A stretch of 64,000 bases of DNA from positions 5,890,001 through 5,954,000 of the forward strand of contig NZ_LT607755.1 in assembly GCF_900090275.1 (NCBI RefSeq). Direction: 5' to 3'. Positions 1 through 64,000 of the stretch are shown in pieces (positions within the stretch are counted from its first letter, which is position 1; each line of letters opens with the position of its first letter). The notes beneath the pieces were generated by a model. It made no database searches. It saw only the letters and a program-made list of their open reading frames with translations, and was not told the origin of the DNA. The stretch is from Micromonospora zamorensis (GTDB taxonomy: Bacteria > Actinomycetota > Actinomycetes > Mycobacteriales > Micromonosporaceae). The translations under genes and the position numbers were made by a program.

Positions 1-510
1 CTGGTCCAGCACGAGGCTGGTCGACGGCGCGGCCTCACCCGGCGTGGCGCCCGCCGCGGCAGGCTCCTTGCCCTGGTAGCCGGAAAGCAGCTGGATCACC
101 TGCTGGCGGACCCGGTTGAGGTCGGCGCCGAGCTTGACCAGCACCTGGGCGGCAACGCCCTCGCCCTCACGGATCAGCCCGAGCAGGATGTGCTCCGTGC
201 CGATGTAGTTGTGGCCGAGCTGCAGCGCCTCGCGCAGCGACAGCTCCAGCACCTTCTTGGCCCGCGGCGTGAACGGGATGTGCCCGCTCGGCGCCTGCTG
301 GCCCTGGCCGATGATCTCCTCGACCTGCTGGCGGACGCCCTCCAGGGAGATGCCGAGGCTCTCCAGGGCCTTTGCCGCGACGCCTTCACCTTCGTGGATC
401 AGGCCCAGCAGGATGTGTTCCGTACCGATGTAGTTGTGGTTGAGCATCCGGGCCTCTTCTTGGGCCAGGACGACAACCCGTCGCGCTCGGTCGGTGAACC
501 GCTCGAACAT
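1..510 (-). CDS. clpC: ClpC-type Clp ATPase, N-terminal part (gene runs off the window)
   Basis: Cytosolic AAA+ unfoldase that feeds substrates to the ClpP protease. Only the first 170 residues are present, because the gene is on the minus strand and leaves at base 1. They begin [20 protein letters not shown] and contain the two classical Clp-N repeats, each with the signature [12 protein letters not shown] (about residues 24-36 and 99-111). A linker follows; the AAA domains lie outside. The ATG at 508-510 matches the usual ClpC start. Downstream order lsr2-lysS matches M. tuberculosis Rv3596c-Rv3598c. Family assignment is secure; only ClpC versus a ClpC paralogue is open. Confidence 0.95.
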
Positions 511-851
511 GCCCTCGTGCTCCTCACGTGCCGTGCGCCTTGATGGTCAAGATCTTGGCGGGGCCGGTGCACGAACGTCCGGGACGGGCGTCCGTGCCTC
601 CTTACTCTATCGTCGTTCACCGACTCAGCTGAGGTCGTGTGTCTCTGCTCTGGGTCGGTTCCACGTCGTTTTGGACAACCGTCCGCGCTCAGGAGGTGTT
701 CCGGTAGCCCTGTCGCTACGCGCAGAGCGAAATCCGACTGGCGTGACAGAAGCCCGATCCGGGCTCCGGAAGCGCCGTGGAGGCGCTCCGAGGGGCTCGG
801 AGGGGGTGGGCCGGAGGTCGCGACGAACGCCGCGCCGGGCCCTGAGGAAGG

Positions 852-894
852 TTGTCCACAGGTTGTGGATAGCTGTTCCACTGGTTGTGGACAA
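852..894. promoter_or_regulatory. Cluster of three DnaA-box-like sequences
   Basis: TTGTCCACA at 852-860 and its exact reverse complement TGTGGACAA at 886-894 match the actinomycete DnaA-box consensus. TGTGGATAG at 864-872 is a near match in reverse orientation. All lie within 43 bp. No dnaA, dnaN or rnpA-rpmH neighbourhood is present, so this is unlikely to be oriC; it may titrate DnaA or regulate clpC or lsr2. Confidence 0.6.
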
Positions 895-948
895 CGCCGC
901 CGGGCGCCGAATGCTTCCCGGGCCCCGGGCGGGCGTCGGCGGATACGG

Positions 949-985
949 CGACGCCGGCCCGGAGAGGTGCTCCGGCCCGGCGTCG
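949..985 (-). terminator. Hairpin terminator downstream of lsr2
   Basis: 16-bp arms (949-964 and 970-985) pair with one mismatch around a 5-nt loop, 44 bp past the lsr2 stop. There is no U-tract, as is usual for actinomycete terminators. Confidence 0.6.
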
Positions 986-1028
986 GTGTCGCCTGCGGTG
1001 GCGGAAGAGCCACCAGGTCGCTGACGGA

Positions 1029-1373
1029 TCAGCGCTTCGCGTGGTACTCGTCGACGATCTCCTGCGGGATACGACCCCGGTCCGAGATGTCCTTGCCGGA
1101 CTTCTTGGCCCACTCCCGGATCGCCTTGTTCTGCTCCCGATCGGCGGTCGCGCCACCCCGACCGCGGGCGGCACGCCCACCGATCACGACGCCGCCGCGA
1201 CCGACCTTGGTGCCAGCGCCCACGTACGCGGCAAAAGCGTCGCGCAATTTAGCGGCGTTGGCCTTCGACAGGTCGATCTCGTACTGAACGCCGTCGAGGG
1301 CGAACTTGACGGTCTCGTCAGCGTCCCCGCCGTCCAGGTCATCGACCAGCTTGTGAATGATCTGCTTGGCCAC
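1029..1373 (-). CDS. lsr2: Lsr2, nucleoid-associated xenogeneic silencer
   Basis: H-NS-like DNA-bridging protein that binds AT-rich minor grooves and silences horizontally acquired genes. 114 aa, the normal family length. The N-terminal dimerisation domain starts AKQIIHKLVDDLDG. A basic linker follows, then the C-terminal DNA-binding domain with NKAIREWAKKSGKDISDRGR; the RGR is the AT-hook-like core. I choose the GTG at 1371-1373: AAGGA lies 9 nt upstream and the family begins MAKQ. A longer ATG at 1382 abuts that SD too closely. It sits between lysS and clpC as in mycobacteria. Confidence 0.95.
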   Translation of the reverse strand: MAKQIIHKLVDDLDGGDADETVKFALDGVQYEIDLSKANAAKLRDAFAAYVGAGTKVGRGGVVIGGRAARGRGGATADREQNKAIREWAKKSGKDISDRGRIPQEIVDEYHAKR

Positions 1374-1390
1374 GTCCCACATTCCTTTCG

Positions 1391-1448
1391 AGCAGGGCGC
1401 TCCTGCTTAACGAGAGCACAATAACCCGCGCGCCGCTCGCCGCGTCAA
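1391..1448 (-). promoter_or_regulatory. Predicted lsr2 promoter and 5' hairpin
   Basis: On the minus strand TTGACG (1443-1448) and TATTGT (1418-1423) form a sigma70-like -35/-10 pair with a 19-bp spacer. In the predicted leader, AGCAGG/CCTGCT (1391-1396/1402-1407) can fold into a 6-bp hairpin just before the ribosome-binding site. Confidence 0.5.
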
Positions 1449-1485
1449 TAGGATGCCGTTACGGCCCGGCGTGAGCCGGGCCCGA

Positions 1486-2994
1486 CTACTCGGGGCGGAC
1501 CAACGGGAAGAGGATCGTTTCCCGAATTCCGAGCCCCGTCAGGGCCATCAACATCCGGTCGATTCCCATTCCCATGCCGCCGGCCGGCGGCATTCCATAC
1601 TCCATCGCACGGAGAAAGTCCTCGTCGAGACGCATCGCCTCGTCGTCGCCCCGCGCGGCCAGCTGCGCCTGGGCCACCAGCCGCTCGCGCTGCACCACCG
1701 GGTCGACCAGCTCGGAGTACGCAGTGCCCAGCTCGAAGCCGAGCACGTAGAGGTCCCACTTCTCGGCCAGACCCGGCTCGCTGCGGTGGGCCCGGGTGAG
1801 CGGGCTGGTCTCCTCCGGGTAGTCGCGCACGAAGGTGGGCGCCACAAGGCCGGGGACGACCAGCTCCTCGAACAGTTCCTCGGCCAGCTTGCCCGGCCCC
1901 CACTTGGGGTCCACGGCCAATCCCACCTTGTCCGCGTACTCGACGAGGCGGGAACGATCGGTGCGGACCGTGACCTCCTCGCCCAGCGCTTCGGAAAGCA
2001 CGCCGAACAGCGTCACGGATCGCCACTCGCCGCCCAGGTCGAACTCCCGACCGTCGGCGTGGGTCACCACCATCGAGCCGCTGACCGCGATCGCCGCCTG
2101 TTGCACGAGATTGCGGGTCAACTCGGCCATCGTGTTGTAGTCGCCGTAGGCCTGGTACGTCTCCAGCATCGCGAACTCCGGCGAGTGCGAAGAGTCGACA
2201 CCCTCATTACGGAAGTTGCGGTTGATCTCGAAGACGCGGTCGACGCCACCGACCACAGCGCGCTTGAGAAACAGTTCCGGCGCGATTCGCAGATACAGAT
2301 CGGTGTTCAACGCATTGCTGTGGGTCACGAACGGTCGGGCCGCCGCGCCACCATGCAGCAGTTGCAACATCGGTGTTTCCACCTCGATGAAGCCCTGCCC
2401 GTGCAGTGAATCGCGCAGACTACGTACGGCGGCGGCCCGGGTGCGAACCATCTCCCGCGCCTGCGGCCGGACGATCAGGTCGACGTAACGCTGCCGGACG
2501 CGCGCCTCCTCGGAGAGCGCCTTGTGCGCCACCGGCAGCGGACGCAGCGCCTTCGCGGTCATCTCCCATTCCTGCGCCAGCACCGACAACTCACCCCGGC
2601 GGCTGGTGATCACCTCACCGGTGACGCCGACGTGATCGCCGAGGTCGATCAGGCGCTTCCAGGCCTCCAGTCGCTCCGGGCCGACCCGGTCCAGCGAGAG
2701 CATCGCCTGCAACTCGGTGCCGTCGCCGTCCCGGAGGGTCGCGAAGCAGAGCTTGCCCGTGTTGCGTACGAAGATCACCCGGCCGGTGACCGCGACCTGG
2801 TCACCGGTCGCGGTGTCGGTTGGCAGGTCGGCGTAGCGCGCCCGGACCTGCGCCAGCGTGGTCGTGCGGGAGAAACCGACCGGGTAGGGCTCGACGCCCT
2901 CGGCGAGCATCCGGTCCCGCTTCTCCCGGCGGACCTTCATCTGCTCGGGAAGGTCGTCTGCGGGGTCCACTGGCACGGGGTTCTGCTCGCTCAC
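1486..2994 (-). CDS. lysS: Lysyl-tRNA synthetase, class II
   Basis: Charges tRNA-Lys with lysine using ATP. 502 aa. An N-terminal OB-fold anticodon-binding domain (about 60-170) is followed by the class II catalytic domain. Motif 2 is [18 protein letters not shown] and motif 3 is [13 protein letters not shown]. The GTG at 2992-2994 (MSEQNPVPV) is preferred because GAGGAA lies 7 nt upstream; another GTG 18 nt earlier lacks an SD. It precedes lsr2 in the same direction, but lsr2 has its own promoter signal. Confidence 0.96.
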
Positions 2995-3069
2995 GGCACG
3001 CTTCCTCGTCACGGGAGATACAGGGGTCAGGCCCGAGCGTACTCAAGCCCTCAGGGGGTCGTTACCGGA

Positions 3070-3075
3070 TAACCT
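3070..3075 (+). promoter_or_regulatory. -10-like TAACCT for a possibly leaderless methyltransferase mRNA
   Basis: TAACCT ends 7 nt before the ATG at 3083, and no Shine-Dalgarno sequence is present. This spacing is typical of actinobacterial leaderless transcripts. No clear -35 is visible. Confidence 0.35.
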
Positions 3076-3082
3076 GCCCGGC

Positions 3083-3823
3083 ATGGCGGATCACACCCAG
3101 GCTCTCTCATTCGGTGCGGCGGCAGCCGACTACGACCGCTTTCGTCCCCGTTATCCGGAACCGGCAGTGCGGTGGGCACTGGACGGGTTGGGGAGTTCCG
3201 CCCGCATCGTCGACCTGGGCGCGGGCACCGGCATCCTCACGCGCGGCGTGCTCGCCCTGGGCCACGAGGTGACACCCGTGGAGCCGGACCCCGCCATGCG
3301 CGCCCAACTGGCAGCCGCCACCCCCGGACTCACGGCGTTGGCCGGTGGCGCGGAGTCGGTGCCCCTGCCCGACGAGGTCGCGGACACCGTGGTGGTGGGG
3401 CAGGCGTACCACTGGTTCGACCGGGAGCTGGCGCACATCGAGATCGCCCGGGTGCTGCGGCCCGGCGGGACGTTCGCCCCGATCTGGAACATGCGCGACG
3501 ATCGGGTGGACTGGGTCGCCGAGCTGGGCCGGATCGCACACCTGGGGGACAACGCCGGCAACGTGATCGAGAGGTACACCGAGTTCGGCCCCGCGTTCGA
3601 GCCGATCGAGCTGGGCGAGTTCAACCACCACACCACGCTCACACCGGACGACATCGTCGCGATGCTGCACACCCGCTCATACTGGCTCACCGCCCCGGCC
3701 GAGCGGCGGGCGACGATCGACCAGGAGCTGCGGGAGCTCCTGGCCACCCACCCCGAACTGGCCGGTCGGGAGACCGTCGAGCTGCCGTACCGCACGATGG
3801 TCCTGCGGGCCCGGCGGCGCTGA
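3083..3823 (+). CDS. Class I SAM-dependent methyltransferase
   Basis: 246 aa with a Methyltransf_11-type fold. Motif I VDLGAGTGILTRG is at about residue 43, an acidic residue at the end of strand 2 lies in VEPDPAMR, and WFDRELAHIEIARVLRPGG (about 113-131) is the typical post-motif region. The substrate cannot be inferred. The start MADHTQALSFGAAAADYDRFRPRYPEPA fits small-molecule methyltransferases of actinomycetes. It stands alone on the plus strand between lysS and coaX, both on minus. Confidence 0.85.
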   Translation: MADHTQALSFGAAAADYDRFRPRYPEPAVRWALDGLGSSARIVDLGAGTGILTRGVLALGHEVTPVEPDPAMRAQLAAATPGLTALAGGAESVPLPDEVADTVVVGQAYHWFDRELAHIEIARVLRPGGTFAPIWNMRDDRVDWVAELGRIAHLGDNAGNVIERYTEFGPAFEPIELGEFNHHTTLTPDDIVAMLHTRSYWLTAPAERRATIDQELRELLATHPELAGRETVELPYRTMVLRARRR

Positions 3824-3856
3824 CACCACCGCGACCACCGAGTCCGCGTGGGCCGG

Positions 3857-4615
3857 TCAGAGGTTGCGCTCGTAGACCATCCGCAGGCCGATCAGCGTGA
3901 TCATCGGCTCGTGGTGGGTGATGGTGTGACACTCGTTGATCACCAGGGAGGCCAGGCCGCCGGTGGCGATCACCGCCCGCACCTCGCCCAACTCCTCGGT
4001 CATCCGCTCGACGATCCGGTCCACCTGACCGGCGAAGCCGAAGTACAGGCCGGCCTGAAGGCACTCCACGGTGTTCTTGCCGATCACCGAGCGAGGCTTG
4101 GTGGCCTCGACCTTGCGCAGCTGCGCGGCCCGGGCGGCAAGCGCGTCGAAGGAGATCTCGATGCCCGGGGCGAACGCGCCGCCGAGGAACTCGCCCCGAC
4201 CGCTGATCACGTCGAAGTTGGTGGTGGTGCCGAAGTCCACCACGATCGACGGCCCGCCGTAGAGGGTGTACGCGGCCAGGGTGTTCACCACCCGGTCGGC
4301 GCCCACCTCCTTCGGGTTGTCGATCGCCAACTGCACCCCGGTCCGCACCCCGGGCTCGACGACGACACTCGGCAGGTCGGCGTAGTAACGGCCGAGCATG
4401 GTGCGCAGCGACCGCAGCGCGGCCGGCACCGTGGAGCAGGCGGCCACGCCGGTGATCTCGACGTTGTCCCCGGCGAGCAGGCCCCGGAACATCAGGCCCA
4501 GCTCGTCCGCCGTCGAGCGGGCATCGGTCTTGATCCGCCAGGAGTGCACCAGCTTGTCGCCGTCGAAGGTCGCCAGCACGGTGTTGGTGTTTCCGATGTC
4601 GATGCAGAGCAGCAC
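3857..4615 (-). CDS. coaX: Type III pantothenate kinase
   Basis: Phosphorylates pantothenate, the first step of CoA synthesis. 252 aa, ASKHA fold. The phosphate-binding motif DIGNTNTVLATFDGDK is at residues 5-20, GADRVVN at about 108 and VVDFGTTTNFD at about 127. The product of panC and panD elsewhere in this block supplies its pathway. The start is GTG at 4613-4615 with no SD; a -10-like element 6 nt upstream suggests a leaderless message. CoaX near panC/panD and lysS is the mycobacterial arrangement (Rv3600c). Confidence 0.95.
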   Translation of the reverse strand: MLLCIDIGNTNTVLATFDGDKLVHSWRIKTDARSTADELGLMFRGLLAGDNVEITGVAACSTVPAALRSLRTMLGRYYADLPSVVVEPGVRTGVQLAIDNPKEVGADRVVNTLAAYTLYGGPSIVVDFGTTTNFDVISGRGEFLGGAFAPGIEISFDALAARAAQLRKVEATKPRSVIGKNTVECLQAGLYFGFAGQVDRIVERMTEELGEVRAVIATGGLASLVINECHTITHHEPMITLIGLRMVYERNL

Positions 4616-4621
4616 GCACGC

Positions 4622-4627
4622 AGCCTA
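4622..4627 (-). promoter_or_regulatory. -10-like TAGGCT upstream of coaX
   Basis: On the minus strand TAGGCT is followed by 6 nt and the coaX GTG. The absent SD fits leaderless transcription. No convincing -35. Confidence 0.35.
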
Positions 4628-4732
4628 GACAACGACCGTGCGGGCAGGTGCGGACCGGCCGGCGGACCGTATCCTTGGAGCATCGCGACATGAACATGGG
4701 TCAATCCACGGCGCGGCCGGACGGGGAGCGAC

Positions 4733-5824
4733 ATGTCGGGGACGTGGTGGGTGCGGGGTCGTAACACCCTGCGCCGACGTCGACGACACGTGCTGGTGCT
4801 GGTCGCCTTGGCCGGCGGCGCGATCTGGATGATCGTGCAGGCGTGGCGGGCATCCATTCGGGAGAGCGGCAGCTTCACCGGCGACCTCTACCTCAACATC
4901 GGCGCCGCTCTGATCATGACGCTGCTGACCTACGTGGTGCTCAACCCGCTCTTCCGCGAACTCCAGACGGTCAGCATCATCGAACACCCCCGACTGGACC
5001 GGGACGCCCTGATCGAACGGGTCGCCCAGTCCCGGGAGATCGTGGCCATCCTGGAAACCTGGACCAGCATGCTGGAGGGCCCGTACGCTGCCCGTTTCGT
5101 GGCCGCGCTGCGCTCCGCGCTCGTCAACGGCGCCGCCGTCAAGGTGCTCCTCCTCGACCCGGACTCACCGGCGGTCCGGCTGCGCGGCGAGGAGGTGCGC
5201 CGGCGGGACGCCTCGGTCGCCATCCTCAACAACCTGTGGCACTTCGCGCGGCTCAGCGAGGAACTGCCCGAGTCGGCCCGCGCCCGGCTCCAGGTCCGGG
5301 TCTACAGCGCCGCGCCCTCCGTGCAGATGTACCGCTGGGACGGCAAGGCGTTCATCTCGTTCTTCCCCGTGCAGGGCAGCACCTTCGACACCCAGCAGAT
5401 CGAGGCGTTCGTGTCGACCCCGCTGGGCGAGTTCGTCGACGACCGGTTCGCCGAGCTGTGGGACACCGCCCCACTGGAGGACCTGGCGGCCTGCCTCACG
5501 CTGCGGCTCTGCCTGCGCCAAGCCGGTCGTGACCTGGAAACCTGCGACGCGCTCTACGTCCGCTCCGACGGTGAGTGGTACATCGCCGGCACCGACCTGG
5601 TGCGCAACGTGGCCCGGCACGGCCTGGCCGGGCTGACCGTCGTGCTGCAGCGGCCCGAGGCGGCCGGCGAGATCTTCGCCATTGGAGAGGCCGACGAGCT
5701 GCCGCCCGAGATCTACAACCGGGTGCTGGAGCTGTTCCGGGCCAAGTACGGCCTGGACGGCAGACAGGACACCGAGAACCGGGTGATCTTCAACCTCACC
5801 ACCAGTTCGTTGACCACCGTCTGA
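4733..5824 (+). CDS. Membrane-anchored DUF5919-like protein
   Basis: 363 aa. Two hydrophobic stretches near the N-terminus (about 23-42 and 55-75) suggest an anchor, with a soluble C-terminal region inside. Residues about 85-250 (LIERVAQSREIVAILETWTS, VKVLLLDPDSPAV, QVRVYS, FISFFPV) resemble the phospholipase D-like fold annotated DUF5919 in actinobacteria, but no HKD catalytic motif is visible. GGGGAG lies 4 nt before the ATG. Function unknown; it may be a sensor or lipid-associated protein. It faces nadC convergently. Confidence 0.6.
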   Translation: MSGTWWVRGRNTLRRRRRHVLVLVALAGGAIWMIVQAWRASIRESGSFTGDLYLNIGAALIMTLLTYVVLNPLFRELQTVSIIEHPRLDRDALIERVAQSREIVAILETWTSMLEGPYAARFVAALRSALVNGAAVKVLLLDPDSPAVRLRGEEVRRRDASVAILNNLWHFARLSEELPESARARLQVRVYSAAPSVQMYRWDGKAFISFFPVQGSTFDTQQIEAFVSTPLGEFVDDRFAELWDTAPLEDLAACLTLRLCLRQAGRDLETCDALYVRSDGEWYIAGTDLVRNVARHGLAGLTVVLQRPEAAGEIFAIGEADELPPEIYNRVLELFRAKYGLDGRQDTENRVIFNLTTSSLTTV

Positions 5825-5841
5825 GACGCCGACGCGCGCCG

Positions 5842-6738
5842 CTACTCGGTCCGCAGGTCCAGCGCGATGTCCAGGATCGGCGAGGAGTGGGTCAACGCGC
5901 CCACCGAGAGGAAGTCGACGCCGGTCGCCGCGTAGCGGCCCGCGACCTCCAGGGTCAGCCCACCGGTCGCCTCAAGCTCGGCCCGGTCACCCACCGCGGC
6001 CACCGCCTCGGCCAGCAGCTCGGGCGTCATGTTGTCGCAGAGCAGGAAGTCCGCCCCGGCCTCCACCGCTTCCACCGCCTCGTCAACGGTGGTCACCTCG
6101 ACCTGCACCGGCACCTCCGGGAAAGCCTCCCGGACCCGCCGGTACGCCGCCGTGATGCCCCCGGCCGCCAGCTTGTGGTTGTCCTTGATCATGGCCACGT
6201 CGTAGAGGCCCATCCGCTTGTTGGTGCCCCCGCCGGCGCGCACCGCATACTTCTCCAGCGCCCGCAGGCCCGGCGTCGTCTTGCGGGTGTCCAGCACCAT
6301 CGCCTTCGTGCCGGCCAGGGCGTCGGCCCAGGCGCGGGTGTGGGTGGCCACCCCGGACATCCGGCAGAGCAGGTTGAGTGCCGTCCGCTCGGCCGTGAGC
6401 AGCAGCCGGGTCGGGCCGGTCACCGTGGCCAGCACGTCGCCGCGGGCCACCCGCTCGCCGTCGCGGGCCAGCACCGACACCTCGACGGTACGACCGAAGC
6501 CCGTCACCTCGCCCACCAGCTCGAACACGGCGGCGGCCACGGCCATCCCGGCCAACACCCCGTCCGCGCGGGCCACCAGGTCGGCGGTGTCGGTCTGCTC
6601 CGCCGGGATGGTGGCCACGCTGGTGACGTCCAGGAAATCCGGGCCCAGGTCCTCGACCAGCGCACCCTCGATCACCTGTCGTACGTGCGCCGGGTCCAAC
6701 CCAGCCGCCCGCAACGCCGTCTCCGTCGACTCGATCAC
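5842..6738 (-). CDS. nadC: Quinolinate phosphoribosyltransferase
   Basis: Converts quinolinate and PRPP to nicotinate mononucleotide, the third step of de novo NAD synthesis. 298 aa. Visible motifs include EDLGPDFLDVTS near the N-terminus, LNLLCRMSGVATHT, DTRKTTPGLRALEKYAV (about 155-171), ATGGLTLE and FLSVGALTHS at the C-terminal end. The GTG at 6736-6738 has GGAGGG upstream and overlaps the nadB stop as GTGA, so the pair is translationally coupled. An upstream extension in frame is inside nadB and unlikely. Confidence 0.95.
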   Translation of the reverse strand: MIESTETALRAAGLDPAHVRQVIEGALVEDLGPDFLDVTSVATIPAEQTDTADLVARADGVLAGMAVAAAVFELVGEVTGFGRTVEVSVLARDGERVARGDVLATVTGPTRLLLTAERTALNLLCRMSGVATHTRAWADALAGTKAMVLDTRKTTPGLRALEKYAVRAGGGTNKRMGLYDVAMIKDNHKLAAGGITAAYRRVREAFPEVPVQVEVTTVDEAVEAVEAGADFLLCDNMTPELLAEAVAAVGDRAELEATGGLTLEVAGRYAATGVDFLSVGALTHSSPILDIALDLRTE

Positions 6739-8429
6739 GAGTTTCCCTCCCACTGTTGCGTCACCCGGCCCTGCGCTCCGACCGACCCGACCAGGTGGCC
6801 CAGCCACCGCTCGTCGGCCGTCGGGAAGTCCTGCCGCCAGTGGCAGCCCCGGGTCTCACCACGGGCGTACGCGGCGGCGACCAGCGTCGACGCCACTGTG
6901 AGCAGGTTCGTCGCCTCCCAGTCGGCGGTCCGCGGCCGGCCCCGGGCCACGCCCAGCTCGGTCAGCGTCGCGGCTGTCTCCGCCAGCGTCGCCGCAGACC
7001 GGAGCACCCCGGCCCCCCGGGTCATCGCCCGTTGCAGGGTGGGCGTCACCTCCGCGGGCAGCACCCAGCCCGCACCACCACGCCAGGCGCCTGTGTCGGC
7101 CGGCTGAACCTGCTCGGGCAGGCCGGCCGCGATGTCCTCGGCGATCCGCCGGGAGAAGACCAGACCCTCCAGCAGCGAGTTGCTGGCCAGCCGGTTCGCG
7201 CCGTGCACACCCGTGCAGGCCACCTCGCCGCACGCGTACAGGCCCGGGATGGAGGTGCGGCCACGCAGGTCGGTGCGGACACCTCCGGAGGCGTAGTGGG
7301 CGGCCGGCGCCACCGGGATCAGGTCGGTCGCCGGGTCCACGCCGATCGCCAGGCAGGAGGCCACGATGGTGGGGAACCGCCCGGCCAGGAAGTCCCCGCC
7401 CAGGTGCCGCGCGTCGAGGAAGACGTGGTCCGCCCCGGAGGCCAGCAGCACCCGGTGGATGCCCTTGGCCACCACGTCCCGGGGGGCCAGCTCGGCCAGC
7501 TCGTGCTGACCCACCATGAACCGCTTGCCGTCCGCGTCCACCAGGTACGCGCCCTCGCCACGCAGCGCCTCGGAGACCAGCGGCTGCTGCGCGTGCCCGG
7601 CACCGGGCACCCCCGCGCCGGGCGGGGTGATCAGCGCGGTCGGGTGGAACTGGACGAACTCCACGTCGGTCACCGCCGCGCCGGCCCGCAGCGCCAGCGC
7701 CACCCCGTCCCCGGTGGAGACCGCCGGGTTGGTGGTGGCCGAGAAGATCTGCCCCATGCCGCCGGTGGCGAGCACCACCGCGCGGGCCAGCAGCGCGCCG
7801 ACGCCGTCCTCGCTGCCCTCGCCGAGCACGTGCAGGGTGATCCCGCAGGCCGGGCCGAGCCCGTCCGGGCCGTCGCCCGGGGCTCGCAGCAGGTCCAGCA
7901 CCAGGGCGTGCTCGAACAGCCGGATCCACGGGTCGCGCTGCACGGCGGCGTGCAGGGCCCGCTGCACCTCGGCGCCGGTGGCGTCCCCGCCCGCGTGCAC
8001 GATCCGGTCCGCCCGGTGGCCGCCCTCACGGGTCAGCATCAGCGAGCCGTCGGGGTGGCGATCGAACTCGGCGCCGATCCGGATCAGTTCCCGCAGCCGG
8101 GTCGGGCCCTCGTCGACCAGCACCCCGACCGCCGCCGGGTCGCAGAGACCGACTCCCGCGATCTCGGTGTCCCGGGCATGGGCCGCCGGGGTGTCCGTCG
8201 GGTCGAGCACGGCGGCGATGCCGCCCTGCGCCCACCTAGTCGAGCCGTCATCGATGTTGACCTTGGTGACCACCGTGACGTGCAGACCCGCCTCACGCAG
8301 GTGCAACGCCGCGGTCAGGCCGGCCACCCCGGAGCCCACCACGATCACATCGGTGGTCTCGACCCAGCCGGGCGCGGGCGCGGCCAGTAACGCGGGCAGG
8401 GCCGGCAGGTCGACGGTCGGAACGTCCAT
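6735..8429 (-). CDS. nadB: L-aspartate oxidase
   Basis: FAD enzyme that oxidises aspartate to iminoaspartate for quinolinate synthesis. 564 aa. The dinucleotide-binding motif VVGSGVAGLTAALH is at residues 31-44; RWAQGGIAAVLDP and the active-site region HFHPTAL-like FVQFHPTAL are present. HYASGGVRTDLRGRTS and GLYACGEVACTGVHGANRLASNSLLEGLVF form the C-terminal FAD region. nadA is not in the window. The ATG at 8427-8429 directly follows GGGAGG; a TTG at 8441 is the alternative, so the exact start is uncertain. Confidence 0.95.
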   Translation of the reverse strand: MDVPTVDLPALPALLAAPAPGWVETTDVIVVGSGVAGLTAALHLREAGLHVTVVTKVNIDDGSTRWAQGGIAAVLDPTDTPAAHARDTEIAGVGLCDPAAVGVLVDEGPTRLRELIRIGAEFDRHPDGSLMLTREGGHRADRIVHAGGDATGAEVQRALHAAVQRDPWIRLFEHALVLDLLRAPGDGPDGLGPACGITLHVLGEGSEDGVGALLARAVVLATGGMGQIFSATTNPAVSTGDGVALALRAGAAVTDVEFVQFHPTALITPPGAGVPGAGHAQQPLVSEALRGEGAYLVDADGKRFMVGQHELAELAPRDVVAKGIHRVLLASGADHVFLDARHLGGDFLAGRFPTIVASCLAIGVDPATDLIPVAPAAHYASGGVRTDLRGRTSIPGLYACGEVACTGVHGANRLASNSLLEGLVFSRRIAEDIAAGLPEQVQPADTGAWRGGAGWVLPAEVTPTLQRAMTRGAGVLRSAATLAETAATLTELGVARGRPRTADWEATNLLTVASTLVAAAYARGETRGCHWRQDFPTADERWLGHLVGSVGAQGRVTQQWEGNS

Positions 8430-8537
8430 CCTCCCAGTCAACCCGAACGGTCCTCGCTCGGGGCGGCGGGGGCGGGACGAGTGTTTTCGGCTACCCCGTC
8501 CGGCGCCGTCCGCGGCGCGTCAGCCGGGGCCCTGCGG

Positions 8538-9431
8538 TCACTTCGTCCGGACCGGAAGGCCGGCCGGGCCCGCGCCCTTCAGCGAGGCGGTCACCGTACG
8601 GTCGCTGAGCCACAGGTAGCAGCGGACGCCCCGGTCACCGACCCGCCAACGCCCCGCACCCGGCGGACGGACCACCACGCCGCTGCGGAAGCTCAGGTCG
8701 GCGTCGTCCGGCACGCCCACGTACCGGCCGAGGACGCTGCGACAGCCGTCGTACAGCGGGGACCAGTCGCTGTCCCTGGTCGGGTACGCCGTGTCCGGCG
8801 CGCGCCACACCCCGACGAACTCGGCGTCGTGCTGCTTGCCGCACTCCACCGGCGCCAGGGTCTGCACCCGGCTGGCGGTGCGGCCGGTCTGCTGGCAACC
8901 CAGCCGCAGCCCCGAGGCCCCCTTCAACGTGTCCCGCAGGCTGCCCGACCGGACGACCACGGTGGGCGCCGCCTCCACGGTGGTCAGCTCCGTCAGATCG
9001 CACCGGAACCAGCGGGAGCCAGCCGCCCAGCCCGGCCCGGAGGGCAACGCCACGGACAGCCGGAGCCGACCAACCCGCCATTCGTCGCCCACGTAACCGG
9101 TCGCGCGGGTGTCGCACTCGGCGAACGCGCCCCGCAGCTCGGCCGAGCCACCTGCCGGGGCACTCGCCCGCTCGACGGGGAACGCCCCCACGTGCACGGT
9201 CTCCACCCGGTGCGGGCCGGCGCAGTCCACCGGCTCATAGGCAGCGAGGGTGACCACGTCGGTGAAATCGGCGGCCTGACACACACCGGCGGCCGGGGTG
9301 AACGCCGCCGGTGGCGGCAGGGCCGCCCAGTCGTCGGTCAGATCACCATCCAGGCCGCCGGAGCCGGCACAGCCGACCAGCAACGTTGCCGTCACGGCAG
9401 CGGCGAACAGGGTCGTCATGGCACTGCGCAT
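8538..9431 (-). CDS. Septum-formation-family lipoprotein
   Basis: 297 aa secreted lipoprotein: signal peptide with lipobox LLVGC (Cys about residue 21). The mature part has cysteine-rich duplicated modules (CQAADF, EPVDCAGPHRVETVHVG, then APVECGKQHDAEFVGVW), the pattern of the actinobacterial Septum_form family. Each module has conserved Cys and His-type motifs. Role in envelope or division is family inference only. GGGAGG lies 7 nt before the ATG at 9429-9431. It sits between nadB and panD on the same strand. Confidence 0.75.
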   Translation of the reverse strand: MRSAMTTLFAAAVTATLLVGCAGSGGLDGDLTDDWAALPPPAAFTPAAGVCQAADFTDVVTLAAYEPVDCAGPHRVETVHVGAFPVERASAPAGGSAELRGAFAECDTRATGYVGDEWRVGRLRLSVALPSGPGWAAGSRWFRCDLTELTTVEAAPTVVVRSGSLRDTLKGASGLRLGCQQTGRTASRVQTLAPVECGKQHDAEFVGVWRAPDTAYPTRDSDWSPLYDGCRSVLGRYVGVPDDADLSFRSGVVVRPPGAGRWRVGDRGVRCYLWLSDRTVTASLKGAGPAGLPVRTK

Positions 9432-9529
9432 ATAGCGGCCTCCCCCAGCCACCCGCCGGCTTACGCCAGCGCGCCCAGGGTAACCGCAAATGACCTTCTG
9501 GTGACAGAGCGGAATCGGGCCGCTCGGAG

Positions 9530-9958
9530 TCAGACGGCGGACACCGCCAACGGGCTGGGCACCGGGTCACCGGCCATGCCGGGTGCCACGCCGGCCGGGT
9601 CCGCACCCAACTCGATCACCCGGTTGTCGGCGTCCACGTGCACCACCCGTGGCCGGTACGACCGGGCCTCGGCGTCGTCCATCTGCCCGTACGAGATCAG
9701 GATGACCAGGTCACCGGGGTGCACCAGGTGCGCGGCCGCACCGTTGATGCCGATCACGCCGCTACCCCGCTCGCCCGGGATCACGTACGTCTCCAGTCGG
9801 GCACCGTTGGTGATGTCCACGATCGCCACCTGCTCGCCGGGGAGCAGGTCGGCGGCGTCGAGCAGATCCTCGTCCACCGTCACGGAACCGACGTAGTGCA
9901 GGTCGGCCTGGGTCACGGTGGCTCGGTGGATCTTCGACTTGAGCATGGTCCGGAACAT
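9530..9958 (-). CDS. panD: Aspartate 1-decarboxylase proenzyme
   Basis: Makes beta-alanine for pantothenate. 142 aa. The pyruvoyl-generating cleavage site is the Gly-Ser in [13 protein letters not shown] (about residues 21-33). [29 protein letters not shown] is the conserved core. The C-terminal tail ([14 protein letters not shown]...) is characteristic of actinobacterial PanD. It lies 41 bp downstream of panC and is probably cotranscribed with it. Confidence 0.96.
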
Positions 9959-9999
9959 CGGGGTGGCCTTTCGCGGATTGGTGGAGGGTGGCGGCCGGG

Positions 10000-10848
10000 T
10001 CAGGGACGCGGGGCGAGGCGGATGGCCGCGTTGTCGATCAACCGGGTGGCGCCCACCCAGGCGGCGATCACCAGCCGGGCCGGCCCGGAAACCGGCCCCG
10101 GCTCCAGCTCTGGGTCGGTGAGCACCAGGTAGTCGAGGCGGGCGCCGGGCGTACCGGCTCCGAACGCGGCGTGCGCGGCGGTCAGCACCGCCCCCGCGTC
10201 GCGGCCGTCGTCGGCGGCCCGCGCACCGGCCCGCAGCGCGGCGGACAGGCTCAGCGCTGCGGCCCGCTCCGACTCGCTCAGGTAGCGGTTGCGGCTCGAC
10301 AACGCCAACCCGTCCGACTCCCGGACGGTCGGCACGCCGACCACCTCGACCGGCACGTCCAGGTCCCGGGTCATCCGCCGGACCAGGGTCAGTTGCTGGT
10401 AGTCCTTCTCGCCGAAGAACGCCAGGTCCGGCCGGGTGAGCTGGAGCAGCTTCAACACCACGGTGAGTACGCCGTGGAAGAAGCCGGGACGACTCGCGCC
10501 CTCCAGCTCCGCGCCGAGCGGGCCCGGGTCGAGGCGTACGCGGGGCTGGCCGTCCGGATACATGTCGGCGACCGACGGGGCGAAGACCAGGTCGGCGCCC
10601 GCCCGGCGGCACACCTCCAGGTCCGCGTCGAGGGTGCGCGGGTAGCGGTCGAAGTCCTCGTTCGGCCCGAACTGCAACGGGTTCACGAAGATCGTCACCA
10701 GCACGTGGTCGGCCTGTTCCCGGGCCGCGCGCAGCAACGTCTCGTGCCCGGAGTGCAGCGCGCCCATGGTCATCACCACCCCGACCGTGCCCTTCAGCGC
10801 GGCCCGAGCCTCGGCCAACTCGGCGCGCGTGTGTACGAGTTGCGTCAT
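10000..10848 (-). CDS. panC: Pantothenate synthetase
   Basis: Ligates pantoate and beta-alanine with ATP. 282 aa, nucleotidyltransferase fold. The HIGH-type motif is [15 protein letters not shown] (about 28-42). [30 protein letters not shown] and [12 protein letters not shown] are further family motifs. The ATG at 10846-10848 is preceded by GAGGTG 5 nt upstream, and that SD lies inside a 54-bp repeat. The ATG overlaps the stop of a 20-codon repeat-encoded mini-ORF. Confidence 0.96.
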
Positions 10849-10907
10849 CGCTGCACCTCGGTTCGCGACTGCGGGGCTCGCAAGATCGGCTCACTCCTCG
10901 CGCTCAC
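10845..10907 (-). CDS. Repeat-encoded 20-aa mini-ORF, second unit (candidate)
   Basis: Starts GTG at 10905-10907, reads [20 protein letters not shown], and stops TGA at 10845-10847, overlapping the panC ATG as ATGA. Its start overlaps the stop of the first unit as GTGA. All but the last two residues equal the first unit. It may act only as a coupling leader rather than make a useful peptide; translation is unproven. Confidence 0.35.
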
Positions 10908-10966
10908 AGCCACACCTCGGTTCGCGACTGCGGGGCTCGCAAGATCGGCTCACTCCTCGCGCTCAC
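10854..10966 (-). repeat. Two identical 54-bp tandem units (59-bp period) between DUF2520 and panC
   Basis: Copies at 10854-10907 and 10913-10966 are identical over 54 bp, with 5 bp between them. On the minus strand each runs from GTGAGCGCGAGGAGTGAG to CGCGAACCGAGGTG. Related, shorter copies lie at 40467-40555. The unit supplies both a GTG start and, at its far end, the GAGGTG that serves panC. Confidence 0.9.
10904..10966 (-). CDS. Repeat-encoded 20-aa mini-ORF, first unit (candidate)
   Basis: Starts GTG at 10964-10966, overlapping the DUF2520 stop (GTGA), and reads [20 protein letters not shown]. It stops at 10904-10906, overlapping the next unit's GTG. The spacing is exactly what translational coupling would need. 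No RBS is needed if ribosomes re-initiate from the upstream gene. Confidence 0.35.
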   Translation of the reverse strand: MSARSEPILRAPQSRTEVWL

Positions 10967-11937
10967 GCGGCCACCTCCCTACCGTTGTCGGCCAGCACGC
11001 CGAGCAGCGACTGCGCGTCCACCGGCTGGAGCCGGCCGGCGGCGATCGCCCGGTCGGCGGTACGTCGGGCCAACGCCAGGTACGCGGGGACGGATTCCGG
11101 CGCGGTGGAGGCCAACCGGGCCAGGTGCCGCGCAACGGTGCCCGCGTCGCCCCGGGAGACCGGGCCGGTCAGGGCGTCGTCGCCGAGCCGCAGGGCGTTC
11201 TCCAGGGCGGCGCGCAGCAGCGGGGCCAGCACCTTCTCCGGCCGGTCCACCCCGGCGTCGCGCAGCCGGTCGGCCGCCTCGTTCACCAGGGTCACCAGGT
11301 GGTTCGCGCCGTGGGCCAGCGCGGCGTGGTACAGCGGGCGGTCCGACTCGGCCACCCACTCGGGCACGCCGCCCAGGTCGGCGACCAGCCGGGCGGCCAG
11401 TGGACGCAGCTCGGCCGGGGCGGTCACCCCGTACGAGATGCCGGCCAGCCGGGTCAGGTCGTCCGGCGTACCGGTGAAGGTCATCGCGGGGTGCAGGGCC
11501 AGCGGCCGGGCACCGACCTCGGCGGCCGGCGCCAGCACGGCGAGGCCGTGCGCGCCGGAGGTGTGCGCGACCACCTGGCCGGGGCGCAGCGCGCCCCGGT
11601 CGGCGAGGTCGGCCACCACACCGGCCAGGGCATCGTCGGGCACCGCGATCAGCAGCAGGTCGGCGGCGGCGTGGGCCACGGCGGCGACCGGGCGGCGCGG
11701 CACCTCGGGCAGCAGCAGCGCCAACCGGGCGCGGCTGGCGCTGGAGCCGCCGGCGACGGCGACCACCCGATGCCCGGCGGCGGTGAGTGCGGCGCCCAGC
11801 ACGGCTCCGACGCGGCCGGCACCGATGACACCGACGGTCAGCAGACGGGGGGCGGCAGGGGCGCCGGGAACGGCGCGATCCCGCGATGCGGCGGGCCCGT
11901 GCGGGGCTGCCGGACGCGGACGCAGCGGTGCGCTCAT
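10963..11937 (-). CDS. Rossmann-like and DUF2520 domain protein
   Basis: 324 aa NAD(P)-binding oxidoreductase-like protein. The Rossmann motif LTVGVIGAGRVGAVLGAALTAAGH is at about 33-56; the C-terminal all-helical DUF2520 domain contains LYHAALAHGANHLVTLVNEA. In actinobacteria this family sits next to panC (Rv3603c). A role in pantothenate supply, perhaps reducing ketopantoate, is inferred from this linkage and not shown. The start ATG at 11935-11937 has only a distant GAGGA. A 40-residue upstream extension lacks family similarity and was excluded. Confidence 0.85.
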   Translation of the reverse strand: MSAPLRPRPAAPHGPAASRDRAVPGAPAAPRLLTVGVIGAGRVGAVLGAALTAAGHRVVAVAGGSSASRARLALLLPEVPRRPVAAVAHAAADLLLIAVPDDALAGVVADLADRGALRPGQVVAHTSGAHGLAVLAPAAEVGARPLALHPAMTFTGTPDDLTRLAGISYGVTAPAELRPLAARLVADLGGVPEWVAESDRPLYHAALAHGANHLVTLVNEAADRLRDAGVDRPEKVLAPLLRAALENALRLGDDALTGPVSRGDAGTVARHLARLASTAPESVPAYLALARRTADRAIAAGRLQPVDAQSLLGVLADNGREVAA

Positions 11938-12190
11938 GGCGATGATCCAGTCCTCGAGAAGGGGTACCGGTCGATCGCAAGTATGCGCCCGCCCCGCCGA
12001 ACCAGGACAAGCATGTGTGAAAACCTTCACCAGCGAAACAAGGGTCCCCCGCCGACCCATCCGATTGCACAGGAGACCCCTACTAACAGGCGGAATGCCA
12101 CCGTTTGGGGCCTCCGGGGTGTTCGGTCCATGTCGTAACCACTGACCGTAGGGTCGGCACCGTGACGCAGGCTGAACCAGAGGTGATCTG

Positions 12191-13345
12191 ATGCCGATCC
12201 GGTGGCGGGACGCGATGAGCCGAGCCCTCTACGGTCCGAACGGCTTTTTCGTCGCCGGCACCGGACCGGCCGACCACTTCCGGACCAGCGTGCACACCTC
12301 CCCCGCCTTCGCCACGGCGCTGCTGCGGCTGATCTACGACGTCGACGCTGGTCTCGGCCACCCGTCCCGGCTCGATGTGGTCGACGTGGGGGCTGGGCGC
12401 GGGGAACTGCTCCGCACTCTGCTGCTGACTGTGGGAGACGCCGCCGGGCCCGCGGTGGGGGTTTCCGGGGAGCCCACCCGCTCCGGGCGGTCAGGCTTGA
12501 TCCCTGCGCGGGCGGGCTCCCCGGAAACCCTGACTCCCACGGCCTCCGCCCGTTCCTTACGGGACGAGCCGTCGTCCGGCACGGCTCGACCGTCGCTTGC
12601 GGAACGCGTGCGCTTCACAGCGGTCGAGTACGCGAGCCGCCCGGAGAACCTGCCCGAAGAGATCGCCTGGACCTCTGAGATCCCCGCCGAGATCAACGGG
12701 GTGTTGCTGGCAACCGAGTGGTTGGACAACGTCCCACTCGACGTGGCGGTGCACACCGCCGACGGCTGGCGGTACGTGCTGGTTGACCCCGAGAGCGGCG
12801 TGGAAGAGATCGGCGAGCGGGTGAGCCCCGCCGATCTCGACTGGCTCAGCAAGTGGTGGCCCACGGGCCCAAGCGAGTCGGGTTTCCGCGCAGAAATCGG
12901 CCGCAGCAGAGATGAAGCGTGGGCCAACGCGGTACGACAGATCAGCCGAGGGCTCGCGGTGGCCGTGGACTACGGGCACCTGAGCGGCGACCGGCCTGTC
13001 GACGGGACGTTGACCGGGTATCGGGGTGGGCGGCAGGTGCCTCCGGTGCCGGACGGGTCGAGTGATGTGACAGCGCACGTGGCCATGGACTCGGTCGCCT
13101 CCGCTGGTTCTGAGGTCGCCCGGTGCGCGTACTCCCTGGTCCTCCAGCGGGAGGCGCTGCGGGCGCTCGGGGCCGACGGCGGCCGACCGCCGCTCAGCCT
13201 GGCCGGCACCGACCCGGCGGGGTATGTGCGGGCGTTGGCGGTGGCGTCGGCGGTGGCCGAGCTGACCGATCCGGCCGGGCTCGGCGGGCACTGGTGGCTG
13301 CGCCAACCGGTCGGCATCCCGCACGAGCCGGCCGTGGCACGATGA
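12191..13345 (+). CDS. MidA/NDUFAF7-like protein arginine methyltransferase
   Basis: 384 aa. Motif [17 protein letters not shown] (about 63-78), the family motif [11 protein letters not shown] (about 174-184), [15 protein letters not shown] and [11 protein letters not shown] identify the MidA/NDUFAF7 family. Human NDUFAF7 dimethylates an Arg of the complex I subunit NDUFS2; the gene here overlaps a NuoD (NDUFS2) homologue by 4 nt, so NuoD2 is the obvious substrate. About 45 residues between motif I and [13 protein letters not shown] are atypical and come from palindromic DNA, including a TTA codon. AGAGGTG precedes the ATG. Confidence 0.8.
12459..12587 (+). repeat. Run of three palindromes inserted in frame in the methyltransferase gene
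   Basis: Arms at 12459-12481 and 12508-12530 pair 22 of 23 bases around a 26-nt loop. CCCGT/ACGGG (12549-12563) and GAGCCGT/ACGGCTC (12566-12587) are perfect smaller hairpins. The segment keeps the reading frame and includes a TTA codon at 12557-12559 (Leu123). It looks like an element that invaded the gene. Confidence 0.7.
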
Positions 13346-14529
13346 CGGGCATGACCACCGACGCCGGGGACCTTCGCGAACTGACCGTCGGCACCGGGGC
13401 CGGGCTGGTCGCCGGCACCGGCGACCAGCAGCTCGGCACCGACATGGTGTTGAACATCGGCCCGCAGCACCCGTCCACGCACGGCGTGTTGCGGCTGAAG
13501 CTGGTGCTCGACGGCGAGCGGGTGGTCGCCTGCGAACCGATCATCGGTTACATGCACCGGGGCGCTGAGAAGCTGTTCGAGGTGCGTGACTACCGGCAGA
13601 TCATCGTGCTGGCCAACCGGCACGACTGGCTCTCGGCGTTCTCCAACGAGCTGGGTGTGGTGCTCGCTGTGGAACGCCTGATGGGCATGGAGGTGCCGGA
13701 GCGGGCCACCTGGCTGCGGATGGCCCTCGCGGAGCTGAACCGGGTGCTCAACCACCTGATGTTCCTCGGTTCGTACCCTTTGGAGATCGGGGCGATCACG
13801 CCGATCTTCTACGCCTTCCGGGAGCGGGAGACGATCCAGGCGGTGATGGAGGAGGTCTCCGGCGGCCGGATCCACTACATGTTCAACCGGGTGGGCGGCC
13901 TCAAGGAAGAGGTGCCGTACGGCTGGACCGGTCGGGCCCGCGCGGCGATCGGTGAGGTACGTCGGCGGCTGCCCGACCTGGACCACCTGATCCGGCGCAA
14001 CGAGATCTTCCTGGCCCGGACGGTGGGTGTGGGCGTGCTGTCCGCCGCCGACGCCGCCGCGTTCGGGGCGTCCGGGCCGGTGGCCCGCGCCTCCGGGCTC
14101 GACCTGGACCTGCGCCGCGACGACCCCTACCTGGCGTACGACGAGTTGGACGTGCCGGTGGTCACCCGCACCGCCGGCGACTGCCACGCTCGCTTCGAGG
14201 TGCTGCTGGACCAGGTGTACGCGTCGCTTGACCTAGCCGAGCAGTGCCTGAACCGGGTTGACCAGCTGACCGGGCCGATCAACACCCGGCTACCGAAGGT
14301 GCTCAAGGCGCCGGAGGGGCACACGTACGCCTGGACGGAGAACCCGCTCGGCATCAATGGCTACTACCTGGTGTCCCGGGGTGAGAAGACGCCGTGGCGG
14401 TTGAAGTTGCGCACCGCCTCGTACGCGAACGTGCAGGCGCTGGCGACCCTGCTCCCCGGCTGCCTGGTGCCGGATCTGATCGCGATCCTCGGCTCGATGT
14501 TCTTCGTGGTCGGCGACATCGACAAGTGA
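13342..14529 (+). CDS. nuoD: Stand-alone NuoD2-type complex I 49-kDa subunit
   Basis: 395 aa, homologous to the quinone-site subunit of NADH dehydrogenase and to [NiFe] hydrogenase large subunits. The conserved [13 protein letters not shown] (40-52) and [10 protein letters not shown] (71-80) are clear; Arg73 is the equivalent of the NDUFS2 Arg methylated by NDUFAF7. Trp96 in NRHDWLSAF replaces the quinone-binding Tyr of classical NuoD. The end VVGDIDK is standard. No other nuo genes are nearby. The ATG at 13342 overlaps the methyltransferase stop (ATGA); ATG 13351 is an alternative. Confidence 0.9.
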
Positions 14530-14548
14530 GCCGGGCGGCCTGACCGGG

Positions 14549-16180
14549 TCAGCGCCAGCGGTCGCCGGGCGGGGTGCCACCGGCACGCGGTACGTCGTCC
14601 TGCGGCGGGTAGCCGTAGCGCTCGTCGACCCGGCGTCGACCGGCCCGTTCCGGGGCGGGTTCGGCCTGGTGGCCGCGCTGGCGCGGTGGACGCCACTCGT
14701 CCGGCACCGGGACGCCACCCGTCGGCAGCGCTGGCCGGTCCGTCGGCTCGGCCCGGTGGTACGACTCGCGCTCCTCGTGCCGGCGCGGCTCGTCATAGCG
14801 GTGCGCATCCTCGTGCCGGCGCGGCTCGTCATAGCGGTGCGCATCCTCGTGCCGGCGCGGCTCCTCGTGCCGGCGCGGCTCGTCATAGCGGAGCGGCTCC
14901 TCGTAGCGGCGCGGCTCCTCGTGATGACGCGGCTCGTCGTAACGGCGCGGCTCCTCGTGCCGGCGCGGCTCGTCATGGCGGCGCGGTTCCTCGTGGCGGA
15001 CCTCGGCCCAGCGGTCGGCCACCCGGTATTCGGTGCCGGTGGCGTCGGCGTGCACCTCGGCCCGGCGCTCGCCGACCCGCAGCTCACGGCCGTTCTCGTC
15101 GTCGCGGACGGCGGCCCACCGGTCGCCGGCCCGCAACTGCGACCAGTACTCGCCGGTGTCGTCGGCTCGCAGAGGTGGCCCGGGCTGCGGTGCGGCACCC
15201 GCCCGGTCGCGCTGCTCGGACCAGCCACGATCGTCCGGGTCGTCCCAGGAGGGCGCGTCGGGCCTCTCCGGTGTGCGGTGCGACCGCGCCGCCGGGCTGG
15301 GCTCGTCGGGCTGGGCGTACGCGTCGCGCGGATCGGTCCACTCCTGCGCTGGCGGGGTCCACTGGCCCGCGTATCCACCGCCGTAGCGCCCAGCCGGCTC
15401 GGCCGGCCCGCCATCCACCACCGTGTGCCTGGTGGTGACGTGCACGGTTTCGGTGTGCCGGACCACGCCCGGCCGGTGCCCCGGTTCGGGGCGGTCGTGC
15501 TCCCGGGGGCGGGCTGAGCCGTACGCGGCGGCGGCCGGCCGTTCCGCGCCGTACATCCCGGAGGCGGCCGGCGGCGTGGCGGCCTCCCGTGGGTACGCCG
15601 GCTCGTCGTCCTGCCTGTGCTCGGAGCGAGCCCGCCGGGGCGCGTCGGCCGGGCCCGCGACCCGCGCGCGGCCCGCAGACGCGTCACCCGGTGCCTGGAC
15701 CCGGCTGCGGGCCACCGGCACGTCGTCCACGGGTGGCTCGACGGCTGGCACCCGCGCCCGCCCGGCGCCGGCCGGCTCGGCGGCGGGGGCGGCGCCGGCG
15801 AGGGCGGCACCGCTGGCGTCGAGACGGCGGCGGACCGCGACGATCCCCTCCTGGGCCCGTTGCGCCTGGTCGAGTGCCTGGTTGCCGCGTTGCGCGGCGG
15901 CCACGATCTCGGCGCGCAACTCCCGGCGGAGTTCCTCGATCTCGTCCAGCAGCTCGTCGGCTCGTGCCGAGGCGCCCTCCGCGTCGGGACGCAACGCGAT
16001 GGAGAGACCGATCAGCACCACCGCGAGGATCGCGAGCACCGCGGCGAAGCGCAGCGGGCCGTTGCCGTCGGCGACCAGCAGGATCAGCGCCGCCACCGGC
16101 GCCAGAGCGACGCCCGCCCAGAAGAGCATGGTCAACAGCGGCGGTTGACGTCGGGCTTCAGAGGTGGCCGGGGCTGGCAT
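14549..16180 (-). CDS. Two-TM membrane protein with coiled coil and long Arg/Glu/Pro repeat tail
   Basis: 543 aa. Two membrane segments (about 17-37 and 46-63) are followed by a coiled coil (DELLDEIEELRRELRAEI...) and then a very long low-complexity region. Around 340-395 three degenerate 18-residue units repeat (LRAGDRWAAVRDDENG, LRVGERRAEVHADATG, YRVADRWAEVRHEEP). Then come about 13 hexapeptides of the RRHEEP/RRYDEP type. Its place upstream of the DUF3180 block and its composition resemble M. tuberculosis Rv3604c (DUF6779-type). Function unknown. Convergent with nuoD2, 20 bp apart. Confidence 0.7.
   Translation of the reverse strand: MPAPATSEARRQPPLLTMLFWAGVALAPVAALILLVADGNGPLRFAAVLAILAVVLIGLSIALRPDAEGASARADELLDEIEELRRELRAEIVAAAQRGNQALDQAQRAQEGIVAVRRRLDASGAALAGAAPAAEPAGAGRARVPAVEPPVDDVPVARSRVQAPGDASAGRARVAGPADAPRRARSEHRQDDEPAYPREAATPPAASGMYGAERPAAAAYGSARPREHDRPEPGHRPGVVRHTETVHVTTRHTVVDGGPAEPAGRYGGGYAGQWTPPAQEWTDPRDAYAQPDEPSPAARSHRTPERPDAPSWDDPDDRGWSEQRDRAGAAPQPGPPLRADDTGEYWSQLRAGDRWAAVRDDENGRELRVGERRAEVHADATGTEYRVADRWAEVRHEEPRRHDEPRRHEEPRRYDEPRHHEEPRRYEEPLRYDEPRRHEEPRRHEDAHRYDEPRRHEDAHRYDEPRRHEERESYHRAEPTDRPALPTGGVPVPDEWRPPRQRGHQAEPAPERAGRRRVDERYGYPPQDDVPRAGGTPPGDRWR
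14771..14998 (-). repeat. 18-bp tandem repeat coding R-R-H/Y-E/D-E-P hexapeptides
   Basis: 228 bp encode 76 residues in about 13 consecutive six-residue units (RRHDEP, RRHEEP, RRYDEP, RHHEEP, RRYEEP, LRYDEP and so on), including a duplicated pair RRHEDA-HRYDEP. The regular 18-bp period suggests replication-slippage expansion and likely strain-to-strain length variation. Confidence 0.85.
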
Positions 16181-16236
16181 GGATGTGCAGCCTACCGAGG
16201 AGATTCGCCGGAGGGAACGGGGTCCCCGGACGCGCG

Positions 16237-16268
16237 GACGCCCCCGCCCGGGTCGGGGCGGGGGCGTC
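16237..16268 (-). terminator. Strong hairpin after the osmoprotectant-binding protein gene
   Basis: GACGCCCCCGCCC (16237-16249) pairs perfectly with 16256-16268 around a 6-nt loop, 20 bp past the stop of the substrate-binding protein on the minus strand. Confidence 0.75.
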
Positions 16269-16288
16269 CTCAGCGCCTGGGGGAGAGG

Positions 16289-17293
16289 TCAGCTCGTGGC
16301 GAAGGCGCCGTCCGAGGAGAAGATCAGGCCCACGCTGATCGAACCGTCACGCAGGCCGCTCTTGGTCAGCGGTCCGCCCTGGTCCAGCGAGGAGAACTTG
16401 CCCACCGACAGCCCGTAGGTCTTCTCCAGACCCGGCTTGCAGAACGGACGCTGCTCGCACTCCGGCGGGCCGCCCAGCACGGTCGCGCTGCCCGAGCACT
16501 TCGCGGCCAACTCGGACAGGGTCCGAACGCCGTACTTGTCGGCGAAGGCCTGGGTCACCGCGAAGGCGTTCTGGTCCTGAGCGGCCGCCGGGGTGCCGAA
16601 GGTGAGGCCGGCCTTGTCGCCCTCGGTCTTCAGCGCGGTCACCGTCGTGTTGATGTCGGGCGACGAGATCGGCTGGGCGTTGGCGCCGTTGGCCTTGGTG
16701 TTGAGGAACTCGGCCATGGTCGCCGCGTACTCCGGGACGACCTGGATCTCGCCCTTCTCCAGCGCCGGCGCGTACAGCTCACGGTTGCCGATCTGCTGCA
16801 CCTTGACCTGGTAGCCCGCGGCGGTGAGCGCGATCCGGTACAGCTCGCCCAGGATCTGACTCTCGGCAAAGTTGCCGGCACCCACCGTGATGTCGCCGCC
16901 CGGGCCCTTGGCGATGCCCGCGGTGAGGTTGTTCGCGCTGGCGAACTCCTCGGCCGCCACCTTGGGGGTCTTGCGGTCCTCGTTGACGGCCTTGTTGAGC
17001 TGGATCAGCTTCGGGGTGTCGAGCGCGGTGGAGACCTTGTCCAGTGCGGCGATCAGCTGCGGGTTGGCCGCCTTGCTGTTGACCGCGGGAATGACGTTGT
17101 CGGAGTTCTGGAGCTTCTTGTCGTCCTGCAGAGCGATGAGCTGCTGACCGGCGACCGGGGCGCACCCGGCGCCGGAGGCGCTCGTCTGGGGTGCGTCGGT
17201 GCCGGACGAGCCGGCGCCACCGCATCCGGTGAGGAGTGCTGCCCCGGCGACGACGCCGACAGCGCCGATCGCCAGACGTGAACCTGCGCGCAT
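16289..17293 (-). CDS. Glycine betaine/choline-type ABC transporter substrate-binding lipoprotein
   Basis: 334 aa, OsmF/ProX-like. Lipobox ALLTGCGG (Cys about 22). ITVGAGNFAESQILGELYRIALTAAGYQV (about 138-166) is the start of the second OpuAC-like domain; PEYAATMAEFL, ADKYGVRTLSELA and a C-terminal GLIFSSDGAFA follow. The first domain is divergent: only one full OpuAC domain is obvious. Binds a quaternary amine or related osmolyte by family; the exact ligand is unknown. The ATG at 17291-17293 has GGAAGG 7 nt upstream. It lies 201 bp after the permease genes, so may have its own promoter. Confidence 0.85.
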   Translation of the reverse strand: MRAGSRLAIGAVGVVAGAALLTGCGGAGSSGTDAPQTSASGAGCAPVAGQQLIALQDDKKLQNSDNVIPAVNSKAANPQLIAALDKVSTALDTPKLIQLNKAVNEDRKTPKVAAEEFASANNLTAGIAKGPGGDITVGAGNFAESQILGELYRIALTAAGYQVKVQQIGNRELYAPALEKGEIQVVPEYAATMAEFLNTKANGANAQPISSPDINTTVTALKTEGDKAGLTFGTPAAAQDQNAFAVTQAFADKYGVRTLSELAAKCSGSATVLGGPPECEQRPFCKPGLEKTYGLSVGKFSSLDQGGPLTKSGLRDGSISVGLIFSSDGAFATS

Positions 17294-17494
17294 GTGCCCG
17301 CCTTCCGTGTCCCGGCGCGGCCCGTTCCGGGCCGGCCGCGTGTCCGACGGGCGATCCTGACTGTCGGTCGCCCGCGAATATCCACCCAACATGCTCCGGA
17401 ACCGACCGACAACCTGAGGTGGACTTCGTCACCGCATCGTCACCGATCGGATGGATGCGGGTCGTCGGCTCGACGCAGGGCTCACCCGGACGGG

Positions 17495-18235
17495 TCAGGC
17501 GTTCCCGGTGGCGTCGGCGGGCCGGGGCCGTCCGAGGCGCTGCCGGCCGCGCCGCAGTGGCCGGGGGGTGACCAGTCGTTCGACGCCGCCGAGGACCACC
17601 TCGGCCAGAAGCGCGAGCCCGGCCACCAGCACACCGCCGGCGACGATCTGACCCCCGCCGACCGCGACACCCAGGCCGAACCCGGTGCGGATGATCTGGC
17701 CAAGGCCACCGCCGTTGACGAACGAGGCCAGCGCCGCGGTCGCGATCACCTGGACCGCCGCGGTCCGGAAACCGGCCGCCAGGTAGGGCACCGCGAGCGG
17801 CAACTCGACCCGGCGCAGCAGCTGCCCGCCGGACAGGCCCATCCCCCGGGCCGCGTCGCGGGCCTCCGGGTCCACCTGCCGCACCCCGGTGTACGCGTTG
17901 GCCAGCAGCGGTGGCACGGCGAAGACGGCCAACGCCACCACGACCGGCGTACGCCCGAAGCCGCTGGCGAAGACCACCGGCAGGATGGTCAACAGCGCCA
18001 GAGTGGGGATGGCCAGGGTGGCGTTGGACACCAGCACCACAAGGCCACCGCCCCGGCCGAGGTGCCCCAGCCAGAGCCCGACCGGCCAGGCCACCAGGCA
18101 GCCGAGCGCCACCGCCATCGCCGAGATCGTCAGGTGCTCACCGAGGCGGTCCAGCATGCCGCCGGGGTTGGTCCAGTTGAGTGGGTCGTTGATCCAGACG
18201 ATCGCCTGGCCGATCGGGTTGTCCGCGACGCTCAC
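17495..18235 (-). CDS. Osmoprotectant ABC transporter permease (second)
   Basis: 246 aa inner-membrane permease with five to six hydrophobic segments. The cytoplasmic EAA-like loop is DPEARDAARGMGLSGGQLLRRVELPLAVPYLAAGFR (about 115-150). FVNGGGLGQIIRTG is the typical motif near the C-terminal end. Its GTG start overlaps the stop of the first permease as GTGA, so the two are coupled. The tail is Arg-rich. Confidence 0.88.
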   Translation of the reverse strand: MSVADNPIGQAIVWINDPLNWTNPGGMLDRLGEHLTISAMAVALGCLVAWPVGLWLGHLGRGGGLVVLVSNATLAIPTLALLTILPVVFASGFGRTPVVVALAVFAVPPLLANAYTGVRQVDPEARDAARGMGLSGGQLLRRVELPLAVPYLAAGFRTAAVQVIATAALASFVNGGGLGQIIRTGFGLGVAVGGGQIVAGGVLVAGLALLAEVVLGGVERLVTPRPLRRGRQRLGRPRPADATGNA

Positions 18236-18918
18236 CGTGCCCTCCGGGCGGACCAGGGGGTCACCAGCCGGGCGACCAGGACGAGCAGCAGGTCGAGCGC
18301 GACTGCGAGCGCCACGCAGAGCAGCGCGGCGGTCATGATCTCAGCCTTGTAGAGGTTGTTCTGGAAACCCGCAAAGATCAACTGCCCGAGACCGCCGTGC
18401 CCGACCAGCACCCCGACTGTGACCAACGCCACGGTCGAGACGGTCGCCAACCGTACGCCGGTGACGATGCCCGGCAGCGCCAACGGCAGATCGATCCGGA
18501 ACAGCCGCCCCCACCGGCCGTAGCCCATGCCCTCGGCGGCCTCGCCGACCTCCGGAGGCACCTGGTTGAGCCCGGCCACCACATTGCGCACGATCAGCAG
18601 CAACGCGTAGAGGACCAGCCCGACCAGCACCGTGGTCGTCCCGGTGCCCAGGTAGGGGGCGATGAACGCGAAGAGTGCCAGCGACGGGATGGTGTAGACG
18701 ACCCCGCTGACGGCGAGGATCGGGCCGGCGAGCGGGCGGAACCAGTACGCCAGAACGGACAACGGCAGGGCGATCAACACCGCGAACAGCACCGCTCGCC
18801 CGGTGAGGGAGGCGTGTTCGCGCACCGCGGCGAGGATCGTGTCAGAGTTGTCCCGCACGTACTGCCAGGAGAACCAGGGGTTACCCGGGTCGGCCCGGTA
18901 GCTCAGGCGGAAGGACAT
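18232..18918 (-). CDS. Osmoprotectant ABC transporter permease (first)
   Basis: 228 aa permease of the OpuCB/OsmW type. Signature VYTIPSLALFAFIAPYLGTG (about 74-93), EAA loop EVGEAAEGMGYGRWGRLFRIDLPLALPGIVTG and a C-terminal GHGGLGQLIFAGF are visible. The ATG at 18916-18918 lies only 29 bp from the chosen start of the divergent ATPase gene. Forms a dimeric channel with the overlapping downstream permease. Confidence 0.9.
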   Translation of the reverse strand: MSFRLSYRADPGNPWFSWQYVRDNSDTILAAVREHASLTGRAVLFAVLIALPLSVLAYWFRPLAGPILAVSGVVYTIPSLALFAFIAPYLGTGTTTVLVGLVLYALLLIVRNVVAGLNQVPPEVGEAAEGMGYGRWGRLFRIDLPLALPGIVTGVRLATVSTVALVTVGVLVGHGGLGQLIFAGFQNNLYKAEIMTAALLCVALAVALDLLLVLVARLVTPWSARRAR

Positions 18919-18947
18919 ACGTGGACGTTACCCCGGAGGCCGCCGAC

Positions 18948-19925
18948 GTGGCCGAATCCCCTCGCGCGGCGCCGATCCGCCTACAGGGCATCCAGAAGCG
19001 CTACCCGAACGGCACCGAGGCCGTCCGGGACCTCAGCCTGGACGTCCGGGCCGGCGAGCTGGTGGTGCTGATCGGCCCGTCCGGCTGCGGCAAGTCGACA
19101 GTGCTGCGCATGATCAATCGCCTGATCGAGCCGACCGCCGGCCGGATCCTGCTGGGCGACGAGGACGTCACCGACGTCGACCCGGTCCGACTGCGCCGCC
19201 GAATCGGTTACGTGATCCAGAACGTCGGCCTCTTTCCACACCAGACGGTCCGGGCCAACGTGGCCACAGTGCCGGGCCTGCTGCGATGGCCCAAGGACCA
19301 GACCCGGGCACGGGTCGACGAGTTGCTCGACCTCGTCGGGCTGGACCCGGCCGAGTTCGGCGGTCGCTACCCGCACGAGCTGTCCGGCGGCCAGCGGCAG
19401 CGGGTCGGGGTGGCGCGGGCACTCGCCGCCGACCCGGTGGTGCTGCTGATGGACGAGCCGTTCTCGGCCGTCGACCCGATCGTGCGGGCGCGCCTCCAGG
19501 AGGAGTTCCTCCGCCTCCAGGCCGAGGTCCGCAAGACGATCGTGCTGGTCACCCACGACCTCGACGAGGCCGTCCGGCTCGGCGACCGGATCGCGGTGCT
19601 CTCCGAGGGCGGGCATCTGGAGCAGTACGACACGCCTGCCGCGTTGCTCGGCGCACCCGCCACCCCGTTCGTGCGTGAGTTCGTCGGCGCCGACCGGGGC
19701 ATCCGCCGGCTGGCGGTCACTCCACTGGACCGGGAGTCGCTCGAACCCGTACCCGGGGACGCCGCGGCGGACCTGCCGACCGTTGCGCTGGACGGCTCCG
19801 CGTACGACGCGCTGGCCGTGCTGCTCACCTCGGGACGGGACCAACTCGTGGTGACCGACGGCGGCCGACCGGTGGGCACGCTCAGCCGACAGCGGCTGCT
19901 CGACCTCGGCCGCCCGGCAAACTGA
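18948..19925 (+). CDS. Osmoprotectant ABC transporter ATP-binding protein
   Basis: 325 aa. Walker A IGPSGCGKSTV (about 44-54), Q-loop VIQNVGLFPH, signature LSGGQRQRVGVARAL and Walker B VVLLMDEPFSAVDP are all intact. The C-terminal part (about 245-325) has a degenerate CBS-like region, with VAVLLTSGRDQLVVTDGGRPVGTLSRQRLL, as in OpuCA proteins that sense ionic strength. I prefer GTG 18948 because GGAGG lies 8 nt upstream; a GTG at 18921 would leave 2 bp to the divergent permease start. Confidence 0.92.
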   Translation: MAESPRAAPIRLQGIQKRYPNGTEAVRDLSLDVRAGELVVLIGPSGCGKSTVLRMINRLIEPTAGRILLGDEDVTDVDPVRLRRRIGYVIQNVGLFPHQTVRANVATVPGLLRWPKDQTRARVDELLDLVGLDPAEFGGRYPHELSGGQRQRVGVARALAADPVVLLMDEPFSAVDPIVRARLQEEFLRLQAEVRKTIVLVTHDLDEAVRLGDRIAVLSEGGHLEQYDTPAALLGAPATPFVREFVGADRGIRRLAVTPLDRESLEPVPGDAAADLPTVALDGSAYDALAVLLTSGRDQLVVTDGGRPVGTLSRQRLLDLGRPAN

Positions 19926-19934
19926 ACTGACGAC

Positions 19935-19964
19935 GACCGGGCTGCCGCAGTCGGCGGCCCGGTC
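19935..19964 (+). terminator. Hairpin terminator after the ABC ATPase gene
   Basis: 13-bp stem (19935-19947 with 19952-19964, one T-G pair) and a 4-nt CAGT loop, 10 bp after the stop. It could also serve the convergent gene at 20028. Confidence 0.65.
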
Positions 19965-20027
19965 CCGCTGCCGGAGGCGGTCACGTCCAGGTGGCCGCCG
20001 GCCGTCCGGGCGACCGCGCCGACCGGC

Positions 20028-20519
20028 TCAGGCGCGCCCGCCGAGGCTGGCGGTGCCGATGATCCACCCGGTCAGGAAGCCGTAGCCGGCGCCCGTGCTG
20101 GCATCCTGCAGAGCGCCCAGCATCGACGGGTTCGGGCCGAGCAGCGCCGCGAGCACGGCGGCGAGCCCGCCAGCCAACACGTACGCGGCCCAGCCCGAGA
20201 AGAACTGGCTGACCGAGCCGGGCACCCGGGCGACCTGGGCGGCGGGCAACAGGTAGAGCAGGCCCACCGCGAGAATCACCAGCAGCACAGCCCGTACGTC
20301 AGCGGCGAACAACCCGCCGGCCTGCCCGTCCGCGTCGAGCCGCCAGGCCGGCCACGCGAGGAGGCGCACGTAGAAGGCGGCGGCCGAGTCCGGGTCGGTC
20401 TGCGTACCGGCCCAGCTGGTGAAGGCCGGGCTGCCACAGATGCCGACCAGCAGCAACACGGCGAGAGCACCGGTGCCGGCCGCCGTGCCGTAGCGCCCGA
20501 CCGGGCCGGATCGGTGCAT
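20028..20519 (-). CDS. Small hypothetical membrane protein
   Basis: 163 aa with about four hydrophobic segments (GALAVLLLVGICG, VRAVLLVILAVGLLYLLPA, WAAYVLAGGLAAVLAALLG, GYGFLTGWIIGTASL). No family recognised. A periplasmic or extracellular loop of about 35 residues (SPAFTSWAGTQTDPDS...) follows the first segment. No obvious operon partner: hairpins lie on both sides. Confidence 0.6.
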   Translation of the reverse strand: MHRSGPVGRYGTAAGTGALAVLLLVGICGSPAFTSWAGTQTDPDSAAAFYVRLLAWPAWRLDADGQAGGLFAADVRAVLLVILAVGLLYLLPAAQVARVPGSVSQFFSGWAAYVLAGGLAAVLAALLGPNPSMLGALQDASTGAGYGFLTGWIIGTASLGGRA

Positions 20520-20533
20520 GAGCGACGTGATCC

Positions 20534-20571
20534 GCCCAGGCCCCGAACCGGTCGTTCGGGCGGACCTGGGC
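20534..20571 (-). terminator. Hairpin after the gene at 20585
   Basis: GCCCAGG (20534-20540) pairs with 20565-20571, and an inner CCGAAC/GTTCGG stem extends it. It lies 14 bp past the stop of the small gene on the minus strand. Confidence 0.55.
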
Positions 20572-20584
20572 TGCCCCGAGCGGC

Positions 20585-20893
20585 TCAGTGCTTCATCAGG
20601 TAGTCGATGAAGGCGGCCCGCAGCAGTGGCGCGGACTCCTCATAACCGTGACCGGTCAGTTCCCGCCACAGCGCGTTGGCCTCGTCGATCGTCGGGCCGA
20701 TCGAGTTCGGTGCGCCGTCCAGCACGGTGGCCTCGTCCGCGTTCGGCAGGTGCCGCAGCACCGACCAGTAGAACTTGACGTCGCGACGCTCCCGGGCCAG
20801 GGCGAACGCCCGCTCCCGCAGCTCCTCGGTGGACAACGCGTCGAGTTCCTCGAACGAGGTTCCGCCGGGGGCGGCGGCAGGTGTGTCGGTCAT
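20585..20893 (-). CDS. Conserved small hypothetical protein
   Basis: 102 aa, soluble, acidic. Core: SFEELDALSTEELRERAFALARERRDVKFYWSVLRHLPNAD, then AFIDYLMKH at the end. No motif known to me; it looks like a compact helical protein. ATG at 20891-20893. It is separated from the upstream transporter-like gene by 53 bp on the same strand and may be cotranscribed with it. Confidence 0.65.
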   Translation of the reverse strand: MTDTPAAAPGGTSFEELDALSTEELRERAFALARERRDVKFYWSVLRHLPNADEATVLDGAPNSIGPTIDEANALWRELTGHGYEESAPLLRAAFIDYLMKH

Positions 20894-20946
20894 GTCGCCG
20901 AGCCTAACGGTCGAGATCAGCCCCGGCCCGGCGGACGCGACGCGGC

Positions 20947-22161
20947 TCACCGCTCGTCGGTGTCCCACCGGCGTGGGCTGTCCTCCCAGCGCGGATCCCG
21001 CCACGGGTCGGCCGGTTGGGGCGCGGCGGGAGTCGGCAGCGTCGGGGGCCAGTTGTCGACCGGCCGGGACTGGGGCATGGTCCAACCCGTGCTGATCGTG
21101 CCGTCGCCGACCGGCTCGGGCCGGTCGGTGCTGCCCGGTCGGGGCCGTCCGAACGTCTCGACCAGCCTGGTGACCAGCAGGCCGACGCCGAGCGCCACCC
21201 CGCCGACCGCCCAGTTGCTCAACGTCCAGCCACGCTCCGGCGCGTACGTCTGGAAGAGGGCGACCACGCCGACCGCCAGCACCGTGCCGAACACCCCGCC
21301 CCGACGGCCGTACGCGCTGGTGCCCGCGAGCATGGCCACCCCCACCGCCAGCACCGTCCAGTCCAGGCCCGAGGTGGGCGCGACCGCTTCGAGGCCGTTG
21401 GCGGCGAACAGCACGCCGGCGAGGGCGGCCAGCACGCTGGAACCGACCAACGCGACAGCGGTGACCACTGCGGCCAACGTGCCCCGCCGACGGGCCGGAT
21501 CGGCGATCGGCCGGTACCGGCCGGCCAGCCGGCGAACAGCCCGGGTGGCGCCGAACAACCCGCCGAGGATGGCCACCGCGGCGAAACCGGCGATGAGATA
21601 CCCGGCGTTGCGCCCCGGGTCGTAGTCGCCCTGCACCAGCACGGGCGCCGACCGACGTTCGATGTACACCACCACACCGGCAGCGCCGGCCAGGCTGGCA
21701 GCCCAACCGGGCACGTGCAGCACCACCACGACCAGCGCCAGCGCCAGCCCACCCAGCGCGGCGACGCCCACGGCCGGGCCGACCGACGCCGGCAGGCCCC
21801 GATCGCCCTGCTCGGCGTAGTGCAGGGCGGCGGCGAGCGCGATCGGCCCGACGGCCAGGTTCGGTGCCGCCGTCCGCAGGCTCAGCCCGGCAGCCAGGGC
21901 GAGCAGCCCCAGCCCGACCGCGGCGACCAGCAGCGTCCGCAGGTTGTCGCCGCGCAGGGCGGCCGAGTCTTCCTGCCAGAGCAGCCAGCCCAGCGCCGCC
22001 AGCCCGGCCAGCAGCAGGAACTCCCAGCCCAGGTGCACGCCGATCCGATCCCGGCCGGGCTCTCCGTGGGTGGGGTCGTCGAAGACGTTCTCCAGAACGG
22101 CGGCGGGCACCCCCGACGAGGGTTCCGCCGACCGGTCCCGGCCAGCTTCTTCGTACCCCAT
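20947..22161 (-). CDS. Multi-pass membrane protein, ABC permease (BPD_transp_2)-like
   Basis: 404 aa with about ten hydrophobic segments and a Pro-rich cytosolic tail. The arrangement, the segment YDPGRNAGYLIAGFAAVAILGGLFGATRAVR and GLDWTVLAVGVAMLAGTSAYGRRGGVFGT (reminiscent of the ...G.S..GG.GTV.G motif) resemble sugar/branched-chain permeases such as RbsC. No ATPase or binding protein is adjacent, so it is either an orphan permease or a diverged relative. GGAGG lies 7 nt before the ATG at 22159-22161. Confidence 0.6.
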   Translation of the reverse strand: MGYEEAGRDRSAEPSSGVPAAVLENVFDDPTHGEPGRDRIGVHLGWEFLLLAGLAALGWLLWQEDSAALRGDNLRTLLVAAVGLGLLALAAGLSLRTAAPNLAVGPIALAAALHYAEQGDRGLPASVGPAVGVAALGGLALALVVVVLHVPGWAASLAGAAGVVVYIERRSAPVLVQGDYDPGRNAGYLIAGFAAVAILGGLFGATRAVRRLAGRYRPIADPARRRGTLAAVVTAVALVGSSVLAALAGVLFAANGLEAVAPTSGLDWTVLAVGVAMLAGTSAYGRRGGVFGTVLAVGVVALFQTYAPERGWTLSNWAVGGVALGVGLLVTRLVETFGRPRPGSTDRPEPVGDGTISTGWTMPQSRPVDNWPPTLPTPAAPQPADPWRDPRWEDSPRRWDTDER

Positions 22162-22279
22162 ACGCCGCCTCCCCAGTGGCCGGCCGTCCCCGGTCCGGCG
22201 CGCGGACGAACAGGGGGCGGCCCTTGCTCCCCGATCGCAGGCACCGTACCCGCGCCCGCAGCCGGGCGTAACCCCCTGC

Positions 22280-22819
22280 TCAGCGCTGGCCGGGGCGGCT
22301 CTCCCGTGGGTCCTGCTCGCGCTCGTCGTCGGGGCGTTCCGGCACCCGGCAGGAGCGCTCCAGCCACAACGCGGCACCGACCAGAGCCAGCGAGGCGAGC
22401 AGGCCCCCGGCCGCCGCCGGACGGTCGTCGAGGGCGGCGCGGGTGGTCTCCACGAAGAGCCAGCCGGTGAGCCCCGCGTAGAACCCCGCGAAGATGGCCG
22501 CGGCCAGCGCCGATGCCTTGGCCAGCACCACGAAACGGGCGACCATCAGCGGGTTGACCGGCTCCCGGCCGGGCTTGCGCTCGATCCGGCCCCGGGTGTT
22601 GATCGCGGCGTACGCCTCGAGCACGGCGAGCCCGGCCAGCGTCACCACCGGCAGCCAGGGCAGCCGGGGGATGCCGCTGTAGTAGAGAGTGCTGATCAGC
22701 AGCCAGGCCACCGCCGCGGCGGCCAGGGCGGCCACGACCAGGGTCGAGATCCGGGTGGGACCCATCCTGGACCGGTCCGGGCCCGACCCGCCCGGTGGTG
22801 GGGACTTCGCCTGCGTCAT
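22280..22819 (-). CDS. DUF3180 membrane protein
   Basis: 179 aa with four hydrophobic segments (about 27-45, 56-70, 98-118 and 138-152). The core MGPTRISTLVVAALAAAAVAWLL and the order folP-folB-folK-DUF3180 match the actinobacterial DUF3180 family (Rv3605c). The loop NTRGRIERKPGREPVNPLMVARFVVLAKASA is well conserved in the family. Function unknown; 19 bp downstream of folK and surely cotranscribed. Confidence 0.85.
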   Translation of the reverse strand: MTQAKSPPPGGSGPDRSRMGPTRISTLVVAALAAAAVAWLLISTLYYSGIPRLPWLPVVTLAGLAVLEAYAAINTRGRIERKPGREPVNPLMVARFVVLAKASALAAAIFAGFYAGLTGWLFVETTRAALDDRPAAAGGLLASLALVGAALWLERSCRVPERPDDEREQDPRESRPGQR

Positions 22820-22838
22820 GCCGGCCGGCTCCGCTCGG

Positions 22839-23366
22839 TCATGCCGTCGACTCTAACGCCAACTCCGGCCGAGGACGCAGTTCCAGCGCCTCGTCCGCAG
22901 CGGGGCCGGTGGTCAGCAGGTCGGTCAGCCAGCCGTGACCGGGCAGCCGACCGTACGGCTGGATGTCGATCCACGGTCGCAGCACGAAGGCGCGCAGGTG
23001 CGCCCGTGGGTGCGGCAGGGTCAGCTCCGGGTCGTCGCTGAGCACCGGCTCGTCGTCGTCGCCCCAGACTGCGATCACGTCCACGTCCAGGGTGCGCGGC
23101 CCGAACCGCCGCTGTGGGTCACGCACGCGACCGGCCGCGCGCTCCGCGTCGCGGGCCCGCTCCAGCCAGTCGCGCGGGGTCGCGCTCTCGTCCTGGACCA
23201 GCAGCACCGCATTGAGGTACGCGGGCTGGTCGGCGTCGCCCCACGGTGGAGTCTCGTACACCCCGGAGAGCACGAGCACGGCGTCGCCGAGCGTGGCGAC
23301 AGCCGTGCGCAGGTGCTCCAGACGGTCGCCCAGGTTGCTGCCGAGCGACAGCACCGCCCGGGTCAC
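22839..23366 (-). CDS. folK: Hydroxymethyl-dihydropterin pyrophosphokinase
   Basis: Transfers pyrophosphate from ATP to 6-hydroxymethyl-7,8-dihydropterin in folate synthesis. 175 aa. SLGSNLGDRLEHL (7-19), VYETPPWGDADQPAYLNAV and RRFGPRTLDVDVI (with the catalytic Asp pair) are the family motifs; LPHPRAHLRAFVL completes the active site. The GTG at 23364-23366 overlaps the folB stop (GTGA). Confidence 0.95.
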   Translation of the reverse strand: MTRAVLSLGSNLGDRLEHLRTAVATLGDAVLVLSGVYETPPWGDADQPAYLNAVLLVQDESATPRDWLERARDAERAAGRVRDPQRRFGPRTLDVDVIAVWGDDDEPVLSDDPELTLPHPRAHLRAFVLRPWIDIQPYGRLPGHGWLTDLLTTGPAADEALELRPRPELALESTA

Positions 23367-23731
23367 CGGGCACGCGCCCGGGTCATGGTGACGGCCACGT
23401 CGCTGAAGGTGTGCGGCACCGGGGCCTCCGGTTTGTGCACGGTGATCGTGGCGACGCCGACCCGTTCGTCGGCCAGGCAGACCGCGAGGAGCCGGTCCGC
23501 GAGGGTCTCGATCAGGTTGACCGGCTCGCCGGTCACCACGGCGACCAGGCGTTCGGCCAACTCGCCGTAGTGGACGGTGTCGCTGACGTCGTCGCTGGCA
23601 GCGGCCGGGGCGAGGTCCAGTTCGAGGACGGCGTCGACCACGAAGTCCTGCCCCTGCGCCCGCTCGAAGTCGTACACCCCGTGCCGGCCGTGGGCCCGCA
23701 GGCCGGTCAGCTGGATCCGGTCCGTCGTCAT
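23363..23731 (-). CDS. folB: Dihydroneopterin aldolase
   Basis: Cleaves dihydroneopterin to hydroxymethyl-dihydropterin and glycolaldehyde. 122 aa, octameric family. GLRAHGRHGVYDFERAQGQDFVVD (about 10-33), the catalytic Tyr in VHYGELAERL, LIETLADRLL and the C-terminal Lys in VHKPEAPVP are present. Overlaps folP upstream (ATGA) and folK downstream (GTGA): a tightly coupled folP-folB-folK unit. Confidence 0.95.
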   Translation of the reverse strand: MTTDRIQLTGLRAHGRHGVYDFERAQGQDFVVDAVLELDLAPAAASDDVSDTVHYGELAERLVAVVTGEPVNLIETLADRLLAVCLADERVGVATITVHKPEAPVPHTFSDVAVTMTRARAR

Positions 23732-24630
23732 CGTTGCACCTCTTGCCGGTGGTGGTGGCTGCGCGCGCCCTGCTGGCGGTCGTGGTGCGCGCCGGCCAGG
23801 CGCGGGCTGCCGGTCGCGGCCCAGACGGCGAGCGCGTCGGCGGTGGCCCGCACGTCGTGCACGCGTACGCCCCAGGCGCCCGCGGCCACCGCCAGCACGC
23901 TGGTGGCCACTGTGGCCGCCTCCCGCTCGGCGGTCGGCCGTGGGGTGCCGTCGGGGGCGGCCAGCAGCCCACCGAGATAGGACTTGCGGCTGGCCCCGAA
24001 GAGCAGCGGGTAGCCGAGGTCCAGCAGCTCCGGCAGTCGGGCGCTGAGCTCCCAGTTGTGCGCGGCCGTCTTGGCGAAGCCGAGGCCGGGGTCGACGACG
24101 AGACGGTCGGCGGCCACCCCGGCGGCGAGCGCCGCGTCGATGCGTTGGGCCAGCTCGGCTCGGACGTCGGCCACCACGTCGGTGTAGGTGGCCAGCTCGC
24201 GCATCGTGCGGGAGTGCCCCCGCCAGTGCATCAGCACCCAGGGGCAGTGCGCGTCGCGGACCACGCGGGCCATGTCCGGGTCGGCCAGCCCGCCGGAGAC
24301 GTCGTTGACCACCGCCGCACCGGCGGCCAGGGCGGCTTCCGCCACCCGCGCTCGGCTGGTGTCGATGCTGACCGCGACGCCCGCCGCGGTCAGCTCGCGG
24401 ATGACCGGCAGGACCCTGTCGACCTCGGTCGCGGCGTCGATCCGCTCGGCGCCCGGACGGGTCGACTCGCCGCCGATGTCGACCAGGTGCGCGCCAGCGT
24501 CGCGCAGACGGACGCCGTGTCCGACGGCCGCTTCGAGGTCGGCGTACCGTCCGCCGTCGGAGAAGGAGTCCGGTGTGACGTTGAGGACGCCCATCACCAC
24601 CGGGCCCGGAGCCCGCACCAGATCGGTCAC
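23728..24630 (-). CDS. folP: Dihydropteroate synthase
   Basis: Condenses hydroxymethyl-dihydropterin pyrophosphate with p-aminobenzoate; the sulfonamide target. 300 aa TIM barrel. MGVLNVTPDSFSDGG (14-28), DIGGESTRPGA, VVNDVSGG, LVVDPGLGFAKTAAHNWEL and GASRKSYLG are intact. The C-terminal tail is His/Arg/Gln-rich. The GTG at 24628-24630 has no SD, but TACCGT lies 6 nt upstream, suggesting a leaderless message. In M. tuberculosis folP follows folE directly; here a 13-kb block separates them, so folP needs its own promoter. Confidence 0.95.
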   Translation of the reverse strand: MTDLVRAPGPVVMGVLNVTPDSFSDGGRYADLEAAVGHGVRLRDAGAHLVDIGGESTRPGAERIDAATEVDRVLPVIRELTAAGVAVSIDTSRARVAEAALAAGAAVVNDVSGGLADPDMARVVRDAHCPWVLMHWRGHSRTMRELATYTDVVADVRAELAQRIDAALAAGVAADRLVVDPGLGFAKTAAHNWELSARLPELLDLGYPLLFGASRKSYLGGLLAAPDGTPRPTAEREAATVATSVLAVAAGAWGVRVHDVRATADALAVWAATGSPRLAGAHHDRQQGARSHHHRQEVQR

Positions 24631-24636
24631 GACTAG

Positions 24637-24642
24637 ACGGTA
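24637..24642 (-). promoter_or_regulatory. -10-like TACCGT of folP
   Basis: Minus-strand TACCGT, then 6 nt, then the folP GTG; no SD. Consistent with a leaderless promoter, though no good -35 is visible. Confidence 0.35.
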
Positions 24643-24694
24643 CCGGTCGCGGCAGCGGCGTTCGCCGGCCCGGGTCGGGCTCCCATCACCACCC

Positions 24695-24724
24695 CTGACG
24701 TGCTCGTTAGAACAGGTGTACGAT
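24695..24724 (+). promoter_or_regulatory. Possible SOS-controlled promoter of the secretion-like operon
   Basis: CTGACG (24695-24700) and TACGAT (24719-24724) have an 18-bp spacer. TAGAACAGGTGTACGA (24708-24723) overlaps the -10. It matches 14 of 16 positions of the actinobacterial LexA box TCGAAC-N4-GTTCGA, with one mismatch in each half-site. Confidence 0.4.
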
Positions 24725-24761
24725 CGGTCATTCGGGCAGCATCGGGCAGGCCCTTCGCGGC

Positions 24762-24790
24762 TTGTCGCAATCCGGGGCGGCCCGTACGCT
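24762..24790 (+). promoter_or_regulatory. Predicted promoter of the secretion-like operon
   Basis: TTGTCG (24762-24767), a 17-bp spacer and TACGCT (24785-24790). Transcription would start near 24797 and give a leader of about 190 nt before the GTG at 24987. Confidence 0.5.
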
Positions 24791-24986
24791 TTGGAATTGG
24801 CCAGCATCGAGATGGCGAAGCTTGGAGGGAGGGCCGAAGCGGGGGAAAACCGCCCAAACCTCGCCACCCTCCGTGGTGAGTAACGAACGCAGGGTCAAGA
24901 ACGCTGCGCCCTGTGGAGCACATTTCCCGCCAGGTTCGTCCATTGCACCGCCGCGGCACCGCCGGCCGCGCTATGGGGAGGTTCCA

Positions 24987-25301
24987 GTGATCGCCTTCGA
25001 GCTCATGGAGACGGCGTCTTCGGGCGTCGCCCACGCGCTCTCCACTCTGGCGTCGACTCCACTCGCGGAGCCGGCACCGAAGGGGATCGACACCAACAGT
25101 GTCGTCACCTTCTTCGCCAGCAAGATCGCGCCGATCCTGCTCGCCGTCCTGGGCGTCATCTTCATCGGTCGCGCCAGCCGGGGCGAGATCTCCAAGGTGC
25201 TGACCAGCTCCGCGATCGCCATCGTCGGGCTCGCGTTCATCGCTGGCGCGGCAACACTTTTCTTCGTCGGCGATTACCTGATCGACCTGATCTTCGAATA
25301 G
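24987..25301 (+). CDS. VirB2/TrbC-like two-TM small protein (candidate pilin)
   Basis: 104 aa. About 45 mostly polar residues (VIAFELMETASSGVAHALS...) precede two membrane segments (APILLAVLGVIFIGRA and SAIAIVGLAFIAGAATLFFVGDYL) separated by a short basic loop RGEISK. Size, topology and place at the head of a VirB4-containing operon suggest a VirB2/TrbC-type subunit. Primary sequence alone would not prove it. GGGGAGG lies 5 nt before the GTG; a longer frame upstream overlaps the predicted promoter and is rejected. Confidence 0.6.
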   Translation: MIAFELMETASSGVAHALSTLASTPLAEPAPKGIDTNSVVTFFASKIAPILLAVLGVIFIGRASRGEISKVLTSSAIAIVGLAFIAGAATLFFVGDYLIDLIFE

Positions 25302-25314
25302 GCGCGTTCACCAG

Positions 25315-25677
25315 ATGCGGCTGCGCACCGACGACGACATCTACCGGGCCCGCCTGGTCTACCTCGGGCCGCCCGGTTACACCCTTCCGGTCCACCTGCC
25401 CTACGCCCAGTACGGGCTCTTCATGCTGCTGGTCCCCCTCTACATGTTCATCCACTGGCTGTTCACGTTGACGGTCGAGCTCTTCCCGGCCTGGGAGATC
25501 GCGCTCGCCATCGTGACCACGTCGTTCATCTTCCGGCACGTCGACCCCGATCGGCCGGCGCGGGTGGTCATCCGCACCGCGCTGACCGACTGGCGACGCA
25601 CCCGGGAGCCGGCGATCGAGCAGCGCGATCCGCGTCTGGTCGGCAGCCGGATCAGGATTCGGGAGGAGCTGGCATGA
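25315..25677 (+). CDS. VirB3/PrgI-like small membrane protein
   Basis: 120 aa. Basic N-terminus (MRLRTDDDIYRARLVYLG), two adjacent membrane segments (about 31-67, QYGLFMLLVPLYMFIHWLF and FPAWEIALAIVTTSFIF) and a basic soluble tail. In Gram-positive type IV secretion loci a PrgI/TcpE/VirB3 protein of this size directly precedes the VirB4 ATPase, as here. 13 bp after the pilin-like gene; its stop overlaps the next mini-ORF (ATGA). Confidence 0.6.
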   Translation: MRLRTDDDIYRARLVYLGPPGYTLPVHLPYAQYGLFMLLVPLYMFIHWLFTLTVELFPAWEIALAIVTTSFIFRHVDPDRPARVVIRTALTDWRRTREPAIEQRDPRLVGSRIRIREELA

Positions 25678-25751
25678 CCGGGCGTACGCCGATCGGTCCG
25701 TCGCACGACGCGGGCGACACCGTGCCCACAGTCGCTGAGGCGGTCGCATGA
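25674..25751 (+). CDS. 25-aa mini-ORF coupled to the VirB4-like gene
   Basis: Reads MTGRTPIGPSHDAGDTVPTV plus five more residues. GGGAGGAG precedes the ATG by 5 nt, a strong SD. The ATG overlaps the upstream stop (ATGA) and its own stop overlaps the VirB4-like ATG (ATGA). It may be a real micro-protein or a translational relay; it has no hydrophobic segment or known motif. Confidence 0.45.
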   Translation: MTGRTPIGPSHDAGDTVPTVAEAVA

Positions 25752-28700
25752 GCCGCTCTTCCACGCCGGGTTCTCCGGCCGGCCGCCCGGCCGGGCCGGC
25801 AGGTCACCGTGCGCACTCGTTCGACTACACCGAGGATGAGGACGAGGTGGCGCTCGACCCCGCGCTGGTGACGTCACCCGGCCACGGCGCGGTCGGCGTG
25901 TTCCAGGCGCCCCGGCCGATTCCGCGCCGGACGCCCCCGGCCGAGCCCAGCGCGGTCTCGGCCGGCGAGAACGCCGACATCGACTCCCCTTTCCTGGACC
26001 TCTTCGGCGGCGCTCGGCCCGGCGGGGCGCGAGCCGTCACGGCCGGCCCGAGCACCCGGGAGCAGCCGGCGATCCCGCAGCAGCAGCTCCCGGCACCAGC
26101 TCGACCGGCTCCCGAGCTGGAGCCACCGTGGACGCCCGACGACCAGGCCGGCGGCCGCAGTGTCGAGCCCCGACACGGCGGCGCTCACCTGGGCGGCGAG
26201 TCACGGGTGCCGCATCAGGCCGGCGACCGGCTGCCGATGGTCCGTCCGCCGCGCGAGCCGGACGTCACCCCCGACGGCACATCCGGGTCGAGGCCCAACG
26301 GCCCGACGACCCGACAACCTGACATCGCACCCACCGCACGGCCGACGGCAACGCCGTCGAGTCGGCCAACGGCACCGGTGGACCAGCCAGTGTCGCCGGT
26401 TGGCGGACCAACCGCCCCGGTGGATCGCCCGGCAGTCCGCGCAAGAGCGGACCGGCCAGCTCTGGAGGGGACCCAGCGCCGCGCCGCCGACTCGGAGCGA
26501 CCCAAGGGTGCCGGGAAAGAGGTCGCCCCACCCCGCGAACGTGGTGCGAGCCGCCAGGACCGACCGACCAAGCCGACCCGGATCCGCGCCCCGAAGATCA
26601 AGTTCGGTGACCGGGACCCGGCGGTCGAGCTGGCCATCACCGAGATCGCCGGTCACCTGACCTTCACTCCCAACACGGTCACCGCCTGGTACTGGCTGCC
26701 CGAGGTTCGCTGGGCGTTCCGCCCGGACGCCGAACGCGAAGCGTTGTTGTCGGCGATCTCCGAGCAGTACGCCGGCCTGGCCGGCTTCCGGCTGCACCTG
26801 CGCCGCACCACCCGGCCGTTCCCCGCCGACGAGTGGGCGCGCACCATCGACGCCCACACCGCCGCACCGCTCGCCGACGTTCCCGGCACCACCGGCTGGG
26901 CCGACCACCTGGTCGCCGCCCAGCGGCACCTGATGGCGGTCAACCACGCCGAAGGCCAGACCTACCTGGGTGTCACCTTCGCCCGCCGATCCCTCGGCGA
27001 CTCGCTCACCGAACGCCTGCTGCGCACCTTCGGTCGGGGCACCGCCGACGGCGAACGCCGCAAGCTGGGCCGCACCGTGGAGCAGTTCGACGAGGTGCTC
27101 GGCGCGTTCGGCATGCGCGGCCGACGGGTCACCGCACAGGAGCTCGAATGGCTGCTCTACCGCTCGGTGGCGCTGTGCATGGCACCCCCCGGGCGGCTCT
27201 CCCCGGTGACCAACGGCCAGTGGGAGCGCGGTGACCTGCTCGCCCTGACCGAGCAGGTCGAGCGCTACCGCACCCCGTACGGCTCCACAGTCAAGCTGGT
27301 CAACCGGATGACCGGCGAGGAACGGCACGTGGCCGTGCTCGCGGTCGGCCGGATGGAGCCGCTGGAGATCCCGGAACGGCACGAGCCCTGGCTGCACTTC
27401 CACGAGCGGCTGCCCTGGCCGATGGAAATCTCCACCCGCGTCGACATCCTCGGCTCCGGCGACTCCTTCCGTAACCTCGAACACCGGCTACGGATGATCC
27501 GCTCCCAGCAGCTCGACTACGCCGAGCACGGCATCGACGCACCGCCGGAGCTGGAGCGACTGGCCAAGCGGGCGCTGGTGATCGGCGACGAGATGACCAC
27601 CGGCCTGCCGGTCGACTCGGCCCGCGCGCACGGCTGGCACCGGATCGCCGTCGGCGGCCGGACCAGGGAGGAGTGCATGGAGCGGGCCCGCAGGCTCATC
27701 CAGCTCTACTCCCGGGAGCTGCGCATCTCGCTGCAACACCCGAAGAACCAGGACTGGCTGGCCCGCGAGTTCATCCCCGGCGAGCCGATCGCCAACACCG
27801 GCTACGTTCGCCGCATGCCGGTGCCGCTGCTGGCCGCCGCACTCCCCCAGGCCGCATCGAACGTGGGCGACCGGCGGGGCGACCTCATCGGCCGGACCGC
27901 TGGCACCTGCCGCCGCCCGGTCTTCCTCGACCTGCACTTCCCCATGGAGGTCCGGGAACGCTCCGGGCTCGCTGTCTTCGTCGCCGAACCGGGCGGTGGA
28001 AAGTCCACCCTGCTCGGCGCGCTGGGCTACCTGGCCGCCCGCAGAGGTGTCCAGGTGACCCTGCTCGACCCGTCCGGGCCGCTGGCCCGACTCTGCGCCA
28101 TGCCCGAGCTGCGGCCGTACTCCCGGGTGTTGAACCTGACCGGCTCGGAGCACGGCACCCTGGCGCCCTACTCGCTCATCCCGACGCCACTGCGCAGCGA
28201 GTTCGGCGCCGGGGCCGCCGGTGACCGGGAGTTCGAGATCGCGGTCTCCAACGCGCGGGCCGAACGGCGAATGCTGGTCCAGGACATCTGCATGATGCTC
28301 GTTCCGCCGCAGGTCGCCCGGGAGGCGTCGACCGCCACCCTGTTCCGGCACGCGGTCCGTCAGGTCCCCGCCGAGGAGACGTCCACCCTGGACGACGTCG
28401 TGAGCTGCCTCGGGCGCCTCGACGACGACGCCGGCAAGGAGCTGGCCAACCTCCTGCTGGACACCGCCGAGATGCCCCTGGCCATGCTCTTCTTCGGCCG
28501 ACCACCGGAAGGGCTGCTCGGCGCCGACGCCGCGCTGACCGTGATCACCATGGCCGGGCTGCGGTTGCCCGACCTCAAGATCGAACGGGAGTACTGGTCA
28601 GCCGAGGAGGCACTGGCCCTGCCGATGCTGCACACCGCGCACCGGCTCGCCGTACGCCGCTGCTACGGCGGCTCGATGTCGTCGCGCAAGCTCGTCGGCT

Positions 28701-29161
28701 TGGACGAGGCGCACTTCATGGAGGGCTGGCGATCCGGGCGTTCATTCCTGGTCCGGCTCGCCCGCGACTCCCGCAAGTGGAACCTCGCCGCGCTGGTCGC
28801 CTCGCAGAACCCCAAGGACATCCTCGGCCTCGACGTGCAGAACCTCGTCTCCACCGTCTTCGTCGGCCGGATCGCCGAGGACGCCGAGATCGCCTCCGAA
28901 GCGCTACGACTGCTGCGGGTGCCCGTCAACGACGGGTACGAAGCCACCCTCGCCTCACTCTCCGCCGCCGACACCAGCTCGTCCAACCGGCTCGGCTTCC
29001 GCGAGTTCGTGATGCGCGACGTCGACGGGCGGGTACAGAAGGTCCGCGTCGACGTCTCGTACGTCGAAGGGCTCCTGGACCACCTCGACACGACGCCCGC
29101 CGCGATCGCCGCGGCGGCTGGAGTGCTGCCGAGCATCCCCCTGCCGGATCTGGAGGCGTGA
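25748..29161 (+). CDS. VirB4/TraC-like conjugation or secretion ATPase
   Basis: 1137 aa. The first 285 residues are Pro/Arg/Ala-rich and look disordered. From about 290 (IRAPKIKFGDRDPAVELAI) a conserved N-terminal domain follows, then the AAA-type ATPase: Walker A AEPGGGKSTL (about 745-754) and Walker B LVGLDEAHF (about 981-989). VASQNPKDILGLDVQNLVSTVFVGRIAEDAE (about 1017-1047) matches the VirB4 sensor/arginine region. It would energise assembly or transport at the membrane. GAGG lies 7 nt before the ATG. This is the best-supported hallmark gene of the block. Confidence 0.85.
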   Translation: MSRSSTPGSPAGRPAGPAGHRAHSFDYTEDEDEVALDPALVTSPGHGAVGVFQAPRPIPRRTPPAEPSAVSAGENADIDSPFLDLFGGARPGGARAVTAGPSTREQPAIPQQQLPAPARPAPELEPPWTPDDQAGGRSVEPRHGGAHLGGESRVPHQAGDRLPMVRPPREPDVTPDGTSGSRPNGPTTRQPDIAPTARPTATPSSRPTAPVDQPVSPVGGPTAPVDRPAVRARADRPALEGTQRRAADSERPKGAGKEVAPPRERGASRQDRPTKPTRIRAPKIKFGDRDPAVELAITEIAGHLTFTPNTVTAWYWLPEVRWAFRPDAEREALLSAISEQYAGLAGFRLHLRRTTRPFPADEWARTIDAHTAAPLADVPGTTGWADHLVAAQRHLMAVNHAEGQTYLGVTFARRSLGDSLTERLLRTFGRGTADGERRKLGRTVEQFDEVLGAFGMRGRRVTAQELEWLLYRSVALCMAPPGRLSPVTNGQWERGDLLALTEQVERYRTPYGSTVKLVNRMTGEERHVAVLAVGRMEPLEIPERHEPWLHFHERLPWPMEISTRVDILGSGDSFRNLEHRLRMIRSQQLDYAEHGIDAPPELERLAKRALVIGDEMTTGLPVDSARAHGWHRIAVGGRTREECMERARRLIQLYSRELRISLQHPKNQDWLAREFIPGEPIANTGYVRRMPVPLLAAALPQAASNVGDRRGDLIGRTAGTCRRPVFLDLHFPMEVRERSGLAVFVAEPGGGKSTLLGALGYLAARRGVQVTLLDPSGPLARLCAMPELRPYSRVLNLTGSEHGTLAPYSLIPTPLRSEFGAGAAGDREFEIAVSNARAERRMLVQDICMMLVPPQVAREASTATLFRHAVRQVPAEETSTLDDVVSCLGRLDDDAGKELANLLLDTAEMPLAMLFFGRPPEGLLGADAALTVITMAGLRLPDLKIEREYWSAEEALALPMLHTAHRLAVRRCYGGSMSSRKLVGLDEAHFMEGWRSGRSFLVRLARDSRKWNLAALVASQNPKDILGLDVQNLVSTVFVGRIAEDAEIASEALRLLRVPVNDGYEATLASLSAADTSSSNRLGFREFVMRDVDGRVQKVRVDVSYVEGLLDHLDTTPAAIAAAAGVLPSIPLPDLEA

Positions 29162-29162
29162 C

Positions 29163-31118
29163 ATGGCGAGGGCCCGAGCGAGGATCGTGTCGTTCCTGCT
29201 CGCCCTCGGCGTACTGGCCGGGGCCTCACTCAGCTGGCCGCTGATCGGAGCGGAAGCCGCAGCCGCCGCACCGCCCGTGGCCCAGGCCCGCGCCGACCTC
29301 TGCACCACGGCCGAGTGGCAGGCCGACTTCCGGGCCTGCGTGGGAAAGCTCCAAGCGGTCAGTGAGGACGAGGTCAAGTGTCGTAACGCGCCGACCCCCG
29401 GCACGCCGGACTCTGGACTCGCCGGCTGGTTCGCCGGCCGGCCAGACTCCGCCAAGGAACTCGGGCCGAAGGGGCTTTACAGCGACTACGGCTACGCCGG
29501 CTACAGCTACCCGACCTACGACATCCCAGGCGGTTGCGCGTCGTCGGTCCTGCATCCGGACTACAAGTTCACCACCACCGTGGCGAACGGGGAGTTCATG
29601 ATCGCCACCGCGATCGTCGGCGCTTCGAACGCGTTGCGAGAGCGGGCCTGGGATCCGCGTTCGATGTGGGGTTGGGCCGATCCCCTGGTCGAGCAGGCAA
29701 CAAAGGCCGTTTACCAGAAGGTCTTCAGCGTCTTCGGCATCGTCACCCTCTGCGTGGTGGGGCTATATCTGCTCTGGCGGTCCCGCCAATCGGACATGAG
29801 TAACGCGATGACCACCGCGGGCTGGGCGCTGCTCGTGATGGTCGCGGTCACGGCCCTGGCCGCCTGGCCGGTCAAGTCGGCGAACATCGCGGACGGCACG
29901 CTGGTCACCACGTTGGGTGTGGTGCATGACGCCGTGGGTCCTGCGGCCCGAGACACCCCACCGGACCGTTGCGTCGTCCCCAACCCAGACGCTTGTGTGG
30001 ACAAGCGGCCACCCGCTGTGCGAGCCAGTGACACCGCCACCGAGGCGATGCTCTACCGGAACTGGCTGCGTGGAGTACTCGGCTCCGCCGACAGCGAGAC
30101 CGCTCGCAAGTACGGCCCAGCCTTGTACGACGCGAAGGCGCTTTCCTGGGACGAGGCAGAGAAGCTGCGCGCCAACCCGGCTACCCGGGAGGCGACGATC
30201 AAGGCGAAGCAGCAGCAGTGGGCGCGGGTGGCCCAGCAGATCCAGACCGAGGATCCGGAGGCGTACGAGTATCTCCAGGGTGTGCGGGACATGGATCGGG
30301 TGGGCGCGGGATTCATCGCGGTGCTGGCCGCGTTTCTGTTCGCGATGTTCGACCTGACAGCGTCGTTGCTGGTTCTGCTGGGCTTCCTCATCTTCCGGTG
30401 GGCGGTGATCGCGGCACCCATTCTCGGCACGGTCGGTCTGCTCCGGCCGGCCAGTGCTGGGCTGCGCCGGCTGGCGAACGCGGTCGTGGCCGCCGTCTTC
30501 AACATCGCCATCTTCGGCACCGGGGCTGCCATCTATCTGTTCGCTGTCGACCTGATCATGAGCACGCCCACCCTGCCGGGCTGGCTCCAGGTGGTACTGG
30601 TCTGGCTCTGCGGCGTGGTCGGCTGGCTGCTGCTGCGGCCGTACCGGCGAATCACCCAACTCGGCGGCAAGGACAGCAGCGAAGCGGTCAGCTCCGCCGG
30701 GTCCTGGCACCGCCGGTTCTTCCGGGACATGCGGACAGCCGCGCGACTGGACGTGGCCGAGCCGGGTGGCACGGCCGAACCGGTGGGTGGGCGTCGACGG
30801 TCGCCGAACGCGGAGCAGACCCGGCTGCGCCCGGAGGCCCGCCGGGAGGACCCGGTCTCCACGCCGACGGTTGTTGCCGAGGGCCAGCGTGCTGGCGCCG
30901 GGCGACCCGACGGTCGGGAACGGCCCGACGAGGCACCGGCGGAGGAGACCAGAGGCCGAGGTCGTCCGGTCGCCCCCCAACCTCGTCGCCGGCAGCCGGC
31001 GACGTGGACCGAGCCGGACGTGCCGGCCGAGAACCCGTCGTTCGTGGTCTACCGTCCGGGCTCCACGGAGCGCACGCCGGACCGGACCGGACCGCGGGTG
31101 CGCTCAGAGGCACGGTGA
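29163..31118 (+). CDS. VirB6/TrbL-like polytopic membrane protein
   Basis: 651 aa. A signal-like N-terminus (to about residue 38) is followed by an exported region with several Cys. At least six membrane segments lie between about 180 and 500, among them VFSVFGIVTLCVVGLYLLW, AGFIAVLAAFLFAMFDL, ASLLVLLGFLIFRWAVIAAPILG and VAAVFNIAIFGTGAAIYLF. A hydrophilic 140-residue Arg-rich tail is probably cytosolic. Topology and position after VirB4 fit the TrbL/VirB6 channel component. It starts 1 bp after the VirB4-like stop. Confidence 0.65.
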   Translation: MARARARIVSFLLALGVLAGASLSWPLIGAEAAAAAPPVAQARADLCTTAEWQADFRACVGKLQAVSEDEVKCRNAPTPGTPDSGLAGWFAGRPDSAKELGPKGLYSDYGYAGYSYPTYDIPGGCASSVLHPDYKFTTTVANGEFMIATAIVGASNALRERAWDPRSMWGWADPLVEQATKAVYQKVFSVFGIVTLCVVGLYLLWRSRQSDMSNAMTTAGWALLVMVAVTALAAWPVKSANIADGTLVTTLGVVHDAVGPAARDTPPDRCVVPNPDACVDKRPPAVRASDTATEAMLYRNWLRGVLGSADSETARKYGPALYDAKALSWDEAEKLRANPATREATIKAKQQQWARVAQQIQTEDPEAYEYLQGVRDMDRVGAGFIAVLAAFLFAMFDLTASLLVLLGFLIFRWAVIAAPILGTVGLLRPASAGLRRLANAVVAAVFNIAIFGTGAAIYLFAVDLIMSTPTLPGWLQVVLVWLCGVVGWLLLRPYRRITQLGGKDSSEAVSSAGSWHRRFFRDMRTAARLDVAEPGGTAEPVGGRRRSPNAEQTRLRPEARREDPVSTPTVVAEGQRAGAGRPDGRERPDEAPAEETRGRGRPVAPQPRRRQPATWTEPDVPAENPSFVVYRPGSTERTPDRTGPRVRSEAR

Positions 31119-31672
31119 CGGCGATGCGACGGGCTCTGGAGTTTCTCTTCACCCGAGCGCTGCGGTCCCGGCTGGGAGTGGCACTGGTCATCGCGGTGAT
31201 CGTCCTCGGTGTGCTCGGGGCGGCACGGCTGATCTCCGACCCGGCCGCTCCGGCGGACGGATTGAGTAACCGGCCGAACCGGCCGATCACCACCGTGGAC
31301 CCGACGGCTGGCGACGATGGCGTGCTCACCAGCCCGGCGCCACCGTCACCCGTGACGTCGCCCGGCGCCGGCACGCCGGAGCAGACCTCCGACCGTTTTG
31401 CCGCAGCCTGGCTCGGCCGACCTGGAATGACCGCTGAGCAGTGGCAGGACGGCCTCAAGCCGTTGTCCACACCGGCGCTGACCGAGAAGCTCGCCGGTGT
31501 TGATCCCGAGGGCGTCCCGGCCGAGAAGGTCAGCGGCGCACCGTCGGTGCGGGCGCGCACCGAGACGTTCGTCGAGGTACTACTGCCGCTCGACAACGGC
31601 CAACTGCGGCTGGAACTGGTGGCTGCGGATGGCGGATGGCTGGTCGACGTGGTGGATTGGGAACGGCCATGA
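31115..31672 (+). CDS. VirB8/TcpC-like single-TM protein
   Basis: 185 aa. A short cytosolic part, one membrane segment (SRLGVALVIAVIVLGVLGAA), a Pro/Thr linker, then an about 100-residue extracellular domain (EQTSDRFAAAWLGRPG... to GGWLVDVVDWERP) with the alternating pattern of NTF2-like folds seen in VirB8 and TcpC. Similarity is structural inference, not a motif match. The GTG at 31115 overlaps the VirB6-like stop (GTGA); ATG 31124 is the alternative start. Confidence 0.55.
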   Translation: MTAMRRALEFLFTRALRSRLGVALVIAVIVLGVLGAARLISDPAAPADGLSNRPNRPITTVDPTAGDDGVLTSPAPPSPVTSPGAGTPEQTSDRFAAAWLGRPGMTAEQWQDGLKPLSTPALTEKLAGVDPEGVPAEKVSGAPSVRARTETFVEVLLPLDNGQLRLELVAADGGWLVDVVDWERP

Positions 31673-32829
31673 CCGGCGCCAGCCGGCAGTCGGTGCGGAT
31701 CGGCGTGATCGCCAGCATCCTCACCGGTGTGCTTCTCCTCCTCTGCTGCACCGGGGGTACTGCGGCGTTCTTCCTCAGTGGGCTCGGCGGCGACGGTGAG
31801 GACGGGGACTCCTTGGCAGGCTTCGGCTGCGGCCCGATCCGCCCGGTGGACATCGTGGGCGAGTTGCCGCGGTTCACCGAGTACGGCGACGCACAGGTCC
31901 GCAACGCCGCCATCATCATCAAGGTCGGCCAGGACCTGGGGGTGCCCTCCCGGGGCTGGGTGATCGCGCTGGCGACCGCGATGCAGGAATCCGCGCTGCG
32001 CAACCTGGCGAACAGTGACGTGCCCGAGTCCCTGGCCCTGCCACACGAGGGCGTCGGAGCGGACCACGACTCGCTGGGCCTGTTCCAGCAGCGGCCGGGG
32101 TGGGGCTCGGTCGCCGAGCGGATGACCCCCTCGTACACGGCTCGCAAGTTCTACGAGAAGCTCGTCAAGGTCCGGAGCTGGCAGCGCCGACCGCTGACGG
32201 TGGTGGCGCAGCAGGTTCAGATCAGCGCCTATCCGGACGCGTACGCCAAGCACGAGGAGCTGGCCAGCAAGATCGTGGATGCGCTGGCCGGTGGGGCGGC
32301 CCGTACCGTCGAGATCAACGGCAAGGCGGTGTGCGACGCGGCCGAGCGTGGCGAGATTGCTGCCTCCGGCTGGACCGCGCCGATCCCTGGCGACGTCGGT
32401 TCCGGCTTCCGCACCGCCAGCCGGCCCAGCCACAACGGGGTGGACATCGGCGCGGCCAAGGGCACCGAGATTCGCGCCGCCGCAGCCGGTCGTGTGCTGG
32501 TCGCCCGCTGCGACCCGGACAACAGGGGCCGGCGGGACTGCGACGTGGACGGCTACCCCGACAAGGGCGGCTGCGGTTGGTACGTCGACCTGCTGCACGC
32601 TGGCGGCTACATCACCCGGTACTGCCACATGGTGGTTCAGCCGCGCGTCAGACTGCATCAGATCGTCCCGGCCGGTGAGGTCATCGGGCAGGTTGGCAGC
32701 AGCGGCAACTCGTCCGGGCCGCACCTGCACTTCGAGGTGCACCTGCGCAACGACCGGTCCAGCCGGGGCGCGGTCGATCCGGTCCCGTTCATGCGCGCAC
32801 GGGGTGCCCCGCTGCGCGCCGCCGAGTGA
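31669..32829 (+). CDS. Bifunctional cell-wall hydrolase: transglycosylase-like plus M23 peptidase
   Basis: 386 aa. One N-terminal membrane segment (RIGVIASILTGVLLLLCC), then a lysozyme/transglycosylase-like domain (VIALATAMQESALRNLANS with the putative catalytic Glu, DSLGLFQQRPGWGS; about 90-190), then an M23 endopeptidase domain. The metal motifs of M23 are present: HNGVDIG (about 256-262) and HLHFEVH. Such two-domain hydrolases open peptidoglycan for conjugation machines. Its ATG overlaps the VirB8-like stop (ATGA). Confidence 0.85.
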   Translation: MTGASRQSVRIGVIASILTGVLLLLCCTGGTAAFFLSGLGGDGEDGDSLAGFGCGPIRPVDIVGELPRFTEYGDAQVRNAAIIIKVGQDLGVPSRGWVIALATAMQESALRNLANSDVPESLALPHEGVGADHDSLGLFQQRPGWGSVAERMTPSYTARKFYEKLVKVRSWQRRPLTVVAQQVQISAYPDAYAKHEELASKIVDALAGGAARTVEINGKAVCDAAERGEIAASGWTAPIPGDVGSGFRTASRPSHNGVDIGAAKGTEIRAAAAGRVLVARCDPDNRGRRDCDVDGYPDKGGCGWYVDLLHAGGYITRYCHMVVQPRVRLHQIVPAGEVIGQVGSSGNSSGPHLHFEVHLRNDRSSRGAVDPVPFMRARGAPLRAAE

Positions 32830-32842
32830 GACCGCCACGGGG

Positions 32843-33442
32843 ATGACCGGACCGCTGCCGGACCCGTTCGCCGACCAGCCCGACTGGGCACCACGGCCAC
32901 CCCGTCCGCTGACCATCGTCCCCGCCACCGAGCGGGTGGAACTCCGCGGGCGCCGAGTTCTCGTCGGGCTGCCGGGGCTGGGCTGGCGCGGCGACCTGCG
33001 CGCGGACGACCGGGTGGTGCAGAGCGCCAGGACCTACGTGCCGGTGATCCCCGAGCACGAGTGGTACCGCGCCGAGGCCGACCAGGTCGAAGTGTTCGCG
33101 CCGCTGGTGCCGGTGGAGCGGGTCTGGGTGGAGACGGTCGGCAGGCAGGTTGACTCGGAAGGTGGTCGGGACACCGGAATCCGGCTGGTCTCGCTGGACG
33201 GTCCGGCACACCGGACCCCCACACCGGTCTTCGAGGCGGACGCCGTCACCGGGCGCCGGGTCGTGCACGTCGAGGGCGGTCTGGAGCACCGCGACCTGCG
33301 AGCGGTCACCGAAACCTACTCCGGTGCCGAAGGGGACATCTGCGTGCGGATCACGCCCGAGGTGGAGTGGTACCGCTGGGCCTGGCGCGGTCAGTCACCC
33401 ACCACGCTGGAGGTCCCGGTCCATCTGTTGTGGATCGAGTGA
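32843..33442 (+). CDS. Hypothetical protein, last gene of the secretion-like operon
   Basis: 199 aa, no membrane segment. Pro-rich N-terminus (MTGPLPDPFADQPDWAPRPPRP), then a beta-rich region: RVELRGRRVLVGLPGLGWRGDLRADDR, VIPEHEWYRAEADQVEVFAPLVP and a second similar piece near the end, VRITPEVEWYRWAWRG. No family recognised. 13 bp after the hydrolase gene and in the same direction, so a part of the same unit. The two EWYR segments (about 73 and 173) hint at an internal duplication. Confidence 0.55.
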   Translation: MTGPLPDPFADQPDWAPRPPRPLTIVPATERVELRGRRVLVGLPGLGWRGDLRADDRVVQSARTYVPVIPEHEWYRAEADQVEVFAPLVPVERVWVETVGRQVDSEGGRDTGIRLVSLDGPAHRTPTPVFEADAVTGRRVVHVEGGLEHRDLRAVTETYSGAEGDICVRITPEVEWYRWAWRGQSPTTLEVPVHLLWIE

Positions 33443-33445
33443 GAG

Positions 33446-34012
33446 TCAGCTGGCCCGTGTGCCGCCGCAGACTCGCCACCCATCATCGTTCTTTGTTTCG
33501 AACCGCCAGGGCTGACGATCGCTTTGATTTATACCGTCTACACGAGCGGAAATGATCAATGTGACCTCGACAGCAGCGTTGTCGCCCTGCTTCTGGTCGT
33601 TGAGTCTCGCCCAGCTGACAGAAATCGTTACGGCAAAACGCTTCTCACGCTCGAGAAGGTCGGCCCGCAGGGCGTCCAGTGCCTCCAACTGCGCCCCGCG
33701 CTCGCAGGTGTAGAGAGCGGCCCTTGCGTCGTTGCGATCCACGAGGAATGCGCGCAGGTAGTTGTCCACCGCCACGTCGGGTGCGCTGCGATCCGGGGCC
33801 GCCGCTCGGTTGTACAGCACATATCCCGCAATGACCCCGCCCAGGCAGAGCAACGCCAGCACCCCAGCCACGACCGTGAGCACCGTCCGCATTCGGCGGC
33901 GAGGCGGCTGCGGCGCCGGCGTCGGTGGGGCCGGCGGCAGTTGCTCGGACGGTGTCCGTTGGGCCGGTACGCGGGAGACCTGGGAACCGGCGGGGGGCTG
34001 CACTGATTCCAC
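33446..34012 (-). CDS. Single-TM protein with NTF2-like extracellular domain
   Basis: 188 aa. Pro-rich cytosolic part, RRRMRTVLTVVAGVLALLCLGGVIAGYVLY membrane segment (about 39-68), then DVAVDNYLRAFLVDRNDARAALYTCERGA... and VEVTLIISARVDGINQSDRQPWRFETKNDDGWRVCGG, which looks NTF2-like. The base composition around 33500-33640 is less GC-rich than the neighbours. Convergent with the previous gene (3-bp gap), so separately transcribed. It may be functionally tied to the block or a passenger. Confidence 0.6.
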   Translation of the reverse strand: MESVQPPAGSQVSRVPAQRTPSEQLPPAPPTPAPQPPRRRMRTVLTVVAGVLALLCLGGVIAGYVLYNRAAAPDRSAPDVAVDNYLRAFLVDRNDARAALYTCERGAQLEALDALRADLLEREKRFAVTISVSWARLNDQKQGDNAAVEVTLIISARVDGINQSDRQPWRFETKNDDGWRVCGGTRAS

Positions 34013-34160
34013 CTCCTGAAGTTATCGGCTGGACGCCCCGGAGCCAATAGCCTCAGATCCAGCGGATCGTGACGGACCCCTCCCCACCGGTGAGATCCAC
34101 GACATCCCTGGCGCATCGCCGGGGCACCTCCCGGAGGAGCGGACCCGGCTGGGATACCGT

Positions 34161-34195
34161 CTCTGCTCGGGAGGGGTTGCCAACCTCGGGCAGAG
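34161..34195 (+). promoter_or_regulatory. Imperfect hairpin before the FtsK-like gene
   Basis: CTCTGCTCGGG (34161-34171) pairs 9 of 11 with CTCGGGCAGAG (34185-34195). The right arm overlaps AGAGGGGG, the SD of the GTG at 34208, so the fold could limit translation. Confidence 0.35.
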
Positions 34196-34207
34196 GGGGT
34201 GGACGCG

Positions 34208-36760
34208 GTGGCCGGTCCGAAGGCACGTACGAACCGCGCCGCAGCTCTGCACCGACGGGCGGCGGCCGTCGCCACCGCAGCCGCCGGGATCCTGGACGAG
34301 ACCCGACCCGCTCCGGCCGATCAGCGCCGCCAGTACGAGGTGGCCGACCGCCTGCGGGAGGTTGCGGCACGACTGGCGCCGGGTTGGTCGGGCGCGGCTC
34401 TGGACTCGCTCACCGTGGAGACTCCGGCGGGTGACTGTCCGCCGCCGTTCGTCCGGGTCGGCACGGCAGCGCCGTTGGACGACGCCCGCTTTCCCGCGTT
34501 GGTGCCACTGGTCGGCACCGGTCATCTGAGCGTGGACGCTGACGCCCGGGAGCCGCGGGTGGCGGGGTTGCTCCGGGCCGTACTCCTGCGGTTGTTGGGT
34601 GCGGCACCGGCGGGTGCCCTGTTGATTCGCGCGGTGGATGCCACGGGTGTCGTGCTGACGCCGTTCGGTGCGCTCGCTGATGCTGGCCTGCTGCCGCCGC
34701 CGGCGGTGGACGTGGCGAGTCTGCGTGCGGTGCTGACCGAGGCGGAGCAGTGGGTCACGCCGGGTGCGAGCGGGCGACGCCGCCACGACCGGACGTTGTT
34801 GTTGGTGGTCGCGGCGCTGCCGGATTCGACCGGTCCGAGTGATCTGGCGCGGATCGAGGCGCTGGCCGAGCAGGGGCCTGCGGCGGGGCTGCACCTGGTG
34901 GTGGCGGGCTGGCCGCCGGCCGGCCCGTATTCGGCCCGGGCGCCGCTGCCGCACACCACCTCGTTGGTGCTGCGCAACGCGTACGCGTTGCTCGGTGATC
35001 CGCCGGGGGCGTCCTTCGCCGGGCCGGGCGCCGATCCGCCGGGTGGCTTGAACTCACCGGTCTTCGTCGAGTCGGACCCGCCGGCTGAGCTGGTCGATGC
35101 GGTCTGTCGGCGGCTCGCCGAGCAGGTGGAGGCGGGTTCCCGGTTGGGGTTGGCGGCCCTGTTGCCGGTGACGGGTGAGCGGCTGTGGGAGTCGAGTTCC
35201 GCGGACGGGTTGACGACTACAGTCGGTGACGCCGGGGGCCGGTCGGTGCCGTTGGGCTTCACCGAGCTGACTCCGCACTGGCTGGTGAGCGGCCGGTCCG
35301 CCGGAGGTCGCGCGGCGTTCCTGACCACCGCGTTGCTCGGTCTGGCCGCCCGGTACGGCCCGGACGATCTGGCGCTCTACCTGGCGGATCTCGGTGACGG
35401 TGAGTCCTTCGTGGAGTTCCTGCAGACCGAGCGCGACCGGTCGTGGATTCCGCAGGTGCGCGCTGCCGCGATGGCCGCCGACCGGGAGTACGTCCGGGAT
35501 CTGCTCGACGAGCTGACGGCCGAGGTGCAGCGGCGGACGGAGGCCGGTGCGCGGGCTGGCGGGCAGCGCTTCGCGGAGTTGCGTCAGCATCGGCAGCTGC
35601 CGCGGATCGTCTGTGTGTTGGATAATGTGCCGCTGCTCTTCGCCGAACGGGACCGGTTGGCGGCCGAGGTGGCGGCGCAGTTGGACGGGCTGGCCCGGGC
35701 CGGTCGGGCGTACGGCGTGCATCTGGTGCTGGCCGGTGCGGGTGAGCTGGGGTTGAGTGCCCGCGCGGATGCCGGTCACCGGGATTCGGTGCTCGGGCAG
35801 TTCCCGGTGCGGGTGGCGTTGCCGGGTGGCAGCCCGGTGTTGGAGCCGACGAACGATTCGGCGGCTGGTCTGCCGGTGGGCAGCGCGGTGGTCAACACCG
35901 CTGGTGGGCTCGGTGGTCCCCGGGGCGCGATCCGAGGTCACGAACGGTTGATCCGTCACCCCGACCCGCAGGACCACCCGGATGTGGTGGAGGCGCTGCG
36001 GCACGAGCTGTGGGCGGCCCGGCCGGCCGGTTCGGTCCCACCGGTGGTCTTCGCCGGTTACGCCCGACCCCTGTTGAGCAACGATCCGCGACACCGGGCG
36101 GCCCTGGCGGGGCAGGCCCACGGTCCGGCCGCTCTGCTGGGTCGTGCGGTGGACGTGACCCGCTCGACGGTCGCCGTGCCGTTGGGGCCTGCGGCCGGGC
36201 GCAACCTGGCGGTGCTGGGGTCGGGTGTCGCAGCGGGCGGGCTGCTGGTCACGGCGGCCCGGAGCACCGCGGACCATCACCCGCCGGGCACCGCCCGTTT
36301 CCTGGTGGCGGCACCGGACCCGGGCTCCCGAGCGCTGGCGGAGGCGTTGACGGCCGAGTTGGCGGCCCGGCATTCGGCCGAGATGGTGGATCTGCCGACG
36401 CTGCTCGCGGACCCGCCCGACGAGTTGCCGACGTACTTGGTGGTCTTCGGCCTGGACCGGCCGGGTCCCCGGGAGCTGCCGGTGGACCGGCTGCGGGCGC
36501 TCCTGCGGGACGGGCCGCCGGCCGGCAGACACCTGCTGGGCTGGTGGCGGGCGGTGCCGCCGTTCGCTGCGCTGTTCGAGCCGGCGGGCGAGGTCGACAA
36601 GCTTGCCGCCGTGGTCGTGTTGGACGTGCCGGTCGCGCAGCTCACTCCGGTCTTCGGGCGGCCGGTGGAGTGGCGGGCCCGCCCCGACCGGGCGGTGCTC
36701 TGGGACGGCCCGGACGAGCGGGGCAGGGTCCTGGTGCCGTTCGCCGACGAGGCCGGCTGA
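34208..36760 (+). CDS. FtsK/SpoIIIE-like protein with degenerate ATPase motifs
   Basis: 850 aa. Layout resembles actinobacterial FtsK/SpoIIIE-domain proteins: helical N-terminus, FVRVGTAAPLDD...LVPLVGTGHLSVDA (about 80-110), a central ATPase-like domain (about 345-560) and a C-terminal one. The expected P-loop reads SGRSAGGRAAF (about 361-371), with Arg and Ala in place of Lys and Ser/Thr. The Walker B position reads RIVCVLDNVP, lacking the Glu. The second P-loop, LGSGVAAGGLL, also lacks Lys. Probably a pseudo-ATPase. GTG 34208 is chosen for AGAGGGGG 8 nt upstream. Confidence 0.7.
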   Translation: MAGPKARTNRAAALHRRAAAVATAAAGILDETRPAPADQRRQYEVADRLREVAARLAPGWSGAALDSLTVETPAGDCPPPFVRVGTAAPLDDARFPALVPLVGTGHLSVDADAREPRVAGLLRAVLLRLLGAAPAGALLIRAVDATGVVLTPFGALADAGLLPPPAVDVASLRAVLTEAEQWVTPGASGRRRHDRTLLLVVAALPDSTGPSDLARIEALAEQGPAAGLHLVVAGWPPAGPYSARAPLPHTTSLVLRNAYALLGDPPGASFAGPGADPPGGLNSPVFVESDPPAELVDAVCRRLAEQVEAGSRLGLAALLPVTGERLWESSSADGLTTTVGDAGGRSVPLGFTELTPHWLVSGRSAGGRAAFLTTALLGLAARYGPDDLALYLADLGDGESFVEFLQTERDRSWIPQVRAAAMAADREYVRDLLDELTAEVQRRTEAGARAGGQRFAELRQHRQLPRIVCVLDNVPLLFAERDRLAAEVAAQLDGLARAGRAYGVHLVLAGAGELGLSARADAGHRDSVLGQFPVRVALPGGSPVLEPTNDSAAGLPVGSAVVNTAGGLGGPRGAIRGHERLIRHPDPQDHPDVVEALRHELWAARPAGSVPPVVFAGYARPLLSNDPRHRAALAGQAHGPAALLGRAVDVTRSTVAVPLGPAAGRNLAVLGSGVAAGGLLVTAARSTADHHPPGTARFLVAAPDPGSRALAEALTAELAARHSAEMVDLPTLLADPPDELPTYLVVFGLDRPGPRELPVDRLRALLRDGPPAGRHLLGWWRAVPPFAALFEPAGEVDKLAAVVVLDVPVAQLTPVFGRPVEWRARPDRAVLWDGPDERGRVLVPFADEAG

Positions 36761-36788
36761 TCCGGTGACGCGAGCGGGGGGTGTCGAG

Positions 36789-37508
36789 ATGGGTCCGAAC
36801 GCGACGGTGACCGGGCCGGGGCGGCAGCGGGCCGCTGCGGCGGGCGGAGACGCCACGCCGACGGCGGTCGAGCCCGGCGCGGCCTGGGGTGAGTATCTGG
36901 CCGCGGCACGTCAGCTGGACGGGGTACGCCGCAGCGCGGCTGCCGCAGCGGGTGAGCAGGCCCGGTCGGCGGAGGCTGCCCGGGAGGAGCTGACGGTGGT
37001 CCGTAGTGGGCTCGCTAGTCAGCAGGAACTTCTGCGGGAGCTGGGCGTACCGGCGATCTCCCTGGTGCCGTCGCCGCCGGAGCTGACCGAGGCGGCCCGG
37101 TCGATGGCGGGCGGCCCGGCTGCGGTGTTGGCGGCGCTGCGGGCCGCGCGGGGTCGAGCCGAGGCGGCGGACGCGGCCCTGGCCGCGCGCGGCCGGTTCC
37201 GGCCGGGGTCGTGGCCGGCGCGGGCCCGCAACCTCCTGGTGTACGGGCCGTTCGCGCTGGTGGTGCCGCTGATCCAGGTCGCGGTTTACGCGGCCACGGG
37301 GATCGGGCCGGCCAGTGTGGCGGCGTTGATCTGCGGGCTGCCGATGCCGGCGGTCGCGTTCGTCGCCGGGTGGGTGGGCATCGGTCGGTTGTTCCGTGTG
37401 GGCCCCGCCGAGCGGCTGGACCGTACGGTGCGCTTCGGCGCGCTGGTGTGCCTGGTGCCGGCGGTGCTGGTCACGGCAGGCCTGTTGCTGGCCCTGCTGG
37501 CCGGCTGA
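36789..37508 (+). CDS. Coiled-coil membrane protein downstream of the FtsK-like gene
   Basis: 239 aa. An Ala-rich helical N-terminal half (about 30-130, [32 protein letters not shown]...) is followed by three membrane segments (NLLVYGPFALVVPLIQVAVY, VAALICGLPMPAVAFVAGWVG, FGALVCLVPAVLVTAGLLLALL). No family recognised. It lies 28 bp after the FtsK-like gene in the same direction, so the pair may be a functional unit. ATG 36789 has GGGGGGTG upstream; a GTG at 36765 is in frame. Confidence 0.6.
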   Translation: MGPNATVTGPGRQRAAAAGGDATPTAVEPGAAWGEYLAAARQLDGVRRSAAAAAGEQARSAEAAREELTVVRSGLASQQELLRELGVPAISLVPSPPELTEAARSMAGGPAAVLAALRAARGRAEAADAALAARGRFRPGSWPARARNLLVYGPFALVVPLIQVAVYAATGIGPASVAALICGLPMPAVAFVAGWVGIGRLFRVGPAERLDRTVRFGALVCLVPAVLVTAGLLLALLAG

Positions 37509-37545
37509 CCACCGGGGTCTCCCGGGAGGACGGGCAGCAACGGAA

Positions 37546-37581
37546 ACGGCCGGCCGTCCCGGGAGGGGGTCGGCCGGCCGT
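37546..37581. terminator. Bidirectional hairpin between the 13-kb block and folE
   Basis: ACGGCCGGCCG (37546-37556) pairs perfectly with 37571-37581 around a 14-nt loop, between two convergent genes (stops at 37508 and 37598). Confidence 0.65.
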
Positions 37582-37597
37582 GGTGTGTCCAGGGGTG

Positions 37598-38215
37598 TCA
37601 ACGGGGGATGATCAACGCCATCGCCTCGGCCCGCGACTTTGAGTCCGTCTGCAGGATGCCGCGCACGGCTGAGGTGATGGTCTTGGCACCGGACTTCTGG
37701 ATGCCGCGCATCGCCATGCACATGTGCTCACACTCCAGCACGACGACGACGCCGCGTGGGGCGAGCTTGCTCATCAGCAGGTCGGCGACCTGCGAGGTGA
37801 GCCGCTCCTGCACCTGGGGTCGACGGGCGAAGACCTCGACCAGTCGGGCCAGCTTGGACAGGCCGGTGATCCGCCCGTCCGGGCCGGGGATGTAGCCGAT
37901 GTGCGCGCTGCCGCGGAACGGCAGCAGGTGATGCTCACAGAGGCTCATCACGTCGATGTCCCGAACGATCACCAGCTCTTCGTGGTTGGCCTCGAAGGTG
38001 GTGCTGAGCACCTGAGCCGGGTCGACCCGCAGGCCGGCGAAGAGTTCGGCGTACGCGCGGGCGACCCGGGCCGGGGTCTGCTGGAGGCCGTCGCGGTCCG
38101 GGTCCTCACCGACGGCGATCAGGATCTCGCGGACGGCCTTCTCGATCCGGCCGAGGTCGACGGCGTCCTCGACCGGGCGGCCGGTCAGCTTGCCGCTGAT
38201 CAGCCGCGCGGCCAC
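37598..38215 (-). CDS. folE: GTP cyclohydrolase I
   Basis: Converts GTP to dihydroneopterin triphosphate, the first step of folate synthesis. 205 aa. Zinc and active-site motifs [20 protein letters not shown] (about 91-110) and [30 protein letters not shown] (about 156-185) are intact. GTG at 38213-38215 gives [10 protein letters not shown]; no strong SD. The leader carries a 14-bp hairpin. It belongs to the same pathway as folP-folB-folK but is cut off from them by the secretion-like block. Confidence 0.95.
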
Positions 38216-38248
38216 GAAGTCGAGCTCGTCGTCGGGTTCGGTCGCGGA

Positions 38249-38282
38249 GACGGCCAGCTCCCGGTGGGGGGAGCTGGCCGTC
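38249..38282 (-). promoter_or_regulatory. Perfect 14-bp hairpin between ftsH and folE
   Basis: GACGGCCAGCTCCC (38249-38262) pairs with 38269-38282 around a 6-nt loop, 10 bp past the ftsH stop and 33 bp before the folE start. It may terminate ftsH transcripts or tune read-through into folE. Confidence 0.55.
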
Positions 38283-38292
38283 GGGTCGTTGC

Positions 38293-40311
38293 TCAGTGCG
38301 TGCCGTCCGAGTTGTTGGACGGCGCCCCGCCACCGACGGACGCCTGCGCGCCGTCAGCCTCGGCCTGCGCCTTGAGCTTGTCCTTCTCCGCGGGGGTGAG
38401 CACGGGCGGCTCGGTGGACGGCTGGCGCTTGCCGAAGCCGTTGTACGGAGCCAGCGGCGGGCGCTTGACCACCCGGGAGCAGATCCGCGCCATGTCGGCC
38501 GTGGAGAGGGTTTCCTTCTCCATCAGCTCAAGCACGATGTTGTCCAGGACGTCCCGGTATTCCACCAGGATCTCCCAGGCCTCGTCGTGCGCAAGCTCGA
38601 CCAGTGCCCGCATCTCGCCGTCGATCTCGGCGGCCACCGAGTCGGAGTAGTCCCGCTCGTGGCCCATGTTGCGACCGAGGAACGGCTCGTCTCCGCTGGT
38701 GCCGTACTTGATCGCACCGAGCTTGGAACTCATGCCGTACTGGGTGATCATCGCGCGGGCCAGTTGGGTGGCCTTCTCGATGTCGTTGCCAGCACCGGTG
38801 GTGGGCTCGTGGAAGACCAGCTCCTCGGCGGCCCGGCCGCCCAGCGCGTACGCCAGGGTGTCGATCATTTCGGCGCGGGTCTGGGTGTACTTGTCTTCGG
38901 TCGGGAGCACCAGGGTGTGGCCCAGCGAGCGGCCACGCGACAGGATCGTCACCTTGTGCACCGGCGCGGCGTGCGGCAGCGCCCAGGCGACCAGCGCGTG
39001 CCCACCCTCGTGGTACGCGGTGATCTTCTTTTCGTTGTCGCTCATCACCCGGGTCCGTCGCTGCGGACCGGCGACCACCCGGTCGATCGACTCTTCCAGC
39101 GAGTCGTTGGTGATCGCCCGCTGCTCCTTACGAGCGGTGAGCAGGGCCGACTCGTTGATCACGTTGGCCAGGTCGGCGCCGCTGAAGCCCGGCGTGCGAC
39201 GGGCCACCGCGTCGAGGTCGACGTCGGGCGTGAACGGCTTGCCCTTGGCGTGCACCCGCAGGATTGCCTTGCGGCCCTCCATGTCGGGGGCGTCCACCGG
39301 GATCTGCCGGTCGAACCGGCCCGGGCGCAGCAGCGCCGGGTCGAGGATGTCCGGCCGGTTGGTGGCCGCGATCAGGATGACTCCACCCTTGGTGTCGAAG
39401 CCGTCCATCTCGACGAGCAGCTGGTTGAGCGTCTGCTCCCGCTCGTCGTGGCCGCCACCCATGCCGGCACCACGGTGCCGGCCGACGGCGTCGATCTCGT
39501 CGACGAAGACGATCGCCGGGGCGTTCGTCTTGGCCTGCTCGAACAGGTCACGGACCCGGCTGGCGCCGACGCCGACGAACATCTCCACGAAGTCGGAGCC
39601 GGAGATGGAGTAGAAGGGCACCCCGGCCTCGCCGGCGACCGCGCGGGCCAGCAGCGTCTTGCCGGTGCCGGGCGGGCCGAACAGCAGCACGCCCTTCGGG
39701 ATCTTGGCGCCCAGGGCCTGGTACTTCGCCGGGTTCTGCAGGAAGTCCTTGATCTCGTACAGCTCTTCGACGGCCTCCTCGGCACCCGCGACGTCCGCGA
39801 AGGTCGTCTTCGGAGTGTCCTTGGTGATCATCTTGGCCTTGGACTTGCCGAAGTTGAGCACCCGGGAGCCGCCGCCCTGCATCTGCGACATGAAGAACAG
39901 CAGCAGGAGCACGAGCAGCGCGATCGGCAGCAGGTTGACCAGCAGGCTCACCCAGATGCTGTCCGACGAGACCTTGGCGTCGGCCGGGCCGGTGACCCGG
40001 TTGTTCGCCTTGGCGTCCAGCACCTCGTTCCAGATCTGGTCGCCAGCCTGGTACGGGAACTGAGCCTCGATCTTGTTGGTCTCGGTCTTACCGAACTTGG
40101 TCTTCTGGGCCAGGTCGAGCTGGAGCGTCTGCTCCTTGTCCTGGAAGACAACTTTGTTGATCTTGGCGGTGTGCAGCTGATCGAGCGCAACGGAAGTGTC
40201 CACGCGGTGGTAGCTGGGACCAGCGGTGAACAGCTGACTGAGCACAACGGCGCCGAGGATGACCAGGATGATCCAGACCACCGGTCGGCGGAAGAAACGC
40301 GTACGTTCCAT
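38293..40311 (-). CDS. ftsH: ATP-dependent zinc metalloprotease FtsH
   Basis: Membrane-anchored AAA protease for quality control of membrane and regulatory proteins. 672 aa. Two membrane segments (about 9-27 and 118-138) flank an extracytoplasmic domain. AAA module: Walker [21 protein letters not shown] (about 208-227), Walker [12 protein letters not shown] and the second region of homology. Protease motif HEGGH (about 430). The C-terminal tail is Ala/Gly/Ser-rich. ATG at 40309-40311. Gene order hpt-ftsH-folE is conserved in actinobacteria. Confidence 0.97.
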
Positions 40312-40466
40312 ACTGTTGTCGAGCGCCGGGGCGCCCGCATCCTCCTGATCGACGTCCTGACCGTCTGATGGTGTCGCCGCGGTGAGCGGCAGCCGGAGCC
40401 GCCGTGCGGGCCGGCCTCGACCCCGAGGCGCGAAACTGCCGCGCCGCGGTCATTCGACGGTACACC

Positions 40467-40506
40467 GTGTACGCGAGGAGTGAGCTTGCGAGCCCCGCAG
40501 TCGTGC
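40467..40506 (+). repeat. ARSELAS-type repeat, copy A
   Basis: GCGAGGAGTGAGCTTGCGAG and the following CCCCGCAGTCG match the panC-upstream unit, apart from a 5-nt deletion (CGATC). One frame reads YARSELASPAV. Confidence 0.75.
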
Positions 40507-40521
40507 ACCATCAAAAGCCGC

Positions 40522-40555
40522 GCGTACGCGAGAAGCGAGCTTGCGAGCCTCCGCA
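40522..40555 (+). repeat. ARSELAS-type repeat, copy B (diverged)
   Basis: GCGAGAAGCGAGCTTGCGAG then CCTCCGCA: same core as copy A with a few changes, in the same orientation 55 bp downstream. Confidence 0.7.
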
Positions 40556-40724
40556 CCAGGCGCACCTTCGGGATCGACGGCACGCACCGTGGGCAGGCCC
40601 ACCAGCCCGGCACCGAACGTACGGCGGGTCCGGGTAGGAACCGGCGTGGCGGGGAGTCCTGCCCGGCCACCTGAACGCCCGGTCACGCGGTCGAGGGGGT
40701 CGGGCGCGGAGTTACCTCCGGGCC

Positions 40725-40739
40725 ACCGTGGTCCACGGT
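40725..40739. promoter_or_regulatory. Palindrome ACCGTGG-T-CCACGGT
   Basis: Perfect 7-bp arms around one T, overlapped by an outer GTTACC/GGTAAC pair (40711-40716, 40737-40742). A possible regulator site, though about 400 bp from ftsH. Confidence 0.3.
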
Positions 40740-40840
40740 AACCGCAAGAGCTGAGAGCGCGCTGAACGTCGGCTTGATGGATGCCGATGCGAGTTTGCCT
40801 CACGACGCCGCCGGGTCGCCCCGACAGCTCGCGTCCCGCG

Positions 40841-41416
40841 TCAGGTGCGGGCGTAGACCTCGGGCTTGAGCACACCGACGTACGGCAGCTCCCGGTAGCG
40901 CTCACCGAAGTCCAGGCCGTACCCGACCACGAACTCGGTGGGGATGTCGAAGCCGACGTACTTCACCGGGACCGGCACCTTGACCGCGTCCGGTTTGCGG
41001 AACAGCGCGACCACCTCGACGCTGGCCGCCGAACGCGACTCCAGGTAGCGCAGCAGCCAGGAGAGGGTGAGCCCGGAGTCGACGATGTCCTCGACGACCA
41101 CCACGTGCCGGCCGGCGATGTCCCGGTCCAGGTCCTTGAGGATGCGGACCACCCCGGAGGAGGTGGTGCCCTGGCCGTAGGAGGAGATGGCCATGAAGTC
41201 CAGCTCGGCCGGCGGGCCGTTGCGACCCAACGCACGGGCGAAGTCCGCCATGAACATCACCGCACCCTTGAGTACGCACACCAGCAGCAGGCCGTCAGTC
41301 ACGTGGGAGTAGTCGGCGGAGACCTGCTTGGCCAGCTCCGCCGTCTTCTCGCGGATCTGCGCCTCCGAGATGATCACGTGGTCGATGTCGGCGTCGTACC
41401 AGGAGCCGTCAGCCAT
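40841..41416 (-). CDS. hpt: Hypoxanthine phosphoribosyltransferase
   Basis: Salvages hypoxanthine and guanine with PRPP. 191 aa. The PRPP-binding loop VVVVEDIVDSGLTLSWLL (about 106-123) is intact; LVCVLKGAVMFMADFARAL and VGYGLDFGERYRELPYVGVLKPEVY are typical. ATG at 41414-41416. In actinobacteria hpt and tilS are neighbours; here a GlxA-type regulator and a tiny ORF intervene. Confidence 0.95.
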   Translation of the reverse strand: MADGSWYDADIDHVIISEAQIREKTAELAKQVSADYSHVTDGLLLVCVLKGAVMFMADFARALGRNGPPAELDFMAISSYGQGTTSSGVVRILKDLDRDIAGRHVVVVEDIVDSGLTLSWLLRYLESRSAASVEVVALFRKPDAVKVPVPVKYVGFDIPTEFVVGYGLDFGERYRELPYVGVLKPEVYART

Positions 41417-41516
41417 GGCTCCTAGCCTGCCGTACGTCGGATGGCCTCCGTCGGCGGGGCCGCACCTTTTGGCGCGGTCCCGCCGGGGATTTTCTCGGCA
41501 AATTACGCTAATCACA

Positions 41517-41654
41517 TCAGTTGGTGCGTGACCGCCAGCGGCGGCCGTCGTCGGTGGGCTTCCAGTCGGCCGAGTCGTGGCTGTCGGCGGTGAGGCCGGC
41601 GGCCGAGGCGGCGACGAGCAGGACGAGGAACAGGAGGAAGAGCAGGAACTCCAT
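41517..41654 (-). CDS. 45-aa single-TM micro-protein (candidate)
   Basis: MEFLLFLLFLVLLVAASAAG is a strongly hydrophobic start, followed by a polar tail (LTADSHDSADWKPTDDGRRW...). Composition suggests a real membrane micro-protein, but the SD is weak and no family is known to me. It diverges from the GlxA-type gene. Confidence 0.45.
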   Translation of the reverse strand: MEFLLFLLFLVLLVAASAAGLTADSHDSADWKPTDDGRRWRSRTN

Positions 41655-41747
41655 GGCGGCGCTCGCTTTCGCATGATTGCTGTCGGTTTCGCCGCCGGTG
41701 CGCACCGGACTGAGACCAGTCTGCGACCACTCACGCCGACCGGACAG

Positions 41748-41783
41748 TGGCAGCAATGCCATTGGTCATCGATTTACTGCCAC
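41748..41783. promoter_or_regulatory. Operator-like TGGCA sites upstream of the GlxA-type gene
   Basis: TGGCAGCAATGCCA (41748-41761) is a perfect inverted repeat with a 4-nt centre. CTGCCAC (41777-41783) is a further half-site, inverted to GTGGCAG at 41747. TGGC-type sites are typical of AdpA and other GlxA-family regulators, so autoregulation is likely. Confidence 0.5.
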
Positions 41784-41792
41784 CCGTCGGGT

Positions 41793-41798
41793 TACCCT
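41793..41798 (+). promoter_or_regulatory. -10-like TACCCT for a leaderless GlxA-type mRNA
   Basis: TACCCT is followed by 6 nt and the ATG at 41805, with no SD. The operator lies in the -35 region and just upstream. Confidence 0.35.
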
Positions 41799-41804
41799 CG
41801 TCAC

Positions 41805-42767
41805 ATGCTCCGGTCCATCGCCGTTCTCGCTCTCGACCAGGTCGCCCCCTTCGAGCTCGGCGTGCTCGCCGAGGTGTTCGGCACCGACCGCACCGCCGAC
41901 GGTTTCCCCGGCTACCGCTTCCAGGTGTGCAGCGCCGACGGTGCTCCGGTGCGTACGTCGTCCGGCTTCCACCTCACCCCGCACGCCGACCTCGGCCCGG
42001 TCGACGAGGCCGACCTGGTGGCCATCCCCGCGCACAGCCAGGGCACCACAGTTCCCGGCCCGGTGCTGGACGCGCTGCGCCGGGCCGACGCGCGCGGGGC
42101 GCACCTGTTCAGCGTCTGCTCGGGCGCCTTCCTGCTCGGCGAGGCAGGCCTGCTCGACGGCCGGGAGTGCACGACCCACTGGCGGTACGTGGACGAGCTG
42201 CAACGCCGCCACCCGCTCGCCCGGGTGCGCTGCAACTCGCTCTACGTCCAGGACGGTCGCCTGCTCACCAGTGCAGGCACCGCAGCCGGCATCGACGCCT
42301 GCCTGCACCTGATCCGCCAGGAGCACGGCTCGGCCACCGCGACCCGACTGGCCCGGCGGATGGTGGTCCCGCCGCACCGCGACGGCGGCCAGTCCCAGTA
42401 CGTCGAGGCGCCCATCCCGAAGGCACCCGAGGCGCCCACCCTGGAGCCGGTGCTGGAGTGGCTGATGGGTCACCTGGACCGGGCGATCACCGTGGAGGAG
42501 TTGGCCGCCCGCGCCGGGATGGCGCCTCGCACGTTCGCCCGCCGTTTCCGTGCCGAGACCGGCACCACCCCGCACGACTGGCTCACCAACCAGCGGGTGC
42601 TCCTCGCCCGACGGCTGCTCGAAGAGACCCCGTTGAGCGTGGAGGCGGTCGCCGACCAGGCCGGCTTCGGCGACGCGGCGGCGCTGCGGCACCACTTCAG
42701 CCGCCGGGTCGGTGCGACCCCGCACAGCTACCGGACCACCTTCCGGGACCGGGCGCACAGCGCCTGA
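41805..42767 (+). CDS. GlxA-type regulator (DJ-1/PfpI plus AraC helix-turn-helix)
   Basis: 320 aa. N-terminal DJ-1/PfpI-like domain (SIAVLALDQVAPFELGVLAEVFG to about 190), with Cys in the nucleophile-elbow context FSVCSGAFLLGEAGLLDGRECTTHW. The C-terminal AraC DNA-binding domain (about 215-315) holds two helix-turn-helices: ITVEELAARAGMAPRTFARRFRAETGTTPHDWL and SVEAVADQAGFGDAAALRHHFSRRVGATP. Same architecture as Streptomyces AdpA but shorter. Target genes unknown. Confidence 0.88.
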   Translation: MLRSIAVLALDQVAPFELGVLAEVFGTDRTADGFPGYRFQVCSADGAPVRTSSGFHLTPHADLGPVDEADLVAIPAHSQGTTVPGPVLDALRRADARGAHLFSVCSGAFLLGEAGLLDGRECTTHWRYVDELQRRHPLARVRCNSLYVQDGRLLTSAGTAAGIDACLHLIRQEHGSATATRLARRMVVPPHRDGGQSQYVEAPIPKAPEAPTLEPVLEWLMGHLDRAITVEELAARAGMAPRTFARRFRAETGTTPHDWLTNQRVLLARRLLEETPLSVEAVADQAGFGDAAALRHHFSRRVGATPHSYRTTFRDRAHSA

Positions 42768-42774
42768 CCAGGAC

Positions 42775-43767
42775 TCAGCCCGCGGTGACGGGTGACAGTC
42801 GGTCGGCGCGGCGGAGCACCCGGACACCGCCCGGCAGATCGGTCGGGCCCTGGCCGTGCCAGTCGGTGACCAGCGCGTCCAGCGCGGCGACGTGCCGGTG
42901 CGACAGCGCCCCCGGCAGGGCGCCCAGCTCACGAGCCCAGGAGTGCAGCACCCGGCCACGCACCGCGGGGACCAGGCCGAGCAGCTCCGGCACCGACAGG
43001 CCGCCGGCAGGGTGCCGGACCGCCGCCAGTGCCGTTTGCGCCAACTCGTCCAGCGCGGCGTTGTCGGCCGCCACCAGCCGGGCGGTACGCGCGAGGTTGT
43101 CCACCACGCCGGGACCGAGCGCGCGTACCAGCGCCGGCAGCAGGTCGGCCCGCACCCGGGACCGGGCGTACGACGGGTCGGCGTTGTGCGGGTCCTGCCA
43201 TGGGCTCAGCCCCAGCACAGCGCACGCGGCCCGCGTCTGGTCCCGGCTGATCTCCAGCAGAGGGCGCAGCAGCGGCACACCGTCCAGCTCCCGCCGGGCG
43301 GGCATCCCGGCCAACCCGCGGGGGCCGGCGCCCCGGGCAAGGGCGAGCAGCACCGTCTCCGCCTGGTCGTCGCGGGTGTGCCCGGTCAGCACCGCTACCG
43401 CGTTCTGCTGTTGGGCCGCCTCGGCCAATGCCTCGTAGCGGGCCTCCCGGGCGGCCGCCTCCGGCCCACCTGGGCGCCCGGCCACCTCCACCGGCACCAC
43501 TGTCGTCGACGAGAACCCGACCTCGCGGCCCCAGGCGGCCACCGCCTCGGCGCGCTCGGTGGAGCCGTCCTGCAAGCCGTGGTCGACGGTGACGAGCACC
43601 GCGCTGCGGCCCATCCGAGGCGCCACGAACACGGTGGCTGCCGCGAGGGCGAGTGAGTCGGCGCCGCCGGAGCAGGCGACCAGCACCGGCCCGTCGGACG
43701 ACAGACCAATCAGAGCGCGGCGAACCGCCACCCGGATCGCGGCCACCGGCGGGGCGAGCGCGGCCAC
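42775..43767 (-). CDS. tilS: tRNA(Ile)-lysidine synthetase
   Basis: Modifies the wobble C34 of tRNA-Ile(CAU) with lysine so it reads AUA. 330 aa. The N-type ATP pyrophosphatase loop VACSGGADSLAL (about 27-38), VDHGLQ, LTGHTRDDQAETVLLALARGAG and PWQDPHNAD are family motifs. A short C-terminal region is typical of actinobacterial TilS. The start is uncertain: GTG 43765-43767 is used, without SD, 10 bp after the upstream metalloprotease stop. Confidence 0.93.
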   Translation of the reverse strand: MAALAPPVAAIRVAVRRALIGLSSDGPVLVACSGGADSLALAAATVFVAPRMGRSAVLVTVDHGLQDGSTERAEAVAAWGREVGFSSTTVVPVEVAGRPGGPEAAAREARYEALAEAAQQQNAVAVLTGHTRDDQAETVLLALARGAGPRGLAGMPARRELDGVPLLRPLLEISRDQTRAACAVLGLSPWQDPHNADPSYARSRVRADLLPALVRALGPGVVDNLARTARLVAADNAALDELAQTALAAVRHPAGGLSVPELLGLVPAVRGRVLHSWARELGALPGALSHRHVAALDALVTDWHGQGPTDLPGGVRVLRRADRLSPVTAG

Positions 43768-43777
43768 CGGCGGGTGA

Positions 43778-44848
43778 TCAGCCAGCGGCCGGGATGGTGC
43801 CGGCCGGGCCGTGCACCCGGGCGACCCAGGCGTCCGGGTCACCCAACTCCGACAGCCGGGGCAGGGTGAGCGGCGAGTTGAAGATCGAGTTGAACCCCTC
43901 CATGCCGACCCGTTCCACCACACCGTGGACGAACTTGCGTCCCTCGGCGTACTGGCGCATCTTGACGTCCACCCCGAGCAGCCGGCGGATCGCCTTCTCC
44001 ACCGGGTTGCCCGCCTCCCGGCGTCGGTTGAACGACGCCCGGATCCGCTCCACACTCGGGATCACCTGGGGGCCGACGCCGTCCATGACGAACTCGGCGT
44101 GCCCCTCCAGCAGGGTCATCAACGCGGTGAGACGGTCCAGTACGGCCCTCTGCGCGGGGGTCTGCACGATGTCCAGCACGCTCGTGCGGCTGTCCGGGTC
44201 GCGGACCACGTCGGACAGCGTGGAAACGCCCCGCCGCAGGCGCTCGACCATGTGCTCGCCGCCGCTGGACGAGGCGTCCACGAAGGCCTGCACCTCGCTC
44301 AGGAAGTACGCGCGCATCCACGGGACCGCCGTGAACTGGGTGCGGTGGGTCACCTCGTGCAGGCAGACCCAGAGCCGGAAGTCCCGGGGGTCGGCGCCGA
44401 GCTTGCGCTCCACCTCGACGATGTTCGGTGCGACCAGCAGCAGTTGGCCCGGGTCGGCCGAGAAGACCTCGTACTGGCCGAGCACCCGGCCGGAGAGGTA
44501 CGCCAGCACGGTGCCGGCCTGGACCCCGGTCAACCGGGACCCGATCGCCTCGGTCAAGGCGCCCGGCTGCTTGTCACCGGAGAGCCGGCTCACCAGCGGA
44601 GTGATCACCTCGCGGAGACCGGCGATGTTGGTCGCGGCCCAGTCACGCCGGTCGACCACCCGCACCGGCGGGTGCGCCACCTGCGCCTTCAACCCCGTGT
44701 AGTCGGCCACGTGCCCGGCCGCCTCGTCGGTCAGCCGACGCAGGTCGCCGACCACGTCGGTGGCCTCGGTGTACGACACCCGGGGGCCCGACTTACTCAG
44801 CGCCCCCGCAGTGGCGGCGGCCAGATCCCAGTCCACGAACTGCGCCAT
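43778..44848 (-). CDS. Zinc-dependent metalloprotease (DUF2342)
   Basis: 356 aa. The zincin motif HEVTH lies in LWVCLHEVTHRTQF (about 170-183), with a downstream Glu-containing helix (LLEGHAEFVMDGVG) likely giving the third ligand. This is the family sometimes annotated coenzyme F420 biosynthesis-associated protein (Rv3626c); a link to F420 is not shown. ATG 44846-44848 (MAQFVDWDLA) matches the family start. Conserved between dacB and tilS. Confidence 0.85.
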   Translation of the reverse strand: MAQFVDWDLAAATAGALSKSGPRVSYTEATDVVGDLRRLTDEAAGHVADYTGLKAQVAHPPVRVVDRRDWAATNIAGLREVITPLVSRLSGDKQPGALTEAIGSRLTGVQAGTVLAYLSGRVLGQYEVFSADPGQLLLVAPNIVEVERKLGADPRDFRLWVCLHEVTHRTQFTAVPWMRAYFLSEVQAFVDASSSGGEHMVERLRRGVSTLSDVVRDPDSRTSVLDIVQTPAQRAVLDRLTALMTLLEGHAEFVMDGVGPQVIPSVERIRASFNRRREAGNPVEKAIRRLLGVDVKMRQYAEGRKFVHGVVERVGMEGFNSIFNSPLTLPRLSELGDPDAWVARVHGPAGTIPAAG

Positions 44849-44951
44849 GGACCCACCGTACCCGCGCCGCGACACCCCGGCCCGGCCTCGCGCCCTCGAT
44901 CGACACCGATGGCGGTCGCCGGCAGGCGCGGAGACCCGCGCCCGGCGACGG

Positions 44952-46883
44952 TCAGCGGCAGCCGCAGCCGGCCAGGGCGGCGGCGATCCGGTCCAGCGCC
45001 GGTTGGGCGGTCTCCTTGCCGCCCGGCACCTGGTCGGTGAGCACCGCGAAGGTGAGCAGCCGACCGTCTGCGGTGGTGACCAGGCCCGCGATGGAGTGCA
45101 CGGCGGTCAGCGTGCCGGTCTTGGCCCGGACGCTGCCCGCACCGGGAGCGGTGCCGGGTGCGGTGCGGTAGCGCTCGTCCAAGGTCCCGGACCAGCCGCC
45201 CACCGGCAGACCACCGAACACGCCGGCCAACTCCGGGTGGTCCGGGCTGGCCGCCAGCCGGACCAGGTCGGTCAGCAGCGACGGGCTGATCCGGTTGCGT
45301 CGGGACAGCCCGCTGCCGTCGGAGAGGGTGATCTCGTCCGCCGGCAGGCCCAGCTCGGCCACCTCCGCGTCCATCGCGGCGGCGCCCCCGTCGAACGAGG
45401 CCGGCTGGTTGCGGGCCAGCGCGACCTGACGGGCCAGCGCCTCGGCCACCAGGTTGTCGCTCTCACTGATCATGATGTCGACCATCCGGATCAGCGGTGG
45501 GGACTGCACCACGCCCAGCTCGGTGCCCGGTGCCGGGGTGCCACCGGCGGCCTGGGCCGGCGCCGCGCCACGCTTCACGGCGTCGGTGGGCACGCCGAGC
45601 AGTCGGGCGAACGACTTGCCGGCGGCCAGGTCCGGCTCGGCGAACCGCGCGGCGGCCCCGTGTTCGGCGCCCGGGTCCCTGCGCCCGCCGTCGGTCATCA
45701 ACGCGGTCACCGCGCCCCCGGACCCGCCGGTGGGGATGTCGGCGTCCCAGCCTGGGCCGTAGACCGGGCCGGAATAGACCGAGCCGTCCACTGTCACGCT
45801 GGTCGGGGTGGTGCCGCCGAGCGCGGTGCGCACCTGGGCGGCCAGGTCGTCGAGGCGCGCAGCTCCCGGGTAGTAGCCCTTCTTGTCGATCGCCAGGGTC
45901 GGATCGCCGCCCCCGATGATCACCACTTCGCCGGCCTTCGCGCCGGCCACCGCGCGAGTGGGTATCCGGTAACCGGGTTCCCGGGCCGCCAGGACGGTCA
46001 CCGCGGTCGCCAGCTTGGTCACCGAGGCGGGCACGGTGCCGTCGTCCGCCCCCTTGGCGAACAGCGTCTGGCCGGAGATCACGTCGGCCACCGAGACGTT
46101 CACCCGGCTGCCCAGGACGGCGGCACCGACCAGCGGGTCGAGCGCGGCACGTACCCCGTCGGGGGTGGGCACCGGGGCGTTCGGGTCCGGGCCGGCCAGC
46201 ACGTCCGACGGGTTGGGCTCCGGGGTCGCCCCGGCGGCGTTCGACGCAGACTCGGGCTCGTCGCCCAGCCACCCGGCGACCGGGCCGGGCCGGGCGACGA
46301 CGACTCCGACGCCGGCGAGCACCAGCAGCAGCACGACCGCCAACACCACAGGTAGCCGTCGGCGGCCCGACGCGACGGGCGCGGGCGCCGGCCCGGCGTC
46401 ACCGGGCGCGGGCAGTGCGGAGATCGGCGGACCCAGCGGTGGAACCCGACCGAGGTCACTCGGACCGGGGCCCTGCGGGCCGGTCGGTGCCGGACTGACC
46501 GGAACCGAAGCGCTCCCACGCGACGGACCGCCCGAGGCGGGGCTGACCGGAACCGAGGCGCTCCCACGCGACGGGCCGCCCGAGGCGGGGCTCACCGGGA
46601 CCGAGGCGCTGCCGCGCGACGGACCGCTCACCGGCCGGTCGCCACCGACCACCGGAAAGCGACCCGGATTCGGGCTGGGCGAGGGCGACCCGGTCGGCGA
46701 GCGCCAGGGCAGCGGCGCGGGCCGCTCGGGCATCCGCTCCGGGCCCGGATTCGCCGGCTCGGGGGCCCGTGGGAGGTGGGCGTCGGGCACCGGGACCCGC
46801 CCCGTCGCACCGCCGGATCCGGATCGTCCGGTACCGTGCGCGGAGCCCCCGTCCGGGCGGTAGTGTGAATCTTCCCTCCCCAC
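44952..46883 (-). CDS. dacB: D-alanyl-D-alanine carboxypeptidase/endopeptidase, S13-type, with Pro/Ser-rich N-terminus
   Basis: Penicillin-binding protein that trims peptidoglycan peptides. 643 aa, long for the family because of a roughly 165-residue Pro/Ser/Gly-rich cytosolic N-terminus with three 16-residue repeats. A membrane anchor ([24 protein letters not shown]) follows. Catalytic motifs: SVTK (in [14 protein letters not shown]), the S-x-N motif SDN (in [16 protein letters not shown]) and KTG (in [16 protein letters not shown]). The GTG at 46881-46883 has a GGAGGAGG-type SD. Divergent from ppa. Confidence 0.9.
46495..46638 (-). repeat. 48-bp tandem repeat in the dacB N-terminal coding region
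   Basis: Three units of 48 bp (starts at 46495, 46543, 46591) encode the 16-residue unit [16 protein letters not shown] with few differences. Recent expansion is likely. Confidence 0.85.
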
Positions 46884-46925
46884 GACCCCCTCCTCCCCCA
46901 GCGAAAATCGGCTTGGGTGACACTA

Positions 46926-46938
46926 CTTCGGTCCGAAG
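46926..46938. promoter_or_regulatory. Palindrome CTTCGG-T-CCGAAG between dacB and ppa
   Basis: Perfect 6-bp arms in the 152-bp divergent intergenic region; a possible shared operator. No regulator can be named. Confidence 0.3.
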
Positions 46939-47035
46939 ACTATGCGGCGGCCGGAGTCGGCGGGTGGGCATTCACCTGTCCGGAGGGGCGCCAGTGGTTC
47001 CGTTAGCCAGCGTGGGCAGACGAGGGAGCGTGCAG

Positions 47036-47542
47036 ATGGATTTCGACGTGACGGTTGAGATCCCCAAAGGTCACCGGAACAAGTACGAGGTGGACCACAA
47101 GACCGGCCGGATCCGGCTGGATCGCACCCTCTTCACCTCGACTCAGTACCCGGCCGACTACGGGTTCATCGAGGGCACTCTGGGCGAGGACGGCGACCCG
47201 CTGGACGCGCTGGTGCTCGTCCCCGAGCCGACCTTCCCGGGCTGCCTGATCCGCTGCCGCACCATCGGCATGTTCCGGATGACCGACGAGAAGGGCGGGG
47301 ACGACAAGGTCCTCTGCGTGCCCTACGAGGATCCTCGCCAGGAGCACCTGCGCGACATCCACCACCTCGGCGAGTTCGACCGGCTGGAGATCCAGCACTT
47401 CTTCGAGGTGTACAAGGACCTGGAGCCCGGCAAGTCGGTGGAGGGCGCGACCTGGGTCGGCCGCACCGAGGCCGAGGCCGAGGTCCACGCCTCCTACAAG
47501 CGGGCCCGGGACGCTGAGGCGCGCGGCGAATCCATGCACTGA
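47036..47542 (+). CDS. ppa: Inorganic pyrophosphatase
   Basis: Family I soluble pyrophosphatase. 168 aa. [29 protein letters not shown] (2-30), [25 protein letters not shown] (about 40-64, with the metal-binding Asp residues) and the later [13 protein letters not shown] are diagnostic. The ATG at 47036-47038 has GAGGGAG about 7 nt upstream. Order dacB-ppa (divergent) is the same as Rv3627c-Rv3628. Confidence 0.97.
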
Positions 47543-47574
47543 CCGACCGCTGACGCACCGGGCCCGGGGGCCGC

Positions 47575-48978
47575 TCAACCGAGCAGCCCCCGGGCCCGGT
47601 CGTACAGGTCGAGCACCGCGCAGGCGATCGGCACCACGGCAACCACCAGGGCCGTGTCGGTGAGGTCCGCGACCCTTCCGACGTACGGCGAGACCGGCCG
47701 ACGGGCGTACGAGGTGCCGGCCGCGGCGGCCACCAGGGCCAGCGCCGCACCGGCCAGGACCAGCGCCAGCCGCCCCGTGTCGTCGGCCCGGCCGACAAGT
47801 GCCGTGCCCAGCACCGCGTAGCCGGCCAGCCCGGCGAGCACCGTCGGGACCCGGTGTCGCAGTGCCACGAACAGCCGCGACCGCAGCAGCAGCACGGCCG
47901 AGGTGACCGCCACGAGCACCCGGCCGGCCGTTCCGCCGACCGCCCCGAGGACGACCGCCGCGGCCACCGCCAGCAGGGCGTGCCCGATCAACATCCCGGT
48001 GAGCATCTCCTCGGTGCGGGTCACCGCGGCGTGTACCCGACTCCGGTCCGGCAGGTCCCGGGCCCGCTCCGGCTCTTCGGCGAGGGCCGAGGTCGGCAGG
48101 GTGATGGGCGGCAGGGGCAACTTGCCCAGCCGGATGGCCAGCAGCGGGATCACGCCGACGGCGAAGACCAGTGCGCTGAGCAGCACCGCCGCCGTGCCGG
48201 CCGGGGTCAGCAGCAGCCCGCCGAGCGCTGCGCAGGCGCCGGTCAGCCCAACCGTGACACCGGCCACGAAGACCCTCAGCCGGCTGGCCACCCCGAGCAG
48301 GCCGATCAACGCCACCAGCAGCAGCGCCACCGAGCCGGCCAGCAGCTCGGGAGCGCCCACCCAGCGGGCCGGCCCGAACGGCACGACCGGGTCGCCGGAG
48401 CCGACCGCGAGGGCGCCGGCCGTGAACGCGTACGGCAGCGCGTAGCCGCCGAGCGTCGCCCCGGCGGTGCCGTCGCCGTTGGCGCGGGAGGCCACCACGC
48501 CGGCGACGGTGAGCAGCAGCGCCACGGCAGCGGCCGCCAGCCAGCCAGGCCGGTACGTCGGCCCACCGGCGAGCAGGGCGAGCAGCCCGACGGCGAGCGG
48601 CACGGCGGCACCGGCCAGACCGGCGGCCCGGGTGGCGGTGGGCGACCATGCGCCGCCCCGGCGACGGGCACCGTCGGCGATCGCCTCGACCACGTCGTCG
48701 TACTCCAGCTCGGGCCAGTGCGCGCGGGCCGGCACCAGGTGCAGCACCTCGCCGTCGCGGACGCCCTGGGGAAGCAGCGCCTGGGCGGTCGCGAGCAACG
48801 CGCCGTCGGTGCGGCGCAGGACCCAGCCGCCGTGCTGTTCGCCGTCGTCGGCCAGCCCGACACCGGCGTGCCGGAGCACGTCGGGCAGCAACTCGGCCAG
48901 GGGTACCTGCTCCGGCAGGGCGACGTCCACCCGTCGTTGCGGCGCGCTGATGGTGACGCGTGCCAGCCCGGTAGTCAT
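47575..48978 (-). CDS. eccD: Type VII secretion membrane protein EccD
   Basis: 467 aa. A ubiquitin-like YukD domain (about 5-85, LARVTISAPQRRVDVALPEQVPLAELLPDVLRH) is followed by about 11 membrane segments. That is the EccD/Snm4 architecture: the channel-forming subunit of the ESX core complex. The linker has EYDDVVEAIADGARRRGG. It diverges from eccC with 101 bp between the starts, and is convergent with ppa. Confidence 0.88.
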   Translation of the reverse strand: MTTGLARVTISAPQRRVDVALPEQVPLAELLPDVLRHAGVGLADDGEQHGGWVLRRTDGALLATAQALLPQGVRDGEVLHLVPARAHWPELEYDDVVEAIADGARRRGGAWSPTATRAAGLAGAAVPLAVGLLALLAGGPTYRPGWLAAAAVALLLTVAGVVASRANGDGTAGATLGGYALPYAFTAGALAVGSGDPVVPFGPARWVGAPELLAGSVALLLVALIGLLGVASRLRVFVAGVTVGLTGACAALGGLLLTPAGTAAVLLSALVFAVGVIPLLAIRLGKLPLPPITLPTSALAEEPERARDLPDRSRVHAAVTRTEEMLTGMLIGHALLAVAAAVVLGAVGGTAGRVLVAVTSAVLLLRSRLFVALRHRVPTVLAGLAGYAVLGTALVGRADDTGRLALVLAGAALALVAAAAGTSYARRPVSPYVGRVADLTDTALVVAVVPIACAVLDLYDRARGLLG

Positions 48979-49079
48979 CGACTGGTCTCCATATCGAGGG
49001 GGATCGGAGGCTGCGCGGACGACAGGACTTTACCTACCATGAGTCCGGCTCGGGTTACCCAGCGCTGTCAGGAGGCCGA

Positions 49080-52000
49080 GTGTCCACCGTCGTCATCAAG
49101 CGTCCGCCACGTCGACCAGCGCCGGAGATCCCCAGCGGCGAGCTGCCGGTCGAGGCCCCACCGGAGATTCCCGTGGTGGCCGGCGGGCGGTGGCAGCAGA
49201 TGCTCATGCTGCTGCCCATGCTCGGCGGCACGGTGGCGATGGCCATGATGTTCGGCCGGGGCGGGGGCGCCTACTCGTACGTGGTGGGTGGGATGTTCGG
49301 GCTCTCCTCGCTGGCGATGTTGGTGACGTCCTGGGGCAGCGCCTCCGGCACCCCGAAGAAGTCCGAGATGATGGCCGCCCGCAGGGAGTACCTGCGGCAC
49401 CTGGCCACGCTGCGCCGGCGGGTGCGGCGGACCGCCGGGCAGCAGCGGGCCGGGCTCTTCTACCGGCACCCGGACCCGGGCGGGCTCTGGTCGACGGTGG
49501 ACAGCCACCGGGTCTGGGAGCGGCGCCCCGCCGACCCGGACTTCGCGGTGGTGCGGGTCGCCGTCGGGCCACAGACACTGGCCACCCCGCTCGTCCCGCC
49601 GGTCACCCGGCCACTGGAGGAGCTGGAGCCGATGACCGCCGGCGCGCTGCGTCGCTTCCTGGACGCGTACTCCGTGGTGCCGGACCTGCCGGTGGCGCTG
49701 TCGCTGCGCAGCTTCGCCCGGGTGCACGTCCGGCCCGCCGGCCGCACCGGGGGTGGCGGGCCGGCCGCCAGCGGGCCGGCCACCGGTGACCCGGGGGCGC
49801 AGGCGCTGGTCCGGGCCGTGCTGACCCAACTCGCGGTCTTCCACGCCCCCGACGAGCTGCTCGTCGCGGTGTGCGCGGGACCGGAACGCCGCACCTGCTG
49901 GGAGTGGGTGAAATGGCTTCCGCACGCCCACCACCCCAGCCGCACCGACGCGCTCGGCCCGGTACGACTGGTGACCAGCTCCGCCGCCGACCTGGAAGCG
50001 TTGCTGGCCGACGTGCTGGCCAGCCGCTCCCGGTTCAGCCCGGCCGGCCCGGCCACCGACGGCCCGCACGTGGTGGTGGTCCTCGACGGCGGCGAACTGA
50101 CCGGGGCCAGTGACCTGACCGGTGACGGCGGCATCGACGCGGTCACCGTGCTGGACCTGGACACTCCGCCGCCCCGGCTGCTCGACCGGTACGCGCTGCT
50201 GCTGGAGCTGCACGGCCGGAGACTGCACTCGCGGTCGTCCGACGGGCATGCCGAGGTGGGCATCGCCGACCAGCTCGACCTCGCCGACGCCGAGGCGGTC
50301 GCCCGACGGTTGGCACCGCTCCGGCTCGCCGGTACGGCACGCGGGCCGGACGCCCCGCTCCAGGCCGACCTTGGCCTTCCCGAGCTGCTCGGTCTCGGCG
50401 ACCCGGAGAGCTTCACGGCCGAGCAGGGCTGGCTGCCACGCTCGGCGCGGGAGCGGCTGCGGGTGCCGATCGGGGTGGGCACCGACGGCGGTGCCATCGA
50501 ACTGGACCTCAAGGAGTCCGCCCAGGACGGGATGGGCCCGCACGGCCTGCTCATCGGGGCGACCGGTTCCGGCAAGTCCGAGCTGCTCCGCACGCTGGTG
50601 CTGGGGTTGGCCGCCACCCACAGCTCCGAGCAGCTCAACTTCGTGCTGGTCGACTTCAAGGGTGGTGCCACCTTCGCCTCGTTCGACCGGCTGCCGCACA
50701 CCGCGGCCGTGATCACCAACCTGGCCGACGCGTTGCCCCTGGTCGACCGGATGGTCGACGCCATCAACGGGGAGCTGGTCCGCCGCCAGGAGCTGCTGCG
50801 GCGCGCCGGCAACTTCGCCAGCGTGCGCGACTACGAGCGGGCCCGGGCGGCCGGCAGCCCACTGGCCCCGCTGCCGTCGCTGCTGCTGATCTGCGACGAG
50901 TTCTCCGAGCTGCTCTCCGCCAAGCCCGACTTCATCGACCTGTTCGTGCAGATCGGCCGGCTGGGCCGGTCCCTCGGTGTGCACCTGCTGCTCGCCAGTC
51001 AGCGACTTGAGGAGGGACGGCTTCGCGGGCTGGACACCCATCTGTCGTACCGGATCGGGCTGCGTACCTTCTCCGCGCTGGAGTCCCGCACGGTGCTCGG
51101 GGTGCCGGACGCGCACGAGCTGCCCCGCTCGCCCGGCCACGGCTACCTGCGCGCCGGCACCGACCCGCTGGCCCGGTTCAAGGCCGCGTACGTCTCCGGC
51201 GCCGTCCGCCGTCGGAGCGCGACGGCCGGCGTCGCCGTCGAGGGCGGCGCGCGACTGCTCACCTTCACCACCCACGTCGTGCCGGTGCCCGAGCCGACCG
51301 CCCCGGTCGTGCCCGTCGTCGCCGAGGAGGAGGGCAGGGGCACACTGCTCGACCTGCTGGTGGACCGGCTCGTCGGGCAGGGCCCACCGGCGCACCAGGT
51401 CTGGCTCCCGCCGCTCGGTCAGCCGCCGACCCTGGACGAGCTGCTCGGCCCGGTCGAGGTGGACCCGCAACGCGGCCTGACCGTGGGCAACCCGGAGCTG
51501 CACGGCGCACTCGGCGTGCCGCTGGCCGTCGTGGACAAGCCGTTGGAGCAACGCCGGGACCTGCTCTGGCTGGCCCTGGACGGCGCCGCCGGGCACGTCG
51601 CGCTGGTCGGCGCGCCGCAGAGCGGCAAGTCCAGCGCGCTGCGCACGCTGATCTGCGCGCTGGCGCTCACCCACACACCGGCCGAGGTGCAGGTCTACTG
51701 CCTGGACTTCGGTGGCGGCGGGTTGGCCGCGCTGCGCGACCTTCCGCACGTGGGCGGGGTCACCGGCCGGGCCGACCCGACCGCCGTCCGGCGCACCGTC
51801 GGCGAGATGACCACCCTGCTGGCCGATCGGGAGCGCCGCTTCGCGGAGCTGGGCGTGGAGTCGATGGCCACGTACCGGCAGCGCCGCGCCGCGGCGGGAA
51901 CGACCAACCAGCCGGGCACCGACCCGTTCGGTGACGTGTTCCTGGTGATCGACGGTTGGAGCACCGTCCGAGGCGAGTACGACGACCTGGAACCCCTGGT

Positions 52001-53063
52001 CACCGACCTGGCCACCCGGGGCCTGTCGTACGGGCTGCACGTGGTCGCCACCGCTCTGCGCTGGCTGGACTTCCGCCCGGCGATCCGGGACCTGTTCGGC
52101 TCCCGCCTGGAGTTGCGCCTCGGCGACCCGTCCGACTCGCTCGTGGCCAGGCGTGCGGCGGCGAACGTGCCGGAGCGCCCGGGTCGAGGGGTGACCGCGG
52201 AGGGGCTGCACTTCCTCACCGCGCTACCTCAGCTCGCCGCCACCAACGGGGACACCGCCGACCTGGTCAAACGGGCTGCCGACGGGTGGGCGGGTCCTCC
52301 GGCGCCTCGGGTCCGGCTGCTCCCGCCCGTGCTGCCGTACGCCGATCTGGACCTCGCCGCGACGACCGGGCTGCGCTTGCCGATCGGGATCGCGGAGGCG
52401 GACCTGCGCCCGGTGCTGCTCGACTTCGCCACCGAGCCACATTTCGTGATCTTCGGGGACTCGGAGTGCGGCAAGTCCTCGTTCCTCCGCGCGCTGGCCA
52501 CGTCGATCACCACCCGGTTCACTCCCGAGCAGGCCCGGGTGATCCTGGTCGACTACCGGCGCAGCCTGCTGGGCGCCATCGAGACGCCACACCTGATCGG
52601 GTACGGCACCGCTGCGGCGCACACCGCCGAGCTGGTCGAGTCGGCCGCCGGCTATCTGGAACGGCGGGCCCCCGGGCCGGAGGTCACCCCGCAACAACTG
52701 CGGGACCGCTCCTGGTGGTCTGGCCCGGAGCTGTTCGTGCTGGTGGACGACTACGACCTGGTGGCGTCCGGTCCTGCGAACCCGCTGCGGGCGCTGGAGG
52801 AGCACCTGCCGCACGCCCGTGACGTCGGGCTGCACCTGGTGCTGGCCCGTCGCTCCGGTGGCGCGGGCCGTGCCCAGTACGAGCCGATCGTGCAGCGACT
52901 GCGGGAGCTGTCCACAGCTGGTCTGGTGATGGCGGGCAGCCCCGAGGAGGGCGCGCTCGTCGGATCGGTGCGACCCGGCCCGCTGCCGCCGGGCCGTGGC
53001 CGACTGGTCACCCGGCGAGAGGGCGTACGCCTCGTTCAGCTCGCGCAACTTCCGCCACCGTGA
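49080..53063 (+). CDS. eccC: Type VII secretion ATPase EccC
   Basis: 1327 aa fused EccCa/EccCb, the motor of ESX secretion. Two N-terminal membrane segments (about 43-80) precede three FtsK/SpoIIIE-type ATPase domains with intact Walker A motifs: GATGSGKSEL (about 493), GAPQSGKSSA (about 843) and GDSECGKSSF (about 1125). Walker B examples are LLLICDEFSELL and VFLVIDGW. GGAGG lies 4 nt before the GTG. All three P-loops are complete, unlike the FtsK-like gene at 34208. Confidence 0.95.
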   Translation: MSTVVIKRPPRRPAPEIPSGELPVEAPPEIPVVAGGRWQQMLMLLPMLGGTVAMAMMFGRGGGAYSYVVGGMFGLSSLAMLVTSWGSASGTPKKSEMMAARREYLRHLATLRRRVRRTAGQQRAGLFYRHPDPGGLWSTVDSHRVWERRPADPDFAVVRVAVGPQTLATPLVPPVTRPLEELEPMTAGALRRFLDAYSVVPDLPVALSLRSFARVHVRPAGRTGGGGPAASGPATGDPGAQALVRAVLTQLAVFHAPDELLVAVCAGPERRTCWEWVKWLPHAHHPSRTDALGPVRLVTSSAADLEALLADVLASRSRFSPAGPATDGPHVVVVLDGGELTGASDLTGDGGIDAVTVLDLDTPPPRLLDRYALLLELHGRRLHSRSSDGHAEVGIADQLDLADAEAVARRLAPLRLAGTARGPDAPLQADLGLPELLGLGDPESFTAEQGWLPRSARERLRVPIGVGTDGGAIELDLKESAQDGMGPHGLLIGATGSGKSELLRTLVLGLAATHSSEQLNFVLVDFKGGATFASFDRLPHTAAVITNLADALPLVDRMVDAINGELVRRQELLRRAGNFASVRDYERARAAGSPLAPLPSLLLICDEFSELLSAKPDFIDLFVQIGRLGRSLGVHLLLASQRLEEGRLRGLDTHLSYRIGLRTFSALESRTVLGVPDAHELPRSPGHGYLRAGTDPLARFKAAYVSGAVRRRSATAGVAVEGGARLLTFTTHVVPVPEPTAPVVPVVAEEEGRGTLLDLLVDRLVGQGPPAHQVWLPPLGQPPTLDELLGPVEVDPQRGLTVGNPELHGALGVPLAVVDKPLEQRRDLLWLALDGAAGHVALVGAPQSGKSSALRTLICALALTHTPAEVQVYCLDFGGGGLAALRDLPHVGGVTGRADPTAVRRTVGEMTTLLADRERRFAELGVESMATYRQRRAAAGTTNQPGTDPFGDVFLVIDGWSTVRGEYDDLEPLVTDLATRGLSYGLHVVATALRWLDFRPAIRDLFGSRLELRLGDPSDSLVARRAAANVPERPGRGVTAEGLHFLTALPQLAATNGDTADLVKRAADGWAGPPAPRVRLLPPVLPYADLDLAATTGLRLPIGIAEADLRPVLLDFATEPHFVIFGDSECGKSSFLRALATSITTRFTPEQARVILVDYRRSLLGAIETPHLIGYGTAAAHTAELVESAAGYLERRAPGPEVTPQQLRDRSWWSGPELFVLVDDYDLVASGPANPLRALEEHLPHARDVGLHLVLARRSGGAGRAQYEPIVQRLRELSTAGLVMAGSPEEGALVGSVRPGPLPPGRGRLVTRREGVRLVQLAQLPPP

Positions 53064-53119
53064 CCTGACTCGCCGGTTCTTCCCGTGACAGGTGGGGAAA
53101 CCGGTAATCTCCGATCGTC

Positions 53120-53137
53120 ATGGTTCCGTCGGGATGA
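53120..53137 (+). CDS. 5-codon upstream ORF abutting mycP (candidate)
   Basis: ATGGTTCCGTCGGGATGA encodes MVPSG and stops directly before the mycP ATG. TAATCT at 53105-53110 is a good -10, so the uORF would be translated from a very short leader and could couple to mycP. Confidence 0.3.
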   Translation: MVPSG

Positions 53138-54478
53138 ATGGCTGAGGATGTGACTGGGGTTCGGCACAGCGGTCCGTCAGTGGCCCGCCGGACGGCAGGC
53201 CGGGCGCTGCTCGGTGTGGCCGCGGCGCTCGCTGTCGTGGCCCCGACCGCGGCGGCCGCCCCCGTCACCGCGCCCACCAACGGCGGACAGCTCGCCGGCG
53301 CGCCGATGGCGTTCGCCCCCGGTGACACCGTCACCCGCACCGACCAGGTCCGCGACGAGCAGTGGCAGCTCGACGAGTTGCGGGCCGACACGGCCTGGCG
53401 CAGCTCGACCGGCCGGGGCGTGATCGTCGCGGTGGTCGACTCCGGAGTGGACGGCAATCATCCCGACCTGGTCGGCCAGGTGCTGCCCGGTAAGGATCTG
53501 GTCGGCCCCGAGGGTGGGGCTGGTCCGGATCCGGTGGGGCACGGCACGACGGTCGCCGGCCTGATCGCCGGGCGCAGCGACGACAAACGAGGCGTGGTGG
53601 GCCTGGCACCGGACGCCCGGATCCTGCCGGTCCGGGTGCTCGACGAGCAGAACCGCTACGACGACGCCTTGATCGTCGCCCAGGGGGTCCGCTGGGCCGT
53701 CGACAACGGCGCCCGCGTGATCAACCTGTCCCTGGGCGGCAGCGGCGACAGCCCGGCCCTGGCCGCGGCCCTGGACTACGCGTTCGTGCGGGACGTGGTC
53801 GTGATCGCCTGCACCGGCAACCTGGCGACCTCCACGAGCACCAAGGTCTGGTACCCGGCCCGCGAGCCGGGCGTGATCGCGGTCGCCGGCCTCGAACGCA
53901 GCAGCGACAACCTGTGGTCCGGGTCGATCACCGGCCAGGCGACGGTGCTCACCGCTCCCGCCAGCGGGCTCGTCGGCGCCAAGTCTCCCGACGGGTACTG
54001 GCGGGTGCAGGGCACCAGCTTCGCCGCGCCACTGGTGACGGCCACCGCCGCGCTGGTCCGGTCCCGCTACCCGCAGATGCCCGCCGGCGAGGTCGTCAAC
54101 CGGTTGCTGGCCACCGCCCGGGACCTCGGCCCGACCGGGCGGGACGACCGCTTCGGGTACGGGGTGGTCGACCCGGTGGCCGCGCTGACCGCCCAGGTGC
54201 CGCCGGTGACCGCCAACCCACTGGACGACCAGACGTCGCCGGGCGTGACGGGTTTCGGCCCCGCCCCCGGCTCGGCCGACGACGAGCCGGTGGCCGGCGC
54301 CGGCAGCGACCCGCTCGGTCTCGCCGCACCCCGCCAGCAGACCAGGTGGACGGCCCGGGCGGCGGGCGGCCAGGACACCTCGGCACCGGAACAGCTGTGG
54401 ACCGGAGTCGTGCTCTTCGTCGCCCTGGTCGGGGGCGCTGCCCTGGTGGTGCGCCGGCTCCGGCAACGGGCCCGCTGA
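53138..54478 (+). CDS. mycP: Mycosin, type VII secretion-associated serine protease
   Basis: 446 aa subtilisin-like membrane protease that stabilises and processes ESX components. Signal peptide (to about residue 42), catalytic Asp in AVVDSGVDGNHPD, His in VGHGTTVAGLIAGR, oxyanion Asn in ACTGNLATS and Ser in VQGTSFAAPLVTA. A C-terminal membrane anchor (LWTGVVLFVALVGGAALVVRRL) ends it. 74 bp after eccC in the same direction. The ATG at 53138 is used; a GTG 12 nt later is possible. Confidence 0.92.
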   Translation: MAEDVTGVRHSGPSVARRTAGRALLGVAAALAVVAPTAAAAPVTAPTNGGQLAGAPMAFAPGDTVTRTDQVRDEQWQLDELRADTAWRSSTGRGVIVAVVDSGVDGNHPDLVGQVLPGKDLVGPEGGAGPDPVGHGTTVAGLIAGRSDDKRGVVGLAPDARILPVRVLDEQNRYDDALIVAQGVRWAVDNGARVINLSLGGSGDSPALAAALDYAFVRDVVVIACTGNLATSTSTKVWYPAREPGVIAVAGLERSSDNLWSGSITGQATVLTAPASGLVGAKSPDGYWRVQGTSFAAPLVTATAALVRSRYPQMPAGEVVNRLLATARDLGPTGRDDRFGYGVVDPVAALTAQVPPVTANPLDDQTSPGVTGFGPAPGSADDEPVAGAGSDPLGLAAPRQQTRWTARAAGGQDTSAPEQLWTGVVLFVALVGGAALVVRRLRQRAR

Positions 54479-54530
54479 TCGCTGCCCACCGTCAGGCCTG
54501 ACCGACCGCCAGGTCGGGTAGAACCGACGC

Positions 54531-55322
54531 ATGAGTACGCATCGGCCGCCCACCCTCGCCCCCGCCGGCCAGCCGTCCTGGCGGCGGCGCCGGCTTGATC
54601 CGGACCATTCGCTGGGTCTGCGGCTGACCCTGGCCGCGACGGCGGCGTTCCTGGTGTTGGTGCCCTTCGCGCTGCTCACACTGCTGGTGCTCGGCGCCTG
54701 GGCGCCGCTGCACCGGTTGGACGCGGCGGTCACCCACGCGTTGCACGGCTACGCGCTCGACCACCCTGCCTGGGTCACGCTGATGCGGATCTGGACCGAG
54801 GTGTTCGCCCCGATGCCGATGCGCGCCGTCGCACTGCTCCTGGTGATCTGGCTGCTGCGCCGGGGTGCCCGTCGGTTGGCCCTCTGGGCGACCACCACAA
54901 TGGTGGTCGGTGGGCTGATCGGTCCGCTCCTCAAACTGCTCGTCGGCCGGGACCGGCCGGAGCTGCTGGACCCGGTGGCGCGGGCCGCCGGTTACTCGTT
55001 CCCCTCCGGGCACGCGTCGAACGCCACCCTGGCCGCCGGGGTGCTGCTGCTGGTGTTCCTGCCGTTCGCCGGGCGGGGGGCGGCGCGGGCCGCGCTCTGG
55101 GCCGCCGCGCTGCTGATCACCGTGCTGACCGGGCTGAGCAGGGTGGCGCTCGGCGTGCACTTCGCCAGCGACGTGCTGGGCGGTTGGCTGCTCGCTGTGG
55201 CGGTGCTGGCGGCGACCACCGCCGCGTTCACCAGTTGGCGGGCGCACACCGGCCTCCGGCCGGTCCGACCGACCCGTGACGGCGTCGCTCCCGAGGTGGA
55301 GCGTCACCCGGGATCGGCCTGA
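54531..55322 (+). CDS. PAP2-family membrane phosphatase (first)
   Basis: 263 aa, about six membrane segments. All three PAP2 motifs are complete: C1 KLLVGRDRP (about 140-148), C2 YSFPSGHASN and C3 GLSRVALGVHFASDVLGG. Likely acts on a polyprenyl or lipid phosphate at the outer face of the membrane. The Pro/Arg-rich N-terminus is cytosolic. No clear SD before ATG 54531. Same direction as mycP, 52 bp apart. Confidence 0.9.
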   Translation: MSTHRPPTLAPAGQPSWRRRRLDPDHSLGLRLTLAATAAFLVLVPFALLTLLVLGAWAPLHRLDAAVTHALHGYALDHPAWVTLMRIWTEVFAPMPMRAVALLLVIWLLRRGARRLALWATTTMVVGGLIGPLLKLLVGRDRPELLDPVARAAGYSFPSGHASNATLAAGVLLLVFLPFAGRGAARAALWAAALLITVLTGLSRVALGVHFASDVLGGWLLAVAVLAATTAAFTSWRAHTGLRPVRPTRDGVAPEVERHPGSA

Positions 55323-55359
55323 GGCGTGCCGACGGGGTCGGCCGGGTAATGGGCGGCGC

Positions 55360-56067
55360 ATGTCCGAGACCGCGCTCCAGATCGTCCGCCGGGTGCTGCT
55401 GCCGGTGTCCCTCCTGCTCGGCGTCATGGTCCTGCTCGGGGTGCTGGTCACCCGCGTGTTCGCCCGAACATGGCCGTTCACAGTGGAAGACGCGGTGAAC
55501 CGTGAGTTGGCCGCCGACCGCACCGGCGGATGGAACGACGTCTCTCTGGTGTTCAGCACGCTGGCCAGCACCCAGATGATCGTCGTGGTCACGGTGTTGG
55601 TGGCGCTGGCGCTGCGGCTCTGGTTGAAGCGCTGGCGGGAGCCGCTGTTCCTGTGCGCGGCGGTGATCGCCCAGGCGCTGGTGTTCCTGCTGACCACGCT
55701 GGCGATCGACCGGCAGCGGCCGGCGGTGGAGCACATGGACGTCTCACCGCCCACGTCGAGCTTTCCGTCCGGGCACACCTCTGCGGCGGTGGCGCTCTAC
55801 GTCGGCATTGCCGTGCTGATGGCGTTGCGGGCGCGCAGCACCGGGGCGAAGGTCGCCTGGTGGAGCCTGCTGCTGACGGTGCCGCTGGGGGTGGCGCTGA
55901 CCCGGATGTACCGGGGGATGCACCACCCGAGCGATGTGGTGGCGTCCTTCCTCAACGGCGGCACCTGCGTCGTGATCATGGCTCGGGCCGTCCTCGACCG
56001 GGGGCTGCGGTGGGGGCGGGCGAAGCTGCCGACCGTGGGGCGGCCGGCGCTGTCGACCCGGGGCTGA
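55360..56067 (+). CDS. PAP2-family membrane phosphatase (second, C1 Lys absent)
   Basis: 235 aa, about six membrane segments. C2 (SFPSGHTSAAVAL) and C3 (LTRMYRGMHHPSDVVAS) are present. C1 reads TLAIDRQRP: Thr stands where the motif K-x6-R-P has Lys. Activity may differ from the neighbouring PAP2 protein. The ATG at 55360 (MSETALQIVRRVLL) is chosen; a longer frame overlaps the upstream gene. Confidence 0.85.
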   Translation: MSETALQIVRRVLLPVSLLLGVMVLLGVLVTRVFARTWPFTVEDAVNRELAADRTGGWNDVSLVFSTLASTQMIVVVTVLVALALRLWLKRWREPLFLCAAVIAQALVFLLTTLAIDRQRPAVEHMDVSPPTSSFPSGHTSAAVALYVGIAVLMALRARSTGAKVAWWSLLLTVPLGVALTRMYRGMHHPSDVVASFLNGGTCVVIMARAVLDRGLRWGRAKLPTVGRPALSTRG

Positions 56068-56080
56068 CCCCGCGCGGCTC

Positions 56081-57259
56081 TCAGGTGCACTCGCCGGTGG
56101 CGACCTGCCGGTTGCGTTCGGCGCCGGCCAACGCCACCGGGCGGGCCTCCGCGGCGGTCACCGCGAAGCCGGTGTTCGGGTCGTCGGCCGCCGCCGCGAA
56201 GATCACGCCGAGCACCAGGCCGTTGGCGGAGAGCAGCGGGCCGCCGGAGTTGCCGCTGCGGACCAGCGCTCGGATGGTGTAGATCTCCCGGGTGACGTCG
56301 CCGGACGAGTAGATGTCCGGGCCTTTGATCCGGTCGACGTCGCGGACCCGCGCCGACTGCGCGTTGTAGGGGCCGTCGAGCGGGAAGCCCAGCACGATGG
56401 CGTCGGAGCCGCTGCCCGCGTTGCCCGCGGCGAACCGTAGGGACGGGCCGGGCAGCCCGGGCACAAGCAGCACGGCCAGGTCCCGGTCCGGGTCGTAGAC
56501 CACCACCTTGCCCTCGTACCGCTCGCCGCCCAGCTCCACAGCGACCGAGCGGGTGCCGGCGACGACGTGCGCGTTGGTCATCACCCGGTCGTCGGCGTAC
56601 ACGAAGCCGGAACCCTCGATGCGGCGCGAGCAGCTGGGCGCCGAGCCGAGCACCTTGACGACCGACTTCTGGCCGTTGACGACGACCTGCGAGCCGGCCA
56701 GGGCCGGGTCCGGTGGGTCGACCTGCCGGGCCCGGGTGGGGGTGAGGTCACCGAAGACGTCCGGGAACCCGTCGGTGTCGACGGTGTCCTCCAGCGCGGT
56801 CGACAACTGGTGGGCCTGCTCCGGCACGACCCGGTTGACCACCGAGATCAACGCGCTGTTGCGCACCGCGGCCGCGAGCCAGGGCACCGAGGACGAGCCG
56901 AGCGGCACCGCGACCAGCCAGGCGAGCAGCAGCACCGCGAGCAGTGAGACGAACGCCCCACCCACGTCGTCGACCCGTTTGCCCACGTCGCTGGTGATGG
57001 TCTTACGCAGGTGCGACCCGAGCCAACCGGCCAGCGCCTGCCCGACCACGGCCAACCCGAAGATCGCCACGAGCGAGATCAGCACGCGGGTGCCGGCATC
57101 CACGAACTGTCGGGCGAACAGCGGCCCGAGCTGGAGGCCCAGCAGCAGACCCAGGAAGAAGCCGGACAGCGACGTGATGCCGATGACGAAACCCTGGCGG
57201 TATCCGCTGATCGCGAACACGAGCATGAGCAGCAGGAGGACGAGATCCACGACGGACAC
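56081..57259 (-). CDS. marP: MarP-family membrane serine protease
   Basis: 392 aa. A CvpA-like domain of four membrane segments (about 1-120) is joined to a periplasmic trypsin-like protease. Catalytic residues: His in MTNAHVVAGT, Asp in DPDRDLAVL and Ser in RSGNSGGPLL. In M. tuberculosis MarP (Rv3671c) supports acid resistance. Here it is the last gene of nth-tlpA-nudix-marP, the same order as Rv3674c-Rv3671c. GTG at 57257-57259. Confidence 0.93.
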   Translation of the reverse strand: MSVVDLVLLLLMLVFAISGYRQGFVIGITSLSGFFLGLLLGLQLGPLFARQFVDAGTRVLISLVAIFGLAVVGQALAGWLGSHLRKTITSDVGKRVDDVGGAFVSLLAVLLLAWLVAVPLGSSSVPWLAAAVRNSALISVVNRVVPEQAHQLSTALEDTVDTDGFPDVFGDLTPTRARQVDPPDPALAGSQVVVNGQKSVVKVLGSAPSCSRRIEGSGFVYADDRVMTNAHVVAGTRSVAVELGGERYEGKVVVYDPDRDLAVLLVPGLPGPSLRFAAGNAGSGSDAIVLGFPLDGPYNAQSARVRDVDRIKGPDIYSSGDVTREIYTIRALVRSGNSGGPLLSANGLVLGVIFAAAADDPNTGFAVTAAEARPVALAGAERNRQVATGECT

Positions 57260-57322
57260 GAGTCAAGCGTACGGGCAGTGCGCCTCCCGGATGACCATCG
57301 CTTGCCGAAGGTGACCGTGCGA

Positions 57323-58015
57323 TCAGCGCAGGGCTGTCTCGTCCGCGTTGTCGGTGCCCGCCGAGGGCGCCGGCGTCGCCCCGCTCGGCGGAAGCTCGAC
57401 CACCCGGCCGTGCGGCCACGGACGCGCCCAGCCCCCCATCTCCAGGAGGGTGGCCAGCACCCCGGCGGTGAAGCCCCAGACGAGCATCCCGCGCGCCGAG
57501 AACGCCGGCCCGATCCAGCCGCTCGGGTGGCGGACCCGCATTCGGTTGGCCGGGTCGACCAGCTCGCTGACCGGCAACCGGGCGACGTGCGCCACCTCGG
57601 CCGGCTCCCGGGGGTGCACCGGGTGCGGGTCGTGCCACCAGGCCAGCACCGGGGTGACCACGAAGTCGCTGACCGGGATCCACAGTTTCGGCAGCTCGGC
57701 CAGCACGGTCACGCTGGTCGGGTCGAGACCGACCTCCTCGTTCGCCTCGCGCAGGGCGGTGGCGCGGACGTCGGCGTCCTCCGGGTCGGCAGCGCCGCCG
57801 GGGAAGGCCGGCTGGCCGGCGTGGTTGCGCAGGGTGGCGGCGCGTTGCAGCACCAGCACGTCGGGGCCGGCACCGGGTTGCTCACCGAGCAGCACCAGCA
57901 CGGCGCTCTCCCGGCCGCCCTCGGCCGGGGTGGTCAGCCGGGTGAAGTCCTCGGCGCGGGCGGTGCCGAGCCGGGTCAGCAGGGGCTCGATCCACTCGGG
58001 TGGTCGACGGGTCAC
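57323..58015 (-). CDS. NUDIX hydrolase, CoA pyrophosphatase type
   Basis: 230 aa. NUDIX box GGAADPEDADVRATALREANEEVGL (about 76-100) is complete, and the UPF0035/CoA-diphosphatase signature LQRAATLRNHAGQPAFPGG precedes it. Probably hydrolyses CoA or related dinucleotides. The GTG at 58013-58015 overlaps the tlpA stop (GTGA). Counterpart of Rv3672c. Confidence 0.88.
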   Translation of the reverse strand: MTRRPPEWIEPLLTRLGTARAEDFTRLTTPAEGGRESAVLVLLGEQPGAGPDVLVLQRAATLRNHAGQPAFPGGAADPEDADVRATALREANEEVGLDPTSVTVLAELPKLWIPVSDFVVTPVLAWWHDPHPVHPREPAEVAHVARLPVSELVDPANRMRVRHPSGWIGPAFSARGMLVWGFTAGVLATLLEMGGWARPWPHGRVVELPPSGATPAPSAGTDNADETALR

Positions 58016-58647
58016 GCCGGCACCGCCAGGCCGAGGTGCTGGCGGACCAGCTTGGCGAGCTGGGCATCGTCGAGCGCGCCGGTGGCGTCGATGTGCCGGA
58101 TCTGGCCCTGCGCGTCGACGAAGAGGGTGAGCGGGAAGGCGTTGCGCTTCAACTCCCGTTGCAGCGCGTCGCCCTGGTCGACCAGGATCGGGAAGCGTAC
58201 GCCGAAGTCCTCGCCGATGGACTGGGCGCCGCCCCGGCTGTCGCGGGTGTTCACCCCGACCACCTGGAGTTGGCCGGCGGTCCGTTCGCTCAGCCGTTGG
58301 AAGGCGGGCAGTTCCTTGCGGCACGGCCCGCACCAGGACGCCCAGACGTTGATCACGGCCGGCCCGGCCACGTCCCGCAGGGCGACGGGGGCGCCGCCGG
58401 TGAAGCAGGACAGCGTCAGCTCCGGCAGCGCCTTTCCACCGGCGGCGGCCGTCGTGCCGGTCGTGGTGGGGGCCGTCGTCGCGGTCGACGTCGGCGCGGT
58501 GCCGAGCTTGGAACAGTCCCGGAACGGCGACGGCCGCTCAGCGGCGGCCGGCGGCCGGGGGGCCGGGTCGTCGTCGGCCTTTCCTGCGGTGCAGCCGGCG
58601 ACGACCAGCAGCAGCGGCAGGGCGAGCAGGGCGAGCCGCCGGTTCAC
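58012..58647 (-). CDS. TlpA/ResA-like thioredoxin lipoprotein
   Basis: 211 aa. Lipobox VVAGC (Cys about 19), a Thr/Ala linker, then a thioredoxin fold with active site [15 protein letters not shown] (about 107-121). Membrane-anchored thiol-disulfide reductant outside the cytoplasm. GTG at 58645-58647 overlaps the nth stop (GTGA). Counterpart of Rv3673c. Confidence 0.92.
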
Positions 58648-59432
58648 GGCACCTCCGCGGCGATCGCCTGTGCGGGCACCAGCTCCGGGTCGACCCCGGC
58701 CGCCACCGCCAGGTCACGCGCCCGAGGGCCCTTGAGAAGCTTCGCGGCGGCTGCCGGATCGGTGGGCCCGGTGCCGTACGAGGGGCAGAGCTTCGCGAGT
58801 GTGCACGCCCCGCAGGCGGGCTTGCGGGCGTGGCAGACCCGTCGCCCGTGGAAGATGATCCGGTGCGACAACATCGTCCAGTCGCGCTTCGGGTAGAGGG
58901 CGCCGACCGCATGCTCGATCTTGACCGGGTCGGTCTCGGTGGTCAGCCGCCACCGGTGGACCAGCCGCTGGAAGTGTGTGTCGACGGTGATGCCCGGGAC
59001 GTCGAACGCGTTGCCGAGGATCACGTTGGCGGTCTTGCGGCCGATGCCGGGCAGGGTCACCAGGTCGACGAGCCGGCCCGGGACCTGGCCGTCGTACCGG
59101 TCGAGGAGCGCCTGGCCGAGCTTGAGCAGCGAGTCGGTCTTGTTGCGGTAGAACCCGGTGGGCCGGATCAGCTCCTCCATCTCGGCCCGGTCGGCCCCGG
59201 CGTACGCGGCGGCGCTCGGGTAGCGGGCGAAGAGCTTGGGGGTGACCTCGTTGACCTTCTTGTCCGTGCACTGCGCGGAGAGGATGGTGGCGACGGCCAA
59301 CTCCAGTGCGTTGGAGTGGTCCAGCTCACAATGCGCGTCGGGGTGCGTTTCGGTCAGCACTCGACCGATCTTGCGGGCACGGCGGGTGCGCCCGAGGTCG
59401 GTCTCGCTGGCGCCGGGAGGACTGTCGGTCAC
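58644..59432 (-). CDS. nth: Endonuclease III
   Basis: Base-excision repair glycosylase/AP lyase for oxidised pyrimidines. 262 aa. Helix-hairpin-helix with catalytic Lys [17 protein letters not shown] (about 127-143), catalytic Asp in [10 protein letters not shown] and the 4Fe-4S loop [17 protein letters not shown] (C-x6-C-x2-C-x5-C). A C-terminal extension of about 40 residues is normal in actinobacteria. First gene of the nth-tlpA-nudix-marP unit. Confidence 0.96.
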
Positions 59433-59472
59433 GACGGTCAGCCTACGTCGCGCCCCGGACGTTCCTGGCGGG

Positions 59473-60651
59473 TCAACCGCCGGCCGGCGGCGAGATCTTG
59501 CCCTGCCCGTCGAGCCGGGCGCCGCCCTTGGGGAAGTCGGTGCGGCTCAGCTCGGTGACCAGGCCCAGACCCCGGTCGTTCGGGTCCATCGTCGGCTTGC
59601 CGGCGTCGTTCATGTACGTCGAGGTGAACGAGCCGCCGGCCCAGGTGCCGTCCGGCTTGAGCGACACCTTCAGCACTCCGCCCCAACCGAGGCGGCCGTC
59701 GTTGTTCAGCGAGTTGCCGCCACCGGCGAAGTTGCCCAGGCTGTACGCGATCAGCCGCCCCTGGTAGAACTCCATGCCGCGCAGCACGTGCGGCCCGTGC
59801 CCGACGATCAGGTCGGCGCCAGCGTCGATCATGGCGTGGGAGAACTTGACCGGGTCGCCCCGGTTCTCGCCCAGGAACATCTCGGTGCCCGGCTTCACCC
59901 GGGTCTTCTCCGCGCCCTCGCCACCCATGTGCACCTGCACCACGACCAGGTCGGCCATGGTGGCGGCCTTGGCGACCACCGTCTTCGCCTTGGCGATGTC
60001 GACCAGGCTGTTGGACCAGACGTACGACGAGAAGCCGGCCACGGCGACCTTGACGCCCTTGACGTCGACCACGGTGATCTGGTCCGGGGCACCGGTGTGC
60101 TTGAGGTCGTACTTCTCCAGCGCCTTCTGGGTGTTCTCGTAGCCCTTCGGCCCGTAGTCGTAGCCGTGGTTGTTGGCCTGGTTGAGCACGTCGAAACCCG
60201 CGTCACGCAGGTGTGCGGCGTATTCCGGTGGGGCCCGGAACTGGAAGCAACGGGTGGAGTTGGCCCCGCACTTGCCGGTGCCGGTGTCCACCGTCAACGG
60301 CTCCTCCAGGTTGCCCATCACCAGGTCGGCCTTGAGCGCCTCGGTGACCGAGGTGAAGAAGCCCTTGCCGCCGGCTGAGGGCAGCCGGCTCGGCGCGTTG
60401 CCCATGATGATGTCGCCGGTGGCGGAGAGCGAGATCGCGCCACCCGCGCCGGAGGTCGCGCCCCCGCTGGCATCCGGGCCGGCCGTGGCCACCGGAGCGC
60501 CCGTGCCACCACCACCGGCGCCGGGCTGCCACACGGGGGCCTCGCCGCCCGCATCGGAGCAGCCGGCGACGAGCAGGGCAGCCAGCAGCGCGGCGAGGCC
60601 GAGGGCGACGCGGCGACGCGGGCGGGACGCAAGGGGGGCGGGAGCATACAT
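59473..60651 (-). CDS. CapA/PgsA-like metallophosphatase-fold lipoprotein
   Basis: 392 aa. Lipobox LLVAGCSD (Cys about 30), a Gly/Ala linker, then the CapA domain: [12 protein letters not shown] (metal site), [20 protein letters not shown] (the conserved N-N-H), [19 protein letters not shown] and YSLGNFAG. Related to poly-gamma-glutamate synthesis protein CapA, but no capB/capC are nearby, so the substrate is unknown. TAGGGT lies 8 nt before the ATG. Confidence 0.88.
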
Positions 60652-60707
60652 CGTCCGCGACCCTACCGGTCGGCAAACGCGCCGACGACAGCCGATCGGT
60701 CGAATCT

Positions 60708-61397
60708 TCAGCTGGTCAGCTGGTCCGACCAGGGCACGACCGCCCGTGAACCCCCGGCGAGCACCGCCGCGTGCACCGCGCGAGCCAGCGGGGCGCCCCA
60801 ACTGGAGCGCGGTCCCCCGTACGCGGCCTCGGGCCCGTCGACCGGGCAGAGGACGGTGACCGCGTCGGTCGGGGTGCCGGTCCCCGGCAGTCCCAGCTCG
60901 CTGATCGCCTGGGTCTTCGCCTCGGTCGCGGTGGCCACCGCGTTGACCAGTGCCGAGTCGGCGAGACGCGCCGGCACGTACACCACGATGTTGACCGTGC
61001 CGACCCGCTGCACGAGCCCGGCCGGAGCTGGCGCGGCCGCGAGCACCGGCGTGCCGAGCCCGACCGTCGCCCAGGCCCGCACGCCGGTGTCGGTGCGCGC
61101 CACCACCTCGCCCACGTCCACCCCGGTCAGCAGACCCACCCCGGGCCCGTCGAGGGCCAGGTCGGCGGCGAGGGCCGTCAGGTGCGCGGCGGGGTCATCC
61201 CGGTCGTACGACATCGGTACGGTCGCGTTCAGCACCCAGTGCCGGACGCCGATGCCACCGCCCAGTGGGCCGCTGCTGACAGCTCGTAGGGGCACTTCCG
61301 CGCGCCAGACGAGCAGCGGAATGTGAAGCCCATCCTCGGCGCGGCTGGTCAGGGTCGGCTCGCTCAGCACGTCGGGCAGGTTACGCCCACCGATCAA
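60708..61397 (-). CDS. cbiZ: Adenosylcobinamide amidohydrolase
   Basis: Cleaves adenosylcobinamide to adenosylcobyric acid in B12 precursor salvage. 229 aa. [28 protein letters not shown] (about 46-73), [21 protein letters not shown] and [29 protein letters not shown] are CbiZ-family features. The end [12 protein letters not shown] also fits. No other cobalamin genes are here. The start is uncertain (TTG 61397 or GTG 61370). It diverges from crp with about 116 bp between. Confidence 0.85.
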
Positions 61398-61513
61398 GAT
61401 TCCAGGGGCGACCTCCGATTCGTGCTCACGTGCGCCTAGACTTGGCGGCGCGCGAGGGGATCAGCGGACGGCGGACCCGGCCGACGGACGGCACGCGTAA
61501 GCGGAGGTGCGCG

Positions 61514-62191
61514 ATGGACGAGGTACTGGCCCGCAGCGGGATCTTCCAGGGTGTTGACCCGGAAGCTGCCGAGGCGCTTGCCAAGGAGATGGAGACGATC
61601 GAGGTCCGCAAGGGCGAGATCGTCTTCAATGAGGGCGAGCCCGGTGACAGCCTCTATATCCTGCTGTCCGGGAAGATCAAGGTTGGTCGCCGCGCAGCGG
61701 ACGGCCGGCAGAACCTGATCGCGGTGATGGGGCCGTCGGACATGGTTGGTGAGCTGTCGCTCTTCGACCCTGGCCCGCGTACGGCGACCGCCACCGCGGT
61801 GACCGACACCCGGTTGGTGCGACTGCGCAAGCAGGCGCTGCGACCGTGGCTGAACAACCGCCCGGAGATCGCCGAGCAGTTGCTGCGGGTGCTCGCCCGG
61901 CGGCTGCGTCGGACCAACGACTCGCTCGCCGACCTGATCTTCACGGACGTGCCGGGCCGGGTCGCCAAGAACCTGCTCCAGATGGCTGGGCGGTTCGGCA
62001 CCCGCGACGGCGGTGTCCTGCGGGTGACCCACGACCTCACCCAGGAGGAGATCGCCCAGCTCGTCGGCGCCTCGCGGGAGACGGTCAACAAGGCGCTCGC
62101 CGACTTCGCCTCGCGCGGCTGGCTGCGTCTGGACGGCAAGAGCATCATCATCCTGGACCCGGAGCGCCTGGCCCGTCGCGCCCGCGTCTGA
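61514..62191 (+). CDS. crp: Crp/Fnr-family transcription regulator
   Basis: 225 aa, the length of actinobacterial Crp (Rv3676). Cyclic-nucleotide domain with [24 protein letters not shown] and [23 protein letters not shown] (the phosphate-binding cassette, about 73-95), then a winged helix with recognition helix region [30 protein letters not shown] (about 175-204). Likely cAMP-responsive global regulator. GGAGG lies 6 nt before the ATG. Linked to nth-marP as in mycobacteria. Confidence 0.94.
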
Positions 62192-62202
62192 GCGGTACGT
62201 CC

Positions 62203-62243
62203 CGTCCCCGCCTTCCGTCACCGACGGACGGCGGGGACGTTTC
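62203..62243 (+). terminator. Terminator of crp
   Basis: 17-bp arms (62203-62219 and 62223-62239) pair with one mismatch and are followed by TTTCG. Located 12 bp after the crp stop. Confidence 0.8.
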
Positions 62244-62329
62244 GTCTGCCCGGCGCAGAAACGCTGGCCGTCTTCGGCCCACGCGACGGCCGTTGACCCG
62301 GCCGGTCGGGGACCTGGGTCAGCGTCCTT

Positions 62330-62398
62330 TGGAGCTGAGTCGTCTGCGACATCGGCCGGCGCGTTCGGCTGGATGACTCGCTTGCGATATCAGCTCCA
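62330..62398. repeat. REP-like intergenic element
   Basis: TGGAGCTGA (62330-62338) is inverted as TCAGCTCCA (62390-62398). Inside, two similar pieces repeat directly: GAGTCGTCTGCGACATC and GACTCGCTTGCGATATC. I recall similar sequences as dispersed intergenic repeats in Micromonospora; only one copy is in this window. Confidence 0.55.
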
Positions 62399-62463
62399 CA
62401 GCGAGCCAACAGTCCGTAACCCACCCCCCTGAGCCGTCCCCCCGCGCCGAGCGACACAGAAAA

Positions 62464-62477
62464 AGTCAGTCTTGACT
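62464..62477. promoter_or_regulatory. Putative TetR operator AGTCA-N4-TGACT
   Basis: AGTCAGTCTTGACT is a perfect inverted repeat 29 bp before the tetR GTG. Its right half contains TTGACT, which could serve as a -35, so the regulator would block its own promoter. Confidence 0.5.
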
Positions 62478-62506
62478 GTTTGTTTCTCAGGCCGCAGGCT
62501 GTTCGC

Positions 62507-63112
62507 GTGTCCCCCGCATCAACCCGCGTCCCTCAGCAGGAACGCAGCCGCGCCACTCAGGCCCGGCTGCTGGAGGCGACCGTCGACTGCCTGATCGAGC
62601 ACGGCTGGTCCGGCACCACGACCACCGTCGTCGCCGCGCGGGCCGGTGTCTCGCGCGGGGCCCAGCTGCACCACTACCCGACGAAGGCCGCGCTGGTCAC
62701 GGCCGCCGTGGCCCATCTCGCCGAGCGACGGGCCGCCGAGTTGCGCAGCGAAGCCGAAGCCCTGCCGGCCGGGCCGCAGCGGCTGGACCGGGTCATCGAC
62801 CTGCTTGGCGTGGCGTTCACCGGGCCGCTGTTCGTGGCCGCTCTCGAGCTCTGGGTCGCCGCCCGCACCGATCGGGAACTCCGGGACGCCCTGGTGCCGT
62901 TGGAGGCGATGGTCGGCCGGGAGATGCACCGGCTCACCGTTGCCCTGCTGGGCGTCGACGAGCGTCGACCCGGCGTCCGCGAGGCGGTGCAGGCCACCCT
63001 CGACCTGCTGCGCGGGCTCGGGGTGGCCAACCTGCTCAGTGATGACTCGGCCCGTCGTACCGCCCTGTTGACCACCTGGAAACGCCAGCTCGCCACCCTG
63101 CTCACGCCCTGA
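62507..63112 (+). CDS. TetR-family transcription regulator
   Basis: 201 aa. The N-terminal helix-turn-helix is clear: RATQARLLEATVDCLIEHGWSGTTTTVVAARAGVSRGAQLHHYPTKAALV (about 15-64). The ligand domain (about 70-200) is Ala/Leu/Arg-rich and gives no ligand clue. GTG 62507 (VSPASTRVPQQERS) is chosen; the SD is weak. It heads a group with the TIGR03084-type and AtuA-type genes and probably controls them. Confidence 0.88.
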   Translation: MSPASTRVPQQERSRATQARLLEATVDCLIEHGWSGTTTTVVAARAGVSRGAQLHHYPTKAALVTAAVAHLAERRAAELRSEAEALPAGPQRLDRVIDLLGVAFTGPLFVAALELWVAARTDRELRDALVPLEAMVGREMHRLTVALLGVDERRPGVREAVQATLDLLRGLGVANLLSDDSARRTALLTTWKRQLATLLTP

Positions 63113-63149
63113 CCGCCGGCCGCACCGGCCACCACCGACCGGAGGCACC

Positions 63150-63947
63150 ATGGTCGACCTCACCGACCTGCTCGCGGATCTGGCCGCCGAGTCCGCCCAG
63201 CTCGATGCCCTGGTGGCTCCGCTGCCGGCCACCGACTGGGCCCGGCCAACCCCTGCGCAGGGCTGGAGCATCGGGCACCAGATCGCCCACCTCGCCTGGA
63301 CCGATCATGTGGCGTTGCTCGCCGCCACCGATCCCGAGGCGTTCTACGCGACGGTGACCACCGCCCCGAACGCGACCCGGCTGGTCGACGCGGGCGCCGA
63401 GGAGTTCCTCGCCCCGCCGGTGGAGCTGCTCGAACGCTGGCGGGCCGGCCGGACGGCTCTCGCCGACGCGCTGGCCGCCGTTCCGGTCGGCGAGAAGCTG
63501 CCCTGGTACGGCACCCGGATGTCTGCCACGTCGATGGCGACGGCCCGGATCATGGAGACCTGGGCACACGGTGAGGACGTGGCCGACGCGCTCGGCGTCG
63601 TCCGTCCCGCCACTGACCGGCTCCGGCACGTCGCGCACCTCGGTGTGCGTACCCTCGGGCACGGCTTCGCCGCCCACGGCCGGGCGACACCGACGTCGCC
63701 GGTCCGGGTCGAGCTGCTCGGGCCCGGCGGCGACACGTGGAGCTGGGGTCCGGCGGACGCCGCCGACCGACTGAGCGGCCCGGCACGGGACTTCTGCCTG
63801 CTGGTCACCCAGCGCCGCCACCGCGCGGACCTCGCCCTGGTCGCCACCGGTCCGATCGCCGACGAATGGCTCGACGTGGCGCAGGCGTTCGCCGGCCCGC
63901 CGGGTGTCGGCCGCGAGCCGGCCAGCGCGGACGGAGCACGAGCGTGA
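63150..63947 (+). CDS. TIGR03084-family DinB-like metal-binding protein
   Basis: 265 aa. DinB/mycothiol-dependent isomerase fold: LLADLAAESAQLDALVAPLPATDWARPTPAQGWSIGHQIAHLAWTDHVALL (about 7-57), with metal-ligand His in GHQIAHL. METWAHGEDVADALG is the second conserved His region. The C-terminal domain is SCP2-like in layout. Adjacent to AtuA-type genes in actinobacteria. GGAGG lies about 8 nt before ATG 63150. Confidence 0.85.
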   Translation: MVDLTDLLADLAAESAQLDALVAPLPATDWARPTPAQGWSIGHQIAHLAWTDHVALLAATDPEAFYATVTTAPNATRLVDAGAEEFLAPPVELLERWRAGRTALADALAAVPVGEKLPWYGTRMSATSMATARIMETWAHGEDVADALGVVRPATDRLRHVAHLGVRTLGHGFAAHGRATPTSPVRVELLGPGGDTWSWGPADAADRLSGPARDFCLLVTQRRHRADLALVATGPIADEWLDVAQAFAGPPGVGREPASADGARA

Positions 63948-64000
63948 TCCGGATCGGCAACGCCTCCGGCTTCTACGGTGACCGGTTCACCGCCTGGCGG
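63944..64000 (+). CDS. AtuA-type acyclic terpene utilisation protein, N-terminus only
   Basis: The first 19 residues (MIRIGNASGFYGDRFTAWR) match the start of the AtuA family (DUF1446), which functions with acyl-CoA carboxylases in citronellol/geraniol-type catabolism. The GTG at 63944 overlaps the upstream stop (GTGA). The rest is outside the window. Confidence 0.75.
   Translation, partial: MIRIGNASGFYGDRFTAWR

What the first reader, a model, noticed from the sequence alone, without database searches (positions are those of the whole stretch)
24762..37581. A chromosomal type IV secretion-like block inserted between folE and folP
Operon genes encode a VirB2-like pilin, VirB3-like, VirB4-like ATPase, VirB6-like channel, VirB8-like protein and a two-domain cell-wall hydrolase, in the order usual for Gram-positive conjugation machines. 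Absent here are a relaxase, VirD4 coupling ATPase, integrase, att repeats and other plasmid genes, and the composition matches the chromosome. It splits a folate operon that is continuous in M. tuberculosis. It may therefore be a domesticated system for secreting protein or moving DNA, with a pseudo-ATPase FtsK-like protein next door.
Basis: partly seen in the sequence, partly recalled or inferred. Interest (0 to 1): 0.75.

Follow-up and report, generated by a model that had tools for sequence, protein, structure and literature searches.

The report
Chromosomal type IV secretion machine, family-wide
Nearly all sampled members of one family of soil bacteria carry, as an inherited part of their chromosome, the core of a DNA-transfer machine usually found on plasmids, without the usual parts that choose and load plasmid DNA, so it has probably been taken over for a job of the cell's own that is not yet known.

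Summary
Seven + strand genes (24987-33442) encode VirB2-, VirB3-, VirB4-, VirB6- and VirB8-like proteins, a muramidase/M23 wall hydrolase and a 199-aa tandem-repeat protein. Coordinate 24762 is not a gene start but lies in a conserved promoter-like element. The FtsK-like gene pair at 34199-37508 is a separate neighbour.

On five fetched actinobacterial plasmid stretches the same gene order recurs; homology is clear for VirB3, VirB4, VirB6 and the hydrolase, weak to moderate for VirB8, barely visible for VirB2. Four of the five have a VirD4- or FtsK-type coupling gene nearby. The VirB8 model's best solved match is PrgL of pCF10. This genome holds one VirB4, no PF02534 VirD4 and no MOBF relaxase; a distant FtsK/EccC-type protein narrowly passes two coupling-protein domain cut-offs.

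It is no recent remnant: VirB3 occurs in 113 of 121 family genomes (42 of 44 genera), the core order is kept in 18 other genera, family VirB4s form one fully supported clade, and dN/dS is low. The folE/folP site is not universal.

Best reading: an ancient domesticated T4SS serving its host. The substrate is unknown; DNA uptake, two-step export and a surface filament remain open.

The parts
24762..24790 (+). Promoter-like element TTGTCG-N17-TACGCT; the finding's start coordinate falls on its first base
   Evidence: a pattern around it (CTTG..CGTACG) occurs once in the 64-kb window on both strands together, and upstream of virB2 in 56 of 87 loci, each time with the same length; the sigma-70 reading is mine and activity is not tested
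24791..24986 (+). Leader of about 195 nt, conserved in sequence among Micromonospora; no known RNA family and no support for a conserved fold
   Evidence: no Rfam match; alignment of 14; 55 distinct sequences: consensus energy -10.8, covariation term +0.48; the script then stopped on an error
24987..25301 (+). VirB2-like small pilin candidate, 104 aa, two hydrophobic segments (42-60, 76-94)
   Evidence: only weak similarity to the first gene of plasmid blocks (best E 0.003); no Pfam match
25315..25677 (+). VirB3-like membrane protein, 120 aa, just before virB4; slowest evolving of the 11 proteins compared
   Evidence: (E 3e-10 to 8e-6 to five plasmid proteins at the same position); no Pfam match
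25748..29161 (+). VirB4-like ATPase, 1137 aa, Walker A GGGKS and Walker B LDE present; N-terminal 250 residues variable
   Evidence: profile reaches the solved VirB4 4ag5, 2e-5 for the whole sequence; Walker A pattern in 79, Walker B pattern in 72 of 80 loci
29163..31118 (+). VirB6-like membrane protein, 651 aa, six hydrophobic segments
   Evidence: (E 4e-53 to 2e-18 to plasmid proteins at the same position); no known VirB6 profile or structure matched
31124..31672 (+). VirB8-like protein, 182 aa, one membrane segment and an NTF2-like C-terminal domain
   Evidence: the model's two best PDB matches are the PrgL VirB8 domain 7aed (E 4e-3 and 6e-3, probability 1.00, TM to target 0.47-0.50)
31669..32829 (+). 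VirB1-like wall hydrolase: membrane anchor, muramidase-like domain, M23 endopeptidase domain
   Evidence: M23 3.9e-23; solved muramidases 8b2h, 8b2e, best E 3e-24; HLHFE in 80, HxGVD in 79 of 80 loci
32843..33442 (+). orf199, soluble 199-aa protein of two homologous halves; likely operon member, function unknown
   Evidence: 80 of 80 loci; 15 of 20 loci; tandem Tudor/SH3-like by non-significant fold matches, best E 0.06; halves align, E 1e-7
33446..34012 (-). Neighbour, convergent: Rv0361-like protein with one membrane segment; not part of the machine
   Evidence: (34.9 bits against a cut-off of 37)
34199..36760 (+). Neighbour: FtsK/EccC-like protein without the Walker A lysine; no detectable similarity to the plasmid coupling proteins
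   Evidence: (42% to own paralogue P0001; E 0.79 or worse to plasmid FtsK/VirD4)
36789..37508 (+). Neighbour: 239-aa protein with two C-terminal hydrophobic segments, next to the FtsK-like gene

Best explanation
An ancient, chromosomally fixed (domesticated) type IV secretion core of Micromonosporaceae. It is related to the kind of transfer module carried by actinobacterial plasmids, and has no VirD4-type gene or relaxase beside it. Shown by sequence: gene set and order, ATPase motifs, wall-cutting motifs, single-clade inheritance, low dN/dS. Inferred mechanism: the muramidase/M23 protein opens the wall; VirB6, VirB3 and VirB4 form the membrane complex, with VirB8 on the outer face; VirB4 uses ATP to build, and perhaps retract, a short VirB2 filament through the opened wall; orf199 may be a cytosolic adaptor. 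Without a dedicated VirD4 the machine is unlikely to load relaxase-bound DNA in the usual way. My order of likelihood for its use, all inferred: DNA uptake or exchange of cellular DNA (about 0.35), a contact or adhesion filament between hyphae or to surfaces (0.25), release of proteins that first leave by Sec or Tat (0.25), something else (0.15).
For: Same gene order on five plasmid stretches and homology protein by protein, clear for VirB3, VirB4, VirB6 and hydrolase. VirB8 fold, VirB4 profile and motifs, muramidase plus M23. One AAA_10 match in the genome; no PF02534 and no PF08751 match in it, while named control genomes gave matches. VirB3 in 113 of 121 family genomes, 42 of 44 genera. In 20 further loci from 18 genera, chosen because they have VirB3: VirB2, VirB4, VirB6 and hydrolase in 20, VirB8 in 19. 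VirB4 dN/dS 0.08-0.19 in five comparisons. Distances of 11 proteins track FolP distance in 57 loci, r 0.67-0.89, 0 of 200 permutations as high. Family clade with support 1.0 and a branch of 0.64.
Against: No expression or phenotype is known. VirB6, VirB2 and VirB3 are named by position, hydrophobicity and similarity to plasmid proteins that are themselves named by position. Relaxases other than MOBF were not searched. The FtsK/EccC-type protein P0001 elsewhere in the genome passes the Pfam cut-offs of two coupling-protein domains, narrowly (TraG-D_C 25.5 against 22 bits, TrwB_AAD_bind 20.6 against 20.5; its best match is FtsK_SpoIIIE), so a coupling role for it is not excluded. Eight of 121 family genomes lack a VirB3 match, all three sampled genomes of one genus among them, so the system can be lost. 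The distance correlations also hold for mere neighbours of the block.
Confidence: 0.8

Rival explanations
1. A transfer machine still used for conjugation: resident plasmids, or chromosomal FtsK/EccC-type proteins such as P0001, act as the coupling protein, so that the block is a standing export channel for mobile or chromosomal DNA.
For: Plasmid relatives pair the same block with FtsK/SpoIIIE-domain proteins or a VirD4-type protein. P0001 has an intact Walker A and narrowly passes two coupling-protein domain cut-offs. Five of the 12 sampled congeners have a PF02534 match.
Against: 13 of the 21 genomes searched, G000 included, have no PF02534 match and 19 of 21 no TrwC. The FtsK-like neighbour shows no similarity to the plasmid coupling proteins (E 0.79 or worse) and lacks the Walker A lysine, as in 65 of the 73 loci whose motif was printed, of 76 examined.
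Confidence: 0.14
2. A two-step protein exporter (one of the uses named under the best explanation): substrates leave by Sec or Tat and the VirB filament carries or pushes them through the thick wall, as proposed for the Ptl system.
For: No PF02534 VirD4, a VirB2-like protein kept, two wall-cutting domains. The precedent is described in PMC12857230, section 20 (read in full).
Against: I saw no linked gene that looks like a secreted substrate, and the neighbourhood differs between distant genera; a substrate encoded elsewhere was not sought.
Confidence: 0.22
3. A decayed ICE or plasmid remnant without function.
For: No PF02534 or PF08751 match in the genome and no repeats of the tested kind at the ends.
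Against: Family-wide conservation, low dN/dS, ATPase and hydrolase motifs kept in nearly all of 80 loci, conserved promoter-like element.
Confidence: 0.03

Closest known systems
T4SS modules of actinobacterial plasmids (Streptomyces pSM17C and NEAU-S7GS2 unnamed1, Nonomuraea NBC_00507 unnamed1, Pseudonocardia p1; Prescottella pVAPN more distant)
   Same: Same order VirB2-VirB3-VirB4-VirB6-VirB8-wall hydrolase; VirB4 32-37% identical
   Different: Plasmid-borne; a VirD4 or FtsK-type coupling gene is annotated near in four of the five stretches (none listed in the Pseudonocardia one); NlpC/P60 domains in the plasmid hydrolases, by count; no orf199 homologue in the five stretches, but a partial match (41% of orf199, 33% identity, E 2e-7) lies about 8 kb beyond virB4 on one further virB4-bearing plasmid, Streptomyces SN-593
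Gram-positive conjugation systems (pCF10 Prg, Tn916, pCW3 Tcp)
   Same: VirB8 domain of PrgL is the best structural match; the TcpF model matches VirB4; anchored two-domain wall hydrolase
   Different: No relaxase or VirD4-type gene beside the block here; sequences far apart; chromosomally fixed
Patescibacteria T4SS
   Same: Monoderm, VirB1/B3/B4/B6/B8-like set with VirB2-like pilins, needed by the cell itself (PMC12857230, passages of section 22 seen)
   Different: Has a VirD4-like component and a pilin gene cluster; no sequence comparison made here
Archaeal Ced/Ted DNA import
   Same: Domesticated, chromosomal, VirB2/VirB4/VirB6-like set, no recognisable relaxase (PMC9905601, passages seen)
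   Different: No sequence link tested; no VirB8 or wall hydrolase in the passages that I saw; import is an analogy only
H. pylori ComB, B. pertussis Ptl, Bartonella Trw
   Same: T4SSs without VirD4 (PMC12857230, section 20 read in full)
   Different: Diderm systems with outer-membrane parts
MiLup08_42651, 'VirB4 protein-like protein', M. lupini Lupac 08
   Same: The only T4SS gene in that paper's table, surrounded by unknown proteins (PMC4182475, passages seen); perhaps the same gene
   Different: No system is described in the passages seen; I did not match the locus tag to L008

Membership tests
Type IV secretion system (Gram-positive core) | VirB4 ATPase with Walker motifs | tested here: met
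   reaches the solved VirB4 4ag5 at 2e-5 for the whole sequence, with no single stretch passing alone
Type IV secretion system (Gram-positive core) | VirB8 with NTF2-like domain | tested here: met
   mean pLDDT 75.9, 85-96 in residues 81-180; best match PrgL 7aed, Foldseek E 4e-3, probability 1.00; no match below E 1e-3
Type IV secretion system (Gram-positive core) | VirB6 polytopic channel | tested here: inconclusive
   six hydrophobic segments and plasmid homologues at the same place; no known VirB6 profile or structure matched
Type IV secretion system (Gram-positive core) | VirB2 and VirB3 small membrane proteins before virB4 | tested here: inconclusive
   position, size and plasmid relatives, weak for VirB2; no profile match
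Type IV secretion system (Gram-positive core) | Anchored wall hydrolase (VirB1-like) | tested here: met
Conjugative element (ICE or plasmid) | VirD4-type coupling protein | tested here: not met
   none beside the block; PF02534 0 in G000. Caveat: PF12696 finds P0001 far away, an FtsK-type protein that narrowly passes PF12696 and PF10412
Conjugative element (ICE or plasmid) | Relaxase | tested here: inconclusive
Conjugative element (ICE or plasmid) | Integrase and att repeats at the ends, patchy distribution | tested here: not met
   no integrase among the ten proteins between folP and folE, no exact 12-base repeat between the tested flanks, 113 of 121 family genomes; integrase not searched genome-wide
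Domesticated DNA-import system (Ced/ComB-like) | DNA uptake depending on the machine | not testable with these tools
   needs a mutant; ComEC and other uptake genes were not searched
T7SS EccC (FtsK-like neighbour) | Match to EccC models and active Walker A | tested here: not met
   EccCa 47 bits against a cut-off of 509; lysine replaced in the window; 5 of the 73 printed motifs, of 76 loci, keep GKT

The most novel reading that the evidence does not exclude
A bacterial, Gram-positive counterpart of the archaeal Ced system: a whole family of filamentous actinobacteria has fixed a T4SS without its own coupling protein that pulls in DNA, or exchanges it between hyphae, as a normal cell function, and this contributes to gene flow in these antibiotic producers.
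Probability: 0.25. Interest if true: 0.88.

Novelty: new variant of a known kind. Interest (0 to 1): 0.66.

Why it matters
T4SSs of monoderm bacteria are best known as machines of mobile elements. The review PMC12857230 (sections 12 and 20 read in full, other passages seen; [quoted passage not shown] A vertically inherited system found in 113 of 121 genomes of an antibiotic-producing family gives a genetically testable case of what such a machine does for its host. Eight searches of the held library (I saw listings, for six of them only the first 10-25 of 33 to 3,816 papers) showed no title or abstract on this block; the one mention found is a single virB4 gene in M. lupini. Papers outside that library were not searched.

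Tried and rejected
Riboswitch or structured leader: no Rfam match (at gathering scores for the window, at E up to 1 for 24600-25350), and the consensus fold of 55 leaders had no covariation support (the script stopped on an error after printing that energy); dropped.

FtsK-like neighbour as the coupling protein: no detectable similarity to the plasmid coupling proteins, Walker A lysine lost, not a constant companion (also missing in L024 and L043).

Defence system: PADLOC gave only overlaps that look like general ATPase similarity (mad8 2.7e-8 for VirB4; SspH 1.3e-8 for the FtsK-like protein); not pursued.

A T4CP or relaxase near the block in distant genera: ten neighbouring proteins from four loci (L133, L135, L137, L142) gave a helicase, DUF4333, PspC, hydrolases, an acetyltransferase and two protease-type matches, two gave none; no T4CP or relaxase among them. 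Other frames of these loci were not scanned.

A recalled Streptomyces operon (SCO4126-SCO4131) as a possible relative: no paper in the library holds both names; recall only, not used. A VirB4 conserved in three Frankia strains and similar to a Streptomyces protein (PMC2266912) may be a related chromosomal case; not tested.

Phage origin: two records with weak matches, 23% identity.

Changed on checking: P0001's passes over two coupling-protein cut-offs, the orf199-like piece on plasmid SN-593, two spurious orf239 matches and the Patescibacteria precedent were added; for P0001 I moved the best explanation from 0.82 to 0.80 and the conjugation rival from 0.12 to 0.14.
Full report
The window is G000:C1:5890001-5954000 of a single-contig genome of 7.10 Mb. 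Among the full-length matches to VirB4 in named genomes the closest is Micromonospora cabrerizensis (96% in the best segment), so the host is a Micromonospora or very near one.

Gene structure. The open frames on the + strand are virB2-like 24987-25301, virB3-like 25315-25677, virB4-like 25748-29161, virB6-like 29163-31118, virB8-like 31124-31672, wall hydrolase 31669-32829 and orf199 32843-33442. Gaps are 1 to 70 bases, with one overlap, which suggests one operon. The finding's start, 24762, is not a gene start: TTGTCG, 17 bases and TACGCT there look like a sigma-70 promoter. A pattern around it occurs once in the window, both strands searched, and upstream of virB2 in 56 of 87 loci, always with the same length (among the 87, the virB2 starts of several of the 20 unnamed loci are uncertain). 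A convergent Rv0361-like gene follows at 33446.

What the proteins are. VirB4 passes Pfam AAA_10 at 5e-24, matches the TcpF model at 1.9e-19 though far below its cut-off, and a profile of ten relatives reaches the solved VirB4 4ag5 (2e-5 for the whole sequence, no stretch passing alone). Walker A FVAEPGGGKS is in 79 of 80 loci and the Walker B pattern in 72 of 80. The VirB8 model (24 sequences, mean pLDDT 75.9) has as its two best PDB matches the VirB8 domain of PrgL from pCF10 (E 4e-3 and 6e-3, probability 1.00, TM-scores 0.37 and 0.47-0.50), with an NTF2-like plasmid-conjugation protein, an IcmL-like protein and OrfG further down among other NTF2-like folds; no match reached E 1e-3. The wall hydrolase has an N-terminal hydrophobic segment, a domain like solved muramidases (8b2h, E 3e-24) and an M23 endopeptidase, with HLHFE in 80 of 80 loci. 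VirB6, VirB3 and VirB2 carry no convincing Pfam match and rest on position, hydrophobic segments (six, one and two) and the plasmid relatives. orf199 has no hydrophobic segment, consists of two homologous halves (E 1e-7) and is modelled fairly well (pLDDT 83.7); its fold matches, to tandem Tudor domains, are not significant (best E 0.06).

Plasmid relatives. tblastn of VirB4 finds 277 of 72,556 plasmid records, none covering 80% of the query; by the rows shown the best are Nonomuraea, Streptomyces and Pseudonocardia plasmids at 34-37%, then Rhodococcus and Prescottella at 31-33%; Enterococcus is the commonest organism in the tally (144 records). I fetched five stretches. In all five the order is the same: small protein, VirB3-like, VirB4, VirB6-like, VirB8-like, wall hydrolase (an extra small frame before virB4 in Nonomuraea and after it in Prescottella). 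The best E-values are 1e-151 (VirB4), 4e-53 (VirB6), 5e-32 (hydrolase), 3e-10 (VirB3), 1e-7 (VirB8) and only 3e-3 (VirB2); the Prescottella VirB8 and the Nonomuraea VirB2 gave no match. A VirD4-type gene lies directly before the block in pSM17C and an FtsK/SpoIIIE-domain gene close by in three others; none is listed in the Pseudonocardia stretch (the plasmid gene tables are incomplete). orf199 has no homologue in the five stretches (E 0.7 or worse); over all plasmids one record matches, Streptomyces SN-593, over 41% of the query (E 2e-7), about 8 kb beyond that plasmid's own virB4.

Missing parts. In the whole genome AAA_10 matches once, at the window's VirB4. PF02534 and PF08751 give no match in G000, while controls ring (5 and 1 of 14). 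PF12696 gives one match, in an 843-aa FtsK/EccC-type protein, P0001, with an intact Walker A. Its best Pfam match is FtsK_SpoIIIE (4e-25), but it also passes TraG-D_C (25.5 against 22 bits) and, by a hair, TrwB_AAD_bind (20.6 against 20.5), so it is not excluded as a coupling protein. It is the 42%-identical paralogue of the FtsK-like gene at 34199. Also against a simple picture: 8 of the 21 genomes searched have a PF02534 match, five of them congeners, and 2 have TrwC, so relatives do carry conjugative elements besides the block. Other relaxase families were not searched.

Distribution and inheritance. One scan of named genomes found 258 loci, of which the best 80 were kept: Micromonospora, Salinispora, Verrucosispora, Plantactinospora, Asanoa, Phytohabitans and an unclassified member of the family. 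In those 80, virB4, virB6, virB8, hydrolase, orf199 and the Rv0361-like gene are found in 80; virB2, virB3 and folP in 66; FtsK-like in 78 (two doubtful, 28% and 33%); orf239 in 73 (two doubtful); folE and ftsH in 64. Of the 14 loci without virB2 and virB3, 12 begin inside virB4 at a contig end; L042 and L073 have sequence upstream without a match and were not followed up. The folE misses are not all due to contig ends. The VirB3 alignment finds 113 of 121 family genomes, 42 of 44 genera; the eight misses are three genomes of one genus, two of another, and three assemblies under 90% complete. I then took 20 loci from 18 other genera, all with VirB3 by choice: virB2, B4, B6 and hydrolase are in 20, VirB8 in 19, orf199 in 15, Rv0361-like in 14, folP in 13 (in four of them turned round), orf239 in 11 by the count but 9 without two spurious matches inside virB4, folE in 9, FtsK-like and ftsH in 8; the stretches reach about 5 kb upstream and 15 kb downstream. 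So the six-gene core is the shared unit; orf199 is a frequent partner; the folE/folP site and the FtsK pair belong to a subset. In the phylum the VirB4 profile finds 9 of 296 genomes at 1e-20, two of them in the family, with at most two candidates scored per genome. In a tree of 49 VirB4 sequences (the ten non-family chromosomal tips stand for six genomes, four of them twice; L098 dropped as too short; L084 left out by choice; 13 of the 80 named loci used) the 35 family sequences are split off with support 1.0 and a branch of 0.64; family plus plasmids has 0.94.

Selection. In five pairwise comparisons VirB4 dN/dS is 0.077, 0.175, 0.149, 0.190 and 0.146; folP gives 0.11-0.18. The hydrolase is less constrained in two comparisons (0.45 and 0.31); VirB8 gives 0.13-0.26. 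Over the 57 loci with the genes required, the distances of 11 proteins, neighbours included, correlate with those of FolP (r 0.67-0.89, 0 of 200 permutations as high); mean protein distance is 0.053 for VirB3 against 0.083 for FolE. These are simple counts on best local alignments.

How it works. Shown: parts, order, motifs, fixation. Inferred: the hydrolase opens the wall, VirB6, VirB3, VirB4 and VirB8 build the channel, VirB4 drives a VirB2 filament. What passes is open. Systems without VirD4 described in PMC12857230 section 20 (read in full) serve DNA uptake (ComB), two-step toxin export (Ptl) or, as proposed there, adhesion pili (Trw); Ced imports DNA in archaea and Ted is thought to (PMC9905601, passages). 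I put DNA uptake or exchange first, weakly, because the retained parts resemble the ComB and Ced sets and the plasmid relatives presumably move DNA.

Prior notice. PMC4182475 (passages) lists one VirB4-like gene as the only T4SS gene of M. lupini, with unknown neighbours. PMC2266912 (passages) notes one VirB4 conserved in three Frankia strains. PMC3218068 (section 9 read) sought T4SS-type ICEs in actinobacteria, requiring integrase, T4CP, VirB4 and relaxase, so a block like this would be passed over. In what I saw, none describes this system.

Noticed in passing
window 34199-36760 and G000:C1 4364596-4367127 (P0001, in L088): Two FtsK/EccC-like paralogues, 42% identical; the one in the window has lost the Walker A lysine, as in 65 of the 73 loci printed, while five keep GKT: a lineage-specific pseudo-ATPase.
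   Followed up: partly
window 25315-25677: virB3 has almost no synonymous change against M. saelicesensis (dS 0.021, while folP has 0.285); recombination or constraint on the DNA itself could explain it.
   Followed up: no
window 24791-24986: A leader of about 195 nt, well conserved in Micromonospora, without Rfam match or covariation support.
   Followed up: partly
G369, G389 and G400: Three family genomes have a second VirB3 match, in two of them of about 100 bits, perhaps plasmid- or ICE-type copies beside the resident one.
   Followed up: no
L082-L086, hydrolase gene, against window 31669-32829: By count, the Micromonosporaceae hydrolases end in M23 and the five plasmid ones in NlpC/P60, one of them (probably L084) having M23 as well: a domain swap in the wall hydrolase.
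   Followed up: no
window 52951-53046: ARAGORN calls a 96-nt tRNA-Gly (gcc), but no tRNA family reaches the Rfam threshold in the window; possibly a false call.
   Followed up: no
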